Below, in pieces: positions 1 to 54,062 of a stretch of 54,062 nucleotides of DNA (position 1 is its first letter; the number at the start of each line of letters is the position of its first letter). The notes under the pieces were generated by a model, which did not search any database, was not told the origin of the DNA, and worked only from the letters and a program-made list of their open reading frames with translations. The stretch comes from Candidatus Eremiobacterota bacterium (GTDB lineage: Bacteria; Vulcanimicrobiota; Vulcanimicrobiia; Vulcanimicrobiales; Vulcanimicrobiaceae), in contig JAFAKB010000092.1 in NCBI GenBank assembly GCA_019235885.1, forward strand, positions 1 through 54,062. The letters run 5' to 3'. The position numbers were made by a program, and so were the translations under genes.

Positions 1-782
1 CGGATCGTCTCGGCGAACTCGATCAGCGTCATCTCCACCGGATTGCCGAGGTTCACAGGCCGGCCGTCGCCTTTTTCGAGCAGCAGGAGAAGCCCGCGGA
101 CGAGGTCGTCCACGTAGCAGAAGCTGCGCGTCTGCGTGCCGTCGCCGAAGACGGTGAAGTCCTCGCCGTTCAGAGCCTGGCTGACGAACGCCGGCACCAC
201 GCGCCCGTCGTCGATGCGCATCCGCGGGCCGTAGGTGTTGAAGATGCGCGCGATCCGCGCGTCAATCCCCAGCTTCCGCACCGCGGTCGCGACGCACGCC
301 TCGCCGAAGCGCTTCGACTCGTCGTAGCACGCGCGCAGGCCGACCGGGTTTACGTTGCCGTGGTAGGTCTCGCGCTGCGGGTGCTCGAGCGGATCGCCGT
401 AGCTTTCGCTGGTCGACGCGTACAGCAGCACCGCGCGCGCCGCGTGCGCGAACGAGACCGCGTGCATCGTCCCGACGCTGTTGACCGCCAGCGTCTCGAG
501 CGCGAGCCGCTCGTACTGCACCGGGCTCGCCGGCGAGGCCAGATGAAAGACGACGTTCGCCGGACACAGCCGCTCGGCCAGCCCGGCCAGCCACGTGCTC
601 CACGCCTCTATGACGTCGGCTTCGACGAACCGAAAGCGCGCGTCGTCGCGCGCACCGCTGAGATTGCGCAGGTCGCCGGTGGCGAGATTGTCGATCCCGA
701 CCACGTCCCAACCGTCGCGCAGGAGCCGGTCGCACAGGTGCGACCCGATGAACCCTGCCGCCCCGGTGACGTATGCCAGCAC
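1..782 (-). CDS. UDP-glucuronate decarboxylase-like NAD-dependent epimerase, 3' end missing
   Basis: Reverse-strand reading gives an SDR protein that runs off the window's left edge. It starts with the Rossmann motif VTGAAGFIGSHL, followed by DNLATGD, the HLASPASP segment, TSESYGDP and the catalytic YDESK (YxxxK) motif. The ASPASPxxY and YGDP...HPQ blocks are typical of UDP-xylose synthase (UXS), which oxidises and decarboxylates UDP-glucuronate to UDP-xylose. The start taken is GTG at 782, directly before the Rossmann strand; GTG at 857 would add about 25 residues and is not excluded. It diverges from the lectin gene at 976. The C-terminal part is outside the window. Assignment is by motif only; a dTDP-glucose dehydratase-like relative is the main alternative. 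Confidence 0.82.
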   Translation of the reverse strand, partial: MLAYVTGAAGFIGSHLCDRLLRDGWDVVGIDNLATGDLRNLSGARDDARFRFVEADVIEAWSTWLAGLAERLCPANVVFHLASPASPVQYERLALETLAVNSVGTMHAVSFAHAARAVLLYASTSESYGDPLEHPQRETYHGNVNPVGLRACYDESKRFGEACVATAVRKLGIDARIARIFNTYGPRMRIDDGRVVPAFVSQALNGEDFTVFGDGTQTRSFCYVDDLVRGLLLLLEKGDGRPVNLGNPVEMTLIEFAETI

Positions 783-975
783 CGGCGCGCGCTTCAGGGT
801 GCCGCGCGGCGATGCCTTTTTCGTGCCGGTCGCCGCCCGCGCAGCCGGCGTACGCACCTGTTCAACGGCATTCGCCTTCTACAAGGGCACGGCGCTCGCT
901 TTGTGCAAATGACACCGCACTCAGCTCTGCGGGTGCCGGGATCGGTCCCGCCGCTTTTAACATGGGTGGTTAACT

Positions 976-2874
976 GTGCCGGATCGTCCTTCTTCCGAGC
1001 GTACCGTCTTCGGACGGTACCGAGCCGCGCTGTTGCTCGTGGCGGCGGCCGCCGTCGTATCGGCCGCGTCAGGTTGCGGCCTCGCTCACTCATCGTCGCT
1101 TCCGGCCGTGAAGTCGGTCGCCGCCGCCGACGCGCCGGTCGCGCGCGGCGTCGGACGGCGCGCTCGTTCGCTCACCGGGGTCTCGCAGATTCAAAGCGGG
1201 ACGGCGTATTCGATCGTCAACCAGCTCAGCTCGATGGCGCTCGACGACACGAACGCTTCAACCAGCAACGGCACGAAGATCCAGGAGTGGAGCTGCAACG
1301 GTTACCCGCAGCAGAACTGGACCATCACCTCGCAAGGCGGCGGCATCTACACCATCGTCAACCAGCTGAGCGGCAAGGCGCTGGACGACACGAACGCCTC
1401 GACCGCGAACGGCAACCAGATGCAGCAGTGGAGTCCCGACGGTTACCCGCAGCAGAACTGGACCATCACTTCGCAAGGCGGCGGCATCTACACCATCGTC
1501 AACCAGCTCAGCGGTAAAGCGCTCGACGCCGGCGCTTCGATGACCAACGGGGCGATCATGCAGCAGTGGGATCGCAACGGCTACCCGCAGCAGAACTGGA
1601 TCATCGTGCCCGCCGGGTCGTGCAACGGGTTTCCGGTCCTGACCAACACGCCGTACACGCTCGTCAACCAGCAGAGCTCGTTGGCGCTCGACGACACGAA
1701 CGCTTCGACCGCGAACGGCACCCGGATGCAGCAGTGGAACTGCGACGGCTACGGACAGCAGAACTGGGTTCTTACGCCGGTGAACAACGGCGGATACAGC
1801 ATCGTCAATCAGCTGAGCGGCAAGGCTCTCGACAACGGCTCGAGCGTCTCGAACGGCGCGCCGATCGTTCAACAGTCCGCGACCGGCGGACAACAGCAGA
1901 GCTGGTTCTTGATACCGGGTCCGGCCGGTTCGTTCATCGTGGTGAACCAGCTCAGCGGAAAAGCGGTAGACGTTCCCAGCGCCTCGCTGGCCAACGGCAC
2001 GGCGCTGCAGCAGTGGGACCGCGACGGCTTCCCGCAGCAGAACTGGACGTTCGTGCCGGCCGGCTCGTGCGCCGCGAAGAGCGGCTTCAGCATCCTGATC
2101 GACACGAACCAGATGAACAACACCGAAGCGATGAACGATGCGCCGCTGGCGGCCGACGGCGTATGGAGCATACCGGTGAACAGCTGCAGCGGGTGCATCG
2201 CTGATCCGATCACGGATCCGAACGGTACGTGGCCGGGTGCCCTGGCGCGCCTCAACGCCGCGAACTGGACCGTGACCGAGGACACCTACGATACGAGCGG
2301 CTATTATCCGAGCGCGCAGCTCACCGCGCAGTACATCGGGCGAGCGCCGAACGCGTCGATGGTCTATCACGAGCAGAACACGCCGAACGGCACCGTCTTG
2401 CTCACGTCCGAGATCGACAACGCAGCGGCATGGACCGGCAACTCCATCATCGTGCTCTCGCGCAGTTACACCAGCAACCTCGCGAGTTACGTGGACGCCG
2501 CGCTCGGCGACGGGCATACGTCCGGCGCCGCGTTCGAGACGAACCCTCCTTATGCGAGCATCTCGGGGCAGTACTTCAACCAAGGGATTCAGGACATCCT
2601 GAGCTCGGGACGGAGAGCGTACATGCTGCTGCCGCCGGTCGCCGCGGGCGGCGACTATCTCTCGGACATGCAAAGCGGCGTAACTCAGTACCTCGCGTCC
2701 AGCTCGCAGTTCGGTAACCCGAATCTCTTCATCGTACTGGCGATCTACGGCAGGCCGCAATCTGGCGTCGGTTTTCTTCAGCCGGAGCCCGGAGCGTCGT
2801 CCGGCAACAGCGTCCTTGCGGTGAGGAACTGGCTCTACAGCTATCGGTCGACGACGTTCCGCAACGGCCACTGA
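976..2874 (+). CDS. Secreted ricin-B-type lectin (six QxW repeats) with uncharacterised C-terminal domain
   Basis: 632 residues from GTG. Residues about 17-34 form a hydrophobic signal ending in ASGC, a plausible though weak lipobox (C34), so it is exported and possibly a lipoprotein. Residues 77-358 hold six repeats of about 40-47 residues, each built on a VNQxSxxALD strand and closing with a QQNW or QQSW (QxW) motif. This is the hallmark of ricin-B beta-trefoils; six repeats fit two trefoils. Residues 369-632 form a separate domain with no family I recognise; it contains an IDTNQMNN start and an LFIVLAIYGRP strand near the end, and could be hydrolase-like. Likely role: carbohydrate binding at the cell surface. 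It diverges from the gene before 782. Confidence 0.85.
   Translation: MPDRPSSERTVFGRYRAALLLVAAAAVVSAASGCGLAHSSSLPAVKSVAAADAPVARGVGRRARSLTGVSQIQSGTAYSIVNQLSSMALDDTNASTSNGTKIQEWSCNGYPQQNWTITSQGGGIYTIVNQLSGKALDDTNASTANGNQMQQWSPDGYPQQNWTITSQGGGIYTIVNQLSGKALDAGASMTNGAIMQQWDRNGYPQQNWIIVPAGSCNGFPVLTNTPYTLVNQQSSLALDDTNASTANGTRMQQWNCDGYGQQNWVLTPVNNGGYSIVNQLSGKALDNGSSVSNGAPIVQQSATGGQQQSWFLIPGPAGSFIVVNQLSGKAVDVPSASLANGTALQQWDRDGFPQQNWTFVPAGSCAAKSGFSILIDTNQMNNTEAMNDAPLAADGVWSIPVNSCSGCIADPITDPNGTWPGALARLNAANWTVTEDTYDTSGYYPSAQLTAQYIGRAPNASMVYHEQNTPNGTVLLTSEIDNAAAWTGNSIIVLSRSYTSNLASYVDAALGDGHTSGAAFETNPPYASISGQYFNQGIQDILSSGRRAYMLLPPVAAGGDYLSDMQSGVTQYLASSSQFGNPNLFIVLAIYGRPQSGVGFLQPEPGASSGNSVLAVRNWLYSYRSTTFRNGH
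1227..1508 (+). repeat. Tandem 141-bp repeat inside the lectin gene
   Basis: Two 141-bp (47-codon) units lie head to tail at 1227-1367 and 1368-1508. The last 68 bases of each (1300-1367 and 1441-1508) are identical except for one C/T difference. The other lectin repeats in the gene are related in protein but clearly more diverged in DNA, so this pair looks like the most recent duplication in the repeat array or one being homogenised. Confidence 0.8.
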
Positions 2875-2913
2875 GCGGGGCGCGGCGGAGTTCGTCGCAG
2901 GAACGGCGGGCGA

Positions 2914-3973
2914 GTGCGCTCAACGTCGCGCGGCACCGTGCCCAACCGTTCGGTGCAGCGCTTCCTGGCGATCATCGCCGCGTTCGGCATCTTCGTCCTG
3001 GCGGTAATTGTCCTGAAGCGCGCCGTCGATCTCCCGTACTGGGACGAATGGGACTGGGCGGTGCTCGTCTATGCTTCGCACCATCACAGCTTGACCTTCG
3101 CGAAGCTGTGGGAGCCGCATAACGAGCACCGGATCCTGGTCGCCAACCTGCTCACGCGCGGCCTCGACCGGTTCGGTGGGTGGTCGCCGATTCGCGAGCA
3201 GCTGATCGCGCTCGCGTTGCTGGCGCTGACCCAGCTCGGCGTCTGGATTTCTCGTGCGCCGGACCGTCTCGGCGGCCTACCGCGGCGTCTGCTTTCTGGC
3301 CGCGAGCGTCCCGCTGCTGGGGCTCGGCCAGTACCAAAACCTCGACGGCCGCAACCATCTTCGATTCTGCGAAGGTGCTCGCGAACGGGCTGCGCTACGC
3401 CGGCGTCGGCCGCCGCGGACCTGAGTCGCGGCGCTCTGCTGCGGCTGGTGAGGGTGCCGGGGACGCACGCGACCTTGCTCGCACTCGCCGGAGTGCTGAC
3501 GCTCGCGGCAGTTACCGCCGCGGTCGTGCTCGAACGCCAGGCCGTCTCGACGCTCGTCCTCCTCGCGTACCTGTGGGCCGGCTCGATCGCGCTCTCGGCC
3601 GCGCGCATCGACGTCGCGGTCCTCGATCCCGCCGGCGCAGGGCCACGGTATTTCTTCTATCCTCGTCCTCGAAGCATGGTTCTTCATCCACCGTCCGTTC
3701 GTCGCGCGGCGCGTTCCGGTGCGGGCGGCGGCGATTGCCTTCGTCGCGATCGCGATGCTCGGCAGCCTCCCGGTCCTGCGGCGGACGCACGACGATCTGC
3801 GCTGGACGAGTCCAGCCAAGGTACCCGCGGGCGGATGGATCAAGCTTAGTCCCCAGCTGAGCGCAACGACGATGCCGAATGCGGCCGGTACGAGACGAAG
3901 CGACCGCATCGCTGTCACGCCGGCCGAGTTCGCGCGACTTCAGCAGAATCTTGGTCGAGGTTTCTGTTGTTGA
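2914..3973 (+). pseudogene. Frameshifted chimeric remnant of GT-C-like membrane protein genes
   Basis: The first 111 codons (GTG at 2914 to about 3246) closely match the gene at 5383, including PYWDEWDW, HHHSLTF and HNEHRI. The match continues for about 30 residues in a shifted frame (RRTVSAAYRG..., LGLGQY) after an apparent one-base insertion near 3247. The middle of the protein is then missing. The remaining part resembles the C-terminus of the 4097-type protein (GPRYFFY, then a membrane strand), and reading it needs further frame changes near 3408 and 3656. At least three frame disruptions plus an internal loss argue for a decayed gene fused from two paralogues. Base-calling indels could explain single frameshifts but not the chimeric structure. 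Confidence 0.75.
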
Positions 3974-4002
3974 AGCCGATCAGGGTTCACGCCGTATCGT
4001 GT

Positions 4003-4033
4003 TTGCAGCAGTGATTTGTGCCCGCGATATAAT
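4003..4033 (+). promoter_or_regulatory. Candidate sigma-70-type promoter
   Basis: TTGCAG at 4003-4008 and a perfect TATAAT at 4028-4033, spaced by 19 bases, lie between the pseudogene stop and the gene starting at 4097. The stretch is clearly more AT-rich than its surroundings. Spacing is two bases longer than ideal and the -35 matches only in its first half, so this is a candidate only. Confidence 0.45.
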
Positions 4034-4096
4034 GGTTTGTGTTCGAGCTAGCGGGCCAGGAGCGCCCCATCGAAAGCAACAACAACGACCTCGGCA

Positions 4097-5335
4097 ATGG
4101 TGCGGTTCATCGGCCTGTGGCTGGCCTGTATCGTCGTCCTCGTGCTGAGACGGCCGGATCTCGTTGCGCATCCGGAATTCCTCGCCGAGGACGGCGTCAT
4201 CTTCTTTCGCGAGCAACTGCTGCTCGGCATCACATCGCTCTGGCAGCCGTATGCAGGGTATCACCACCTGCTCGCACGTCTCGTTCCCCTCGCCGGCGCG
4301 GGGCTGCCGGCGGTTGCGATACCGGCGTTCTACGCAGCGGTCGTCGTCGCGCTCGAAGCGGCTTGCTGCGCCGCGGTCGGAGCGCTGCTCGAAGAGGTCG
4401 TCGCGCGGGAGTCGATGCGGTGGCTTATCGCGCTTGCGCTCGCCGCCTGCATCCCCGCCGACGACGTGATCGGCAGCCTCTCGAACCTGCAGTGGTATCT
4501 CGCGCTGCCGCTGCTCACGGCGTCGGTCGTTCCGTTTCCGCGGCGGTTCGTGCGCGCGGCGCGCGTCGCCGCGCCGCTGGTCGGCTTGACGACGCCGCAA
4601 GGGATCTTTGCGCTCCCCTTCGCGGCGTGGCGTTGGATTCGCCGCGGCGAGCGAGGCGATGCGTGGACGCCGACGCTGTATGCCGCGGCGTCGGTCCTCA
4701 ACGTCGTCACGACCCGCGATCCCGCCGGACTGCATCCGACGCCGGGGTGGCCGCTCGCGGCGGCGATAAGCACCTGCTACCGCGTCGGAGACGCGCTGTG
4801 GCTCGGGCGATCGGGCGCTGAAACGATCGCGGCGCACTGGTCCGCCGAAGGCGCAGTGCTGGGCGCGGTGACGATCGCGGCGCTTTCGACGCTCGTGGCG
4901 CGCGTGCTCGGCCCGCGCGCCGCTCTCGCGCTGCTGTTCGTACTGTTCGCGCCGATCGCGCTGACGATGAACGCGCGCGATCTCGAAGGGGCGTCATTGG
5001 CCCACTACGCGCTCTTCGGCGGCGACCGGTATTTCTTCACCGCCTGCGCAGCGCTGCTCGTCGCGACGCTCGTCGCCGCCACGCGATTGCCCTTACCCGC
5101 GCGGGTGATCGTGCTGGTGCTCGCGTGCGCGACGTCGCTGTTCGCCAACTTTCGCGAGCCGCAGCCGCTCGAGAACGACGACTGGCCGGGGTGGGCGCCG
5201 CAGGTGGACCGCTGGCGCGCCGACCTCGGCGCGGGACGGCCGACGGCGCAGCTCAGCGTCCCAATCCCGCCGCGCTGGCAGCTCGTGCTCCCGGCCTGCC
5301 GCCGGACCGCGGGCGGGACGTTGTCGTGCGGCTAG
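4097..5335 (+). CDS. Multi-pass membrane protein, GT-C-like
   Basis: 412 residues with about ten hydrophobic helices. The N-terminal loop contains PEFLAEDGVIFF followed by WQPYAGYHHLLARL. An acidic residue in the first periplasmic loop and an aromatic-rich loop are seen in GT-C glycosyltransferases, which use polyprenyl-phosphate sugars on the outer face of the inner membrane. A GGDRYFF segment near residue 313 and a soluble tail follow. No catalytic assignment is possible by eye. The pseudogene just upstream ends with a related C-terminus. The start is ATG 4097; the ribosome site is weak, and a candidate promoter lies 64 bases upstream. It ends 47 bases before the next gene, probably one transcript. 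Confidence 0.7.
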   Translation: MVRFIGLWLACIVVLVLRRPDLVAHPEFLAEDGVIFFREQLLLGITSLWQPYAGYHHLLARLVPLAGAGLPAVAIPAFYAAVVVALEAACCAAVGALLEEVVARESMRWLIALALAACIPADDVIGSLSNLQWYLALPLLTASVVPFPRRFVRAARVAAPLVGLTTPQGIFALPFAAWRWIRRGERGDAWTPTLYAAASVLNVVTTRDPAGLHPTPGWPLAAAISTCYRVGDALWLGRSGAETIAAHWSAEGAVLGAVTIAALSTLVARVLGPRAALALLFVLFAPIALTMNARDLEGASLAHYALFGGDRYFFTACAALLVATLVAATRLPLPARVIVLVLACATSLFANFREPQPLENDDWPGWAPQVDRWRADLGAGRPTAQLSVPIPPRWQLVLPACRRTAGGTLSCG

Positions 5336-5382
5336 CTGCGCGCAGGAACGCTGCGCGGGCACGCTCAACCTCGCGCGCGACG

Positions 5383-6717
5383 GTGGCCCTTCGCTCGCTG
5401 CAGCGCGTTCCCGTGCTCGTCGCCGCGCTCGGTATCCTGGTTCTGGCGGTGATCATCCTCAAACGCGCGGTCGATCTGCCGTATTGGGACGAGTGGGACT
5501 GGGCCGTGCTCGTCTATGCCGCGCACCACCACAGCTTGACGTTCGCGAAGCTGTGGGAGGCGCACAACGAGCACCGCATCTTGGTCGCGAACGTGCTGAT
5601 GCTCGGGCTCGACCGCTTCGGCGGTTGGTCCCCGGTGCGCGAGCAGCTGCTCTCGCTCTCGCTGCTCGCGCTTACCCAGCTCGGCGTGTGGACGCTCGTG
5701 CGGCGGACGGTTTCGCACGCGTACCGCGGCGTCTGCTTTCTCGCCGCGACCGTCTTGCTGCTGGGGCTCGGCCAGTACGAGAACCTTGACTGGGGGTTTC
5801 AGATCGCGTGGTTCATCTGCGACCTCGCGGCCGTCGTCGTCGTCGTGCTGCTGACCCGGCCGGGCGGCACGTGGCGCGACCTCGGGCTGGCCGTCTTCGC
5901 AGCGGCGCTCGGCAGCCTCAGCTCCTCACAGGGACTGATCACGTGGCCGGTCGGACTGGTGGCGATCGGCTTGATTCCGCGGCAGCGCTCGGCCCGGGCG
6001 GCGCTCTGGCTCGCAACCGGAGCCGTCGTGACGCTCGCCGTGCGCCACGGCGCGCCGCCGCCGGATCCCTCGATGCGCCTCGGGCTCAGCCATCTCTCCG
6101 CGCTCGCGGAGTACGCGCTGGCCTACCTCGGCGCCCCGCTGGCCGCGTCATTTCACCTCGGCCCGTCGATCGCGGCCGGGGCCGCGTTGGTGGCATGGCT
6201 CGGAGCGCTCGCCGTCCTGGCGGTGCGGCTGCCGCTGAGCCGGCGCGTTCGGCTCGCGCCGTGGCTCGCATTGGCCGCCTACGCGGTCGCCGCGGCCGCC
6301 GCTACGGCCCCAGCCCGCGCAGGGTTGGGCCTCGACCAAGCGACGGCGAGCCGCTACGTCTCGATCGCGACGCTGGCCTGGGTCGCCGCGTTGGCGGCAA
6401 GCTTCGTGATGGTCGTCAGCCCGTCGAGGGGTGCGGCGCGGCCGGCGCCGCGGAGCGGGGAATCGCAGTTCAGGCGCTGGGCGGCCGTCGCGGCGGCGGC
6501 GGTCGTCGTCGTGGCTTCGCTGAAGCAGAGCGCCGCGGGGAACGTCATGTGGCAGCTGCACGCGCGCGACCTCCGCGCCGACCGCGAGGCCGTCGCGGCC
6601 GGCGATCCATCCGTGCTCCAGCACCTCTACCCGCGGCCGACGTTCGCCGCCGAGGCGCTGCGCGAGATGGCCGAGGTGCGCGCCGGCGTCTTCCGGCCCG
6701 CTCCGGGCGAACCGTAG
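5383..6717 (+). CDS. Multi-pass membrane protein with DEWDW/HNEHRI loop, GT-C-like
   Basis: 444 residues from GTG 5383. A first helix (about residues 8-24) is followed by a loop with YWDEWDW, HHHSLTF and HNEHRI, then about nine further helices and a soluble tail. The acidic first loop (DEWDW) is what one expects of a GT-C-fold transferase, with metal and lipid-phosphate binding inferred only. The N-terminal third is nearly the same as the start of the pseudogene at 2914, including the bases just upstream of the start, so the two arose by duplication. It ends six bases before the convergent gene at 6724. The reading frame is open upstream, but earlier starts would run through the previous gene and were rejected. 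Confidence 0.7.
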   Translation: MALRSLQRVPVLVAALGILVLAVIILKRAVDLPYWDEWDWAVLVYAAHHHSLTFAKLWEAHNEHRILVANVLMLGLDRFGGWSPVREQLLSLSLLALTQLGVWTLVRRTVSHAYRGVCFLAATVLLLGLGQYENLDWGFQIAWFICDLAAVVVVVLLTRPGGTWRDLGLAVFAAALGSLSSSQGLITWPVGLVAIGLIPRQRSARAALWLATGAVVTLAVRHGAPPPDPSMRLGLSHLSALAEYALAYLGAPLAASFHLGPSIAAGAALVAWLGALAVLAVRLPLSRRVRLAPWLALAAYAVAAAAATAPARAGLGLDQATASRYVSIATLAWVAALAASFVMVVSPSRGAARPAPRSGESQFRRWAAVAAAAVVVVASLKQSAAGNVMWQLHARDLRADREAVAAGDPSVLQHLYPRPTFAAEALREMAEVRAGVFRPAPGEP

Positions 6718-6723
6718 CGCTCC

Positions 6724-7248
6724 CTATTCGACGACGAAGGGCAGCGCCGGGCTGAGCGTTCGTTGAACGCGCGGCGCCGTGGCGGTCGCGAGCTGCAGCG
6801 TGTGCGACCCCGGCGCCAGCGCGCCGGTCGCGAGCACCGCCTCGAAGCCCGAGTCGGCCGCGCCCGGCGCGCCGAGCGCCGTCGCGACGTCCGGCCGAGG
6901 CAAGTGATAGCGAGCCTCGCGCCACGGTCCGGCGTCGACCCGGTACACGAGCCGGGCGCCGCTGCGGTGCAGCACCGGGTCGAGCGCAAAGCCGGTCAGC
7001 CGAAGCTGCTCGCCCCGCTCGATCAGAAGCACCTGGCCGATGTAGTCGACGTGCCGCCCGGCGACGTCGACGCCCTCGAGCCGCCAGCTCGTGCGCAGCT
7101 GCTCGTGCTCGGTGCGGGCCGCCAGCGCGATCCAGCGCGCGCCCGCAGTGGCCGGGAGCGGGGCGGGTCGCAGCGCCAGCGCCGCGGCGGCGCAGCCGAC
7201 CGCCCCGGCGACCAGCACCCACGTCACGGCGCCCTCGAAGCGGTTGCT
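6724..7248 (-). CDS. Membrane-anchored single GW-RPDVA-GF module protein
   Basis: 174 residues from GTG 7248 (an ATG at 7293 would add 15). One N-terminal transmembrane helix (about residues 8-27) is followed by an extracytoplasmic region with no known enzyme motif. Residues 86-150 carry a module seen elsewhere in this window: LTGFALDP, then RPDVATALG at 119-127, SGFEAVL, and APGSHTL. The predicted content is beta-rich. It is convergent with the GT-C-like gene ending at 6717 and divergent from the epimerase at 7304. Function is unknown; the repeated placement of this module beside transferase genes suggests an accessory or sugar-binding role, which is inference. Confidence 0.6.
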   Translation of the reverse strand, partial: SNRFEGAVTWVLVAGAVGCAAAALALRPAPLPATAGARWIALAARTEHEQLRTSWRLEGVDVAGRHVDYIGQVLLIERGEQLRLTGFALDPVLHRSGARLVYRVDAGPWREARYHLPRPDVATALGAPGAADSGFEAVLATGALAPGSHTLQLATATAPRVQRTLSPALPFVVE

Positions 7249-7303
7249 CACGCGCCTGCCTACGGGGAGGCGCGCGGCGCTTCCCCCGCGCAAAGCCGGG
7301 TTC

Positions 7304-8374
7304 GTGTACTCCGCGATCCTGGTCGCCGGCGGCGCCGGTTTCGTCGGCTCGTCGCTCGCGCTGCGGCTGCGCGCCGCCTACCCCGAGGCGCGGGTGATCG
7401 CCGCCGACAGCCTCAAGCGCCGCGGCTCGGAGCTGAACCTCGGGCGCCTGGCCGCCGCCGGGATCGAGTTCGTCCACGCTGACGTCCGCCGCCCGGACGA
7501 CCTCGCCTTTCCGCGGCTGCGCTTCGGCTTGATCGTCGACTGCTCGGCGGAGCCGTCGGTCCTGGCCGCGTACGACGCCGGGCCGCGCTACGTCATCGAC
7601 ACCAACGTCACCGGGACGGTCAACCTACTCGAGCTCGCGCGGCGCGACGGGGCCGACGTGGTCTTCCTCTCGACCAGCCGCGTCTACCCCGTCGCGGCGC
7701 TCGACGCGATCCGGCTCGACGAGACGCCGACGCGCTTCGCGCTCGCCGCCGAGCAGCGGCTGCGCGGCGTCGGGCCGGCGGGCATTTCGGAAGACTTCCC
7801 GCTCGAGGGCGTGCGCTCGCTGTACGGCGCGACGAAGCTGGCCTGCGAGCTGCTGCTGGCCGAATATGCCGACATGTACGGGATCCGCACGGTGGTCGAC
7901 CGCTGCGGCGTCGTCACCGGGCCCTGGCAGATGGGGAAGGCCGACCAAGGCATCTTCGCGCTGTGGATGGGCAAGCACTATTTCCGGCGCCCGCTCGCGT
8001 ACATCGGGCACGGCGGAACGGGAAAGCAGGTCCGCGACCTCGTCGCGGTCGACGAGCTGTGCGACCTCGTGCTGCGCCAGCTCGACGCGATCGACGCGCT
8101 TTCGCACCGGGTCTACAACGTCGGCGGCGGACTGGCCTCGAGCCTCTCGCTCGCCGAGACGACGGCGCTGTGCGAGGAGATCACCGGAAACCGGGTGGAG
8201 ATCGTGCGCGTCGCCGAGAACCGTCCCTCCGACGTGCGGCTCTACGTGACCGACAACGCTCGGGTCACCGCCGACACCGGGTGGTCCCCGCAGAAGACGC
8301 CGCGCCGGACGCTGGGCGAGATCTTCGACTGGATCCGCGAGAACGAACGTCTCGTCGCCCCGCTCTGGTCCTGA
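7304..8374 (+). CDS. NAD-dependent sugar-nucleotide epimerase/dehydratase
   Basis: 356 residues from GTG 7304. Rossmann motif [10 protein letters not shown] at the N-terminus, a CSAEPSV segment after strand 4, LSTSRVY, and the catalytic YGATK (YxxxK) show an extended SDR acting on a nucleotide sugar. [12 protein letters not shown] is the usual substrate-domain block. It belongs to the same broad group as the CDP-tyvelose/paratose epimerases and sits 29 bases before such a gene (8404), so the two probably act in sequence on one NDP-sugar. The exact reaction cannot be read from sequence. First gene of a + operon running to 17173. Confidence 0.8.
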
Positions 8375-8403
8375 CTGCCGCCACAGGAGCCTGCCCCGTT
8401 CGA

Positions 8404-9495
8404 ATGTCCGTCGTCCTCGTCACCGGTTCGGCCGGCCTGATCGGCTCCGAGTCCGTCGCCTACTTCGCGCAGCGCGACCATCAGATCGTCGGCGTCGACA
8501 ACGACATGCGGGCCAGGTTCTTCGGCCCCGACGCGTCGACCGCGTGGAACCGGCTCTCGCTCGAACGGCGCTTTCCCAAGCAGTACCTCCACGTCGATGC
8601 CGACATCCGCGACGCCGCGGCGATGGACGAGCTGTTCGGGCGCTACGGCAAGCGGATCGCGCTGGTGATCCACACCGCCGCGCAGCCCTCGCACGACTGG
8701 GCCGCGAGCGATCCGCAGACCGACTTCACCGTCAATGCGAACGGGACGCTGGCGGTGCTCGAGGCGGCGCGCAAGCACGCGCCCGGTGCGGTGTTCATCT
8801 TCACCTCGACCAACAAGGTCTACGGCGACGCGCCGAACGAGCTGCCGCTGATCGAGCACGAGCAGCGCTGGGAGATCGTCGAGGGGCACCCGCTCTGGGA
8901 CGGGATCGACGAGAGCATGCGCATCGACCGCTCGAAGCACTCGCTCTTCGGCGCCTCGAAGATCGCCGCCGACGTGCTCGTTCAGGAGTACGGGCGCTAC
9001 TTCTCGATGCCGACGGCGGTCTTTCGCGGCGGCTGCCTGACCGGGCCGAACCACTCCGGGACGAAGCTGCACGGCTTTCTCGCGTACTTGATGAAGTGCA
9101 CGGTCACCGGCGAGCCGTACACGGTCTTCGGGTACAAAGGGAAGCAGGTTCGCGACAACATCCACAGCTTCGACTTGGTGAACGCCTTCGACCACGTCTT
9201 TCGTGCGCCGCGCTGCGGCGAGGTCTACAACGCCGGCGGAACCCGCTTCAGCAACTGCTCGATGCTCGAGGCGATCGACCTGTGCGAGGATATCTCCGGC
9301 CGCAAGCTCGACTGGAGCTACACCGAGACGAACCGCATCGGCGACCACATCTGGTACGTCAGCGACATGGCGAAGTTCCGCGCGCACTACCCGGCCTGGG
9401 AACAGCGCTACGACCTGCGCGGGCTGATGGAAGACATGTACGAGAAGAACGCGGAGCGCTGGACGGCGGAGGGCGCGCGGCGCGCGCAGGCCTAG
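8404..9495 (+). CDS. CDP-tyvelose/CDP-paratose 2-epimerase-like SDR
   Basis: 363 residues from [14 protein letters not shown] is the NAD site. [51 protein letters not shown] and the late SNCSMLEA block are highly characteristic of the RfbE/TyvE-like group that inverts C2 of a CDP-3,6-dideoxyhexose. The position normally occupied by the catalytic Tyr of YxxxK reads FGASK here (F182, K186). The upstream enzymes needed to make CDP-paratose (RfbF, RfbG, RfbH, RfbS) are not in this window, so the true substrate may differ. Next gene starts one base after the stop. Confidence 0.82.
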
Positions 9496-9496
9496 C

Positions 9497-10261
9497 GTGC
9501 TCCTCTCGGTCCTGATCCCCGCGCACAACGAAGAAGGCGCGCTCGCCGAGACGGTCACCGCGCTCGCCGAGCGGCTCACCGGTGCGGCGATCCCGTTCGA
9601 GATCGTCGTCGTCGACGACCACTCCACCGACGGAACCGCCGCCGCGGCCGCGCGCGCCGCCGAACGGATCCCGAGCCTGCGCTGCGTGCCGAACGCGCGC
9701 CGTCCGAAGGGCTTCGGCAACGCGATCAGCACCGGGCTCGAAGAGTTTCGCGGCGAGGCGGTCTGCATCGTGATGGCCGACGCCTCGGACGACCCCGGCG
9801 ACGTGGTGGCCTACTGGCGCGCGATCGAAGCGGGGCACGACTGCGCGTTCGGAACGCGCTTCACGCGCGCGGCGCGCGTCGTCGAGTACCCGCTCCCCAA
9901 GCTGATCCTGAACCGCGCCGCGAACGCGTTCATCGCGCTGCTGTTCGGGATCCGCTACAACGACGTGACGAACGCGTTCAAATGTTACCGGCGCGAGGTG
10001 ATCGCCGGCGTGCAGCCGATCCTCTCGCACCACTTCAACATCACCGTCGAGCTGCCGCTGAAGGCGATCGTGCGCGGTTACTCGTGGACGGTCGTCCCGA
10101 CGAGCTGGTACAACCGCAAGCACGGCGTCTCGAAATTCAAGATCAAGGAGATGGGGAGCCGCTACTTGTTCATCGTGCTGTACGCGCTGATCGAGAAGTG
10201 GCTCTCGCGCGGCGACTACCGGCGCGCGGCGCCCACGCCGGCCGACGCCGTGCAGCGATGA
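9497..10261 (+). CDS. GT2 glycosyltransferase, polyprenyl-phosphate mannosyltransferase type
   Basis: 254 residues from GTG, starting one base after the previous stop. It shows the GT-A layout: SVLIPAHNEEG, VVVDDHSTDGT (nucleotide-binding DD), RPKGFGNAIS, MADASDDP, and a late NRKHGVSKFK basic block. The spacing and the KGFGNAIS segment fit the dolichol/polyprenyl-phosphate sugar synthase group. Such enzymes load undecaprenyl phosphate with one sugar for use by GT-C transferases, which are abundant here. No C-terminal transmembrane pair is evident, so it is likely a peripheral membrane protein. It ends in an ATGA overlap with the next gene. Confidence 0.82.
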   Translation: MLLSVLIPAHNEEGALAETVTALAERLTGAAIPFEIVVVDDHSTDGTAAAAARAAERIPSLRCVPNARRPKGFGNAISTGLEEFRGEAVCIVMADASDDPGDVVAYWRAIEAGHDCAFGTRFTRAARVVEYPLPKLILNRAANAFIALLFGIRYNDVTNAFKCYRREVIAGVQPILSHHFNITVELPLKAIVRGYSWTVVPTSWYNRKHGVSKFKIKEMGSRYLFIVLYALIEKWLSRGDYRRAAPTPADAVQR

Positions 10262-12225
10262 ACGGCGAGCCCGGCGACGAGCTGCGCGCGTACGTTCGGC
10301 GGCTCGAGGCGGAGCGCGACGAGCTGCTCGAACGGCTGGAGAACGTCGATTTGTGGGCCGAGCAGACGCGCGCTTCGGCCGAGGCGGTGCGCCCGCTGCT
10401 GCGCTCGATGCAGGAGAGCAAGTTCTGGAAGGCGCGCAACGCCTGGTTCGCGCTGAAGCACCGCCTCGGCATGCACCCCGACGGCGCGCAACCCCCGGTC
10501 GACCTGATCGTCGCCGACTACGCGCCGCTGCTCTCGAAGCGCTCGGCGTACGAGCGCTGGCTGCGCGCGCACGACCTGCGGCGCAGCGACGAGGAGGTCG
10601 TCCGCCGGCTCGCCGCGCTGCTCCCGCACCGGCCGCTGATCAGCGTGATCGTTCCCACCTACGAGACGCCGGAGCGCTACCTGCGCGCGGCGCTCGACTC
10701 CGTGCTGGAACAGCTGTACGAGAACTGGGAGCTGTGCGTCGCCGACGACGCCTCGCGCGATCCGGCGGTGCGCGCGACGCTGCAGGAGTACGCGGCGCGC
10801 GAGCCGCGGGTGAAGCTCGTGCTGCGCGAGCGGAACGGGCACATCGCGGAGGCCAGCAACAGCGCGCTCGCGCTCGCGAGCGGCGAGTTCGTCGCGCTGC
10901 TCGACCACGACGACGCCCTCACCCGCGACGCGCTCTTCCACGTCGCGCTGCTCGCGAGCGAGCATCCCGAGGCGGACTTCATCTACAGCGACGAGGACAA
11001 GATCGACGACCTTGGCCGCCGCAGCGAGCCATACTTCAAGCCGGACTGGTCGCCGGACTCGTTTCTGGCCCGCATGTACGTCGGTCACCTGGCGGTCTTC
11101 CGGCGCGCGCTCGTCGAGGAGGTGGGCGGGTTCCGGCCGGGCTTCGAAGGGAGCCAGGACTACGATCTCGTCCTGCGCGTGACCGAGCGCACCGACCGCA
11201 TCTTTCACATCCCGCGCGTGCTCTACCACTGGCGGACGCATCCCGAGTCGACCTCCGCCGAGACCGGTTCGAAGACCTACGCGTACGAAGCCGGCCGGCG
11301 CGCGCTCGAAGAGGCCCTCGCGCGGCGCGGCGAGCCCGGTCGCGTGGAGCAACTGCCGGAGCCGGGCAGCTACGTCGTGCGCTACGAGATCAAGGAGCGC
11401 GGCAAGGTGAGCGTGATCGTGCCGACGCGCGACCACGGGGAAGACGTCGAACGCGCGTTGAGCTCGATCTTCGCGCGCGCCTCGTACGAGAACTTCGAGG
11501 TGCTGCTGATCGACAACGGCTCGCGCGACCCGCGCTCGCTGGCGACGTTCGAGCGCTGGGCCGCGGCGGAGCCGCGCGTGCGGCTTTTGCGCTACGACGT
11601 GCCGTTCAACTTCGCGCGGATCAACAACCATGGCGCACGACTCTCCGCCGGAACGTATCTGCTGTTCCTGAACAACGACACCGAGGTGCTGGCCGAGGAC
11701 TGGATGGAGGGGATGGTCGAGCAGGCGCAGCGCCCCAGCATTGGCGCGGTCGGCGCGAAGCTGCTCTATCCCGACGGCACGGTGCAGCATGCCGGGGTCG
11801 TCACCGGGATCGGCGGCGTCGCGGGGCACGCGCACAAGTACGCCGACGCGGCGTCCGGGGGGTACTTCAACACGCTGCGCACGACGAACAACTACTCGGC
11901 GGTGACCGCGGCCTGCATGATGGTGCGGCGCGAAGCGTACGAGCGAGCGGGCGGTTTCGACGAAGCGCTCGCGGTCGCGTTCAACGACGTGGACTTCTGT
12001 CTCAAGCTGCGCCGGCTCGGGCTGTACAACGTCTACCTCGCGCACGTCGAGCTGCTGCACCACGAGTCGAAGAGCCGCGGCTACGAGGACACCGCCGAAA
12101 AGCGCGCGCGTTTCGAGGCCGAGCGGCTGCTCATGATGCGGCGCTGGCGCACGGCGGAAGCGAGCGATCCCCACTACAGTCCGCATCTCTCGGTCACCGC
12201 GGAAGACTACTCGCTGCGCGCGTGA
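10258..12225 (+). CDS. Tandem double GT2 glycosyltransferase with N-terminal coiled coil
   Basis: 655 residues. Residues 1-60 are a charged helix likely to coil. A first GT-A domain starts near residue 128 (ISVIVPTYETPERYL) with ADDASRDP and the DxD-like DHDDA at 216-220. A second starts near 383 (VSVIVPTRDHGEDV) with NNDTE at 472-476 and a late NDVDFCLKLRRLG acceptor/base block. Two GT2 domains in tandem are typical of O-antigen and rhamnan chain-extending enzymes, suggesting alternating addition of two sugars in the cytoplasm. The start ATG overlaps the previous stop. A gap of 70 bases precedes the exporter genes. Confidence 0.88.
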   Translation: MNGEPGDELRAYVRRLEAERDELLERLENVDLWAEQTRASAEAVRPLLRSMQESKFWKARNAWFALKHRLGMHPDGAQPPVDLIVADYAPLLSKRSAYERWLRAHDLRRSDEEVVRRLAALLPHRPLISVIVPTYETPERYLRAALDSVLEQLYENWELCVADDASRDPAVRATLQEYAAREPRVKLVLRERNGHIAEASNSALALASGEFVALLDHDDALTRDALFHVALLASEHPEADFIYSDEDKIDDLGRRSEPYFKPDWSPDSFLARMYVGHLAVFRRALVEEVGGFRPGFEGSQDYDLVLRVTERTDRIFHIPRVLYHWRTHPESTSAETGSKTYAYEAGRRALEEALARRGEPGRVEQLPEPGSYVVRYEIKERGKVSVIVPTRDHGEDVERALSSIFARASYENFEVLLIDNGSRDPRSLATFERWAAAEPRVRLLRYDVPFNFARINNHGARLSAGTYLLFLNNDTEVLAEDWMEGMVEQAQRPSIGAVGAKLLYPDGTVQHAGVVTGIGGVAGHAHKYADAASGGYFNTLRTTNNYSAVTAACMMVRREAYERAGGFDEALAVAFNDVDFCLKLRRLGLYNVYLAHVELLHHESKSRGYEDTAEKRARFEAERLLMMRRWRTAEASDPHYSPHLSVTAEDYSLRA

Positions 12226-12295
12226 GAGCTGCAATTCAGGAAGGAGCCCGGCCGCCGGCCGGCTTAGTACGTGAAGCCGTTTCGGCGCCGCTCGC

Positions 12296-13105
12296 ATGGT
12301 GACATCATCCGTCTACGCGCCTCACGGAGAGGTGCGCTCCCGCCGATTCGTCGACTTGATTCGCGTCACCGCGATTCGAGCGCTGATGGTGCGCTATCGC
12401 GGCACCGCGTTCGGCGTGCTGTGGTCGTTCGCCAACCCGGTGCTGATGACGCTGATCTACACGGCGATCTTCGGGACCGCGTTCAAGCGCTACTACGACG
12501 GCTCGTTGACGCGCTACCTCGTCTCCGCGTTCGTCGGGCTGGTCGTCGTCTCGTTCTTCCTGGCGACGACGAACGACGCGCTGCCGTCGGTCGTCAACGC
12601 CGGCTCGCTGATGAACAAGATCGCGATCCCGCCGATCGTCTTCCCGATCGCCTCGGTCGCCGCGAACCTCTTCCAGCAGCTCGTCACGACGTTCCCGATC
12701 CTGTTCGTGCTCTCGATCGTGCTGACGCGGGATCCGGTGCGCGTCGCGCTCGTCCCCGTCGTGCTGGCCGCGGTCGTGGTGCTTTCGGCCGGGTTCGCGC
12801 TGGGATTGGCGGCGCTGTTCGTCTTCTTTCGCGATCTGCCGAACCTGTGGCAGGTCGCGGGCTTCATCCTCTGGCTGAGCAGCCCGCTGTTCTATCCGGT
12901 TCAGCTCGTTCCGCCGCAAGCGCGGACGTGGTATTCGCTGAACCCGATCGGTGAGGCGATCGCCGCGGCGCGCGAGGTCACGATCGCGCGCGGACCGCTC
13001 GATCCGTACCCGGTCCTGTTCACGATCGCCGCCGCGCTGGTCGCGCTCGCGCTGGGAGCGTGGCTGTTCCGCGCGACGCGCGACGATTTCATGGACCTGC
13101 TCTGA
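12296..13105 (+). CDS. wzm: ABC exporter permease for polysaccharide (Wzm type)
   Basis: 269 residues from ATG with six hydrophobic segments. MVRYRGTAFGVLWSFANPVL near the N-terminus and the SPLFYPVQLVP and YSLNPIGEAI blocks late in the protein are the standard features of ABC-2-type O-antigen/teichoic-acid permeases (Wzm, TagG, RfbA families). Two copies would form the channel through which an undecaprenyl-linked polymer is driven across the inner membrane by the ATPase encoded next. The stop TGA overlaps the ATG of that gene by one base, so they are co-translated. Confidence 0.92.
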   Translation: MVTSSVYAPHGEVRSRRFVDLIRVTAIRALMVRYRGTAFGVLWSFANPVLMTLIYTAIFGTAFKRYYDGSLTRYLVSAFVGLVVVSFFLATTNDALPSVVNAGSLMNKIAIPPIVFPIASVAANLFQQLVTTFPILFVLSIVLTRDPVRVALVPVVLAAVVVLSAGFALGLAALFVFFRDLPNLWQVAGFILWLSSPLFYPVQLVPPQARTWYSLNPIGEAIAAAREVTIARGPLDPYPVLFTIAAALVALALGAWLFRATRDDFMDLL

Positions 13106-14088
13106 TGTCCGCCGCGATCGAGCTGCACGACGTCACCCTCGTCCGCCGCACGCAGGAAGAGCTTCACTACGACTTCAAGCGGACGGTGCTCGACCTCGTG
13201 CGCGGTCGCCGGCGCCGCCCGCGCCGGCGGACGGTGATCGACAACCTCACCGCGTCGATCGGCCAAGGCGTCAAGCTCGCCGTGATCGGCGCGAACGGCA
13301 GCGGAAAGTCGACCGTGCTGAAGCTGATCGCCGGCGTGCTGCGCCCGACGCGCGGTTCGGTCGAGGTGCGCGGCACCGTCGCGCCGCTGATCGAGCTCGG
13401 CGTGGGTTTCGAGCCGGAGCTCACGCTGATCGACAACGTGATCTTCTACGGAATCCTGCTGGGACACGAGGAGGCGACGGTCCGCGCGCACGCGGAGGCG
13501 ATCCTCGAGTTCGCCGAGCTGACCGAGATGCGCGACGAGCCGACCAAGACGCTTTCCTCGGGAATGTCGGCGCGGCTGGGCTTCGCGATCGCGACCGAGT
13601 GGCGCCCCGACATCCTGCTGCTCGACGAGGTGCTCTCGGTCGGCGACGAGCGCTTCCGCCGCAAGTGCGCCGCGCGGCTGGACCGCTTTTGGGACGCGCA
13701 CTCGACGATCGTCGTCGTCTCGCACGACCTCGACTACGTCGTGCGCACCTGCGAGCGCGTGATCTGGGTCGACCACGGCGTCGTGCGGTTCGACGGCGCG
13801 GTCGCGGAAGGCGTCGAGCAGTACCTGAAAACGGTGCCGTTCGGCCCCGGCTACACGCGCGGCGAGGAGCTGCTCGAGCTCGCGCGCGAGAACCAGCGCG
13901 GCGAGATCCTCGTCCGCGGCCTCTCGCCAACCGAGCAGGGACGGAAGGTGTACCTGATCCGCGACGGGATGCGGCACTGGGTGACGCACCCGAGCTGGTA
14001 CGTGAAGAGCGGGTACGCGTGGGAGAACGTGCTGCACGTCGACGACGCCGCGATCCTGGAGATTCCGGAAGGCGATTACCTGACGTGA
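13105..14088 (+). CDS. wzt: ABC exporter ATPase for polysaccharide (Wzt type) with unusual C-terminal module
   Basis: 327 residues. Walker A GANGSGKST at 62-70, signature LSSGMSARL at 150-158, Walker B ILLLDEV with the catalytic E175, and switch His in SHD at 207 are all present, so the ATPase should be active. The insertion of basic residues at 33-42 is unusual. After the ATPase (about residue 245), O9a-type Wzt proteins carry a carbohydrate-binding domain. Here there is only about 80 residues, ending in VYLIRDGMRHWV and YAWENVLHV (282-312), a small module also known from the tails of cell-surface and envelope proteins. It may recognise a polymer end, which is inference. Overlaps the next gene by four bases. 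Confidence 0.9.
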   Translation: MSAAIELHDVTLVRRTQEELHYDFKRTVLDLVRGRRRRPRRRTVIDNLTASIGQGVKLAVIGANGSGKSTVLKLIAGVLRPTRGSVEVRGTVAPLIELGVGFEPELTLIDNVIFYGILLGHEEATVRAHAEAILEFAELTEMRDEPTKTLSSGMSARLGFAIATEWRPDILLLDEVLSVGDERFRRKCAARLDRFWDAHSTIVVVSHDLDYVVRTCERVIWVDHGVVRFDGAVAEGVEQYLKTVPFGPGYTRGEELLELARENQRGEILVRGLSPTEQGRKVYLIRDGMRHWVTHPSWYVKSGYAWENVLHVDDAAILEIPEGDYLT

Positions 14089-15206
14089 GCGCCGAGGCGG
14101 AGACGACGATCGCCGAGATCGTCGGCTCGGGCCGGCGCGTATTGCACGCCGGCTCCGAGGCGGCGAGCATCGTGACGCTGCTGCGCGAGGCCGGCAACCC
14201 GGTGATCTCGCTCGATCCCGCCGAGCTGGAAAGCGAAGCCCGGCGTGCGCGCGAAGCGTACGACGCGGTGGTCTTCGCCGGCGCGCTCGAATCGCTGCGC
14301 GATCCCGCGCGCGCGCTGACCGCGTGCCGCCGGCTGCTGCGCGAGGGCGGCGTCGTCGTCGCCGCGCTGCGCAACGTCGCGCACGGCGCGGTGCGGCTGG
14401 CGCTGTTGCACGGCCGCTTCGACTACCGCGCGCTGGGGATTGCCGAGGCGCCGCCGGTGCGGTTCTACACCCGCGCGTCGGCGCTGCGGCTGTTCGCGGA
14501 AAGCGGGCTCGCGACGACGCGCGTCGAGCGCACGACGGCGCCGGTGTTCGGCGACTCGCCGCTCGTCCCGCGCGTGCGGCGCAACGACTTCGATCCGGCG
14601 CTCGTCGCCGAGGTGCTCGGCGACGAAGATGCCGAGACGCTGCAGTTCGTGATCGCCGCCGAACCGCTCGGCGACGCCGAGGCGCTCGCGCTGCTGCGCG
14701 CCGAGGTGGCGCGGCTCGAGCGCGGGTTGGAGACGCCGAGCGCCGAGTGCGGTGAGGAAATCGATCCCGCGCACGCCGCGAGCGAGCGTCTCGCCGAGCT
14801 CGAGCTGGTGCGCGCGGAGCGCGACGCGCTCGCGGAGCGCGTCGCGATGCTCGACGATCTGCTCGCCGTCGAGCGCGCGACGCGCCTCGACGTCGAGGAC
14901 GCGTGCGAGCGCATCGAGCGCGTCGCGCGCAGCCGCTTCGAGCTGGCGCGCGAGGACGAGCTGGCGCGGCTGCGCGCGCGCTCCACCGCGGTCGAGCTCG
15001 AGCTGAAGCTCGCCCGCCAAGCCGCGCGCCGCGTCGAATCGCCCGCGCGCCGGCCGCCGGCGCGCGCGCCGCTCTCGGCCGACGCCGTGCGCGGCCTGCT
15101 CGGCGGCCGGCGGACGCTGGAGGTCTTGCCGCCGCCGGCCGCGGGCGAGAGCCCGCTGCGTTCGCGCTTGCGCCCGCTGCGCCGCCTGTTCCGGTTTCCA
15201 CGATGA
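14085..15206 (+). CDS. Methyltransferase-like domain with C-terminal coiled coil (cassette A)
   Basis: 373 residues from GTG, overlapping the previous stop. Residues about 1-210 follow the class I SAM methyltransferase fold of the MetW-like glycan group: ESLRDPARAL, LLREGGVVVAALRNVAHGAV, FYTRASALRLFAESG. However, motif I, normally D/E-x-G-x-G, reads VLHAGSEAAS, and the usual LDxTHxRFFT block is eroded to APPVRFYT. SAM binding is therefore doubtful. Residues about 220-330 are rich in Glu, Arg, Leu and Ala in heptads, a coiled coil. The longer relative is at 45935. It may be a scaffold for the transferase that follows; a divergent active methyltransferase is the alternative. Confidence 0.7.
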   Translation: MSAEAETTIAEIVGSGRRVLHAGSEAASIVTLLREAGNPVISLDPAELESEARRAREAYDAVVFAGALESLRDPARALTACRRLLREGGVVVAALRNVAHGAVRLALLHGRFDYRALGIAEAPPVRFYTRASALRLFAESGLATTRVERTTAPVFGDSPLVPRVRRNDFDPALVAEVLGDEDAETLQFVIAAEPLGDAEALALLRAEVARLERGLETPSAECGEEIDPAHAASERLAELELVRAERDALAERVAMLDDLLAVERATRLDVEDACERIERVARSRFELAREDELARLRARSTAVELELKLARQAARRVESPARRPPARAPLSADAVRGLLGGRRTLEVLPPPAAGESPLRSRLRPLRRLFRFPR

Positions 15207-17173
15207 TCGTGCGGCGCTTTCGGCACGCGGAGCAGCCGCGCGCGAGCGTCATCGTCCTCGTGTACGCGCAAGCAGAGTATCTCGACGCGGCGCTGCGCTC
15301 GCTGCTCGAGACCACCGATCCGGCCTTTCCCTACGAAGTCATTCTGGTTTTGAACGGCGCCGCGCCACACGTTGCGGCGGCGGCGCGGCGCGCGGCGCGC
15401 GGCGCGCGGATCGTCGAGGCGCCGGCGAACTTGGGCTTCGGCGGCGGCAGTAACTTCGGCGCCGCGCACGCGCGCGCGCCGTACTTGGTCTTTCTCAACG
15501 ACGACGTCGTCGTGCGGCCCGGCTGGCTGGAAGAGCTGGTGGTGACCGCGGACGCGCGGCCCGACGCCGGCGCGGTCGGGAGCCGCATCCTGTTCGCCGG
15601 CGGCGAGCAGGTTCAGGAAGCCGGTTCGGTGATCTTCGCGGACGGCTCGACCGCGCCGCTCGGACGCGGCTTGCCGGCCGATTCGCCGCGCGCGCGCGCG
15701 GTGCGCGAGGTCGACTACTGCTCGGCCTGCTCGCTGCTGGTGCGGCGCGCGGCGTTCGAGCAGGCCGGCGGGTTCGAGCGCCGCTACTTTCCGGCGTACT
15801 ACGAAGACGTCGATCTGGCGCTGAAGCTGCGCGAGCTCGGCTGGACGATCCTCTACCAGCCCGCCTCCGAGTTGCTGCACGCCGAATCGGCGAGCACGAC
15901 GAGCGATTTCAAGGCGTATTTGTTTCGGCGCAACCATCGCACGCTCCGGCGCACCTGGCAACGGACGCTCGGCGAATTCGAACCGTCGCGCGGCGGCGAT
16001 CCGAGCGCGCTCGCCGCCGCCGTGCGCCGCGCGCGGCGCGCGCGTGCCGAGCTGCTCGTCGTCGACGACCGTGTCCCCGATGCGGGCCTGGGCTCGGGCT
16101 ACGGCCGCCTCGCGGAGCTGTTTCGCGATCTGGCCGGGGGCCGCTATGCGATCACGTTCTCTGCGACCGCCGGTCCGCCGGGCGACGGCGCGGCGGTCGG
16201 CGCCTGGGGCGTCGACGTCGCCGACGGCGACCTCGGCGCGCTGATCCGCGATCCCGCGACGCGCATCGACGTCGCGGTGATCAGCCGTCCGCACAACTGG
16301 GAGCGCTGCGCCGCGACGATCCGCAAGCACCATCCGGACGCTGCGCTGATCTACGATGCCGAAGCGCTCTTCCACCGCCGCATTCGCCTGCAGCTCGAGC
16401 TGGAAGCCGATCCGGCACGCCGTGATGCGCTGCAGCGCGAGCTCGAGATCGCGTACGAGCTCGAGGGCCGCATCGCGCGGCTCGCCGATCACGTCGTCTG
16501 CGTCTCCGCCGACGAAGAGCGCGCGCTCCGCGCGTTCGCGCCGCGTACGCCGATCGACTTGCTGCTGGCGACGACGGAGGGCGTCGTTCCGTCCCGGCGG
16601 GCTTTCGCGCAACGGCGCCCGCAGGCGCTCTTCGTCGCCGGCTGGATGGCGGGGCCGGGCTCGCCGAACGCCGACGGCTTGGAGTGGTTCGGCGCCGAGG
16701 TGATGCCGCTGGTGACGGCGCGCCTGCCGGATGCGTGCGCGATCATCACCGGCGCGAACCCGCCGCCGCAGGTGCTGCGGTTGCGTTCACCCGCGATCCG
16801 GTTCACCGGATTCGTCGATGATCTGCAGGAGCTCTACGCGAGCGCGCGGATCGCGATCGCGCCGCTGCGCTTCGGCGCCGGCGTGAAGATCAAGACGATC
16901 GAGGCGGTGCAGCACGGCGTCCCGGTGGTCGCGACGCCGACCGGCGTCGAAGGAATCGTGCTCGACGAGCCCGGCGGGGTCGTCGTCACGGAGGATGCGG
17001 CGCGCTTCGCCGACGCGGTCGTCGCGCTGCTCGGCGATGAGAACGCGTGGTCGAACGCGCAGCGCGCGGCGTTGCGGCAAGCCGAGCGGTGGCGGACCGC
17101 GCCGCGCCGCACCTGGCGCGACGTCGTCGAGGACGTCCTCGCGCGCCGCTCAGCGGCGCGACATCTCGCGTAG
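15203..17173 (+). CDS. GT2-GT4 fusion glycosyltransferase (cassette A)
   Basis: 656 residues starting at ATG 15203, inside an ATGA overlap. Residues 1-270 are GT2: ASVIVLVYAQAEYL, NLGFGGGSN, DxD-like NDD at 99-101, and the EDVDLALKLRELG block near 208. From about 283 a second domain of GT-B/GT4 type begins (VVDDRVPDAGLGSGYGR) and includes YDAEALFHRR, GWMAGPGSPN and GAGVKIKTIEAVQHG (near 559), the donor-nucleotide site. Two transferases in one chain suggest consecutive addition of two sugars. A close relative of the same length lies at 47539. The last 24 bases overlap the convergent coiled-coil gene. Confidence 0.87.
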   Translation: MIVRRFRHAEQPRASVIVLVYAQAEYLDAALRSLLETTDPAFPYEVILVLNGAAPHVAAAARRAARGARIVEAPANLGFGGGSNFGAAHARAPYLVFLNDDVVVRPGWLEELVVTADARPDAGAVGSRILFAGGEQVQEAGSVIFADGSTAPLGRGLPADSPRARAVREVDYCSACSLLVRRAAFEQAGGFERRYFPAYYEDVDLALKLRELGWTILYQPASELLHAESASTTSDFKAYLFRRNHRTLRRTWQRTLGEFEPSRGGDPSALAAAVRRARRARAELLVVDDRVPDAGLGSGYGRLAELFRDLAGGRYAITFSATAGPPGDGAAVGAWGVDVADGDLGALIRDPATRIDVAVISRPHNWERCAATIRKHHPDAALIYDAEALFHRRIRLQLELEADPARRDALQRELEIAYELEGRIARLADHVVCVSADEERALRAFAPRTPIDLLLATTEGVVPSRRAFAQRRPQALFVAGWMAGPGSPNADGLEWFGAEVMPLVTARLPDACAIITGANPPPQVLRLRSPAIRFTGFVDDLQELYASARIAIAPLRFGAGVKIKTIEAVQHGVPVVATPTGVEGIVLDEPGGVVVTEDAARFADAVVALLGDENAWSNAQRAALRQAERWRTAPRRTWRDVVEDVLARRSAARHLA

Positions 17174-17482
17174 CGCGCGCAGCGCCTGCGCGCGCTCGCG
17201 GTCTTTCAGCCGGCAGACGTGGGTGACCGCGTCGCTGATGCGGCGCCGCACCCTCTCTTCGTCGACGGCGGCGCGCACGTACGCCGAGGTCGCGATCTGC
17301 GCGAGCCGCTCGCGCGCGACCTCGCCCGCGCGCAGCGCGCGGTGCTCGCGCTCTTCGGCTTCGGCGAGCCGCGCGCGCAAGTCGGCGACGTAGCCGTCGC
17401 GCACCGAGAGCTCGCTGCGCAGCGCGTCGACTTCCCGCTGCAAACGGTTCAGCTCCGCGGTTCGCTCGCGCGATTCGTCCAT
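17150..17482 (-). CDS. Small coiled-coil protein (cassette A)
   Basis: 110 residues, almost wholly charged heptads. The first 75 residues form a coiled coil containing SVRDGYVADLRARL, followed by a basic helix (AVTHVCRLKDRERAQALRAL). No signal peptide, membrane segment or enzyme motif. The protein at 49475 shares the RDGYVADL block and the C-terminal ALRxM ending, which supports this as a real gene despite being short and overlapping the 3' end of the + strand transferase by 24 bases. It lies downstream of the double-module gene on the same strand. Function unknown; pairing with the coiled coil of the 14085 protein is a reasonable guess. Confidence 0.65.
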   Translation of the reverse strand: MDESRERTAELNRLQREVDALRSELSVRDGYVADLRARLAEAEEREHRALRAGEVARERLAQIATSAYVRAAVDEERVRRRISDAVTHVCRLKDRERAQALRALREMSRR

Positions 17483-17531
17483 CGCGGGCAGGTTCCGAAC
17501 CGCCGCGCCCGAGTCCCGCCCGGCGGCGCGC

Positions 17532-18284
17532 TCAGCGCCGCGCGAGCAGCGTGAGCGGCGGACCGGCGGGGCGCACCGTCACGCCGTCGGAGCCGAGCAC
17601 GACGATGCGCAGCGGCGTCCCGTCGCGCGCGACGTACGTCCCCGGGAACGAGACGCTGAAGCCGCAGTACACGTGGTGCTCGCCGAGCTCCTCGGCGACG
17701 TCCTGGCGCTCGAAGCCGTACGCCGCTTCGACGACGTGCTCCCCGACCAGCGCGAAGGCGGCGACGGCCGGCGTTTGCGTGACGGTGTCGGCGGCCCAGC
17801 CGTCGATGCGGATCACCGCGTCGCGCGGAACGTGGAGCGTCGAGCCTTGAATCGGCTCGGTGCGGCCGCTCTCGTCGGTCCAGGTGTCGATGCAGCCGCC
17901 GGCGGGCTCGACGTCGGCCAGCGGAACGGCCGCGTTCAGCCGGAAGCGCGCGCGCGCCAGCTCACCGGCCCGATCGCCCGCGACGACGAGCGCCAGCGCG
18001 TGCTCGCCTGCGGCGAGATCGACGGTCGCGAGCGACGCGCTGAAGCCGGAACCGGCCGCCGACGGATCGCCGAGCGCGCCGGCGACGTCCGGGCGCGGGA
18101 TGCTGCGCTCGATCGCGTGCTCGGGGCCGCCGTCGATGGTGAGCGCGAAGCTCGTCGCGTTGCCGGGATGATGAGCCCACCCCCGGACGACGAGCACGTC
18201 GCCGACGCAAGCGGTCGTTCCGGGCGGCGCGTCGGAGAGCGGCAGGAGTTGGATCTCGTCGATCGCTCCGGTAGCGGGTCGCAT
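17532..18284 (-). CDS. Cytoplasmic protein with two GW-RPDVA-GF modules (cassette A)
   Basis: 250 residues from ATG 18284. The frame is open further upstream, but the relative at 49888 starts at the same point (GAID/GALD in residues 4-9). Two similar halves are visible. Half 1: GW at 35-36, RPDVAGALG at 64-72, SGF at 79-81, AAGEHALAL. Half 2: GW at 162-163, RQDVAEELG at 193-201, CGF at 207-209, PGTYV. No signal peptide or membrane helix. The composition looks like beta-sandwich repeats. Modules of this GW...RPDVA type are, as I recall, common in bacterial surface and glycan proteins but lack a defined role. It is divergent from the lipoprotein gene at 18375. Confidence 0.65.
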   Translation of the reverse strand: MRPATGAIDEIQLLPLSDAPPGTTACVGDVLVVRGWAHHPGNATSFALTIDGGPEHAIERSIPRPDVAGALGDPSAAGSGFSASLATVDLAAGEHALALVVAGDRAGELARARFRLNAAVPLADVEPAGGCIDTWTDESGRTEPIQGSTLHVPRDAVIRIDGWAADTVTQTPAVAAFALVGEHVVEAAYGFERQDVAEELGEHHVYCGFSVSFPGTYVARDGTPLRIVVLGSDGVTVRPAGPPLTLLARR

Positions 18285-18374
18285 TCCGAGACGCGTTTTG
18301 GCGAGGACGCGCACGGTTCCCCGTGGCTCGGCCCGTGAAGGAGTCGATCGAAGCCCCGGCGACCTCATTCGTCC

Positions 18375-18809
18375 GTGCTCCACGAACCGTTCCGCCGGAT
18401 ACCGCTCGCTCTCTGCTTCGCCGCCGCGCTGGCCTCGTGCAGCTCTCCGCCGGCGTCGATCTCCGACCCCGGTCCGGCATTCGTGCGCGTCGGTTCCGAG
18501 CAATCGATCTGGTATTTGCCGGCCGGCACGGCGACGTACTGTCTGGTCGCCGACCCCACGCAGATGAACGTCTTCGGCGGCTTCGGCCGCGTCAAGCAGG
18601 TCGACGCCGGCGCGACGATCGCCGGCCGCAGGCTCGACGGAACGTGCCGCTATCCCGACGGCGTCTACGAGATCGCCGGCACGGCGTACCGGCTGCACGG
18701 CGACGCGTTCTGCCGCGAGCGCCGGCCCGAGAAGCACGCGACCTCGCTACCGGCGGGAACGGCGGTCGGCGTCTCGCGCCGCGACCTCGGGCGCTGCGCT
18801 TCCGGCTGA
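18375..18809 (+). CDS. Small lipoprotein of unknown function
   Basis: 144 residues from GTG. Residues 8-21 form a hydrophobic signal and LASC (L19-C22) is a good lipobox, so it should be lipidated and exported. The mature part has four further cysteines (in YCLVAD, GTCRYP, AFCRER and GRCASG) that could form disulfides, and a VYEIAGTAYRL strand. No family recognised. It sits alone on the + strand between two - strand genes, and its stop directly abuts the stop of the GSCFA gene. Its start region faces the double-module gene, 90 bases away. Confidence 0.6.
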   Translation: MLHEPFRRIPLALCFAAALASCSSPPASISDPGPAFVRVGSEQSIWYLPAGTATYCLVADPTQMNVFGGFGRVKQVDAGATIAGRRLDGTCRYPDGVYEIAGTAYRLHGDAFCRERRPEKHATSLPAGTAVGVSRRDLGRCASG

Positions 18810-19886
18810 TCAGTCCGCGACGCCGGCGCGGGCGTTCTCGGCCAGAAACTTCTCGAAGTAGACTTCGTTGCAGACGTCCTCTTCGATGTCCGCGACGATC
18901 GGCTCGGCGCTGAGCGCCGCGACGGCGCGTCCGTCGTTCGGCGCGGCGTACGCGCGGAAGAACGAGTGCATCACGCGGTCGACCGCCTCCGCGCTGACGG
19001 TGCGGCGATCGGCCTCGAAGCCGTCGTTGCCGTCGAACCCGACGACGATCTCGTACGACGGAAAGTAGTCGACGAAGTCGTAGCGCGCGCGCATCTCCTC
19101 GGCGGCGACGCGCAAGACCGCTTTGGACCAGAACGTCGACTGCGCGACGTGCCGCGGCTCCATCGTCGCCGCGAGCGGAACCGGCGAGACGGTGAGGATC
19201 ACGCGCAGGTTCCGGTTCAGCGCGCGCGCGATCTGCAGAAACTCGTCGAGATACTGCACGTTCTCGGCGACCGAGAGGTTCCGGAAGCGATAGCGCTCCG
19301 CATCGAACGTCCCCACCCCGGCACCCGGGCAGAGCGGGAGCGCGGCCTCGTCCGCGGTGCAGACCCACGTTTCGGTGAGGCCGAGCGTGAAGACGAACAC
19401 TTCGCTTTCCGCGAGCATGCGGCGCACCGCGGCAAGGTGCTGCTTGCGGTCGGCCTCGAGGGCGGCGACCGAGGCGAAGCCGCCCGGCTCGACGCGCGGC
19501 CGGAACGGGTCGGCGAAGCGGTCCTTCAGCGGCCACGGCGGCTCGGACGGCTGGAACGCGCCGGTCGCGCGGCGCGCGAGCTGCACCAGCTGCAGCGTCG
19601 TGTAGATGTCGCCGAAGCGCGCCGAGTACGCGCCGTAGTTACGCTTGCGGCGCTGCTTGGCCGACTCCCACACCGGCCCGGGCTCGGCGACGAAGTACGT
19701 GTAGCCGGAGGCGCGCAGGCGCTCCGCGATGCGCTGCGCGAAGCAGCTCCCCGCCGACGCGATGCGCGTCGTGCGGTCCACCGTGAAGCGGCCGGCGTGC
19801 TGCGGGTCGACGAAACCGGCGGAGCGGTCTGCGAGCGCGCGCGACCAGATCTGAAAATCGGGCAAGCCGGCATAGGGAAACTTCAC
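18810..19886 (-). CDS. GSCFA-domain protein (SGNH-like)
   Basis: 358 residues from GTG in a GTGA overlap with the upstream SGNH gene. The family-defining GSCFA lies at 46-50, followed by an aromatic-rich YGAYSARFGDIYTT block and FTLGLTETW, VSPVPL and FWSKAVLR segments found throughout the GSCFA family (Pfam GSCFA). These proteins resemble SGNH hydrolases, with the GSCFA serine in the nucleophile region, and are often found in polysaccharide loci. Removal or transfer of O-acyl groups on the glycan is likely but not proven. Last gene of the - strand operon that starts at 28653 or later. Confidence 0.85.
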   Translation of the reverse strand: MKFPYAGLPDFQIWSRALADRSAGFVDPQHAGRFTVDRTTRIASAGSCFAQRIAERLRASGYTYFVAEPGPVWESAKQRRKRNYGAYSARFGDIYTTLQLVQLARRATGAFQPSEPPWPLKDRFADPFRPRVEPGGFASVAALEADRKQHLAAVRRMLAESEVFVFTLGLTETWVCTADEAALPLCPGAGVGTFDAERYRFRNLSVAENVQYLDEFLQIARALNRNLRVILTVSPVPLAATMEPRHVAQSTFWSKAVLRVAAEEMRARYDFVDYFPSYEIVVGFDGNDGFEADRRTVSAEAVDRVMHSFFRAYAAPNDGRAVAALSAEPIVADIEEDVCNEVYFEKFLAENARAGVAD

Positions 19887-20701
19887 GGCAGAGCAGCCTC
19901 CATGGCGATGGAGTGGTATTGGCGCAAGATCGGTCGCGCGCCCGCGTGACCGACGTGTACCCCGTCGAGCAGCAGCCCGGCCTTGGCGACGTTGCGCTCG
20001 GTCATCTCATTCCAGGTGTCGATGAAGCGCATGTTCGCTTCCTCGCAAAAACGGCGCAGCGTCGCGTTGATCGCCAGGTGCACCGCATAGCGCGTGCGCG
20101 CGCGCGACGTCACGCCGGTCAGGCGGGCATACTCGTCGTCGTCGCGGGTCGGCGGCGGAAGGCTCGAGACGGCCAGCCGCGGGATGCCGAAATCACGCAG
20201 GCCGACCAGCATGCGGAAGAGCTGCCCCATCTGCTCGACGATCCGCTCGTCGAGATCGGCGGCCGGCAAGATGCGCGGCGCCTCGGCGGGCGGCAGCAGC
20301 GAGAGGTCCGCGTCGAACGAGAGCAGCGGGTCGGCGTCGAGCGGGATCGAGGCGATGATCTCGCGCGCATCGATCTCGCCGACGGTGAACAACACGTAGG
20401 TATGGTCGGCGATCCAGCTTGGGGTGAAGAAGGAGTCGCCGAGGCGCACCGTCAGCAGCTCGCCGGTATACCCGTGCGGGAGCAGTCGCAGCATGTGAAA
20501 CGCCGCGAGCGCTGCGACGATCCCGGGATGAAACTCGCCTTCCGGGCTCAAGGACGACTTCGCGGAGAGCCCCTGCACGCAATAGGCCTCGCTGACCGCC
20601 AGCGGTTCGCCGGTCGTCTCGTCGCGCAACACCAGCGCGTTCAAGGGGCCGCTGTGGCTGTCGCCGATCACGAAGAGGGGGCGCACGTAGGTGTCGGCCA
20701 T
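19883..20701 (-). CDS. SGNH/GDSL-like hydrolase
   Basis: 272 residues from ATG. Block I is GDSHS at 13-17 with the likely nucleophile S15, and the C-terminal DGVH at 246-249 supplies the Asp-His pair of the SGNH triad. No signal peptide is visible, so action in the cytoplasm is most likely. It is translationally coupled to the GSCFA gene, which suggests two related acyl-modifying proteins working on the same glycan. Acetyl esterase and acetyltransferase roles cannot be told apart here. Confidence 0.72.
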   Translation of the reverse strand: MADTYVRPLFVIGDSHSGPLNALVLRDETTGEPLAVSEAYCVQGLSAKSSLSPEGEFHPGIVAALAAFHMLRLLPHGYTGELLTVRLGDSFFTPSWIADHTYVLFTVGEIDAREIIASIPLDADPLLSFDADLSLLPPAEAPRILPAADLDERIVEQMGQLFRMLVGLRDFGIPRLAVSSLPPPTRDDDEYARLTGVTSRARTRYAVHLAINATLRRFCEEANMRFIDTWNEMTERNVAKAGLLLDGVHVGHAGARPILRQYHSIAMEAALP

Positions 20702-20748
20702 CGGCGATCAGTTCATCGGCGGCGGTCCGTCGAGCCTCCCCTGGCGGC

Positions 20749-21255
20749 TCAGCCGAACGAGACCCCGTAGAGGATCACACCGAGCTGGCGCGCGTCGGAG
20801 CTCAAGCCGAGCTTCGAAGGGACGAACGTCGCGTCGGGGAGCAGCTTGACGCCGACGCTCTTGCCGCGCGCGCTTCCGGGAACGGAAAACGTCAGCGTCT
20901 GGCGCCCGACCGGGAGCCCGTGCTTCGACTGCGTGGTGCCGCTTCCGAGTTGGAGCGTGACGCCTTGTTCGCCCGGCTTGTAGAACGCGGCCGGCACGTC
21001 GATCTCGACCCGCAGCGTGCGCGCCGTGCGCGGCACGTCGACGCCGAACGTCGCCTGCTGCGCGGTCCAGTGGTCGGGGTAGACGCCTTTCACCGCGGAT
21101 CCCGGCGCGACGCCGGCCGGCCGGTACTCGGACGGAAGCGATGCGGGGGACGGCCCGGTGTTCGCGTCGTTGCGCTGCGCGCAGCCGGCGAGCGCGCACA
21201 GCGAGAGGAACGCGGCGAAGGCGCGCGCTCGAAGACGATGCGGGGACACTGGCAT
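20749..21255 (-). CDS. Lipoprotein of unknown function in polysaccharide operon
   Basis: 168 residues taking ATG 21255; an in-frame start 13 codons earlier at 21294 would overlap the flippase end less plausibly. Signal residues 8-24 and lipobox LAGC (C25). The mature domain contains GVYPDHWTAQQATFGVD and a regular beta-strand pattern ending in GVILYGVSFG. No catalytic motif. It lies 45 bases downstream of the flippase gene on the same strand and 47 bases before the SGNH gene, so it probably belongs to the same transcript. A role in the periplasm or outer membrane for the exported glycan is inferred from position only. Confidence 0.62.
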   Translation of the reverse strand: MPVSPHRLRARAFAAFLSLCALAGCAQRNDANTGPSPASLPSEYRPAGVAPGSAVKGVYPDHWTAQQATFGVDVPRTARTLRVEIDVPAAFYKPGEQGVTLQLGSGTTQSKHGLPVGRQTLTFSVPGSARGKSVGVKLLPDATFVPSKLGLSSDARQLGVILYGVSFG

Positions 21256-21300
21256 CGGCGCCCTCTTGTCTGCTCTGCGAAACGGACCCTGCAACGCGCG

Positions 21301-22572
21301 TTACGCGACGCGAAAGGCGGCGCGCGACTTGATGAGATCGTGCGCGACGTAGACCGCCATGACGGCGAACACGGTGACGTGTCCGGCCAGCACGTCTTGC
21401 ACGATCTGCACCACGGAGCCGTGGCGCATCAGCACCGCGGTGATCTCCGCGGCGGCCGCGACCAGCAGGTACGGCACGAAACCGAAGCGGTGGCGCGCGA
21501 TCGCGTACGTCGAGAGCAGGCTCGCCAGCGACAGCCCGCCGGCGGCGAGCGCGTACGGGAAGACGATCGCGGCGGCGCCGGTGAAGCGCGGCCCGGCCAG
21601 GACGCGCAGGACGAGCTCGGGTGCGACGGCGCAGCAGCCCGCGACGACGGTGATCGTCGCGAGCGCGACCGCGAGCGCGACTGCAAGCACGTTCGTCGCG
21701 GGCCGTCCGCTGGCGGCGCGCACGGCGACGTGCGGCAAGAGCACCGTCGGCAGAAACGCGATCGCCGCGAAGATCACGCGCCCGCCGAGGGCGGCGGCGC
21801 CGTAGAGCCCGGCGTCGAGCGGATCGAGGAAATGTCGTGCGAGCACGACGTCGTAGAACATCAGCACGACGATTCCGAACGCCGACGTTCCGGTCGCGCC
21901 GGCCGTCGCGATCATCCGCCGCAGATCGAGGTGCACGGCGACGCCGATCGCGCGGAACCGCCGGCGCAGCAGCAGCTCCCCGTAGAGCAGCGCGGCGACG
22001 ACCGAGCCGAGCAGCGAAAGGATGCTCCCGAGCGCGCCGGCCGCGTGGACGAGCGGGATCAGCAGGACGGTCCGCGACGCGTCGATCAGATTCGAGACCG
22101 CGAACGACCGAAACGCGCCGAACCCTTGAAACACGCCGCGCTGGAGGAGCAGCGCGAAGCCCACGCCGGCGGTGACGCCGGCGGCGCTCACCAGCTCGGT
22201 ACGGTCGAGGTGGAGGTATGCGGCGACCAGCTGCTGCGCGAGGAGCGTGGCGAGGGCGATCGCGAGCGCGATCAGCAGCGCGCCGCGCGTGAGCGCGCGG
22301 GAGAACGACGCCATCGGTTCGGCCGCGCCGGCGGCGCGCAGGTCGGCGGCCAACTTCGCGGTCACCGTCTGCCCGATCGTCCCCGCGCCGAACACGACCA
22401 GCACCAGCGAGATGAGCGACATCACGGCGCCGTAGTCGCGCACCGAGAGCAGCCGCCCCATCAGCATGTAGAACAGATAGTACGAGACGTTCGCCAGCAC
22501 GCTCGCGCCGAAGACGAGCGCGCCGCTGCGCGTGAAGTCGCTCGCCGCGGCGCGGCGCAGCAGAGCCTTCAG
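21301..22572 (-). CDS. wzx: Oligosaccharide flippase (Wzx/MATE-like)
   Basis: 423 residues if started at CTG 22572. Twelve or more hydrophobic helices cover the whole protein. The N-terminal LANVSYYLFYMLMGRLLSVRDYGAVMSL matches the polysaccharide transporter family, in which a GRxLsxxxYG motif follows helix 1. It would flip lipid-linked oligosaccharide to the periplasm. No ATG or GTG lies close to the expected start. The CTG overlaps the TGA of the upstream GT2 gene in the same CTGA geometry that ATGA and GTGA have elsewhere in the window. GTG at 22500 would cut helix 1. Confidence 0.82.
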   Translation of the reverse strand: MKALLRRAAASDFTRSGALVFGASVLANVSYYLFYMLMGRLLSVRDYGAVMSLISLVLVVFGAGTIGQTVTAKLAADLRAAGAAEPMASFSRALTRGALLIALAIALATLLAQQLVAAYLHLDRTELVSAAGVTAGVGFALLLQRGVFQGFGAFRSFAVSNLIDASRTVLLIPLVHAAGALGSILSLLGSVVAALLYGELLLRRRFRAIGVAVHLDLRRMIATAGATGTSAFGIVVLMFYDVVLARHFLDPLDAGLYGAAALGGRVIFAAIAFLPTVLLPHVAVRAASGRPATNVLAVALAVALATITVVAGCCAVAPELVLRVLAGPRFTGAAAIVFPYALAAGGLSLASLLSTYAIARHRFGFVPYLLVAAAAEITAVLMRHGSVVQIVQDVLAGHVTVFAVMAVYVAHDLIKSRAAFRVA

Positions 22573-23477
22573 AGCGGCGGCCCCGAGCGCGCTGCGGCCT
22601 CCGGCACGGGAGTCTCTCCGGTGCGGGTCTCGATCTGCGGCACGGCGGGCTTCGTGCGCGGCGCCCACACGTACTTCGAGGCACGCCGGCTCGCGATCTC
22701 GAGCAGCGTGTGCAGCACCGAGAGAACGTTCGGCAGCGTCAGCGCGTTCGACTTTCCTTGGCGTTTCTCGAACGTCTTGATCGGAATCTGCTTGTAGCTG
22801 AACCCGAGCGCGAGCACGATGCACAGGATCTCGGCCTGAAACCCGAACCCGCGCGTGTTCGTGTGCCAGCGCATCACCGCGTGGCGTGGCAGCACGGGAA
22901 CGCCGTTGTAGTAGTGAATCCGGTTGCCGCTGATCATGTTCACCAGGAAGGTGAAGACCGTCGAGAGGACGCGCCGGGTGATGCTGCGGCCGTGGTTCGG
23001 AACGTAGTACGGGATGATGCAGTCCGCTTCGCCGATCGTGCGCAGCACGGCGACGACGCTGTCCCGCGGCTCTCCGAAATCGCCGGGGATCAGCCGGTAG
23101 TACTTTCCTTTTCCGACGAACGCGCCGTCGACGTAGTTCTGCGCGAAGCCCTTGTTCTTCTTGTTGGCGCGCAGGACGATGTTGTCGTCGGGGTGCTCGG
23201 CGATGTACTGCCGGACGACCTCCCGCGAGCGGTCGCGCGAGCCGTCGTCGATGACGATCACCTCGTAGCTGATCCCCACCTCTTTGCTGGCCGCGAGCAG
23301 CATGTCGAGCGTGTCGACGATGTAGTCCGCCTCGTTATAGCAGGAGACGGCGAAGGTGAGCTCGAGCGGCGCGTCGGCGTACGGCGCGGTGACGGAGGCG
23401 GCGTCGCGGATGCGCGCGGCGGCCGGCGTCATCGTGACGTCGGCCTCCCAAAAGGACCGGAACGCGCTCTCGCTCAT
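22569..23477 (-). CDS. GT2 glycosyltransferase
   Basis: 302 residues from ATG. LTFAVSCYNEADYI opens the GT-A domain; VIDDGSRDRSREVV binds the nucleotide, KNKGFAQNYVDGAF follows, and PGDFGEP takes the place of the usual DxD. Later blocks GFGFQAEILCIVLALGFSY and KTFEKRQGKSNAL match the polyprenyl-phosphate glycosyltransferase style. A hydrophobic stretch near 165-180 could touch the membrane. It lies between epimerase genes and the flippase in a single - strand operon, so it most likely adds one sugar to the lipid-linked unit that the flippase moves. Confidence 0.82.
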   Translation of the reverse strand: MSESAFRSFWEADVTMTPAAARIRDAASVTAPYADAPLELTFAVSCYNEADYIVDTLDMLLAASKEVGISYEVIVIDDGSRDRSREVVRQYIAEHPDDNIVLRANKKNKGFAQNYVDGAFVGKGKYYRLIPGDFGEPRDSVVAVLRTIGEADCIIPYYVPNHGRSITRRVLSTVFTFLVNMISGNRIHYYNGVPVLPRHAVMRWHTNTRGFGFQAEILCIVLALGFSYKQIPIKTFEKRQGKSNALTLPNVLSVLHTLLEIASRRASKYVWAPRTKPAVPQIETRTGETPVPEAAARSGPPL

Positions 23478-23513
23478 GGTGGTGATCTCGATCTCCGTGG
23501 GCAGGTATTGTTG

Positions 23514-24494
23514 TTACGGCTGGTGGGCGTAGACGAGCGGCCGGCCGGAAAGATCCTCCCATTCGCGCTCGACCCAATCGACGACGCCCTCGACCCCGCT
23601 TCGCAGTGGGACGCGCGCGGCCCAGCCGAGCTCGCGCGCGATCTTCGTCGCGTCGATCACGAGCCCGGCTTGCTGCTCGCGCCGATCCTCCACCTCTCGC
23701 GTGCAGGTTTCGAAATCCTTGCCGAGCCGCTCGCAGACGAGCCCGACGATCTCGCGCACGCTCGCAAGCTCCGGCGGCGCGACGTTGTACGTTTGGCCGG
23801 TCCCGCCGCGCTCGAGGACCGCCAACATCGCGTGCGAGGCGTCGCGCACGTGCAGGTACTGCTTGAGCGCTCGCCCGCCGCCGTGCAGGTCGATCCAGCC
23901 GCCGAGCTTCAGCGCGATCGCCGACTTCGGGACGATGCGGTACGGCTGCTGGTAGGGACCGTAGAGGTTCGGCGGGCGCACGATCTGCGCCGGGAAGCCG
24001 CTCGCGCCATGATACGCGAGCAGCAACTGGTCGAACGCCGCCTTCGAGACACCGTACGGCGTCGCCGGCGCGGGCGGCGACGCTTCGGTGTGGGGCGGCC
24101 CGCCGGCGGCGTAGACGCTCGAGGTCGAGACCTGCAGGAACCGGCGCACGTACGGGTGCCGGTTCAGCCGGTCGACGAGCGCGGCGAGCGCGGCGCAGTT
24201 GGTGCGAAAGTAGTCCTCCGGGTGCGCCCAGCTGGCGGCGAGCTCGCCCTGCGCCGCGAAGTTCACCACCCAGTCGGGCCCGAAGGCGTCGAGCGCCGCG
24301 CCGATCTCCGCCGGATCGCGGTTCAGGTCGAGCTGCCGGTAGGCGAAGCGGTCGCGTGGTCGCGCGCGGTACGCGCACGACGTTTTCTCGGGGGAGCGGC
24401 TGATCGCTAGGACGTCGTGCGCGCCCGTGCCGAGCAGCAGATCGATGAAGTCGCCGCCCGCAAACGAGTTGCCCCCCAGGACGGTGACCCGCAC
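23514..24494 (-). CDS. NAD-dependent epimerase/dehydratase with variant Rossmann motif
   Basis: 326 residues from GTG 24494; the frame is open upstream but runs into the previous gene. The nucleotide site reads VLGGNSFAGGDF, so the middle glycine of GxxGxxG is Ser. NFAAQGELAASW, STSSVY and the catalytic YGVSK are intact, and LYGPYQQPYRIVPK plus LHVRDASHA resemble dTDP-glucose/GDP-mannose 4,6-dehydratases. A nucleotide-sugar dehydratase or epimerase is therefore likely, with substrate unknown. It starts six bases upstream of the previous stop's end point on this strand, so the pair is tightly coupled. Confidence 0.8.
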   Translation of the reverse strand: MRVTVLGGNSFAGGDFIDLLLGTGAHDVLAISRSPEKTSCAYRARPRDRFAYRQLDLNRDPAEIGAALDAFGPDWVVNFAAQGELAASWAHPEDYFRTNCAALAALVDRLNRHPYVRRFLQVSTSSVYAAGGPPHTEASPPAPATPYGVSKAAFDQLLLAYHGASGFPAQIVRPPNLYGPYQQPYRIVPKSAIALKLGGWIDLHGGGRALKQYLHVRDASHAMLAVLERGGTGQTYNVAPPELASVREIVGLVCERLGKDFETCTREVEDRREQQAGLVIDATKIARELGWAARVPLRSGVEGVVDWVEREWEDLSGRPLVYAHQP

Positions 24495-24499
24495 CGGCG

Positions 24500-25501
24500 C
24501 TATTTCAAGCCGGCGAGCTGCATCGTCTTGATGTTGAAGTAGCGCGGGTCGTTCATCGGGTCGGGGATGAGCCCGCGCTCGAACGCCGAGACGAGGTCGC
24601 GCACCGCGGTCGCGATGTCGCGCTTGGCCTCGAAGCCGAGCTCGCGCTTGATCAAGTCCGAGTTGATGCGGTACGAGCGCAGGTCGTTCGTCGGCTCGAC
24701 GTTGATCGTCACGTCCGGGCCGACGACGTCGCGCGTCGTCTCGGCGATCTGGCCGATCGTCTGGTTGTAGTAGCCCGCGTTGTAGATCTTGCCGTCGACC
24801 AGCTCGCTCGGGAGCGAGACGGTCTGCACGTACAGGTCCGTCATGTCCTCGATGTGGATGTTCGGGCGCACCTGCGAGCCGCCGAAGACGCGGATCGCGC
24901 GGTTGTTCACCGCGTGGTTCGTCATGATGTTCACCGACAGGTCGAGCCGCAGGCGCGGCGCGTAGCCGCAGACCGTCGCGGGGCGCAGGATCAGCGTCTC
25001 GAAGCCTTTTTCTCGCGCGTCCGTCAGCAGCTCTTCGCACATCGCCTTGAACTTCGAGTAGTCGGTCAGCGGCTCCAGGCTCAGGTTCTCGGTGACGTGC
25101 TCTTCCTGCTTGACGCCGTAGACGCTCGACGAGGAGGCATAGACGAAGCGGGTCACGCCCGCGTCCTTCGACGCGCGAACGAGGCCGGGGAAGCAGTCGT
25201 AGTTGATCGACTTGCCGAGATCCGGGTCGAGCTCGAAGCTGGGGTCGTTCGAGATGCAGGCGAGGTGGATCACCGTGTCGGCGCCGGCGACGGCGCGCTC
25301 GACCGCCGCGGGATCACGCAGGTCGCCGCGAATCTCGGTGAGGTTCGGGTTGCCGCGGACCGGCGCCAAGCCTTGCTCACCGTAGAGGTACAGGTCGAAG
25401 ACGACGACCTCGTAGCCCGCGTCGAGCAGCTTGGGGACGAGCCGGCTTCCGACGTAGCCGGCCCCGCCCGTGACCATGACCTTGCGCGCCTTGCGATCCA
25501 C
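24500..25501 (-). CDS. NAD-dependent epimerase/dehydratase of the SNDP group
   Basis: 333 residues from GTG 25501. MVTGGAGYVGSRL, HLACISNDPSFELDPD, YASSSSVYG and catalytic YSKFK (YxxxK) are clear. The SNDP block after strand 4 also occurs in the protein at 44904, so both belong to one subgroup of extended SDRs used in polysaccharide and heptose loci. RPNIHIEDMTDLY and the YYNQTIGQIAE block complete the substrate domain. The reaction cannot be read. It starts 19 bases after the nucleotidyltransferase-kinase gene, which supports an NDP-heptose or heptose-derived substrate. Confidence 0.82.
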   Translation of the reverse strand: MDRKARKVMVTGGAGYVGSRLVPKLLDAGYEVVVFDLYLYGEQGLAPVRGNPNLTEIRGDLRDPAAVERAVAGADTVIHLACISNDPSFELDPDLGKSINYDCFPGLVRASKDAGVTRFVYASSSSVYGVKQEEHVTENLSLEPLTDYSKFKAMCEELLTDAREKGFETLILRPATVCGYAPRLRLDLSVNIMTNHAVNNRAIRVFGGSQVRPNIHIEDMTDLYVQTVSLPSELVDGKIYNAGYYNQTIGQIAETTRDVVGPDVTINVEPTNDLRSYRINSDLIKRELGFEAKRDIATAVRDLVSAFERGLIPDPMNDPRYFNIKTMQLAGLK

Positions 25502-25520
25502 GATTGATTCCGCGTTTCCT

Positions 25521-27065
25521 TTACTTGAGCAGCGAGTCGATGAACTTGTACGTCGCAACGCGGTCGACCGCACTGCGGTTGCCGACGATCTGGGCGGCTT
25601 GCGCGCCGACGACGTTGGCAACGAAGACGATCATCTTGCCGGGGAGTCCCGCCGCGGCCATCGGCGCGGTCCACGAGAGCACGGCGTCGCCGGTGCCGAC
25701 GCGGTCGGTCACGCTGCGCGCGAAGGCCGGCCCGCTCGACCAGCCTTCGCCGGTGCGGTAGAACAGCGCGCCGCGCTTGCCGCGCGTGACCAGCGTGTTC
25801 TGCGAGCGCAGGCGCTCGGCGACCGCCGTGATCAGTGGCTCGATCTCGCCGATCCGCGCGCGCGAGTCGGAGCGCAGCTCGCCCTCGTTCGTGCAGACGA
25901 AGTCCGCGCGCGAGTAGCGCGAGAGCGTGTGGTAGCCGATGTTGGCGGCATTCTGCTGCGTGTTGACCGCCAGGAACTTCGCGCTGCGCTGGACCGTCTC
26001 GATCGCCTGCGGGGTGAAGATGCCGTGGCCGAAGTCCGCCACGACGACGAGGTCGTAGCCCGCGGCGATCGACTCCAGGTGCGCGCGGAAGCGCGCCGCG
26101 TCCTCGTCGCACAGGAACTCGTCGTTGAAGATGTACACCTCGAACAGCTTCGAGAGGAGATAGCTCTCGACGTAGCGCCGCTTGACGATCGTCGGCGACT
26201 CCCGCTTGTAGAAGAAGGTCGGCCGGACGTTCGGGGCGAGCCGCTCGCGCACGAAGTCCTCGCGCGCATCGCGCGCGCCGAGGAACGTGACGAGGCTGAC
26301 GTCGTCGACGAAGGCGGCGAGGTGGTTCGCGATCGCCAGCACGCCGCCGGCGAACTGCTCCTCGGAGGCGTAGCGCATCGCGAGGACCGGCTCTTTCGAC
26401 GACTTCCCCATCTGGTCGACGTAGACGTACTCGTCGACGATCGCCTCGCCGACGACGAGGACGCGCATCGTGCGCAGGCTGTCCAGTGCGGCGTGGACCT
26501 GCGCAGGCGCGTACGTCGCGCGCAGCTCGGCCAGGTAGTCGTTCACCTCTTGCGAGTGCGAGGAGAGGTGGCGGTTGATGATCGCCGAGCTCGAGAAAGT
26601 GAGGTCCTCGGTGTAGTAGACCGTCCCGCCGCCGGCCTGGACCGCGGCCTCTTCCTCGCCGATCTTCCCGGTCACGTCGGCCTGATGGTCCTTGTAGTCG
26701 GGGCCCTTGGCGTAGACGTCGGGCCGCACGGCTTTGAGCAGCTCGACCGCGGTCGGCGCGTGGTTGACCGCGACGTGGTCGACGATTTCCAACGCGGCGA
26801 GCATCTTCGCGCGGTAGGCCTCGGTGAAGGCCGGCCGGTTCGGCCCCTTGTTCACGTACGCGTCGGCGGTGATGGTGACGACCAGCGCGTCGCCTTGCTT
26901 GCGCGCCTCCTCGAAGTGCAGCAGATGGCCGTAGTGGAGCAGATCGAAGACGCCGTGGCAGAGCACGACCTTCTTGCCGGCCGCCTTCATCGCGGCGACG
27001 CTCTCCGCCAACTGGTCGACGGAGACGATCTTCTCGACCGCCTGCGAGGGATCCGATACGGTCAT
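25521..27065 (-). CDS. Nucleotidyltransferase-PfkB sugar kinase fusion (HldE-like, domains swapped)
   Basis: 514 residues from ATG 27065 in an ATGA overlap. Residues 30-160 are a cytidylyltransferase-like nucleotidyltransferase with HGVFDLLHYGH at 37-47 (catalytic HxGH). From about 198 a PfkB/ribokinase fold follows: MRVLVVGEAIVDEY, FAGGVLAIANHL and the catalytic DRVGTGDA near 458. E. coli HldE has the same two activities, heptose-7-P kinase and heptose-1-P adenylyltransferase, but with the kinase first. With the GmhA-like isomerase two genes upstream, this probably makes an NDP-heptose. The nucleotide (ATP, CTP or GTP) is unknown, and a GmhB phosphatase is not seen in the window. Confidence 0.85.
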   Translation of the reverse strand: MTVSDPSQAVEKIVSVDQLAESVAAMKAAGKKVVLCHGVFDLLHYGHLLHFEEARKQGDALVVTITADAYVNKGPNRPAFTEAYRAKMLAALEIVDHVAVNHAPTAVELLKAVRPDVYAKGPDYKDHQADVTGKIGEEEAAVQAGGGTVYYTEDLTFSSSAIINRHLSSHSQEVNDYLAELRATYAPAQVHAALDSLRTMRVLVVGEAIVDEYVYVDQMGKSSKEPVLAMRYASEEQFAGGVLAIANHLAAFVDDVSLVTFLGARDAREDFVRERLAPNVRPTFFYKRESPTIVKRRYVESYLLSKLFEVYIFNDEFLCDEDAARFRAHLESIAAGYDLVVVADFGHGIFTPQAIETVQRSAKFLAVNTQQNAANIGYHTLSRYSRADFVCTNEGELRSDSRARIGEIEPLITAVAERLRSQNTLVTRGKRGALFYRTGEGWSSGPAFARSVTDRVGTGDAVLSWTAPMAAAGLPGKMIVFVANVVGAQAAQIVGNRSAVDRVATYKFIDSLLK

Positions 27066-28072
27066 GCTTTCGACGTCTCTCCGAGCTGCTCGAACCACAC
27101 CTTGGTCGCGTCCGCGATCGACTTCGCGTCCCACAGCGGCGCGCCGCGCCAGTCCTCGATGTGCGCCAGCATGCGCCGGACGCCTTCTGCGAACGGGATC
27201 TTCGCGCGCCAGCCGAGCAGCCGCTCTGCTTTCGAGGTGTCAGCGAACGTGCAGTCCGGCTCCCCGGGGCGCTTCGGGATGTGCTCGACCTCGCCGCCGA
27301 GCAGGCGGCACAGCTCGTTCACGCTGTACGTCCCGCCCGAGCCGAGGTTCAGGATCTCCTCGCGCAGGCCGCTGTTCGCCGCCGTCACGACGCCGTCGAC
27401 GATGTCGGTGACGTAGGTGAAGTCGCGCGTCTGGGTGCCGTCGCCGACGACCGTGAACGGCCGGCCTGCGAGTTTCTGCGCCAGAAAGACGCCGAAGACC
27501 GCACCGTACGTTCCCGAGGTGCGCGCGCGCGGACCGAAGACGTTGAAGAAGCGCAGCGAGACCGTCGGGATGTCGTACACCGCGCCCCAGTGCAGCGCGA
27601 TCCGCTCGCCGAGATACTTCGTCAGCGCGTACGGGTACTGCGGGCGGATCGGTGCGTCTTCCGGGGTGGGGTAGACCTCCGGTATTCCGTAGCAGGACGA
27701 CGACGCCGCATAGACGACGCGCTCCGCCCGGGCCGCACGCGCCGCCTCCATCACGTTGAACGTACCGGTGACGTTGGTCGTGAAGTAGTCCCCCGGCCGT
27801 TCGATGGACGGCACGATGTCGGCGAGCGCGGCGAGATGGTAGACGACGCGCGCGCCTTCGAACAGCGGCGCCAAAGCGTCCGCATCGCGGATATCCGCGC
27901 GGTGGAACCTGCAGCGCCCGGTTGCGAGCGCGTCGGCGAGGTTCGCCTCGCGCCCGACGGCCAGGTTGTCGAGCGCGACGACTTCGTGGCCGTCGGCCAG
28001 CAACCGCTCGACCAGATGGCTCCCGATGAATCCCGCGCCGCCGGTGACGAGTACCTTGCGGGCTTCGCTCAT
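27062..28072 (-). CDS. NAD-dependent NDP-hexose epimerase (GalE/Gne-like)
   Basis: 336 residues from ATG in an ATGA overlap with the isomerase. VLVTGGAGFIGSHL, HLAALADIVPSIERP, AASSSCYGIPE and catalytic YALTK are present, then NVFGPRA and VGDGTQTRDFTYVTD. This is the classical UDP-glucose/UDP-GlcNAc 4-epimerase-like scaffold also used by UDP-xylose synthases. Placement inside the isomerase/kinase pair hints that the substrate could be an NDP-heptose. Substrate specificity is not readable. Confidence 0.82.
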   Translation of the reverse strand: MSEARKVLVTGGAGFIGSHLVERLLADGHEVVALDNLAVGREANLADALATGRCRFHRADIRDADALAPLFEGARVVYHLAALADIVPSIERPGDYFTTNVTGTFNVMEAARAARAERVVYAASSSCYGIPEVYPTPEDAPIRPQYPYALTKYLGERIALHWGAVYDIPTVSLRFFNVFGPRARTSGTYGAVFGVFLAQKLAGRPFTVVGDGTQTRDFTYVTDIVDGVVTAANSGLREEILNLGSGGTYSVNELCRLLGGEVEHIPKRPGEPDCTFADTSKAERLLGWRAKIPFAEGVRRMLAHIEDWRGAPLWDAKSIADATKVWFEQLGETSKA

Positions 28073-28653
28073 AGAGTCGCGGCGATACGGTCCCGCAGAG
28101 CGAGCGCGAGCGTGTGGTTGATGATCAAGTGCCCGTCTTCCTGATGGCAGATGCTCTCCGCCCCCACGGTGACGACGAGGTCGGCGGCCTGGCACAGCCG
28201 GCTGCCGGGCCGGCCGCACAGGCCGATGACCGTCGCGCCGATCTGCCGGGCGTAGTTCGCCGCGCGAATGACGTTCTCGGAGTTTCCCGAGCCCGAGATC
28301 GCGATTAGGATGTCGCTCGGCAGCAGCAAGTTGCGCAGCTGCTCGTAGAAGACGTCGGCGTACTCGAGGTCGTTGCCGATCGCCGTGATGTACGGCATGT
28401 TGTCGGTCAGCGCGATCGCGCGAAAGCGTGGCGCGCCCGGCAGCGTCGTCATCTTGTTGAGGTCGTTCATCATGTGTGAGGCCGTCGACGCGCTCCCGCC
28501 GTTGCCGACGATGTACGTCGTGCGTCCGGCCCGCCAGCCTTCGAACAAGCGGTCGACTACCTCGCGCACCTGGGCGCGGGAAATCGATTTGACGACCGTC
28601 TCCATCTCGTCGAGATAGGCGGTCACCCGATCGCTCGTCGTGCCGGACTCCAT
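28069..28653 (-). CDS. gmhA: SIS-domain phosphoheptose isomerase (GmhA-like)
   Basis: 194 residues from ATG, the usual GmhA length. VGNGGSASTASHMMNDL is the sugar-phosphate-binding motif (GNGGSAxxxxH), ISGSGNSENVIRA is the second SIS loop, and the HQEDGHLIINH stretch supplies the catalytic Glu/His region. GmhA converts sedoheptulose 7-phosphate to D-glycero-D-manno-heptose 7-phosphate. It is first in a - strand operon with an epimerase and the HldE-like fusion. The ribosome site (GAGGA) is very close to the ATG. Confidence 0.83.
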   Translation of the reverse strand: MESGTTSDRVTAYLDEMETVVKSISRAQVREVVDRLFEGWRAGRTTYIVGNGGSASTASHMMNDLNKMTTLPGAPRFRAIALTDNMPYITAIGNDLEYADVFYEQLRNLLLPSDILIAISGSGNSENVIRAANYARQIGATVIGLCGRPGSRLCQAADLVVTVGAESICHQEDGHLIINHTLALALRDRIAATL

Positions 28654-28735
28654 GATCCTCGCCTATTGGTCGCCGAGCGCCTGGATTCCCTACCACGCGC
28701 CGCGGTGCAGACGATCCCTCGCCCGTTCGTCCTCA

Positions 28736-28756
28736 CCGCGGATGCTTCAGCCGCGG
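28736..28756 (-). terminator. GC hairpin after the 28765 gene, possible terminator
   Basis: CCGCGG at 28736-28741 and again at 28751-28756 can pair around a nine-base loop. Reading the - strand, it begins about nine bases after the stop of the GT-C-like gene and before gmhA. There is no T-run, so if it ends transcription it is not a textbook intrinsic terminator. Confidence 0.3.
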
Positions 28757-28764
28757 GCACGTCT

Positions 28765-30867
28765 TTAGTCGTACGATACGGCGAAGAGAACGCGATCGTA
28801 TTTCGGCTGGGTTCCCTCGGAGCTGAAGACTTGGTGCAAGTGGGGCCAGAGCGGCGCCCTTCTGAGGATAGGCACCTCGTGGGCCCAGACGTCGACGTAC
28901 GTGATGTGCCCGGCGCGCAGACGGTCGAGCGCGTCCGGCGAAACGAGCGACCACCGGCCCAGGACCGCTCTGACCGTGCCGTAGCCGTTGTAGAGATCAA
29001 CGTCGCTGTACAAGTTGAGCTGCCCGAGCAGCGAGGCGTCGTACACTTTGTCGTTCGGGCCGAGATGCGCGTTGATGTACTGAAGGTCCGGGGCGCCCTG
29101 CACGGCGCCCTCGGGCGCGCCCTCGTAGAGATAGTTCCAGGCGACGAACTGGTTTCCCATCACGCCGTTCTCGGCCGAATGCCGCTGAAGGGGCAGCAAG
29201 AACCAGCTGTCCATGACGAGACACGCGACGACGACGGCGCCGAACACGGCGCGCAGCAACGCTCCGCCGAACATCGTCCAGGGTGCCGCCGCCGTCATCG
29301 CGTACGCGATCAGCACGGCGACCAGCGCGAACGGAATCTGCGCGTAGCGCGCCTCGACGTTCCCGGTGAGCCAGAGCGGCGCGCACCACAGCACCGTGAA
29401 GCCGACGATCCACGGAATCGCCGGCTGCGTTTTTCTCGCCACCCAGGCGAGCGCGATCCACACCGGCAGCGCGATCAGCCACACGGGACCGATGAGGTTG
29501 CGAAAATGGTACGGGTCCACCGTGATCGTCCACGGCAGCGCGAGCGCGGCGCCCGCCGAGAGCGCGCGATGAAACGTCCGCGACGCGACGTAGTTCCACT
29601 CCACGGCCGAGGGCGTGAGCGGGAACAGCGCGCCGAGGTACGGGTAGACCGGGTTTCCGGTCAGCGTGAAGCTCCGCACGAACGCCGGCAGCATCACGAT
29701 CAACGCCGCGGCGCAATACACCGGCAGCAACGCGTAGTCGCGGCGCGGCTCGGCCGCCGCCGAGCGGCGGCGCAGCATCGCCACGATCAGCAGCACGAGC
29801 AGCGAGAAGAGCGTGAACGCGCCCGTCGACTTGACGCCGTAATTGTAGCCGGCGAACGCGCCCATCAGGACGATCCAGGCGCGCCGGCGGTCGTCGAGCC
29901 AGCGCAGAAACGCGTGGAGGGCCAGAATCCCGAACGGCGCCGTCGCCAAGTCGTTGTTCGCGGTCGTCATTCCCCACCCGACGATCGGCGTGCCCAAGAA
30001 GACGAGCGCCGCGGTCAACCCCAGCAGGTGCGAGCGGAAGTGCACGCGCGCGAACGTGACGATCACCGCCGCGGTGAAGAGCCCGCCGAGCCACGCGAAC
30101 AGCTTCGCGCCGGTCGCCCCGAACAGCGCGAACAGGTCGGTGTAGAGAAACTCTTGGTATTGCGGCAGCGCGAACTGAAAGGCTGCGCGGTCGGCGGCCA
30201 CGATGTTGTAGAAGCCGTGGTGCGCGGCGTAGCGCTTCGCCTCGGCGAGATGGTACATGCGCGCGTCGAACTCCACCTCGGGGCCGAGCGCGCCGAGCAG
30301 CGTCGTGATGGCGATGACGAGCAGCGCCGCGCCGATCGCCCAGCACGCGATGCGGCCGCGGTCCCAACCGCGGCGTTTGCGTTCGTGGCGGGCACGTTGC
30401 GGCCCGAGCTCGCGCACCAGCCGGAGGGTCTCCACGAACGTGAGCGCGCAGCCGGCGGCGACCATTCCCCACCCGACCGGCTTGAAAAGCAGCCCCGCGC
30501 TGCCGACGAGGAACGTCACCACCGTCGCCACGATCAGCCCCGCGGCGAGCGCGAAGACGAGCCGTTCGAACCGGTCGCGCCACTCGACGCGGAAGCAGCG
30601 CAGCACCGCGAGGCCCGGTCCGAGCACCGCGAGAGCGAACAGCACGACGCCGGCGAGCACCGTGATGCCGGCCGGCACGTGCGTGACGATCAGCGGAACG
30701 CGGGCGAACCGGTCGGCGACGAGGGCGCGCGCGGCGGGATCCCCCACATCGAAGACCGCGGCGCACACGGCGAGCGCCCACAGAAGGAAGGCGAGCAATG
30801 CGAGAGCCGCTCCGGCTTTAGCGCGCAACGCCGGACGGATTGATCGCAGCGCATCTGAATCCCTCAC
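28765..30867 (-). CDS. Large multi-pass membrane glycosyltransferase-like protein (GT-C/GT39 style)
   Basis: 700 residues from GTG 30867. About a dozen hydrophobic helices are followed by a soluble C-terminal region of roughly 130 residues (from about 570). The first large outer loop contains GPEVEFDARMYHLAEAKRY; an Asp followed by YHL in this loop is typical of GT-C proteins using lipid-phosphate sugar donors. TTANNDLATAPFG later fits the same architecture. It might add a branch sugar to the flipped glycan or act as a polymerase; the two cannot be separated here. Divergent from the TPP-enzyme operon, with 61 bases between the starts. Confidence 0.75.
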   Translation of the reverse strand: MRDSDALRSIRPALRAKAGAALALLAFLLWALAVCAAVFDVGDPAARALVADRFARVPLIVTHVPAGITVLAGVVLFALAVLGPGLAVLRCFRVEWRDRFERLVFALAAGLIVATVVTFLVGSAGLLFKPVGWGMVAAGCALTFVETLRLVRELGPQRARHERKRRGWDRGRIACWAIGAALLVIAITTLLGALGPEVEFDARMYHLAEAKRYAAHHGFYNIVAADRAAFQFALPQYQEFLYTDLFALFGATGAKLFAWLGGLFTAAVIVTFARVHFRSHLLGLTAALVFLGTPIVGWGMTTANNDLATAPFGILALHAFLRWLDDRRRAWIVLMGAFAGYNYGVKSTGAFTLFSLLVLLIVAMLRRRSAAAEPRRDYALLPVYCAAALIVMLPAFVRSFTLTGNPVYPYLGALFPLTPSAVEWNYVASRTFHRALSAGAALALPWTITVDPYHFRNLIGPVWLIALPVWIALAWVARKTQPAIPWIVGFTVLWCAPLWLTGNVEARYAQIPFALVAVLIAYAMTAAAPWTMFGGALLRAVFGAVVVACLVMDSWFLLPLQRHSAENGVMGNQFVAWNYLYEGAPEGAVQGAPDLQYINAHLGPNDKVYDASLLGQLNLYSDVDLYNGYGTVRAVLGRWSLVSPDALDRLRAGHITYVDVWAHEVPILRRAPLWPHLHQVFSSEGTQPKYDRVLFAVSYD

Positions 30868-30928
30868 CAGCCGGGCGCCGGGCCGCCGGAGAGGTCATCA
30901 TCGGCCGGCGTCCGAACCACGGCGCTTC

Positions 30929-31927
30929 GTGCTTGAAACCGCCCCCTCCGCAGTTGCGCTGCGGCTCAGGCTGTATCGCGACATGGTGCGGATCCGAACC
31001 GTCGAGGAACGGATCGCCGAGCGGTACGGCGAGCAGCAGATGCGCTGTCCCGTCCACTTGAGCATCGGTCAGGAAGCGATCGCCGCCGGCGTCTCGGCCG
31101 CGCTCGAGCCCCGCGACTACGTGCTCTCGACGCACCGCGCCCACGCCCATTATCTCGGCAAGGGCGGCGACATGCGGCGGTTCATCGCCGAGCTGTACGG
31201 CCGCGCGACCGGATGCTGCGGCGGCCACGGCGGCTCGATGCATTTGATCGACCTCAGCGTGAACATGCTCGGCGCGACGCCGATCGTCGGCAACATCGTC
31301 CCGGTCGCGACCGGCGTCGCGTTCGCGACCTGGCTCGACGGCCGCGACGAAGTGACCGTCGTCTACCTCGGCGACGGCGCGACCGAAGAAGGCGCGTTCC
31401 TCGAGAGCATCAACTTCGCCGCGCTCAAGTCGCTGCCGATCGTCTACGTGGTCGAGAACAACTTCTTCTCGGTGTACTCGCCGCTCAGCGTCCGCCAGCC
31501 GGCGGCGCGCGACGTCGTCGCGCTCGCCGCGAGCCACGGGATCGCCGGCGCGCGCGGCGACGGAAACGACGTCGAGCAGGTCCACCGCCTCGCCGAGACG
31601 GCGGTCGCGCACGCGCGCTCCGGCGCCGGCCCGTACGTCCTCGAGCTCGAGACGTATCGCTGGCGCGAGCACTGCGGCCCGGCGTACGACAACCACCTCG
31701 GTTACCGCACCATCGCCGAGTTCGAAGACTGGCGCACCCGCGATCCCATCGTACAGACCGAGCGGCGGCTGACGGACGCCGGCGCGCTGGACGCCGCGCG
31801 CAAAGCGGAGATCGTCCGCGAGTTCGAGGCCGAGGTCGACGACGCGTTCGCGTTCGCGCTCGCCTCGCCGTTCCCCGACGGCAGCACGTTCGGCGACGTC
31901 TTCAGCGGCGAAACGGCAGGCCGATGA
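30929..31927 (+). CDS. Thiamine-diphosphate enzyme, E1-alpha-type subunit
   Basis: 332 residues from GTG 30929; ATG 30983 would remove the LYRDMVRIRTVEE helix that the family needs. STHRAHAHYLGKG, GGHGGSMHL and the TPP/Mg motif GDG at 148-150 ending in ENN at 176-178 identify the alpha subunit of the pyruvate/branched-chain dehydrogenase E1 family. No E2 or E3 gene is in the window, and the neighbours are sugar aminotransferases. A decarboxylase or carboligase acting on a sugar nucleotide, for instance adding a two-carbon branch, is a better guess than central metabolism. Overlaps the beta subunit by four bases. Confidence 0.85.
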   Translation: MLETAPSAVALRLRLYRDMVRIRTVEERIAERYGEQQMRCPVHLSIGQEAIAAGVSAALEPRDYVLSTHRAHAHYLGKGGDMRRFIAELYGRATGCCGGHGGSMHLIDLSVNMLGATPIVGNIVPVATGVAFATWLDGRDEVTVVYLGDGATEEGAFLESINFAALKSLPIVYVVENNFFSVYSPLSVRQPAARDVVALAASHGIAGARGDGNDVEQVHRLAETAVAHARSGAGPYVLELETYRWREHCGPAYDNHLGYRTIAEFEDWRTRDPIVQTERRLTDAGALDAARKAEIVREFEAEVDDAFAFALASPFPDGSTFGDVFSGETAGR

Positions 31928-32985
31928 GCCGCGAGATCTCGTACGGCGAAGCGATCCGCGAAGCGACGGATCAGCTGATGGCCGAAAGCGACCGCGTCTA
32001 CGTGATGGGGCTCGGGACGACGGATCCGAAAGCTGTGTTCGGGACGACCGACGGTCTCGAAGCGAAGTACGGGCCGAAGCGCGTCTTCGACATGCCGACC
32101 TCCGAGAACGCGATGACCGGCGTGTGCGTCGGCTCGGCGCTGATGGGGATGCGGCCGATCATGGTCCACCAGCGCATCGACTTCTTGCTCCTCGCGCTCG
32201 ACCAGATCGTCAACAACGCGGCGAAGTGGTACGCGATGTTCAACGGCCAGCAGAGCGTCCCGCTGGTGATCCGAGCGATCGTCGGCCGCGGCTGGGGCCA
32301 AGGGCCGCAGCACAGTCAGAACCTGCAAGCGATGTTCGCGCACGTCCCCGGGCTGAAGGTCGTCACGCCGGCCCTCCCGGCCGACGCCAAAGGGATGCTG
32401 ATCGCCGCCTCGCACGACGACAACCCGGTGCTGTTCATCGAGCACCGCTGGCTGCACAGCACCTTCGGACCAGTGCCGGAAGCGATGTACGAGACGCCGC
32501 TCGGCAAAGCGAAGGTCGTGCGCGCGGGCCGCGACGTGTCGATCGTCGCGACGTCGTTCATGGTGATCGAGGCGCTGCGCGCCGCCGAAGCGCTGGCGCG
32601 CGAGGGGATCGAAGCGGAGGTCGTCGACGTGCGCTCGATCCGGCCGCTCGACGTCGAGGGGATCATGCATTCCGTCCGCAAGACCGGGCGGCTCGTCGCC
32701 TGCGACGCCGCGTGGAAGACGCTCGGCTTCGCCGGCGAGCTGGTCGCGCTCGCGGCGGAGCTCGCGCTCGAAGATCTGCGCGCGCGCCCGATTCGCGTCA
32801 CGCTCCCCGACTGGCACACGGCCGCCTCGCCGGTCGCGGCGCAGGTCTACTACCCGACCGCGCTCACCATCGCCAACGACGTCGCGACGATGCTCGGGAA
32901 ACCGCCGCGCGACGCCGAGGGCTGGCAGCTCGTGCGCAGCACGCCGGCCGATCAGCCCGATCCCTCGTTTCTCGGCCCGTTCTAA
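31924..32985 (+). CDS. Thiamine-diphosphate enzyme, E1-beta-type subunit
   Basis: 353 residues from ATG. EISYGEAIREATDQLM, RVFDMPTSENAMTGVCVGSAL (the TPP-activating Glu is in PTSEN), QIVNNAAKWYAMF and the C-terminal VVDVRSIRPLD match the transketolase-like beta subunit of E1 enzymes. It would form an alpha2beta2 enzyme with the previous gene. The C-terminal extension EGWQLVRSTPADQPDPSFLGPF is longer than usual. It ends six bases before the first aminotransferase. Confidence 0.86.
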   Translation: MSREISYGEAIREATDQLMAESDRVYVMGLGTTDPKAVFGTTDGLEAKYGPKRVFDMPTSENAMTGVCVGSALMGMRPIMVHQRIDFLLLALDQIVNNAAKWYAMFNGQQSVPLVIRAIVGRGWGQGPQHSQNLQAMFAHVPGLKVVTPALPADAKGMLIAASHDDNPVLFIEHRWLHSTFGPVPEAMYETPLGKAKVVRAGRDVSIVATSFMVIEALRAAEALAREGIEAEVVDVRSIRPLDVEGIMHSVRKTGRLVACDAAWKTLGFAGELVALAAELALEDLRARPIRVTLPDWHTAASPVAAQVYYPTALTIANDVATMLGKPPRDAEGWQLVRSTPADQPDPSFLGPF

Positions 32986-32990
32986 AGCGT

Positions 32991-34112
32991 ATGCCGACCC
33001 TGTTGACCGTTCCCTACGTCGATCTCGCGCGCCAGCACGCAGCGATCAAAGACGAGCTCTTGGCCGCGGCCGGCCGCGTCATCGAGCGCGGTGACTTCAT
33101 CCTCGGCACGGAAGTCGCGGAGTTCGAGCGCCGCTTCGCCGAGCTGTGCGGCGTCGCGCACGCCGTCGGTGTGAACTCGGGGATGGAGGCGCTCGTCCTC
33201 ACCCTCAAAGCCCTGGACGTCGGCGGCGGTGACGAGGTGATCACGCCGCCGAACTCGTTCGTCGCCTCGGCGTCGTGCGTCGCGTTGGCGGGTGCGCGCC
33301 CGGTGTTCGTCGACGTCGACGAGAGCTATAATCTCGATCCGCGCCTGGTCGAAGCCGCGATCACGCCGCGCACCAAAGCGATCCTGCCGGTGCACCTCAC
33401 CGGGCGGCCCGCCGCGATGGAAGCACTCGTCGAGATCGCGCGCCGCCACGACCTCGCGATCGTCGAAGACGCCGCGCAGGCCGTGCTCGCCGAACGGCAC
33501 GGCAAGCGCGTCGGCGCGTGGGGAACCGCCGGCTGCTTCAGCCTGCACCCGCTCAAGACGCTGAACGCGTGCGGCGACGGCGGCGTCGTGACGACTGACG
33601 ACGCGCGGCTGGCGGAGCGGCTGCGCGTCCTGCGCAACCTCGGGCTGCGCACGCGCGACGACTGCGTCGAGTGGTCGACGAACTCCCGGCTCGACACGCT
33701 GCAGGCCGCGATGCTGCTGGTCAAGCTCGAGCATCTCGAGGACTGGACGCGCCGCCGGCGCGCGAACGCCGCGTACTACCACGCGCACCTCGCCGGCCTG
33801 CCCGGGCTGACGCTGCCGGTCGAGCGCCCGAACGAGGTGCAGGTCTACCACACCTTCGTGGTGCTCGCCGAGCGCCGCGACGCGCTGAAAGCGTTCCTGG
33901 CCGAACGCGGGATCGGCACGTCGATCCACTATCCGACCCCGATCCATCTGCAGACCGCGGCCGGATCGCTCGGCCACCGCCGGGGCGACTTCCCGGTCAC
34001 CGAGCACCAGGCCGCGCGCATCCTCAGCCTCCCGGTCCACCAAGACCTGGAGCCGCACGAGCTGGCGTACGTCTGCGAGACGGTCGCCGAATTTTGCCGC
34101 CGCCCAGCCTAG
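32991..34112 (+). CDS. DegT/DnrJ/EryC1/StrS sugar aminotransferase 1
   Basis: 373 residues from ATG. VPYVDLARQHAAIKDEL start, GVNSGMEAL, PPNSFVASASCV, the EDAAQAVLA block with the cofactor Asp, and the Schiff-base lysine K189 in SLHPLKTLN with CGDGG following. This family moves an amino group to a keto-sugar nucleotide using PLP, usually from glutamate. HPLK replaces the more usual xPxK. It shares about the same layout as the next gene, and each probably makes a different amino sugar or works on successive intermediates. Confidence 0.88.
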   Translation: MPTLLTVPYVDLARQHAAIKDELLAAAGRVIERGDFILGTEVAEFERRFAELCGVAHAVGVNSGMEALVLTLKALDVGGGDEVITPPNSFVASASCVALAGARPVFVDVDESYNLDPRLVEAAITPRTKAILPVHLTGRPAAMEALVEIARRHDLAIVEDAAQAVLAERHGKRVGAWGTAGCFSLHPLKTLNACGDGGVVTTDDARLAERLRVLRNLGLRTRDDCVEWSTNSRLDTLQAAMLLVKLEHLEDWTRRRRANAAYYHAHLAGLPGLTLPVERPNEVQVYHTFVVLAERRDALKAFLAERGIGTSIHYPTPIHLQTAAGSLGHRRGDFPVTEHQAARILSLPVHQDLEPHELAYVCETVAEFCRRPA

Positions 34113-34123
34113 AACGCGAGATC

Positions 34124-35236
34124 ATGCCGACCAAGATGCGTGTTCCTTACTCCTACCTCGACCGCCAGTTCGCGAACGTCGACGACTATCTCGACGACGT
34201 GCGCGGGCTGGTGCAGAGCGGCGACTTCACCCTCGGCCGGCCGCTGACCGAATTCGAAGAGCGTTTCGCCGCGATGTGCAAGCTGCCGTACGCGGTCGGC
34301 GTCGGTTCGGGGACCGACGCGCTGATTCTGGCGCTGAAAGCGGCGGGAGTCGAGCACGGCGACGAGGTGATCACTTCGCCGAACACGTTCATCGCGACGG
34401 TCGGCGCGATCGCGATGGCCGGCGCGCGGCCGGTGTTCGTCGACAGCACCGAAGGCTACACGATCGATCCGAGCCTGATCGAAGCGGCGATCACGCCGAA
34501 GACGAAAGCGATCATGCCGGTGCACTACTCCGGCAACGTCGCGCGGATGGACGAGATCGCGGCGATCGCCGAGAGACATGGTCTCATCATCGTCGAGGAC
34601 GCCTGTCAGTCGATCAGCGCCGAGCGCGACGGCAAGCCCGTCGGCTGGTGGGGCGCCGCCGCCGGTTTCAGCCTCCACCCGCTCAAGAACCTCAACGTGT
34701 GGGGCGACGGCGGGGTGGTGGTAACGCGCTCGGCCGAGATGCGCGACAAGCTGCGCCTGCTGCGCAACCACGGCTTGGTCAACCGCGACGAGGTCGTTAT
34801 CTTCGGCCACAACTCGCGCCTCGACACGCTGCAGGCGGTGATCGGAAACCGCTTGATCGCGCAGACGCCCTTCATCACCGAGACGCGCATCGCGAACGCG
34901 GCGCGCTACGACGAAGCCTTCGCGGACATACCGGAGATCCGCGTGCCGCGGCGCGAGCCGGGCGTCAAGCACGTCTACCATCTGTACATGCTGCGGGTGG
35001 AGCGGCGCGACGAGCTGCTGGCGCATCTCAACGAGAACGGCGTCGAAGCGAAAGTTCACTACCCGATCCCCGTCCATCTGCAGCCCGCCGCGGCGTATCT
35101 CGGCTACCGCGCCGGTAACTTTCCGGTCGCGGAGGAGGACGGACGCGTGCTGCTCTCGCTCCCAGCGCACCAGCACCTCACGCCCGAGGAGATCGGCTAC
35201 GTCATCGAGCAGGTTCGCGCGTTCTACAACGGCTGA
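34124..35236 (+). CDS. DegT/DnrJ/EryC1/StrS sugar aminotransferase 2
   Basis: 370 residues from ATG, 11 bases after the previous stop. VPYSYLDRQF, GVGSGTDAL, SPNTFIATVGAI, EDACQSISAE and lysine K188 in SLHPLKNLNVWGDGG define the family. It is paralogous to the preceding gene along its whole length, including the HPLK variant. Last gene of the + operon; its end lies 13 bases from the convergent gene at 35250. Product sugar unknown. Confidence 0.88.
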   Translation: MPTKMRVPYSYLDRQFANVDDYLDDVRGLVQSGDFTLGRPLTEFEERFAAMCKLPYAVGVGSGTDALILALKAAGVEHGDEVITSPNTFIATVGAIAMAGARPVFVDSTEGYTIDPSLIEAAITPKTKAIMPVHYSGNVARMDEIAAIAERHGLIIVEDACQSISAERDGKPVGWWGAAAGFSLHPLKNLNVWGDGGVVVTRSAEMRDKLRLLRNHGLVNRDEVVIFGHNSRLDTLQAVIGNRLIAQTPFITETRIANAARYDEAFADIPEIRVPRREPGVKHVYHLYMLRVERRDELLAHLNENGVEAKVHYPIPVHLQPAAAYLGYRAGNFPVAEEDGRVLLSLPAHQHLTPEEIGYVIEQVRAFYNG

Positions 35237-35249
35237 GAGCCCGAATGGT

Positions 35250-35891
35250 TCACTTTCCGACGGTGAACCGGACCGCGCGGCGCAGCAGGTAGAAACCCGA
35301 ACGTTTTGACGCGCGCAGCGCGGCTTGGACGGCGTGCTCGCCCGGCGCAACGCGGTCGAGCGGGAGCTCGAGCGCGAAGCCGCCACGCGGCGCGCCGCCG
35401 GCGGCGATCCCCGGATAGCGAAAGCGACCGTCGATCACCAGGAACGCGTCGCCGCTCCGTGCATGCGTCGCCGGGTCGCTGATCCAGCCGGTGAGGACGA
35501 TGCTCGCGCGCGGGTCGAAGCGGCTCCCCGAAGACGGCGCACCCGCGATGCCCAGCTCGCCGCCGGGCGCGAAACCGAGCATCGGCAGCGCGTCGAGCGC
35601 CGGATAGTTCAGCGCCGGCTCGGCGGCGGATGTTGCTGTGGCGGCGGAGCCGGGAAGCTGCGCGACGTTGGTCGCGCCCTCGCGCGGGCGGAACGCGCGA
35701 ACGACGAGCAGCCCGGCGACGACGGCGAGGACCAGCGCGGCGACCCCCGCCACGACGAACCGCGGGCGAGCGCGCTCGCGCAGCGGCAATGCCGGCGCGG
35801 GAACGCGCCCGCGCAGCGCCCAGCGCATGGCGGCGGCGACGACGGCCAGCCACGCGAGCGCGAGGACGAGAATGTCGGCGACGCGCAGCAT
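35250..35891 (-). CDS. Membrane-anchored protein with degenerate GW module
   Basis: 213 residues from ATG 35891, inside a TGATG overlap with YfhO. Two hydrophobic segments (about 5-27 and 45-66) are followed by a linker rich in Ala/Ser/Thr and a C-terminal domain. Residues 131-195 follow the window's recurring module: LTGWISDP (GW 135-136), a GGF at 170-172 in place of the RPDVA...GF pair, and APGEHAV. The RPDVA part is absent, so it is the most diverged copy. Translational coupling to YfhO suggests a partner of that membrane enzyme. Function unknown. Confidence 0.6.
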   Translation of the reverse strand: MLRVADILVLALAWLAVVAAAMRWALRGRVPAPALPLRERARPRFVVAGVAALVLAVVAGLLVVRAFRPREGATNVAQLPGSAATATSAAEPALNYPALDALPMLGFAPGGELGIAGAPSSGSRFDPRASIVLTGWISDPATHARSGDAFLVIDGRFRYPGIAAGGAPRGGFALELPLDRVAPGEHAVQAALRASKRSGFYLLRRAVRFTVGK

Positions 35892-38368
35892 CAGCCCGTG
35901 ATGCGCACGGTTGCAGCGCGCCGTTGCAGCCGCGCTCGCAGGGGTTCCCATGCGAGCAGCATGACGATCCCGACGAACGCGAAGCAGCTCAGCAGCAGGC
36001 CGAGGGCGAAAGAGCGCGGAGCATAGCGGAACACGATGCTGTGGTGACCCGGCGTGAGCAGCACGCCGCGAAACCAGTAGTCGGCGGTCAGCAGCGATGC
36101 CTGACGGCCGTCGACCGAAACCGTCCAGCCGGGGTAGTCGCTGTCGGTCAGCACGAGCAGCGCGGGCCGCGCGACGTCGGCGGTGATGTCCGCGCGTTGC
36201 GAGCCGTACGCGACGATCGTCGCCGGCTCGGCCGCGCCCGCGCCGCGATTCGTGGCGAGCGCGGAGACCGCGGACGCGACCGCGCCGCCTGTCCCGGTCA
36301 GGATGGCGGTCGTGAAGACGTCGGTGCTCGGCGCGCGCAGCGCTTCCAGCGCCGCGGCGTCGTCCGGCGCCGCGCGCGCGTGAGAGAAGAGCGCCGCGCG
36401 CGGGAGCGTGTGCTTCACCCGGTAGACGCGCGCGTCGGCGTCGTAGACTTTTTCGAAATCAGCGGGGAAGCCGTCGAGCTTCGTGTTTCCGTTGACGACG
36501 TACCCGATCGACGAGAGGGCCAGCCATCGCCGGCCCTCGGGCGCTTCGATGGGGAGCCCTTCGTCGCCGGTGAAGCGGTCGGTGAGCACCATCGGCGCGA
36601 CCGGCGGAAAGAACGCTTTTACGAACGTCAGGTACTTTCGGTAGAAGAGCCCGTCCAGACCGCGCACGTCGCTCAGGCCGAACACGCCGGACCAGTTCGG
36701 GTAGAGGAACGCGTCTTGACCGTAGACGCGCTCGCGCGAGCCGGCGGTCTTCTCCTGCAAGAAGCGGATGTACGGGCCGCCGGCGTACGCGGTGACGTTC
36801 GTCCGCGGTTCCGCGGTCGCGAAGTAGAACACCGGGACGACGTAGTTCAGCGAGAGATCGATCGCGACCAGCGCGCAGACGATCCCGCCGATCACGTTCG
36901 GCCGCGCGAGCCGTTCGAGGCGCGCGCTGCGCAGCAGCGGCGCGAGCGTCGCGGCGGCCGCGATGACGACGAGCCCGATCGTGAACAGCAGCGAGCCGTA
37001 GAAGTAGTCCGCGTGCGCCGCGACCGCGCGCACCGGCCCGTCCAGCGCGACGAAGACGAGCGTAAGGGACGCGAGCGCGAACGCGAAGACCGCGGCCGCG
37101 GTCCGGCGGCCGGCGCCTTCCATGATGCGCGCGACGCCGAAGCCGCACAGCGCGGCGACGCACCAGGAGATCAGCGCCTGATCGTACTTCCAATACACGA
37201 GAAGGTCGTAAATCGGAAGACGGCCGATCCAGTTCGCGAGCGGAGAGCCGTACTGCTTGAGCACCAGAAAGACGAGCGCCGCGAGGAAGAACAGCTCGAC
37301 CAGCTCGCGCTCTCCGATCCGCCGGCGGAGGGCGGCGCGCACCGCGAACGCGGCCGCGACGAGCGCGAAGAGCGGCGCGACGATCCCGAGATAGCCGTGA
37401 ATGCCGACGTCGCCCGCAAAACCTTGCAGAATGCTGTTGCGAACCGGCCCGAAGATCAGCGGGACGAAGTACGCGATCGCGGCCGGCGAGAGGTGCTCCG
37501 CCTGCAGCCCGGTGCCCGCTTTGTGCACGCTCGAAGCGATCGAAAGGAACTCGGCGAGCGGGAGCAGCATCACGGCGGCGCTGGCGAATCCCAACCCGGT
37601 CGCGGCGGCGTAGCGCAGCGCGAGCCGGCCGGAGACCGCGAGCCGCTCGCGCGCGCTCGCGACGCGGACGATCCAGTACGCGTAGACGAGCGAGACGTCG
37701 AGCACCTGAGACTCCGGCATCCCGCCGAGCATCATCAGCGCGACGGCGAGCGCGAACAGGCCGGTGGCGAACGCGTCGCGGCGGCGGAAGAGCAGTTCCG
37801 CCGCGTAGAACGCGAACGGCAGCAGCAGCTCGACGCTGAGGTGCGGCAAGCCGTAGAAGAAGATGAAGTACCCGTTCAGCATGAACGCGATCGCGCCCGC
37901 CGCCGCCGCGGCGAACGGCACGAACAGCCGCAGGTACAGAAACGCGAACAAGCCGGCGAGAAATAGCCGAGCGACGATCCACCACGCGTACGTCACCGCG
38001 TTCGGCGCGAGGACCATCGGCAGCGTGAGCGGATAGTACGGCTGCGTCTCCATGTCGGCTGCGACGGGCGTGCCGTACGACATGTACGGGTTCCACAGCG
38101 GAGCCTCGTGCTCGGAGAGATAGTCGTGCCGCTCGATCGGCCACATCGGCTCGATGAACCAGCCCGAGGTTCCGGCATCGATGACCTTCTGCATGCGGGT
38201 GTTCGTTACGCCGGCCGCGCCGTACGGATAAATGCTCTGAACGTCTTGTGAACTGCTCAGCAGCGTCTGCTGCCCGGTGAGAAACGGAAAGAACAGCAGC
38301 AGCAAGATGCCGGCCAGGATCGCGCTGATCCGCGCCGGCTCGTGGTCGCGCAGAATGCGAAGGATCAA
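35891..38368 (-). CDS. YfhO-family membrane protein
   Basis: 825 residues, start taken as TTG 38368. FLTGQQTLLSSSQDVQSIYPYG and WNPYMSYGTPVAADMETQ in the first loop, many helices, and a C-terminal beta domain with SDYPGWTVSVDGR and GHHSIVFRYAPRSF are hallmarks of YfhO (Pfam YfhO), a GT-C-like family. B. subtilis YfhO acts in glycosylation of lipoteichoic acid, so a lipid-carrier-dependent sugar transfer on the outer face is expected. It sits seven bases downstream of the 38376 gene. No ATG fits the N-terminus, and the TTG start lacks a strong ribosome site. Confidence 0.85.
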   Translation of the reverse strand: MILRILRDHEPARISAILAGILLLLFFPFLTGQQTLLSSSQDVQSIYPYGAAGVTNTRMQKVIDAGTSGWFIEPMWPIERHDYLSEHEAPLWNPYMSYGTPVAADMETQPYYPLTLPMVLAPNAVTYAWWIVARLFLAGLFAFLYLRLFVPFAAAAAGAIAFMLNGYFIFFYGLPHLSVELLLPFAFYAAELLFRRRDAFATGLFALAVALMMLGGMPESQVLDVSLVYAYWIVRVASARERLAVSGRLALRYAAATGLGFASAAVMLLPLAEFLSIASSVHKAGTGLQAEHLSPAAIAYFVPLIFGPVRNSILQGFAGDVGIHGYLGIVAPLFALVAAAFAVRAALRRRIGERELVELFFLAALVFLVLKQYGSPLANWIGRLPIYDLLVYWKYDQALISWCVAALCGFGVARIMEGAGRRTAAAVFAFALASLTLVFVALDGPVRAVAAHADYFYGSLLFTIGLVVIAAAATLAPLLRSARLERLARPNVIGGIVCALVAIDLSLNYVVPVFYFATAEPRTNVTAYAGGPYIRFLQEKTAGSRERVYGQDAFLYPNWSGVFGLSDVRGLDGLFYRKYLTFVKAFFPPVAPMVLTDRFTGDEGLPIEAPEGRRWLALSSIGYVVNGNTKLDGFPADFEKVYDADARVYRVKHTLPRAALFSHARAAPDDAAALEALRAPSTDVFTTAILTGTGGAVASAVSALATNRGAGAAEPATIVAYGSQRADITADVARPALLVLTDSDYPGWTVSVDGRQASLLTADYWFRGVLLTPGHHSIVFRYAPRSFALGLLLSCFAFVGIVMLLAWEPLRARLQRRAATVRITG

Positions 38369-38375
38369 GAGGCGG

Positions 38376-38804
38376 CTAGAACGTCTTCACCCGCGCGAGG
38401 CCGCTCGCGCGAAAAATTGCCTCGACCTGCTCGGTCGTTCCCGGCTTCGCGAAGTATCCGACGACGCTGCGCCCCGCCGCGAGCGCGTCGACGTAGTTGT
38501 CGACTTGGTCGTCGGGGATCTCGAGGTCGCCGAGCCGGTCGCTCAGCGCCTCGTTCCGGAACGGCCGCTGTCCGTAGCCGCTGCCGATCGTCGTCCCGCT
38601 GGTGACGCCGGGGACGCCGGTCCCCTGGCCGCCGCCGGTCAGGAGCCCCGGGTTGGTGAAGCCGAGCGAGGACGCGGCGCCTTGCGTCGAGTCGTCGGGG
38701 CCGATGAGCTGAATCGGATCGAGCGGGAGCCCGGCCGTCTTGAGCGCTTCTTCGAGGCCGGAGATGTCGCCGTTTTGCGAGATGCCGGTCACTACCAAGC
38801 CCAC
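38376..38804 (-). CDS. Small hypothetical stress-type protein
   Basis: 142 residues from GTG 38804, preceded by a good ribosome site (AGAGG, six bases before). The N-terminus GLVVTGI and the helix GDISGLEEALKTAGL look like the opening of a ferredoxin-like fold. A glycine- and threonine-rich low-complexity loop (about 50-75) follows, then LEIPDDQVDNYVDALAAGRSV and a final strand. The IPDDQVDNYVDAL block resembles the general-stress/YflT-like proteins, so that is the nearest guess. No role in glycan synthesis is evident; it is simply co-oriented with the flanking genes. Confidence 0.6.
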   Translation of the reverse strand: MGLVVTGISQNGDISGLEEALKTAGLPLDPIQLIGPDDSTQGAASSLGFTNPGLLTGGGQGTGVPGVTSGTTIGSGYGQRPFRNEALSDRLGDLEIPDDQVDNYVDALAAGRSVVGYFAKPGTTEQVEAIFRASGLARVKTF

Positions 38805-38853
38805 GAAATACCTCTCATCATGCGGATCGCTGAGCCGGCCTTGTTATCGCGCG

Positions 38854-40065
38854 TTACGCGCGCTCCTGCCGAATCGCGCGGGCCAACCGGGCGATCCCTT
38901 CCGCGATCAGTGGCTCCGGCATCGCGGAGAAGTTGAGCCGCATGCCGTCACCGCGATCGCGGTTCGGATAGAACGGGCGGCCGGGCACGAACACGACGCG
39001 GTCCTGGACGGCGCGCTCGAACAGCTCTTCCGTGTCGATCCCCTCGCCGGCGGTCGCCCACAGGAACATCCCGCCGTCGGGGACGTTCCAGCGCACGTGC
39101 GCCGGCATCTCGCGCGCGAGCGCGGCGGTCATCGCGTCGCGCCGGTTGCGATACGTCGCGCGCACGCGGTTCAAGTGCGCCTCGAGGCGCGCGCCGTCTT
39201 CGACGTACGCGTCGAACACGTACTGCGCGTACGTCGAGGAGTGCAGGTCGGCGCCCTGCTTCGCGGTGACGACCTTGTCGCGCAGCGCGCGGTCGGGAAT
39301 CACCATCCAGGCGACGCGCAACCCCGGCGCGACCATCTTCGAGCCGGTTCCCAGGAGCGTCACCGCGCCTTTTGCGGCGGCGGCGAGCAGCGGTGGCGGC
39401 GGCTCGCGCTCGAACCAGATCTCGCCGTACGGATCGTCTTCCAAGATCGGGACGCCGTAGCGCGCGCATATCTCGACGACGCGCGGCCGGCGCGCCGCGG
39501 CGAGCGTGTTTCCGGTCGGGTTCTCGTAGTTCGGAACGAGGTAGAGGAACTTCGGCAGCGGGGCGGCGTTCGCGAAGGCTGCGGCGAGCGCGTCGGGGAT
39601 GATCCCGTGCTCGTCGCACTCGATCGGCAGATAGCGCGGCTCGAACGCGTCGAACGCCTGAATCGCGCCGAGATACGAAGGGTTCTCGAGCGCGACGACG
39701 TCGCCGGGATCGAGGAAGACGCGCGCGAACAGATCCAGCCCTTGCTGCGAGCCGCCCGTGATCACGACGTCGTCGGCGGCGGCATCGACGCCGTGCTTGG
39801 CGCGGATGCGCGCCGCCACCCACTCGCGCAGCTCGAGGACGCCGTCGGTGACGGAATACTGCAGCGCCGCGGCGCCGCGAGTTCGCATCACCCGGTCCTG
39901 CGCTTCCGAGACGTCGGCGACCGGGAAGAGCTCAGCGGCCGGGAGCCCGCCGCCGAACGAGATTACCTCGGGGTTCTGCGTCACCTTGAGCATCTCGCGG
40001 ATCGTCGAGGGCTTCAGGCGCTCGCAGCGCCGCGCGAGCCGCGCCGGCGGCAGAACGATGTCCAT
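38854..40065 (-). CDS. PLP-dependent aminotransferase, class I/II (LysN/2-aminoadipate type)
   Basis: 403 residues from ATG. ISFGGGLPAAELFP, ALQYSVTDGVLELREWVA, TGGSQQGLDL, PNYENPTGNT, LEDDPYGEIWF and the Schiff-base lysine K243 in GTGSKMVAPGLR are typical of fold-type I enzymes of the 2-aminoadipate/aromatic aminotransferase group, related to the MocR catalytic domain but without a DNA-binding domain. It would act in amino acid metabolism rather than glycan synthesis. It lies between the sigma-factor operon and the small stress-type gene. Confidence 0.85.
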   Translation of the reverse strand: MDIVLPPARLARRCERLKPSTIREMLKVTQNPEVISFGGGLPAAELFPVADVSEAQDRVMRTRGAAALQYSVTDGVLELREWVAARIRAKHGVDAAADDVVITGGSQQGLDLFARVFLDPGDVVALENPSYLGAIQAFDAFEPRYLPIECDEHGIIPDALAAAFANAAPLPKFLYLVPNYENPTGNTLAAARRPRVVEICARYGVPILEDDPYGEIWFEREPPPPLLAAAAKGAVTLLGTGSKMVAPGLRVAWMVIPDRALRDKVVTAKQGADLHSSTYAQYVFDAYVEDGARLEAHLNRVRATYRNRRDAMTAALAREMPAHVRWNVPDGGMFLWATAGEGIDTEELFERAVQDRVVFVPGRPFYPNRDRGDGMRLNFSAMPEPLIAEGIARLARAIRQERA

Positions 40066-40113
40066 CTCGCTAGCTTCTTCCCGGACCAGGCGACCGAGCC
40101 CGCTCGGTTCGCT

Positions 40114-40962
40114 TTAGCGCAGGTTGCGCATCGGCGGCCCGCCGACCGGGGCGCGCTGGACCGCAGTGTCGAGCTGGACCGAGCGGATGAAGGAGAGGAT
40201 CGCCGCGCCGAGCCCGACCAGCCACACCAGCGCGGAGACGGCCCAGCCGATCACCGGCACGATCTCGGCCGCCGAGACGACGACCAGCCCGAGCACCAGC
40301 GCGAGCAGCGGCGAGGGCGTCGAAGCCGGCAGCACCAGCTCGCACAGCCGGCGCCCGACCAGCAGCGCGAGCGCGCCGGTCCCGATCCAGACGCCGGCGA
40401 ACAGCGCCGCGATCTCCAGGAAGACGAGCGGGATCCCGATGATGCTGATCAGCAACAGGATCGCGATCGGGACGACGGCGACGACCGCGATCGTCCCGGT
40501 CAGCGCGGAGAGCGCGGGATGCTTCTCGACGCGGTCGAGCGCGACGCGCATCCGCAGCGGGAAGAGCAGGAACATCAGCACGACGACCGCGCTCCCGGCG
40601 AGCTTCACCAGCAGGCGGTGGTCCTGCTCGGCGAGCGCGCCGACGCCGCTCCCGAACGCCCACGGCAAGAATGCGCGCGTCCCTTCGTCGGCGCCGCTGT
40701 AGACGTGTCCGTTGACCTGTCCGTTGTCGACGATCGTGCAGTGGCCGAACGGCGCGTTGCAGTCGCCGCGGACGATCCCCGCGATCTTCGCATCGCCGAA
40801 GACGACGTTGACGTCGCCGTCGACGACCTGGTCGGCGGGGACGTACACGTCGTGCAGCGAGGTCAGGCTGCCGTCGCGCGAGCGCGCCTCGGCCGGCAGC
40901 GTCTGCACGATTCCGAGGAGCGCGAAGAACGCGACGGCGAGCGTGAGGAAGCGCGCGTTCAC
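40114..40962 (-). CDS. Exported membrane protein with polymer-forming-like N-terminal region
   Basis: 282 residues from GTG in a GTGA overlap with the anti-sigma gene. A signal peptide (about 1-26) is followed by a short repetitive beta stretch (VVDGDVNVVFGDAKIAGIV, NGQVNGHVYSGAD) like the bactofilin/polymer-forming proteins, then four hydrophobic segments from about residue 120 to 265. Such proteins often sit beside ECF sigma/anti-sigma pairs and may act in envelope stress sensing or repair. Co-transcription with the sigma operon is clear from the overlap. Function inferred from context. Confidence 0.65.
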   Translation of the reverse strand: MNARFLTLAVAFFALLGIVQTLPAEARSRDGSLTSLHDVYVPADQVVDGDVNVVFGDAKIAGIVRGDCNAPFGHCTIVDNGQVNGHVYSGADEGTRAFLPWAFGSGVGALAEQDHRLLVKLAGSAVVVLMFLLFPLRMRVALDRVEKHPALSALTGTIAVVAVVPIAILLLISIIGIPLVFLEIAALFAGVWIGTGALALLVGRRLCELVLPASTPSPLLALVLGLVVVSAAEIVPVIGWAVSALVWLVGLGAAILSFIRSVQLDTAVQRAPVGGPPMRNLR

Positions 40963-41498
40963 GAGCGGATGCGCTCCGCCAAGCGCGGCCGCACTACGGT
41001 GAAGCCGACGATGAGCGCGAGCGCGACCGCGATGTCGAGCACGATCGCGCCGCCGAACAGCGCGCCGAGCGAACCGAAGTCGCCCAGCACGCGCGCGCCG
41101 GCGTGACCGAAGGTGCCGAAGGTGTGGAAGAGCTGCGCGCTCGCGTCGAGCGCCGTCTCGCCGAACGCGCGCATCGCCGGACCGGCGAGCAGGAAGCTCG
41201 CGCCGATCAGCAGCCAGGCCGCGACCAGATACGAGACGAGATAAGCGTAGACCGGCGCGCTCGAGACGTGCGGGCGCGGCAGCGTGCGGATCTCGGCCAT
41301 CGTCGCGAAGGTGAAGTTCGCCGGCAGCTCGACGTGGCGCGGCGCGATCATCAGGGCGTCGACGACGCGCAGCTCGTCGAGCACGCCCTTGCAGCGCCCG
41401 CAGGCGCCCAAGTGGTTGAGCAGCCGCACGCGCTGCGCCGGGAGCAGCGTGTCGTCGAGATACGCCTCGAACAGCGCCTCAGACGAGCTGCAGCTCAC
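40959..41498 (-). CDS. Anti-sigma factor with zinc-finger (ZAS-like) domain
   Basis: 179 residues from GTG 41498, overlapping the sigma gene by 20 bases. Residues 1-45 form an anti-sigma domain with H29-x3-C33-x2-C36 (NHLGACGRCKG). Two hydrophobic segments (about 84-106 and 145-170) anchor the protein in the membrane, so the finger faces the cytoplasm to bind the ECF sigma factor. Coupled translation matches the expected one-to-one ratio. Signal sensed is unknown; the downstream membrane protein may take part. Confidence 0.85.
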   Translation of the reverse strand: MSCSSSEALFEAYLDDTLLPAQRVRLLNHLGACGRCKGVLDELRVVDALMIAPRHVELPANFTFATMAEIRTLPRPHVSSAPVYAYLVSYLVAAWLLIGASFLLAGPAMRAFGETALDASAQLFHTFGTFGHAGARVLGDFGSLGALFGGAIVLDIAVALALIVGFTVVRPRLAERIRS

Positions 41499-42135
41499 CG
41501 AGACCTCCGAGCACCCGGAATTTCCGGGTTGCGCATTTTCCCGTGGCGGTCGCCTCCCGCTCGCGCAGCTTGTGCGCGAGGGCGAGCTTCCCGCGGTGGA
41601 TCAGCGTCTTGACGTTGCCCAGCGAGAGCCCCATCGTCGTCGCGATCGTCTGGTAGTCCATGTTGTCGTAGAAGCGCAGCGCGAGCACCGTGCGGGTCCG
41701 CTCCGGCAGCTCGGCGAGCGCGGCGCGGACCTCGGCCTCGGCCTCGGCGCGCAGGACGCCGCCGGCCGGATCGGCCTCGCGGGAGACGTCCGGGATCGTG
41801 TTCTCGAGCGTCTGCTCCTCGCCGAGCTCCGCGAGCGCCGGGCGGCGCAGCGAGCGGCCCAGGAACGTGCGCACGACGTTGCGGGCGATGTGGTACAGCC
41901 AGGTCGAGAAGCGGCCCAGGTCGGGGTTGAAGGTACCGAGGTGCGCGTAGGCGCGCAGGAACGTCTCCTGCGCCAAGTCGGCGACGTCCGAGGGCTGGCG
42001 GACCGAGGCCCCGATGAAGGAGCCGATCCCCCGCTTGTAGCGCTCGACCAAATGGCCGAAGGCGTCGCGGTCGCCGTCGAGGACCGCCTGGACGAGCCGT
42101 TCGTCCGTCACGTCGGGGATTGACTGCAGCGCCAT
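41479..42135 (-). CDS. ECF RNA polymerase sigma factor
   Basis: 218 residues from ATG. Region 2 spans about 22-90 with FGHLVERY, DLAQETFLRAYAHL and FSTWLYHIARNVV; region 4 spans about 140-195 with ALAELPERTRTVLALRFYDNMDYQTIATTMGLS and VKTLIHRGKLAL helix. A linker rich in acidic residues separates them, and a tail of about 25 residues (GKCATRKFRVLGG) follows region 4. This is a group 4 (ECF) sigma factor held by the membrane anti-sigma encoded next. It is divergent from rmlB with 87 bases between starts, so it may control its own operon or the dTDP-sugar operon. Confidence 0.9.
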   Translation of the reverse strand: MALQSIPDVTDERLVQAVLDGDRDAFGHLVERYKRGIGSFIGASVRQPSDVADLAQETFLRAYAHLGTFNPDLGRFSTWLYHIARNVVRTFLGRSLRRPALAELGEEQTLENTIPDVSREADPAGGVLRAEAEAEVRAALAELPERTRTVLALRFYDNMDYQTIATTMGLSLGNVKTLIHRGKLALAHKLREREATATGKCATRKFRVLGGLGELQLV

Positions 42136-42175
42136 CCTATCGGCTCAGTACCGGATCGAGGCGCCGAAGTTTCCG

Positions 42176-42203
42176 CCGGCCGAGGGAGAGTTTTCCCGGC
42201 CGG
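42176..42203. promoter_or_regulatory. Inverted repeat between sigma gene and rmlB
   Basis: CCGGCC and GGGA (42176-42187) can pair with TCCC and GGCCGG (42194-42203) around a six-base loop with a two-base bulge. It sits 20 bases before the rmlB ATG and between the two divergent genes. It could be an operator or a leader hairpin that affects rmlB translation; the sequence alone does not decide. Confidence 0.35.
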
Positions 42204-42222
42204 CCGAACACCGCGGCCCGTC

Positions 42223-43236
42223 ATGTCACATCGGCGCTGGCTGGTCACGGGGGGGCTAGGGTTCATCGGCTCGGCCTTCGTGCGCTGGGCGCTGCGCGAG
42301 CGCTCCGACCTCGCGCTCACCGTGTTGGACGCGATGACCTACGCCGGGAACCCGGCCAACGTGGCGGAGGTCGCCCACGACCCGCGCTACAGCTTCGTCA
42401 AAGGCGACATCGCCGACGCCGCGCGGGTCGACGAGGCGATCGGCGCGGGGGTCGACGCGATCGTCAACTTCGCCGCCGAGACCCACGTCGACCGCTCGAT
42501 CCTCGACCCCGAGGCCTTCATCCGGACCGACGTGATGGGAACCCACGTCCTGCTCGAAGCGGTCCGGCGCCACGGCATCGCCCGCTTCCTCCAGGTCTCG
42601 ACCGACGAGGTCTACGGCGACGTCGAGCACGGCGCCTCGCGCGAGACCGACTCGCTCCGCCCGCGCAGCCCGTACGCCGCCTCGAAGGCCGGCGGCGACC
42701 TGCAGGTGCTGGCCTACCGCGTCACCTACGGCACCCCGGCTCTGATCACGCGCGGCTCCAACACCTACGGACCCCACCAGTATCCGGAGAAGCTGATCCC
42801 GCTCTTCGTGACCAACCTGCTCGAAGGCGAGCAGGTCCCGGTCTACGGCGACGGGCTGCAGGTGCGCGACTGGCTGCACGTCGACGACCACGCGCGCGGG
42901 ATCGCGCACGTCTTGGAGCACGGCGTCCCGGGCGAGGTCTACAACCTCGGCGGCGGGAACGGCCGCACCAACGTCGAGATCACCCGCGAGCTCGTCCGGC
43001 TGACCGGCCGCGACTACGAGCGGAGCGTCCGTCACGTGGCCGACCGGCCTGGCCACGACCGCCGCTACGCCCTCGACTGCTCGAAAGCGCGCGCGCTCGG
43101 CTGGTCGCCGCGCATCCCGTTCGCGAAAGGCCTCGCCGAGACGGTAGCATGGTATCGTGAGCACGAGGCCTGGTGGCGCCCGATCAAATCAGGCGAGTTC
43201 GCCGACTACTACCGCCGCCAGTACGCGCACCGGTAA
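42223..43236 (+). CDS. rmlB: dTDP-glucose 4,6-dehydratase
   Basis: 337 residues from ATG. GGLGFIG at 10-16 is the NAD site; LDAMTYAGNPANV, AAETHVDRSI, QVSTDEVYGD (the TDE catalytic set), catalytic YAASK, NTYGPHQYPEKLIPL and GDGLQVRDWLHVDDH are the classic RmlB blocks. It makes dTDP-4-keto-6-deoxyglucose, precursor of rhamnose and other deoxysugars. First gene of the rmlB-rmlA-rmlD operon; rmlC is not adjacent. Confidence 0.94.
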   Translation: MSHRRWLVTGGLGFIGSAFVRWALRERSDLALTVLDAMTYAGNPANVAEVAHDPRYSFVKGDIADAARVDEAIGAGVDAIVNFAAETHVDRSILDPEAFIRTDVMGTHVLLEAVRRHGIARFLQVSTDEVYGDVEHGASRETDSLRPRSPYAASKAGGDLQVLAYRVTYGTPALITRGSNTYGPHQYPEKLIPLFVTNLLEGEQVPVYGDGLQVRDWLHVDDHARGIAHVLEHGVPGEVYNLGGGNGRTNVEITRELVRLTGRDYERSVRHVADRPGHDRRYALDCSKARALGWSPRIPFAKGLAETVAWYREHEAWWRPIKSGEFADYYRRQYAHR

Positions 43237-43261
43237 TCCGAAACGAAGAGACGATCATCAC

Positions 43262-44002
43262 GTGAAAGGCATCATCCTCGCCGGGGGGCTCGGGTCGCGG
43301 CTGCGGCCGCTGACGAAAGTGACGAACAAGCATCTGCTGCCGATCTACGACCGGCCGATGATCTACTATCCGCTGCAGACGCTGTGCGACGCGGGGATCA
43401 GCGAGATCATGATCGTCACCGGCGGCAACAACGCCGGCGACTTTCTCAAGCTGCTCGGCAACGGGCGCGAGTTCGGTCTCCCGCACATCGCGTACACCTA
43501 TCAGGAAGGCGAAGGCGGGATCGCCGACGCGCTCAAGCTGTGCGAGCACTTCGCCGCCGGCGACTCGGTCACGGTCGTCCTCGGCGACAACATCATCCAG
43601 AACAGCATCGCGCCGTACGTGCAGCGCTTCCAGCAGCAGCGCTCCGGCTGCCGGCTGCTGTTGAAGGAAGTCGAAGATCCGGAGCGGTTCGGCGTCGCCG
43701 ACTTCGACGGCGACCGCATCCTCGGAATCGAGGAGAAGCCGAAGGTTCCGAAGAGCAACTACGCGGTGACCGGGATCTACATGTACGACAAGCGCGTCTT
43801 CGACTTCGCGCGCGACCTGCGTCCCTCAGCACGCGGCGAGCTCGAGATCACCGACGTCAACAACGCGTACATCGCCGCCGGCGACTGCTACTGCGACATC
43901 CTCGAGGGGTGGTGGACCGACGCCGGGCAGTTCGAGTCGCTGTACCGCGCGACGCAGCTCGTCGCCGAGGAGCGGATGAAGAAGGCTCTCGCCCCGGCGT
44001 GA
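43262..44002 (+). CDS. rmlA: Glucose-1-phosphate thymidylyltransferase (short form)
   Basis: 246 residues from GTG 43262. GIILAGGLGSRLRPLTKVTNKHLLPIYDRPMIYYPL is the nucleotidyltransferase signature, followed by VLGDNI (catalytic Asp), EEKPKVPKSNYAVTGIYMYD and EGWWTDAGQFESL. It makes dTDP-glucose from dTTP and glucose-1-phosphate. At 246 residues it lacks the C-terminal arm found in the usual 290-residue RmlA that forms the allosteric site, so feedback control by dTDP-rhamnose may be reduced; that is inferred from family knowledge. It lies 25 bases after rmlB. Confidence 0.92.
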   Translation: MKGIILAGGLGSRLRPLTKVTNKHLLPIYDRPMIYYPLQTLCDAGISEIMIVTGGNNAGDFLKLLGNGREFGLPHIAYTYQEGEGGIADALKLCEHFAAGDSVTVVLGDNIIQNSIAPYVQRFQQQRSGCRLLLKEVEDPERFGVADFDGDRILGIEEKPKVPKSNYAVTGIYMYDKRVFDFARDLRPSARGELEITDVNNAYIAAGDCYCDILEGWWTDAGQFESLYRATQLVAEERMKKALAPA

Positions 44003-44907
44003 TCGCGCAGCGCATCGCGATCGCGGGCGGATCGGGCCAGCTCGGCACGGCGCTGCGCGCGGTCTTCGCGGACCGCGACGTCGTCGCGCCTTCGCACGCC
44101 GAGCTCGACTTCGAGGACGGCGCCGCGCTGGCGCGTCTGCTCGACGAGGTGCGGCCCGGCGTGCTGATCAACTGCACCGCGTTCCACCACGTCGACACGT
44201 GCGAGCGCGAGCCGGAGCGCGCCTTCGCGGTGAACGCGCTCGCGGTCGACCGCGCGGCGGCCTTGTGCGCGCGCCGCGGCGTCGCATTCGCGACGATCAG
44301 CACCGACTACGTCTTCGCCGGCACGCTGGGTCGCGCGTACCGGGAGGACGACGCGGTCGGCCCGCTCACCGCGTACGGCGCCTCGAAGGCGGCCGGCGAG
44401 TTTCTCACTCGCCGCCACGGCGAGCGCCACTACGTCGTGCGGACCAGCGGCGTCTTCGGGACGACGGGAACCTCGAGCAAAGGCTATACGCTCATCGAGA
44501 AGGTGCTGCGGCAGGCGGAGCGCGGCGAGCCGACGCGCATGGTCGCCGACATGGTGTTCTCACCGTCGTACGCCCCGCACGTCGCACGCGCGCTGCGCGA
44601 CCTGATCGACCGCCAAGCCTACGGCACGCATCACGCCGTCAACGCCGGCGCGACGTCCTGGTTCGAGTTCGTGCGCGCGGCGTTCGAGAAGGCCGGCTTC
44701 GGCGGCGCACCGCTCGAGCGAACGACCTACGCCGCGCTCGGCAACCCGACGCGGCGGCCGATGTACTCGCCACTCGAGAACACGACCTTCGCGCCCGCCG
44801 GGATCACCGCGCTCCCGCACTGGTCCGAGGCGCTTGACGAGTTCCTGACGGCGCGCCGCGCCGGCGCGACGGGACACCCGCTCAGCGCGCGGAAGCACCC
44901 GGCGTGA
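43999..44907 (+). CDS. rmlD: dTDP-4-dehydrorhamnose reductase
   Basis: 302 residues from GTG, overlapping rmlA. IAGGSGQLGTAL is the NAD(P) site; NCTAFHHVDTCEREPERAFAVN, ISTDYVFAG, catalytic YGASKAAGE and VVRTSGVFG match RmlD/StrL reductases. It would reduce the 4-keto group to give dTDP-L-rhamnose or a related deoxysugar. The usual order rmlB-A-C-D is broken by the missing rmlC, so if L-rhamnose is made the 3,5-epimerase must come from elsewhere. Overlaps the next gene by four bases. Confidence 0.9.
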   Translation: MIAQRIAIAGGSGQLGTALRAVFADRDVVAPSHAELDFEDGAALARLLDEVRPGVLINCTAFHHVDTCEREPERAFAVNALAVDRAAALCARRGVAFATISTDYVFAGTLGRAYREDDAVGPLTAYGASKAAGEFLTRRHGERHYVVRTSGVFGTTGTSSKGYTLIEKVLRQAERGEPTRMVADMVFSPSYAPHVARALRDLIDRQAYGTHHAVNAGATSWFEFVRAAFEKAGFGGAPLERTTYAALGNPTRRPMYSPLENTTFAPAGITALPHWSEALDEFLTARRAGATGHPLSARKHPA

Positions 44908-45935
44908 ACGTTCTCGTCACCGGCGGCGGCGGGTACATCGGGCTGGAACTGTGCCGCCAGCTGCTCTCGCGCGGCGACGCGGTGCGGGTCGTCGACCGGC
45001 TGTTCTTCGGCGGCGAGCCGCTGCGCGAACTGGAGCGCCGCAGCGACGGCCGGTTGACCTCGGTGGTCGCCGACGTGCGCGATGTGGACGACGCCTGGCT
45101 CGACGGCGTCGACGCCGTTTCGCACCTGGCCGGCCTCTCGAACGATCCGACCGCCGAGTACAACCCGCTCGCCAACTGGGAGATGAACGCGATCGGGACC
45201 GAGCGGCTCGCCGAGGCGTGCAAGCGCTGCGGCGTGCGCCGCTTCGTCTTCGGCTCCTCCGCCTCGCTCTACGACGGGCTCGGGCCGGGGATGTTCGACG
45301 AGCAGACTCCGGTCGGCCCGCGCGGCGCGTATTCCGAATCGAAGGCGTACGCCGAGCGCGCGCTGCTGCGGCTTGCGGATGAGGATTTCGCGCCCACCAT
45401 CCTGCGGCAAGGGACGGTCTACGGGTGGTCGGAGCGGATGCGCTTCGACCTCGTCGTCAACACGTTTCTCAAAGACGCTGCGACCGCCGGAAAGCTGTTC
45501 TTGCATGGCGGCGGATGGCAGTGGCGGCCGCTGGTCGACGTCACCGACGTCGCGCGCGCGCACGTCGTGTGCCTGACCGCGCCGATCGAGCTGGTGCGCG
45601 GCGAGATCTTCAACGTCATGCAGGAGAACTACCAGGTGCGCCAGCTCGCGATGCTGGTCGCGGGCTCGCTCTCGCTGCGCGGCCGCCAGGTCGTTCTTCA
45701 GGAGGCGCCGCTGCCGCCGCTGGTGCGCGACTACCGGATGTCGAACCTGAAGATGACTCAGCGGCTCGGCTTCACGCCTGCGGTGACGGTGCTCGAGTCG
45801 ATCGACGCGATGCTGGAGAAGCTTCCGCTCGACGATCTCGCGTGGCTGGCGAATCCGCGCTGGTACAACATCGCCTGGATGGGAGTCTTGGAAGAAGTGC
45901 ACGCTTCGCAGCGTGAGTTCGCCTCGATCTACTGA
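44904..45935 (+). CDS. NAD-dependent epimerase/dehydratase of the SNDP group
   Basis: 343 residues from GTG. VLVTGGGGYIGLEL, HLAGLSNDPTAEYNPL, FGSSASLYD and catalytic YSESK are present, with RPLVDVTDVARAHV and the EIFNVMQENYQV block in the substrate domain. The SNDP block is shared with the gene at 24500. The operon context (dTDP-sugar genes before, transferases after) suggests it reshapes a deoxy or hexose nucleotide. The final stop overlaps the next ATG by one base. Substrate unknown. Confidence 0.82.
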   Translation: MNVLVTGGGGYIGLELCRQLLSRGDAVRVVDRLFFGGEPLRELERRSDGRLTSVVADVRDVDDAWLDGVDAVSHLAGLSNDPTAEYNPLANWEMNAIGTERLAEACKRCGVRRFVFGSSASLYDGLGPGMFDEQTPVGPRGAYSESKAYAERALLRLADEDFAPTILRQGTVYGWSERMRFDLVVNTFLKDAATAGKLFLHGGGWQWRPLVDVTDVARAHVVCLTAPIELVRGEIFNVMQENYQVRQLAMLVAGSLSLRGRQVVLQEAPLPPLVRDYRMSNLKMTQRLGFTPAVTVLESIDAMLEKLPLDDLAWLANPRWYNIAWMGVLEEVHASQREFASIY

Positions 45936-47542
45936 TGGCCAAGACGTACGAATCCTTCGACGGCGACGCGCTCGACGATCCGGAATCGGTCGCCGTCAAC
46001 GCGCTCGTCGCCGAGATGGTCGGGACCGCGCGAACGGTGCTCGCCGTCGGCTTGCGAAACGACGCGCTCGCCGAGCTGCTGCAGAAGCGCGGCGTCGACG
46101 TGGTGCGAGCGGACGGCGAGCTCGACACGACGCCGCTCGGCGAGCTAGCCGGAGAGCGGCGCTTCGACGTGATCGTCTTCGCCGACGTCCTGGAGCGCGT
46201 GCGCGACGCGGCGCGGCTGCTGGGGTCGGCGCGCGCGCTGCTCGCGCCGGGCGGCTACGTCGTCGCGACGATCCTCAACGTGGGCCACGGCGCGGTGCGG
46301 CTGGCCTTGGTCCGCGGGCGGTTCGAGTACCGCGGTCGCGGTAACCTCGACCACACGCGGGTGCGCTTCTTCACCCACGAATCGGTGGAGAAGCTGTTCC
46401 AGGAGAGCGGGTACGTCATCGCGGCGATGCAGCGCACGACGGTGCCGGTCTTCGAGCCGTCCGCGCTGTTGCCGATCGTGCGCCGCGAGGACTACGATGC
46501 GGCAGTCCTCGACGAAGTGCTCGCCGACCCCGAGGCCGAGACGCTGCAGTTCGTCGTGCGCGCCTATGCCGCCGACGACGGCGAGCTGGTGCCGCGGCTG
46601 CGTGCGGAGATCGTTTCGCTGGAAGCGCTCGTGCGCTCCGTTCGCGCCGAGCTCGCGGAAGCGCGCAACGGCGAGCGCGGCTCGGCGCTCGCACAAGCGA
46701 ACGGGACGTATCTGCCGGTCGCCGGTTCGACGCCGAACGGTGAGGCGCTCGAGCGGCGCTCCCAGCTGGACTCGGAACACCGGCGCGTCCTGCAAATTTC
46801 CGACGAGCTGCGCCGCCAGCTCGCGGCCAAGGACACGGTGACGCGCACCGAGCGCGCCCGGCTGGTCGGGGAGCTCGAGCGCGTCGCGGGCGAGTCGGAG
46901 CGGCTGCAGGCCGAGCTCGCGGCCCTCGGAGCCGAGCGAAGCCGGCTGAGCGCCGAGCTCGCGGAGCGCGACTCCGAGCGCGCGCGCTTGATCGCCGAGG
47001 TCGAGGTCCGCGGGACGGCGCTCGAGCGGTCCGCGCACGTGCTCGCGCAGCAGCAAGCGCTCGCCGTGGAGCGCGCCGGCGAGCTGCAGCGCGCGCACGG
47101 GGAGCTCGAAGCAACCCGGTTGCAGCGCGCGTCGCTCCAGGAGCAGATCGAACGCGAGCGGCGGGAGCGCGCGGCCGTAGCGCAGCGGTTGGCGCACGTC
47201 GACGCGGAATGCGAGCGGCTCGCCGAACGGCTCGAGCGCGCCCACGCGCTGCTCGAGCTGCGCGAGGCGAGCGCGCGCGACCAAGGCCGCGCCGCGGACC
47301 AGCTGCTCGGCGCACTGCGGCGCGCGCAGCGCCGCGCCGAGACGGCGGCCTCGCTCGCGCTCGCCGCACGCGCCGCCGGTTCGCTGGCGCGCGCCGACGC
47401 AGCGCCCGCGCAGGCTGCCAACGGCGTTCCGCCGGCGCCGCTGGGCGTCACGACCGACGTCGCCGTGCACGATCCTGAGCCGCCGCGGCGTTCGCTGCCG
47501 GGCCGAATTCGCGGCGCCCTGCGCCGGCTGCTCTCCGGGTGA
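45935..47542 (+). CDS. Methyltransferase-like domain with long coiled coil (cassette B)
   Basis: 535 residues from ATG. Residues 1-210 follow the MetW-like methyltransferase fold: VLERVRDAARLL, LAPGGYVVATILNVGHGAV, LDHTRVRFFTHESVEKL. The LDHTxxRFFT block, eroded in the copy at 14085, is kept here. Motif I reads VLAVGLRNDAL rather than the usual GxGxG, so SAM binding is uncertain. From about 215 to 480 the chain is a long Glu/Arg/Ala/Leu coiled coil. A tail with Pro and Arg ends the protein. It overlaps the transferase by four bases. Likely a structural partner or a methyltransferase held near the glycan by its coil. Confidence 0.72.
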   Translation: MAKTYESFDGDALDDPESVAVNALVAEMVGTARTVLAVGLRNDALAELLQKRGVDVVRADGELDTTPLGELAGERRFDVIVFADVLERVRDAARLLGSARALLAPGGYVVATILNVGHGAVRLALVRGRFEYRGRGNLDHTRVRFFTHESVEKLFQESGYVIAAMQRTTVPVFEPSALLPIVRREDYDAAVLDEVLADPEAETLQFVVRAYAADDGELVPRLRAEIVSLEALVRSVRAELAEARNGERGSALAQANGTYLPVAGSTPNGEALERRSQLDSEHRRVLQISDELRRQLAAKDTVTRTERARLVGELERVAGESERLQAELAALGAERSRLSAELAERDSERARLIAEVEVRGTALERSAHVLAQQQALAVERAGELQRAHGELEATRLQRASLQEQIERERRERAAVAQRLAHVDAECERLAERLERAHALLELREASARDQGRAADQLLGALRRAQRRAETAASLALAARAAGSLARADAAPAQAANGVPPAPLGVTTDVAVHDPEPPRRSLPGRIRGALRRLLSG

Positions 47543-49551
47543 GACGGTTCGAGCCGGTGGCCGATCCGGTCGCCACCGTCATCATGCTGGTCTACTCCTC
47601 GGCGGCGCACCTCCCCGGTGCGCTCGACTCGTTGCTCGTCAAGGTCGACCCGCGCTTTCCGTACGAGCTGGTGCTGGTGGCGAACGGCGCGCGGCCCGAG
47701 GTCGTCGCGGCGGTGCAGCGCGCGGCGCGCGGCGCGCGGGTCGTCGTCTCGCACGCGAACTTGGGGTTCGGCGGGGGATGCAACCTCGGCGCGCGCTACG
47801 CGCGCGCGCCGTACCTCGTCTTCTTGAACGACGACGTCGTGGTCGAGCCCGACTGGCTGGAGTCCTTGGTGCGCCTCGCCGACGAGCGCCCGCGCGCCGG
47901 CGCGATCGGCTCGCGCATCGCGAACGCCGACGGAACGCTGCAGGAAGCGGGCGCGGTGATCTTCGCCGACGGCAGCACGGCGCCGGTCGGCCGCGGGCTG
48001 CCCGCGGAGTCGCCGCGCTGGCGGGCGGTGCGCGAAGTCGACTACTGCTCCGCTTGTTCGCTGCTCGTGCGGCGCGAAGCGTTCGACGCGGTCCGCGGGT
48101 TCGATCTCGGCTATTACCCTGCCTACTACGAAGACGTCGACCTCGCGCTGAAGCTCCGCGCGAGCGGCTGGGAGATTCTGTACCAGCCGCAGTCGCGACT
48201 CGTCCACCTGGAGTCGCAGAGCACGACCTCGGATTTCAAGTCGTACTTGTTCGCGCGCAACCTGACGACGTTGCGACGCCGCTGGGCGAGCGTGCTGCCG
48301 GCGTTCGCCCCGCCGCAGCCGTGGGATCCCGCCGTCGTCGGCGCGGCGATCCGCACCGCGCGCCGCGCGCGCGCACACGTCCTCGTCATCGACGACCGGC
48401 TGCCGAACGCGGGTCTGGGCAGCGGCTTCGGGCGCATGGAAGAGCTGTGCCGCGACCTGCACGGGTCGCGGTTCGCCGTCTCGTTCCACCCGACGTGCGG
48501 CTGCGCCGGCGCCGAAGCGGTCGGCGAGCTGGGAATCGAGACGATCGACGGCGACCTGCGAACGTGGCTGGACGATCCGGGGACGCACCTCGACGCCGCC
48601 GTCATCTCGCGGCCGCACAACTGGGCGCGCTACGCGGCGCACGTGCGCCGACGTTTTCCGTTCGCGCCCCTGATCTACGACGCCGAGGCGCTCTTCCACC
48701 GGCGGTTCGCGCAGTTCGCGGAGCTCACGCCCGACGAAGCGCTGCGCCGCGCGTACCGCGCCGAGCACGCCAGCGCGCGAGAGCTCGAAGAGCGGATCGC
48801 GCGCGACGCCGACCACTTGGTGTGCGTCTCCACCGCCGAAGGCGGAATCTTGCGGCGGTTCGCGCCGCGCACGCCGATCGATTGCATGACGGCGACCGCG
48901 AGTGGGATCGAGGTGACCGAGAACGGCTTCGAGGAGCGCGCGCCGCGCGTGCTGTTCGCCGCCGGCTGGATGGCCGGCCCCGCCTCACCGAACGTCGACG
49001 CGCTGAGCTGGTTCGCGCAGCACGTCGTCCCGCGCGTCGCGGCGCGCGTCCCGGAATGCGAGATCGTCGTGACCGGCGCGAACCCGCCCGCCGAAGCGCT
49101 GCGCCACGCGAGCCCGCACGTGCAGCTCGTCGGCTTCGTCGAGGACCTCGCCGCGCTCTATGCGAGCTCGCGCGTCGCCGTCGCACCGATCCGGTTCGGC
49201 GCCGGCGTGAAGATCAAGACGATCGAAGCGGTGCAGCACGGCGTCCCCGTCGTCGCGACGAGCCTCGGATCGGAAGGGATCGAGCTCGGCCATGCGAATG
49301 CTGTTGCGACGGTTGACGACGCGGCCGCGTTCGCCGACGCGCTGATCGAGCTGCTTCTCGACGAGCGCGCCTGGGAGCTGCGCCGGTCCGCCGCCGTCGC
49401 GCAAGCGCGCGCATGGGCGCAAGCCGCGCGCCGCTCGTGGCTCGACATTTTGGAGGAAGTCCTGGAGCGGGGCGTCAGCCGCGCAGCATCGAGCGCAGCG
49501 CTTGCAGCGCTGCCACCCGGTCGCGATCTCGCAGGAGCGCGACGAGCGTGA
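47539..49551 (+). CDS. GT2-GT4 fusion glycosyltransferase (cassette B)
   Basis: 670 residues from GTG. GT2 part: VATVIMLVYSSAAHL, NLGFGGGCNL, NDD at 97-99 and EDVDLALKLRASG near 200. GT4 part from about residue 275: VIDDRLPNAGLGSGFGR, YDAEALFHRR, GWMAGPASPN and GAGVKIKTIEAVQHG near 553. It mirrors the protein at 15203 along its length, with a C-terminus that differs. The stop lies 77 bases inside the convergent coiled-coil gene; the extra tail (SRAASSAALAAL) is therefore encoded on top of that gene's 3' end. Confidence 0.87.
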   Translation: MRRFEPVADPVATVIMLVYSSAAHLPGALDSLLVKVDPRFPYELVLVANGARPEVVAAVQRAARGARVVVSHANLGFGGGCNLGARYARAPYLVFLNDDVVVEPDWLESLVRLADERPRAGAIGSRIANADGTLQEAGAVIFADGSTAPVGRGLPAESPRWRAVREVDYCSACSLLVRREAFDAVRGFDLGYYPAYYEDVDLALKLRASGWEILYQPQSRLVHLESQSTTSDFKSYLFARNLTTLRRRWASVLPAFAPPQPWDPAVVGAAIRTARRARAHVLVIDDRLPNAGLGSGFGRMEELCRDLHGSRFAVSFHPTCGCAGAEAVGELGIETIDGDLRTWLDDPGTHLDAAVISRPHNWARYAAHVRRRFPFAPLIYDAEALFHRRFAQFAELTPDEALRRAYRAEHASARELEERIARDADHLVCVSTAEGGILRRFAPRTPIDCMTATASGIEVTENGFEERAPRVLFAAGWMAGPASPNVDALSWFAQHVVPRVAARVPECEIVVTGANPPAEALRHASPHVQLVGFVEDLAALYASSRVAVAPIRFGAGVKIKTIEAVQHGVPVVATSLGSEGIELGHANAVATVDDAAAFADALIELLLDERAWELRRSAAVAQARAWAQAARRSWLDILEEVLERGVSRAASSAALAALPPGRDLAGARRA

Positions 49552-49888
49552 CCGCTTCTTCGATCCGGCGCCGAATTGCCGCCTCGTCCGCCGAAGCGCG
49601 GACGTAGTGCTCGAAGGTGCGCTCCGCGTCCTCGGCGCGCAGCCGGTTCAGCTCCCGCTCCGCCGCCGCTAGACTTTCGGTCGCTTCGATCAGGCGCCGC
49701 TGCAAGTCCGCGACGTACCCGTCGCGCACGGCGAGCTCGGCGCGCAGCGCGTCGCACTCGTGCTGCGTGCGGTCGAGGTCGCGCAAGCGCCGCTCGAGCG
49801 CGGCGGCGAGGGCACGTTCGCGCGGCGCGTCCACGCCGGCGAGCGGCTCTTCGAAACGGACCAGCCCGCGTTCCGCGTCGTCGCTCAT
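49475..49888 (-). CDS. Small coiled-coil protein (cassette B)
   Basis: 137 residues from ATG 49888. The first 25 residues are acidic and unstructured-looking, followed by a coiled coil with AVRDGYVADLQRRL and a C-terminal helix AVTLVALLRDRDRVAALQALRSML. It is the counterpart of the 110-residue protein at 17150, sharing the RDGYVADL block and the ending. The start overlaps the stop of the upstream double-module gene (TGATG), and the end overlaps the + strand transferase by 77 bases. No enzyme or membrane motif. Possibly forms a complex with the cassette's other coiled coil. Confidence 0.66.
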   Translation of the reverse strand: MSDDAERGLVRFEEPLAGVDAPRERALAAALERRLRDLDRTQHECDALRAELAVRDGYVADLQRRLIEATESLAAAERELNRLRAEDAERTFEHYVRASADEAAIRRRIEEAVTLVALLRDRDRVAALQALRSMLRG

Positions 49889-50628
49889 CAGCCCGCCTTC
49901 AGCGTGAGGCACAGGTTGGTCGGGACGAATCCGCGGCCGTCGCCGGCGAGCAGCGAGATCGTGAACGCCGTTCCGGCCGACTCGACGTACGAGCCCGGAA
50001 AGCTCGCGCTGAAACCACAATAGCGCAACGCCTCGCAGCGCAAGGTAGCCGCGACGTCGGGCCGATCGAAACCGTAGACCGCGGGGACGGCGTGCTCGCC
50101 GACGATTGCGACGACGCCGCGCGCCGCGACGCGCGCCTGGTCGTCGGCGGCCCACCCGCGAATCGTCACGACCTCGCCGCGGCGAACGGTGATCTCCGGG
50201 CCGCCGACGGTGCGCGACATCCCGTCTTCGTCGATGTAGTAGTCGACCGCGGCCGCAACCGCGTTCCCGAAGCCGGTCGGACGGTGGACGCGAACGTCGA
50301 TCGTGCGCTTCGCGATCACCTCCTCGGCCCCGCGTTCGTCCCACGCGACGAGCGCGACGTCGTGGCGTCCGCTCTCCAGATCGGAGGTCGGAATCACCGC
50401 GCGGTAGCCGCACAGCTGGGCCTCGGGATCGCCGAGCACCGCGACGACGTCGGGTCGCGGGTCGCCGACCGTAAGGGGGTAGCGGCGGCGGCCTCCGACG
50501 ACGATGTTCGCCGCCGCGCGCGGCGGCAGAATCCAGCCGCGCACGTCGAGCGCGTCGCCCGACGTGACGTTGCGGGTCGCCTCGGCGGTCGTCGTCACGC
50601 TGATAGCGTCGAGCGCTCCGTGCACCAT
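49888..50628 (-). CDS. Cytoplasmic protein with two GW-RPDVA-GF modules (cassette B)
   Basis: 246 residues from ATG. Half 1: VRGWILPP (GW 31-32), RPDVVAVLG at 58-66, CGY at 73-75. Half 2: IRGWAADD (GW 158-159), RPDVAATL at 189-196, CGF at 204-206 and PGSYV. It aligns with the protein at 17532 in both halves and in the linker. No signal peptide or transmembrane segment. A paired arrangement of beta modules and a position beside a glycosyltransferase suggest protein-protein or glycan-lipid contact; no catalysis is visible. The upstream gap to the sulfotransferase is 48 bases. Confidence 0.66.
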   Translation of the reverse strand: MVHGALDAISVTTTAEATRNVTSGDALDVRGWILPPRAAANIVVGGRRRYPLTVGDPRPDVVAVLGDPEAQLCGYRAVIPTSDLESGRHDVALVAWDERGAEEVIAKRTIDVRVHRPTGFGNAVAAAVDYYIDEDGMSRTVGGPEITVRRGEVVTIRGWAADDQARVAARGVVAIVGEHAVPAVYGFDRPDVAATLRCEALRYCGFSASFPGSYVESAGTAFTISLLAGDGRGFVPTNLCLTLKAG

Positions 50629-50676
50629 CGGTTCAACCTGCCTGGTGAGCCGCCTGAAATCCTGCTGCCGCGCGGT

Positions 50677-51525
50677 TCAGACCCGAATCGTCGCGCTGTG
50701 CGCGACGTAGGCGTTCCAGATCTCGTCGAACAGAAATGCGTCGACCATACCGGCGGCGGCGGCGCCGAACGCGCGATGCGCGCGCCCGGCGAGCTCCGCC
50801 GAGCACGGGTCGACGACGCCGGTTGCGCGCGTCGCCTCGGAACGAGCGCGCTGCCGTGGTGCGAGAAACGCGCGCACCTGCCGGCGCGTCTTCTCGGTGA
50901 TCGCCAGGCCCACCCGAGCGTCGCGGATGCAGCGGGCCAGCACCGCTTCCCAGTCGCGCATCATCTCTTCGTACATGATGAACGTTCGCGGCGCGCCGCG
51001 CGCGTGGCGTTCGGCGAGAAGGTTGTACTTCAGCCACAGCGCGTACGAGTGCGCGACGGAAAGATCGTCGCGCGCGGCGAGAGAGGACGCGACCTCGTCC
51101 GGCGCCCGAACCAGGTGCACGAACTTCGGGGCGAAGCCGAGCCGCGTCGCCGCGGCAATCCAGTACGGCAACAGCGCGGAGATGCGCGGCTCTTTGACGA
51201 TCAGCGGACCGTCGTCACCGAAGCCGCCGGCGAGAAATCCCGTCAGCTCCTCGACGAAGCGCCGCCGGTCGGCGAGCCCGGGCGGGTCAAGCTGCAGCGC
51301 GAGCCCGGGGTCGTACCACGATGAGCCGTGCGCGCTCAAGAACCGGTCGTTGAACTCGAGCGCTTCCTGCGGTTCCCAGTAGCCGGCCGGGTTGCCGTAG
51401 TTCGCCGGCAGCAGACGGCGCGGCAGCACGCCCCCGCACAGCGACAACAGGCGAGCGAGCGCAGACGAACCGCTGCGTCCCATGCCGACTACGAACACGA
51501 CGTCGCGCGCTGCCGCGAACCTCAT
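50677..51525 (-). CDS. Sulfotransferase-family protein
   Basis: 282 residues from ATG. GMGRSGSSAL at 14-23 is the 5'-phosphosulfate loop that binds PAPS; KEPRISALLPYW and FVHLVRAPDEVASSLAAR (3'-phosphate-binding Arg and Ser region) follow. ALWLKYN and IMYEEMMRDW also fit the family. It would move sulfate from PAPS to a hydroxyl or amino group, with the exported glycan a natural target. First gene of the - strand group with the cassette B module and coiled-coil genes. PAPS-making genes are not in this window. Glycan sulfation is inferred. Confidence 0.8.
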   Translation of the reverse strand: MRFAAARDVVFVVGMGRSGSSALARLLSLCGGVLPRRLLPANYGNPAGYWEPQEALEFNDRFLSAHGSSWYDPGLALQLDPPGLADRRRFVEELTGFLAGGFGDDGPLIVKEPRISALLPYWIAAATRLGFAPKFVHLVRAPDEVASSLAARDDLSVAHSYALWLKYNLLAERHARGAPRTFIMYEEMMRDWEAVLARCIRDARVGLAITEKTRRQVRAFLAPRQRARSEATRATGVVDPCSAELAGRAHRAFGAAAAGMVDAFLFDEIWNAYVAHSATIRV

Positions 51526-51639
51526 CGTGCGCGAGCTTCGGCGGCGCCGCGGCCGCCGCCTCGCACGCCGAACCCCACCAGGATAAACGCCGCTGTGGTT
51601 CGCAACGATGCGCAGGATTCATCGAACGGGAGAGCGTGC

Positions 51640-53055
51640 TTGTCTTCGATCGTCTATTCGTGCGTGGTCGAACCGCAGCCGAAGTTCTTGCACCAGCTCT
51701 CGATTTGGGCGACGACGCTGATCGAGCTGGCCGGCGTGCGCGCGGACGATCTGTTCGTTCACGTCGTCGGCGGCGACTACGCCGCGGACGTCGCCGACTA
51801 CGCCGCCGCGCGCGGGATACCGCACGCGGAGGTCGCGCGCTTCGGCGACGGGCGCTACTGCAACAAGCTGCGCCAGCTTCGCAGCGCGCCGCTGCGGCGC
51901 TACCCGTTCGTCGCGCTCTGCGACACCGACCTGGCCTTTTGCGAGGCGCTCGAACCGCACCGCGCCGGGCGCGTCGCCGCGAAGATCGTCGACCTGCCGA
52001 ACCCGCCGTTGGAGCTGCTCGAAGGTTTGTACCGGCGCGCCGGCTTCAGCAACTTCCCCGAGCTCGCACGTTGCACGAACGCGGATGCGTGGACGTTCGC
52101 GAACAACTGCAACGGCGGGCTGTACCAAATCGACGCAGAGTTTCTCCGCGAGCTCGCTCCGCGCTGGGAGAAATGGGCGCTCTGGGTGCTGGAGCAGCGC
52201 GAGCTGCAAGGCGCGTACGCCGTTCATGCGGATCAGCTCGGGTTCGGTCTGGCGATGTGGGAGCTGGGCGAAAACGTGGCGCCGCTTCCGACGGCGAAGA
52301 ACTTTCCGACCCATCTTCCGCCGGACAGCTACGCTGCGGACGGCACGGCGCCTGCGATCCTGCACTATCACGACCGGCTCGCGCCGGACGGCATGCTCCT
52401 TCCGCTCGGCGTGCCGCGCGCCGACGAGCGCGTTCGGCTGGTGAACGACGTCTTGTCCGCCGAACGGCGCGCGAGCTTCGACAACGCGCGGTTCTGGAAC
52501 TTTCGCTACCGCGAGCACGCGGCGCTGGGCTCCGGGCTCGGCTCGCGCGGGCGCGCCGCCGACGAGAAGCGGCGTCTTATCGCGAGCGTGATCGCCGTAA
52601 CGTCGCCGGGCTCGGTGCTCGACGTGGGCTGCGGGGACTTGTTCGTCACCGGCGAGCTCCCGATCGCCGCGTACGTCGGGCTCGACGTGAGCGCCGAAGC
52701 GATTCGGATCGCGCGCGCGCGCCGCGCGGACTGGCATTTCATCACGGGCGACGTACTTTCGGCCGCGCTCGATCCGGCAGACGTCGTGCTGTGTTTCGAC
52801 GTTCTGATCCACGAGCGCGACGCTCACCGGTATCGGGCCGCCGTGTCGCGGCTCGCCGCGCTCGCAAAGCACACGCTGGTCGTCGCGGCGTACAACCAAG
52901 AACCGTGGCTAACGTCGGCCATGACGTTCTATCACGAGCCCATCTCGCGCACTCTGAGGGAAAGCGGCGCGTTTGAGTCGCTCGAGATCATCGGCGGCTA
53001 CCGCGATACGACCGTGCTGCGCGCGGAGCGCCGGGCCGAACCCGACGCGGTGTAA
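51640..53055 (+). CDS. Glycosyltransferase-like domain fused to SAM methyltransferase
   Basis: 471 residues from TTG 51640, chosen because GGGAGAG lies at the right distance and the SSIVYSCVV strand begins there. Residues 1-300 look like a GT-A-type domain with FVALCDTDLAFCE (DTD as the DxD) and NNCNGGLY. Residues about 320-471 are a class I methyltransferase with SVLDVGCGDLF (motif I intact) and YVGLDVSAEAI. The two together could add and then cap or methylate a terminal sugar, as seen in chain-ending proteins. Divergent from the sulfotransferase, with 114 bases between the starts; that gap holds a GC inverted repeat at 51540-51557. The reading frame runs on upstream but lacks a sensible start. 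Confidence 0.75.
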   Translation: MSSIVYSCVVEPQPKFLHQLSIWATTLIELAGVRADDLFVHVVGGDYAADVADYAAARGIPHAEVARFGDGRYCNKLRQLRSAPLRRYPFVALCDTDLAFCEALEPHRAGRVAAKIVDLPNPPLELLEGLYRRAGFSNFPELARCTNADAWTFANNCNGGLYQIDAEFLRELAPRWEKWALWVLEQRELQGAYAVHADQLGFGLAMWELGENVAPLPTAKNFPTHLPPDSYAADGTAPAILHYHDRLAPDGMLLPLGVPRADERVRLVNDVLSAERRASFDNARFWNFRYREHAALGSGLGSRGRAADEKRRLIASVIAVTSPGSVLDVGCGDLFVTGELPIAAYVGLDVSAEAIRIARARRADWHFITGDVLSAALDPADVVLCFDVLIHERDAHRYRAAVSRLAALAKHTLVVAAYNQEPWLTSAMTFYHEPISRTLRESGAFESLEIIGGYRDTTVLRAERRAEPDAV

Positions 53056-53224
53056 ACTCGCGGTAAAAATTAGGCCTTCGGTACTACTACAGTCCTCAGA
53101 ATTGTGGGCCAAGTCGGAAGGGCGGGAGCTTGGGTCGCTGAATAGCCGCTTCCCGACACCACCTTCGCTTCGACCGCTGAGCGGCCGAGCTTGCACCCTG
53201 TTTCAGGAAGAGGAAGAGGAACCT
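53056..53224 (+). promoter_or_regulatory. Leader region with repeated purine ribosome site
   Basis: 169 bases without a gene. AGGAAGAGGAAGAGGA (53205-53220) gives several overlapping Shine-Dalgarno matches four bases before the ATG of the beta-helix gene. A short palindrome CCGCTGAGCGG lies at 53174-53184. No clear -35/-10 pair was found, though the stretch near 53057-53090 is relatively AT-rich. Confidence 0.45.
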
Positions 53225-54062
53225 ATGAAGTTTCTATTGGCCTTGGCGCTGGGTGTCGCGGGAGCATGTTTGCTCGCCCCGACCGCGGCGAACGCGCAGG
53301 CGACCCGAACGTGGGTGTCCGGAGTCGGTGACGATGCGAACCCGTGCAGCCGAACCGCTCCGTGCAAGACCTTTGCAGGCGCGATCTCTAAGACGGCCGT
53401 TGCCGGTGAAATCAACTGCCTGGATCCCGGCGGCTTCGGCGCGCTGACGATCACGAAGTCGATCGCGATCAAATGCGACTACAACCCCGAGGCCGGCGTG
53501 CTCGTCTCGGGGACGAACGGGTTCGTCGTGCAGGGCTCGGCGACCGACATCATCTGGATCAGCGGGCTCGACTTCGAAGGGCTCGGCGCGGGTAATCCCA
53601 GCAACCCGCTGAGCCTGAACGGAATCAAGATCATCTCGGCCGCGATGGTGACGGTCTCGGACTGCACGATTCGCGCGTTCACCAACACCAACGGCACGGA
53701 CGGCAACGGGATCTTCCTGAGCAATACCGGGACGACCAAGCTGTTCGTCGACAACACGCTCATCGGCGACAACCTCAACGTCGGCGTCGAGGCGAAACCG
53801 CAAGGCGGCGCAACGGGGAACGTCGAGATCTACAACACGCGCTCGACGAACAACGGCACGGGGTACCGCGCGAACGGAACGGGCGGGGCGGCCGCGGTCA
53901 CGATGGGCGTCAACCACAGCGAGGCGAGCCACAACGGCGGCGCCGGCGTGAACTCGACGTCCGGGGCGGGCCCGGCGACGGTGACGATCGCGCACAGCTC
54001 GCTCTCGTTCAACAACGTCGCGGTCGCCGGCGGCGGATCGGCGACCTCGAACCTGCGCGTCG
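53225..54062 (+). CDS. Secreted right-handed beta-helix protein, 3' end missing
   Basis: At least 279 residues, running off the window's right edge. Signal peptide MKFLLALALGVAGACLLAPT with cleavage near AANAQA. The mature start TWVSGVGDDANPCSRTAPCKTFAGAI is typical of secreted parallel beta-helix proteins, as are the repeated short strands rich in Gly, Asn, Ser and Val that follow. Such helices bind or cut polysaccharides (pectate-lyase fold) or act as adhesins; no catalytic residues can be named from this part. It follows the transferase-methyltransferase fusion on the same strand with its own strong ribosome site. Confidence 0.82.
   Translation, partial: MKFLLALALGVAGACLLAPTAANAQATRTWVSGVGDDANPCSRTAPCKTFAGAISKTAVAGEINCLDPGGFGALTITKSIAIKCDYNPEAGVLVSGTNGFVVQGSATDIIWISGLDFEGLGAGNPSNPLSLNGIKIISAAMVTVSDCTIRAFTNTNGTDGNGIFLSNTGTTKLFVDNTLIGDNLNVGVEAKPQGGATGNVEIYNTRSTNNGTGYRANGTGGAAAVTMGVNHSEASHNGGAGVNSTSGAGPATVTIAHSSLSFNNVAVAGGGSATSNLRV

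Follow-up and report, generated by a model that had tools for sequence, protein, structure and literature searches.

Coiled-coil terminators have been described as a hallmark of ABC-dependent O-polysaccharide assembly (PMC11231755). In such assembly, the terminating enzyme is placed at the distal end of a coiled-coil protein, and the same protein brings in the polymerase close to the membrane; the length of the coil sets the length of the chain, and export is limited to terminated chains, which are read by a domain of Wzt (PMC11231755, PMC3482155). In K. pneumoniae O7, the single protein ORF6 unites a methyltransferase-kinase and a coil with a pair of GT2 modules, and its model includes an additional CBM-like domain (PMC11231755). 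The cultured Eremiobacterota species has a Gram-negative envelope with LPS (PMC9758169); the literature searched yielded no paper on O-antigen from the phylum.

We analyzed a stretch of 54,062 nucleotides (contig C92, hereafter the window) from the genome of a soil bacterium of the phylum Eremiobacterota, a Candidatus Eremiobacterota genome of 4.5 Mb in 105 contigs. The closest known design to what we describe is WbdD/WbdA of E. coli O9a and K. pneumoniae O3/O5, which comprises a coiled-coil terminator and ruler, a recruited dual-glycosyltransferase polymerase, and the exporter Wzm/Wzt. The glycosyltransferase modules of WbdA are mannosyl GT4 modules.

A four-gene cassette present twice in the window

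An earlier note on this DNA had described a glycan cassette present twice with conserved strand switches, and both copies were verified. The four genes are referred to as MT (methyltransferase-coil), GT (glycosyltransferase), CC (coiled-coil), and DM (double-module).

MT copy A: 14085-15206, + strand; GTG start; degenerate Methyltransf_23 domain, proline-free coil-like stretch of ~91 residues, basic C-terminal tail
GT copy A: 15203-17173, + strand; GT2-GT4, a two-domain glycosyltransferase (Pfam)
CC copy A: 17150-17482, - strand; small coiled-coil protein, convergent with GT
DM copy A: 17532-18284, - strand; tandem Ig-like beta-sandwich protein, without a transmembrane segment (hydropathy)
MT copy B: 45935-47542, + strand; degenerate Methyltransf_23 domain, proline-free coil-like stretch of ~223 residues, basic tail
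GT copy B: 47539-49551, + strand; GT2-GT4, a two-domain glycosyltransferase
CC copy B: 49475-49891, - strand; single long helix by prediction, convergent with GT, its start overlapping the DM stop
DM copy B: 49888-50628, - strand; tandem Ig-like protein

Gene order and orientation are identical in the two copies, with MT and GT on the + strand followed by CC and DM on the - strand, and the stop ends of the convergent GT and CC genes overlap in both, as the earlier note had reported. This overlap is 24 nt long in A and 77 nt long in B. The MT and GT genes overlap by 4 nt in A and B alike; CC and DM do so in B, also by 4 nt, but have a gap of 49 nt between them in A. The further claim that all four families match pairwise was borne out by pairwise BLASTP, which gave 45% identity over the N-terminal 223 aa for MT (2e-48), 61% over 646 aa for GT (E 0), 53% over 104 aa for CC (1e-24), and 38% over 246 aa for DM (4e-44). 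With E-values from 1e-24 to 0, the likeness of all four pairs is far above chance.

Occurrence in related genomes and ancestry of the two copies

We searched 198 related genomes, 11 of them from the host genus, for the four families. The complete set was found in three of the 198 (the window genome, G001, and G004), all from one genus, and the convergent GT/CC array is present in G001 and G004 as well, with overlaps of 80 and 68 nt. A collection-wide scan with the DM pair retrieved one locus, that of G001 (PLJL01000004, Candidatus Eremiobacterota palsa_1490). In G004 the MT gene is split, running off the end of contig C74 while its tail opens C131, so we infer the MT join there. G001, and G001 only, has an extra class I methyltransferase gene with a normal motif between CC and DM (L041:3189-3977, + strand). 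CC is present in 3 of the 11 genus genomes; since several of those lacking it are 95-99% complete, its absence from them is real and the cassette accessory.

The two copies in the window are not each other's closest relatives. For GT, identity is 70% between A and G001 and 72% between B and G004, compared with 61% between A and B and 59-61% between lineages overall. MT is 52% identical between A and G001 versus 38% between A and B, and CC and DM group in the same way as GT. For GT and for the MT domain outside motif I alike, A groups in trees with G001 and B groups with G004; a joining of A with B is rejected by the AU test (p 5.6e-54 for GT and, more weakly, p 0.02 for MT). A recent duplication within the genome, which we also considered, is ruled out by the pairing of all comparable genes as A-G001 and B-G004 and by this test. 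A and B therefore represent two old lineages of the cassette, found together in the window genome alone, which either predate the divergence of the genomes or have moved between them. Because the grouping is the same for all genes, the set has been passed down unshuffled through deep divergence.

The methyltransferase-coil protein

Like other Methyltransf_23 (PF13489) proteins of glycan loci, both window MTs match this Pfam family above the curated cut-off of 27, with 31.1 and 51.4 bits; they differ from such proteins by the absence of motif I and by an added long coil-like stretch and basic tail. Motif I reads VLDVGC in most MT relatives and is intact in G001 (VLDVGCGPG) and G004 (VLDAGCGPG). 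In A it is replaced by VLHAGSEAA and in B by VLAVGLRND, and ~20 residues behind it are missing in both, so that the MT head, previously called degenerate, is indeed so in both copies while its orthologues in G001 and G004 retain the motif. The acidic residue of the next strand after motif I is kept in A and B. At E 1e-25 the window genome yielded no further MT family member, and the nearest solved structure of the MT profile is 3cc8.

Motif I has also been lost in three other MT relatives (G091 C95, L109; G075 C48, L113; and G075 C23, L094), whose sequences lie on long branches and are of unsure placement; G075 C78 has an intact motif I. A single ancestral loss shared by A and B was weighed and is disfavored by the trees and by the intact G001 and G004. 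With A and B in separate clades, each alongside an intact relative, the AdoMet motif was most simply lost independently in MT A and MT B.

Behind the head, the cassette members have proline-free, charged, heptad-like stretches of ~91 to >300 residues, judged as coil by proxies (absence of proline, composition, and heptad signal). With ~91 (A), 223 (B), and >300 residues (G001), they would measure roughly 14, 33, and 49 nm, respectively, if fully helical at 0.15 nm per residue. Basic C-terminal tails occur in most MT-coils, with a net charge of +4 to +7 in the cassette members. No kinase domain was matched by Pfam in MT A or MT B.

The loss of motif I in both copies and the shortening behind it could also be read as decay. 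The MT heads would then be degenerating relics, the coils would remain only because little time has passed since the loss, and CC and DM would travel as passengers in a glycan island spread by horizontal exchange. MT A has a long branch (0.63, versus 0.14 for G001), and its fast evolution fits decay as well as it fits a new role; the patchy distribution of the cassette within the genus and the gene that G001 tolerates between CC and DM would likewise be expected of an island of passengers. Nevertheless, the reading frames of MT A and MT B are full length and uninterrupted, the coil-like region, the basic tail, and what is left of the head are recognizable, and beyond motif I the two MT domains still share 45% identity. 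Other genera also have MT-coils lacking motif I, with coils that are long and open, and the pN/pS of CC is below 1 in every comparison. We consider decay unlikely on these grounds, though it is the alternative that survives best.

The CC and DM proteins and the tightness of linkage

CC is the least well-defined of the four genes. Among the four copies, the annotated frame has the lowest pN/pS of the six frames in 6 of 6 comparisons, with one antisense frame close. The possibility that CC is a spurious antisense frame is disfavored by these values, even with one antisense frame nearly as low. For CC B, AlphaFold, given four sequences, predicts one helix, 117 residues long (21-137), with a mean pLDDT of 88.7 and a pTM of 0.49.

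The AlphaFold model of DM A comprises two beta-sandwich modules (pLDDT 91, pTM 0.69). Comparison of this fold using Foldseek and VIA-align returned generic Ig-like and filamin-like sandwiches with no clear winner (best Z 8.7) and thus no named fold for DM; the Wzt carbohydrate-binding domain was absent among the matches listed, which does not speak against a likeness to it. Neither Pfam (E 0.1) nor NCBIfam (0.01) gave a match for DM, and its profile retrieved nothing convincing from PDB sequences. Many single-module relatives of DM carry an N-terminal transmembrane segment by hydropathy and double-module ones are mostly without it, so the cassette DM is probably cytoplasmic. A DM-like single module behind a predicted transmembrane segment is encoded in the same glycan locus at 6727-7377 (- strand).

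The four families differ in how closely they keep to the cassette. Across the 198 genomes, CC was found in the four cassette copies plus one marginal match in a distant genome, and weak matches to a more distant CC, sought beside the nearest GT relatives (G075 and G018), were not found. DM, in contrast, has matches in 21 of the 198 genomes, usually several per glycan locus, and its profile gave 64 module matches in the loci compared. GT2-GT4 fusions occur in 19 of the genomes searched. An MT-coil gene adjoins GT2-GT4 in G016, G019, G034, G075, G080, and G091 in addition to the cassettes, mostly in divergent orientation, and in several other genera the two are adjacent without CC or DM; in G088 they lie 20 kb apart. 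Because GT2-GT4 is found without an MT gene in G002, G009, and G018, the pairing is not obligatory. MT and GT thus recur as partners, CC keeps to the cassette, and DM is a widespread component that the cassette has taken up. The earlier proposal that the four families work as a linked unit stands insofar as the set recurs in separate genomes; it is weakened by the restriction to one genus, by CC alone being strictly tied to the cassette, and by the interrupted CC-DM pair of G001.

A less probable alternative than decay is that the cassette is a mosaic, in which unrelated MT-GT and DM-CC operons are chance neighbors that moved together and the convergent overlap is meaningless. Single DM modules all over glycan loci, MT-GT pairs lacking the other two genes, and the confinement of all cassette copies to one genus agree with such an origin. 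Against it, CC lies only beside this GT, in 4 of 4 copies seen, and all genes group as A-G001 and B-G004, as in a set inherited unshuffled while GT diverged to 59-61% between lineages. We regard chance association as rather improbable.

The exporter and the surrounding glycan locus

Copy A is preceded by exporter genes, and copy B by genes for a dTDP-sugar:

9982-12225, + strand; protein with two GT2 domains, 5' of the exporter genes
12296-13105, + strand; Wzm-like membrane subunit of the ABC-2 type, 5' of copy A (Pfam ABC2_membrane, 3.2e-11)
13060-14088, + strand; Wzt-like ATPase subunit (Pfam ABC_tran, 1.7e-19), overlapping MT A by 4 nt
42223-45935, + strand; dTDP-sugar genes upstream of copy B, encoding a dehydratase, nucleotidyltransferase, RmlD-like reductase, and epimerase (Pfam)

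The Wzm-like protein has NCBIfam matches to KpsM and Wzm below cut-off, and the best NCBIfam match of the Wzt-like protein, likewise below cut-off, is a galactan exporter Wzt/RfbE. The locus thus holds the Wzm/Wzt exporter genes by which ABC-transporter-dependent O-polysaccharide assembly is recognized. A Wzt homologue lies on the contig of MT and/or GT2-GT4 in 10 of 10 other judgeable genomes (G001, G004, G016, G018, G019, G028, G034, G075, G080, and G091), adjacent in several of them; in the window genome there is one Wzt of this kind in addition to one distant ABC match. A two-GT2 protein also precedes MT in G001.

No Wzt_C carbohydrate-binding domain was matched by Pfam on the 342-aa Wzt at E 0.001. 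Its C-terminal tail of ~85 residues (KVYLIRDGMRHWVTHPSWYVKSGYAWENV...) is without a Pfam match; this tail aligns throughout in G001, G004, and G028, and the Wzt of G034, G080, and G088 stops at about residue 259. Since the Wzt proteins of G001 and G004, where MT is intact, align over the full 342 aa, the absence of the domain is not attributable to the loss of motif I.

Other genes of the window include an HldE-like fusion of a PfkB kinase and a cytidylyltransferase (25521-27134, - strand), a bifunctional gene that points to the heptose of LPS. An ECF-type sigma factor and a zinc-finger anti-sigma-like gene (40959-42135, - strand) lie between the halves of the glycan locus, and a protein with several ricin-type lectin repeats (976-2874, + strand) is encoded at its edge. 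Beside copy A, a GSCFA-family protein (18810-19886, - strand) is followed by a GDSL-like one (19883-20701); both are possible glycan esterases.

Comparison with described systems

The cassette MT resembles WbdD in its N-terminal methyltransferase fold, in a C-terminal stretch of variable length that is coil-like by proxies, and in its basic tail, which could correspond to the membrane-associated amphipathic helix by which WbdD recruits the polymerase. As in the WbdD/WbdA systems, a separate two-domain glycosyltransferase is encoded beside it and Wzm/Wzt are in the locus. Unlike WbdD, the window MTs lack the AdoMet motif and a kinase domain of the O9a/O3 type and have no detected sequence link to WbdD, which was not within the best 60 of 172 matches of the MT profile to PDB. 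The GT is a GT2-GT4 protein and not a set of mannosyl GT4 modules as in WbdA, no carbohydrate-binding domain was detected on Wzt, and the CC and DM genes are extra. With K. pneumoniae O7 ORF6 the cassette shares a methyltransferase head, a probable coil, and glycosyltransferase modules in one assembly unit, as well as rml genes in the locus. ORF6, however, is a single polypeptide with active termination, and the cassette has separate proteins and a degenerate head.

The intact-looking catalytic motif of the MT family in G001, G004, and most other genera, together with the acidic residue kept in A and B, might suggest a true WbdD-like terminator system whose MT head methylates by an unusual AdoMet pocket or serves another step, an idea that we find the least convincing of the alternatives given that both copies have other residues in place of the D-x-G-C/x-G motif I and lack ~20 residues behind it, and that no Wzt carbohydrate-binding domain was detected that would read a methyl cap.

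The earlier note had called the cassette its best candidate for an undescribed system. This was overstated, as a coiled-coil terminator and ruler with a dual-glycosyltransferase polymerase and Wzm/Wzt has already been described (PMC11231755, PMC3482155). What has yet to be described is CC, DM, and the recurrent loss of the AdoMet motif.

Proposed working of the cassette

We lean towards reading the cassette as the length-control and polymerization unit of a surface glycan that depends on an ABC exporter, in which the MT-coil, instead of capping chains, acts as a scaffold or ruler. The glycan is probably LPS O-antigen-like. Judging from its domains, GT2-GT4 would add sugars to a lipid-linked chain at the membrane. 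By analogy with WbdD, the MT-coil would sit near the membrane via its basic tail and hold the transferase by its rod. Because the AdoMet motif is lost from both MT heads in this genome, chain termination by methylation has probably ceased here. From its predicted fold and its position, we would guess that CC forms a second rod, paired either with the MT coil or with GT, and, on the same footing, that DM is a chain binder or a brace of the complex. The two copies, with unequal coil lengths and one linked exporter to share, might yield chains of two kinds or lengths.

A scaffold or ruler without capping is the most economical account of a locus in which no AdoMet motif, kinase, or Wzt carbohydrate-binding domain was detected. 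The scaffold that organizes or tunes a transferase, suggested when the cassette was first noticed, is accordingly the job that we find most plausible from the domains and the likeness to WbdD. Several of the observations above count against this reading: the carbohydrate-binding domain that was not detected on Wzt is a usual partner of terminated chains, WbdD was absent from the best 60 PDB matches of the MT profile, GT2-GT4 occurs in some genomes without MT, and the fast evolution of MT A fits decay equally well. A more specific and decidedly speculative version, which we would not expect to hold, is that a terminator has turned into a catalytically dead ruler whose scaffold geometry sets chain length, with CC as a partner helix, a soluble Ig-like DM in place of the Wzt checkpoint, and two rulers serving one exporter.

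Length control of surface polysaccharides is understood in few systems, mostly from enterobacteria, in which an active terminator sits on a coiled-coil ruler. The cassette offers a putative ruler whose head appears to have shed its cofactor motif on at least two separate occasions, with the motif retained in close relatives, which would let measuring and capping be separated. It also gives first leads on two nameless protein families, CC, which is tied to the cassette, and DM, which is spread through the glycan loci of Eremiobacterota.

Follow-up and report, generated by a model that had tools for sequence, protein, structure and literature searches.

We describe a protein module of about 90 residues whose copies are homologous, share a predicted fold, bunch together in genomes, keep conserved gene partners and occur in gene fusions. 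We consider it fairly likely that the module is an unclassified Ig-like accessory domain, of the carbohydrate-binding type, that acts in surface-polysaccharide assembly either in cis or in trans. By analogy with known systems, it is probably the part of its hosts that recognises the sugar chain. The stretch of DNA analysed here, which we call the window (54,062 nt), holds six copies in four minus-strand genes:

17532-18284, minus strand: protein A, two tandem modules (DNA ~17934-18206 and ~17547-17825), no membrane segment
49888-50628, minus strand: protein B, two tandem modules (DNA ~50290-50562 and ~49897-50181), no membrane segment
6724-7248, minus strand: protein C, one N-terminal hydrophobic segment and one module (DNA ~6736-7017)
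35250-35891, minus strand: protein D, two hydrophobic segments and one degenerate module (DNA ~35262-35513)

A first-pass annotation of this DNA had proposed six copies in four proteins, had called the copy in D degenerate and had assigned two hosts to the membrane and two to the cytoplasm, and each of these proposals holds. The gene positions it gave are all correct, the hydrophobic segments of C and D are N-terminal and have no counterpart in A and B, and a single profile unites the six copies. In a leave-one-out test, a profile built from five copies and searched against 498 six-frame ORFs of the window recovered the sixth at E-values of 2.7e-18 (A1), 5.3e-15 (A2), 2.6e-14 (B1), 2e-18 (B2) and 2e-13 (C), with the best background ORF at a sequence E-value of 0.01 to 0.35 across runs. 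Copy D, from which the RPDV stretch is missing, was recovered weakly (sequence E 3.5e-5, domain 0.014) and reached 7.3e-10 with profiles that include relatives. Proteins A and B are 39% identical along their whole length. An extended profile added no seventh copy to those in the window, its next best match having an E-value of 0.29, and a profile search of the whole 4.5-Mb genome gave six matches, all on the contig of the window. A candidate at G000:C18:4339-4506 (E 0.031) was dropped as a module; by eye, its ORF looks like a DNA-binding regulator.

The four genes lie in a cluster that also encodes GT2 and GT4 enzymes, epimerases, methyltransferases, and GSCFA and sulfotransferase proteins. 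The features that bear on the module are the following:

5383-6717, plus strand: GT-C-like polytopic protein with an LPYWDEW motif, partner of C; no Pfam match
12296-13105, plus strand: ABC-2 type membrane subunit, Wzm-like (PF01061, E 3.2e-11)
13105-14088, plus strand: ABC ATPase, Wzt-like (PF00005), with neither Wzt_C nor the module
15203-17173, plus strand: GT2-GT4 glycosyltransferase, convergent with the A block
17150-17482, minus strand: small protein, coiled coil by eye, downstream of A
35891-38368, minus strand: YfhO family membrane protein (PF09586, E 3.1e-11), upstream partner of D
47557-49551, plus strand: GT2-GT4 glycosyltransferase, convergent with the B block, paralogue of 15203-17173
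49475-49888, minus strand: small protein, coiled coil by eye, downstream of B, paralogue of 17150-17482
50677-51525, minus strand: sulfotransferase family gene (PF13469, E 6.1e-8), upstream of B on the same strand

The product of 5383-6717 appears to be a GT-C enzyme, a reading taken from a modified DxD-type motif. Every module gene had been described as convergent with or downstream of a transferase-type gene, and as a statement about direct neighbours this is accurate for two of the four. Gene C converges directly on the GT-C-like gene across a gap of 6 bp, and the start of D overlaps the stop of the YfhO gene by one base. Genes A and B, however, do not adjoin their GT2-GT4 genes; in each case a same-strand coiled-coil gene (17150-17482 and 49475-49888, respectively) intervenes, and the last base of B is the first base of the latter. 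The two blocks are paralogous, each consisting of a GT2-GT4 gene that converges on a small coiled-coil-like gene followed by a two-module gene. The same block is seen again in two relatives (L036 and L037), and two relatives encode homologues of the 17150-17482 protein next to A/B-type genes or close to them.

Several other features of the window deserve mention in their own right. A plus-strand gene at 2914-3849 looks like a broken duplicate of the GT-C-like gene: it is a truncated paralogue whose first 109 residues are 81% identical to that protein and whose remainder is unrelated. At the edge of the polysaccharide cluster, 976-2874 (plus strand) encodes a protein in which the ricin-type beta-trefoil lectin repeat occurs several times (PF14200, E 1.1e-56). 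A methyltransferase at 45935-47542 (plus strand) carries a long heptad-like tail, an arrangement that we take to resemble the chain-terminating methyltransferases of O-antigen clusters. On the minus strand, a GSCFA gene adjoins a weak GDSL-like gene (18810-20701), possibly as a glycan-modifying pair. An ARAGORN call of tRNA-Ser at 48011-48102 (plus strand), within a GT2-GT4 gene, is probably a false positive.

Iterating the profile gave 54 modules from the window and 20 loci of relatives, of which 51 were aligned. G9 is the only invariant position in this alignment, and conservation is 90% or higher at W10, R41, D43, V44, G57 and G70. The module is present in 33 of 149 genomes of Ca. Eremiobacterota/WPS-2, and in 22 of the 85 good-quality ones, and within the phylum its host clusters are mostly polysaccharide clusters. 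Matches bunch: G006, a genome in a single contig of 3.5 Mb, has five within 13 kb, G008 has nine within 38 kb and G005 seven within 37 kb. A wider contig scan gave just two loci, both from close relatives (G004 and G001). The two named relatives of A and B carry the labels WPS-2 and Candidatus Eremiobacterota, from which we place the window's organism in this phylum. Pfam and NCBIfam gave no meaningful match to the four proteins or to the 51 modules (Pfam E up to 10 and up to 1, respectively); the Pfam GW domain is absent from all 51 modules, and the best PHROGs match had an E-value of 0.0059, in a single one of them. By tblastn, a triple-module protein matched nothing in plasmids and, in phages, two tape-measure proteins only (E 0.9); the L048 module gave E-values of 1 or worse throughout in plasmids, one of these matches, in Azospirillum, being later confirmed by profile; and the L156 module found nothing in phages and two Neorhizobium records in plasmids. 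Among the literature matches listed, those for the motif RPDVA were unrelated papers, and none named the module. The module is a new, unnamed sequence family whose job is probably of a known kind, although its arrangement is partly new.

Structure prediction, which the first-pass annotation had proposed as a check, gave a confident model. With ten sequences as input (the six window copies and four from L085/L086), AlphaFold2 modelled the single module as an all-beta, Ig-like beta-sandwich (pLDDT 92.1) in which the RPDVA stretch forms a short helix. In the model of full-length B (pLDDT 80.9) this domain appears twice, preceded in each case by an additional strand. Structural matches were to generic Ig, Fn3 and amylase N-terminal sandwiches, with Z up to 7.0 for the single module and up to 8.6 for full-length B. 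As regards CBM31-like or CBM48-like Ig sandwiches, the amylase N-domain 4aef (Z 7.0 over 73 residues, 2.8 A) tied with unrelated Ig and Mo-enzyme domains, and the top Foldseek row for the single module was CBM31 (2cov, E 0.17, probability 0.97). No Wzt domain appeared among the VIA-align rows listed, which is not evidence for a different fold. The modelled fold is compatible with a carbohydrate-binding module and does not demonstrate one. The conserved G, W, R, D, G and F could be core residues, and with so generic an Ig/Fn3-like fold the module might be a structural spacer that merely positions or stabilises catalytic domains. We regard this as improbable, since separate small proteins carrying the module are kept beside the same GT-C in several genera, an arrangement needless for a spacer.

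Enrichment next to transferases in other genomes, the second expectation raised by the first-pass annotation, was also borne out. Of the 106 genes directly next to a module gene, 19 matched glycosyltransferase family 2 (PF00535) and 10 matched PF08241, against at most 1 of 106 random genes for either, the controls coming from 20 regions at round coordinates in four genomes and the neighbours from many genomes. Genes were called with an in-house codon-score script (998 genes, coding density 0.93), which missed two module genes that were added by hand, with one conflicting call removed; in the 106-neighbour Pfam set, window gene 18375-18809 was swapped for 18810-19886. A local GT2 profile matched 19 of 106 adjacent genes, 21 of 153 genes two to three positions away, 21 of 275 further off and 0 of 367 random genes. 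Adjacent genes differed from other genes of the same loci at p = 0.018, a value that is uncorrected and drawn from non-independent genes. Because the GT2 rate falls with distance, the link is first to the polysaccharide cluster as a whole and only modestly to the adjacent gene. Counts of ABC2_membrane and YfhO neighbours, taken alone, were not significant (p = 0.11 and 0.18).

Conserved pairs give a more specific picture. A profile of the GT-C family beside C located it at 17 places in the 149 genomes, two of them fragments, and 8 of the 15 non-fragment genes are adjacent or fused to a module gene (four convergent, three co-directional and one, in L141, fused). Five of these eight were profile seeds picked for adjacency; without seeds the count is 3 of 10, for which we estimate a chance probability of ~5e-5 (by hand, from a per-gene probability). 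The other 7 of 15 have no module nearby. Other genera have the GT-C pair of the window too, its two genes being convergent, co-directional or fused. The YfhO pairing, which had been put forward alongside it, did not generalise: 4 of 9 genes of the YfhO subfamily adjoin a module gene, all four being seeds, and none of the five non-seeds does, so this pairing appears only as conservation among seeds from two genera. These data also speak to the idea that the six copies are recent duplications inside a glycan cluster, with their neighbours incidental. The paralogy of the A and B blocks, GT2-GT4 and coiled-coil genes included, and the largely cluster-level GT2 enrichment would fit such an origin, but transferase fusions in other genera and in Pseudomonadota, together with GT-C pairs in differing orientations, speak against it, and we think it very improbable.

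The module is fused to a range of proteins. Pfam-supported cases include methyltransferases (L038, L041 and L043), a GT2 enzyme followed by a hydrophobic segment (L043 11860-13521, with the GT2 part Pfam-supported), DUF2142 membrane proteins (L052, L054, L055, L098 and L101), a protein with WbsX, methyltransferase and radical SAM domains (L099) and a Wzt-type ABC ATPase (L049). A methyltransferase in L090 carries a weak module (E 0.0085). By eye, more fusions of like kinds occur in L156, L157, L158, L160, L161 and L163, among them, in another family of the phylum, a protein made up of an ABC ATPase, the module and a sulfotransferase-like part. The DUF2142 fusions do not match the GT-C family profile. 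In the DUF2142-type proteins of L101, L102 and L107 (of which the Pfam scan covered L101), the module lies at about residues 530-640 and a second, weak partial match at about 710-765. A less expected partner is a phytanoyl-CoA-dioxygenase-like protein, so identified by eye, which bears the module at its C-terminus (L156 1-1209). A simple hydropathy script, with C and one L050 gene added by hand, sorted 67 module genes into 21 small proteins with N-terminal hydrophobic segments, 15 soluble tandem proteins, 16 soluble single or fused proteins, 11 polytopic proteins and 4 others.

With the module fused to methyltransferases and to proteins of the GT2, GT-C-like, DUF2142 and WbsX kinds, the best reading is an accessory domain for glycan enzymes. 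The original proposal of an accessory domain for glycan transfer is in this sense partly supported; the GT2 enrichment lies mostly at the level of the cluster. Its further suggestion, a stand-alone transferase partner, captures part of the picture: separate proteins exist, but the module is often fused, and it is found on the exporter ATPase Wzt as well.

A link to the exporter is seen in L049, where the module forms the C-terminus of Wzt (778-1770); L161 looks the same by eye. Known Wzt proteins carry a cap-binding domain at this position, as described in PMC9445017. Over 194 aa of the ABC part, the L049 and window Wzt proteins share 56% identity; they differ in their C-termini, the window protein (13105-14088) ending in a stretch of about 80 residues that has no Pfam match. 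Wzt_C (PF14524) is found in 6 of the 149 genomes of the phylum and in none of the window's family, and it matches neither the four window proteins, the 51 modules, the L049 Wzt nor the window Wzt. Aligned with the Wzt_C regions of the phylum (a set of 6), the module scored an hhalign probability of 2.4% over 28 columns. Of 8 genomes checked, 7 have an ABC-2 permease gene inside the module cluster or no more than ~15 kb from it. We infer that the module stands in for Wzt_C; in some genomes it would do so in cis, and in the window perhaps in trans.

Outside the phylum, two GT-C-like proteins on a plasmid of Azospirillum lipoferum end in the module (record E 1.9e-13 and 1.5e-9), and one of these fusions lies inside a cluster of glycosyltransferases and methyltransferases. 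The first is found in three further Azospirillum records, and the A. ramasamyi protein among them has the module (2.5e-14). Against the GT-C family profile the Azospirillum proteins reached 7.8e-17 for L178 and just 0.0047 for L087; direct BLAST with the window GT-C gave E-values of 0.016 and 0.14, which are unconvincing alone. On a Neorhizobium galegae plasmid, a small stand-alone protein has a weak module (1.5e-4) and then, by eye, a heptad-like stretch and, at its end, a hydrophobic segment, and its gene overlaps a GT4 gene by four bases.

Such heptad-like stretches bear on the main rival, namely that the module is a protein-protein docking domain that joins glycan enzymes, coiled-coil proteins and the exporter and makes no contact with sugar. 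The Neorhizobium protein would suit this, as would the coiled-coil genes next to the tandem copies and the many unrelated partners. The same module, however, occurs in soluble hosts and in membrane-anchored or polytopic ones, and it sits at the C-termini of Wzt and GT-C proteins, where known domains bind glycan. Both observations point to glycan binding, and a glycan seems likelier than any one protein partner as the thing that soluble and membrane-anchored hosts have in common. We accordingly rate docking as rather unlikely.

Under the accessory-domain reading that we favour, the module, fused or as a small partner protein, would hold the growing or acceptor glycan near an enzyme or exporter. 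Proteins C and D, membrane-anchored and with one module each, would serve transferases of the GT-C and YfhO types outside the membrane. In the cytoplasm, the soluble tandem proteins A and B and their coiled-coil partners would support GT2-GT4 enzymes, methylation, sulfation or the loading of Wzm/Wzt. What we infer in this scheme is that the module binds glycan, which glycan this is, on which side of the membrane each host works and that hosts and partners touch. Small GT-Cs may, as one review speculates (PMC8035078), depend on a second protein to bind the acceptor, and C and D would fit such a partner. A bolder version, which we advance tentatively as a possibility, is that of a modular glycan reader on both sides of the membrane, in which separate membrane-anchored subunits are the missing acceptor-binding partners of small GT-C enzymes, soluble tandems replace the absent Wzt_C in trans in Ca. 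Eremiobacterota, and relatives extend to alphaproteobacteria and a prophage lysin.

That carbohydrate-binding domains are fused to transferases and exporters is already known. The present family supplies named candidates together with their partners (C with GT-C, D with YfhO, and A/B with GT2-GT4 and Wzt). If our reading is true, it also offers a sequence handle on hidden glycan enzymes that Pfam does not annotate, the GT-C family beside C being one example.

Among known systems, the GW domains of Listeria resemble the module in name only (glycine-tryptophan). The sole notable sequence match in the PDB was to EfAmi1, an Enterococcus faecium prophage amidase (8c4d residues 221-289, E 6.1e-4, i-E 0.0016), a single, weak match that covers the first two thirds of the profile only. 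The part that matches is the C-terminal domain, which its authors propose to be a carbohydrate-binding module (PMC10167349); unlike the proteins studied here, EfAmi1 is a lysin rather than a biosynthetic protein, and this domain is missing from the crystal. Wzt_C offers another parallel, the module being likewise a beta-sandwich at the C-terminus of a relative's exporter ATPase in an O-antigen-type cluster, although it is mostly a separate protein or part of transferases and has no PF14524 match. Some GT-C enzymes are known to have, at the C-terminus, an Ig-like CBM by which acceptor O antigen is bound (PMC11127046), and in GT136 ORF12 of Citrobacter youngae, AftD and EmbC an Ig-like domain similarly ends a polytopic transferase. 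The module differs from these in often being a separate, membrane-anchored protein, and the likeness to ORF12 described here is one of architecture. The GT136 CBM binds acceptor O antigen and yet was dispensable under the conditions tested (PMC11127046), so that even a correct reading of the module may come with a mild phenotype. With the carbohydrate-binding modules of glycosyltransferases as a functional class, the family shares the architecture of a beta-sandwich, here a predicted one, fused to, or paired with, a glycan-active enzyme.
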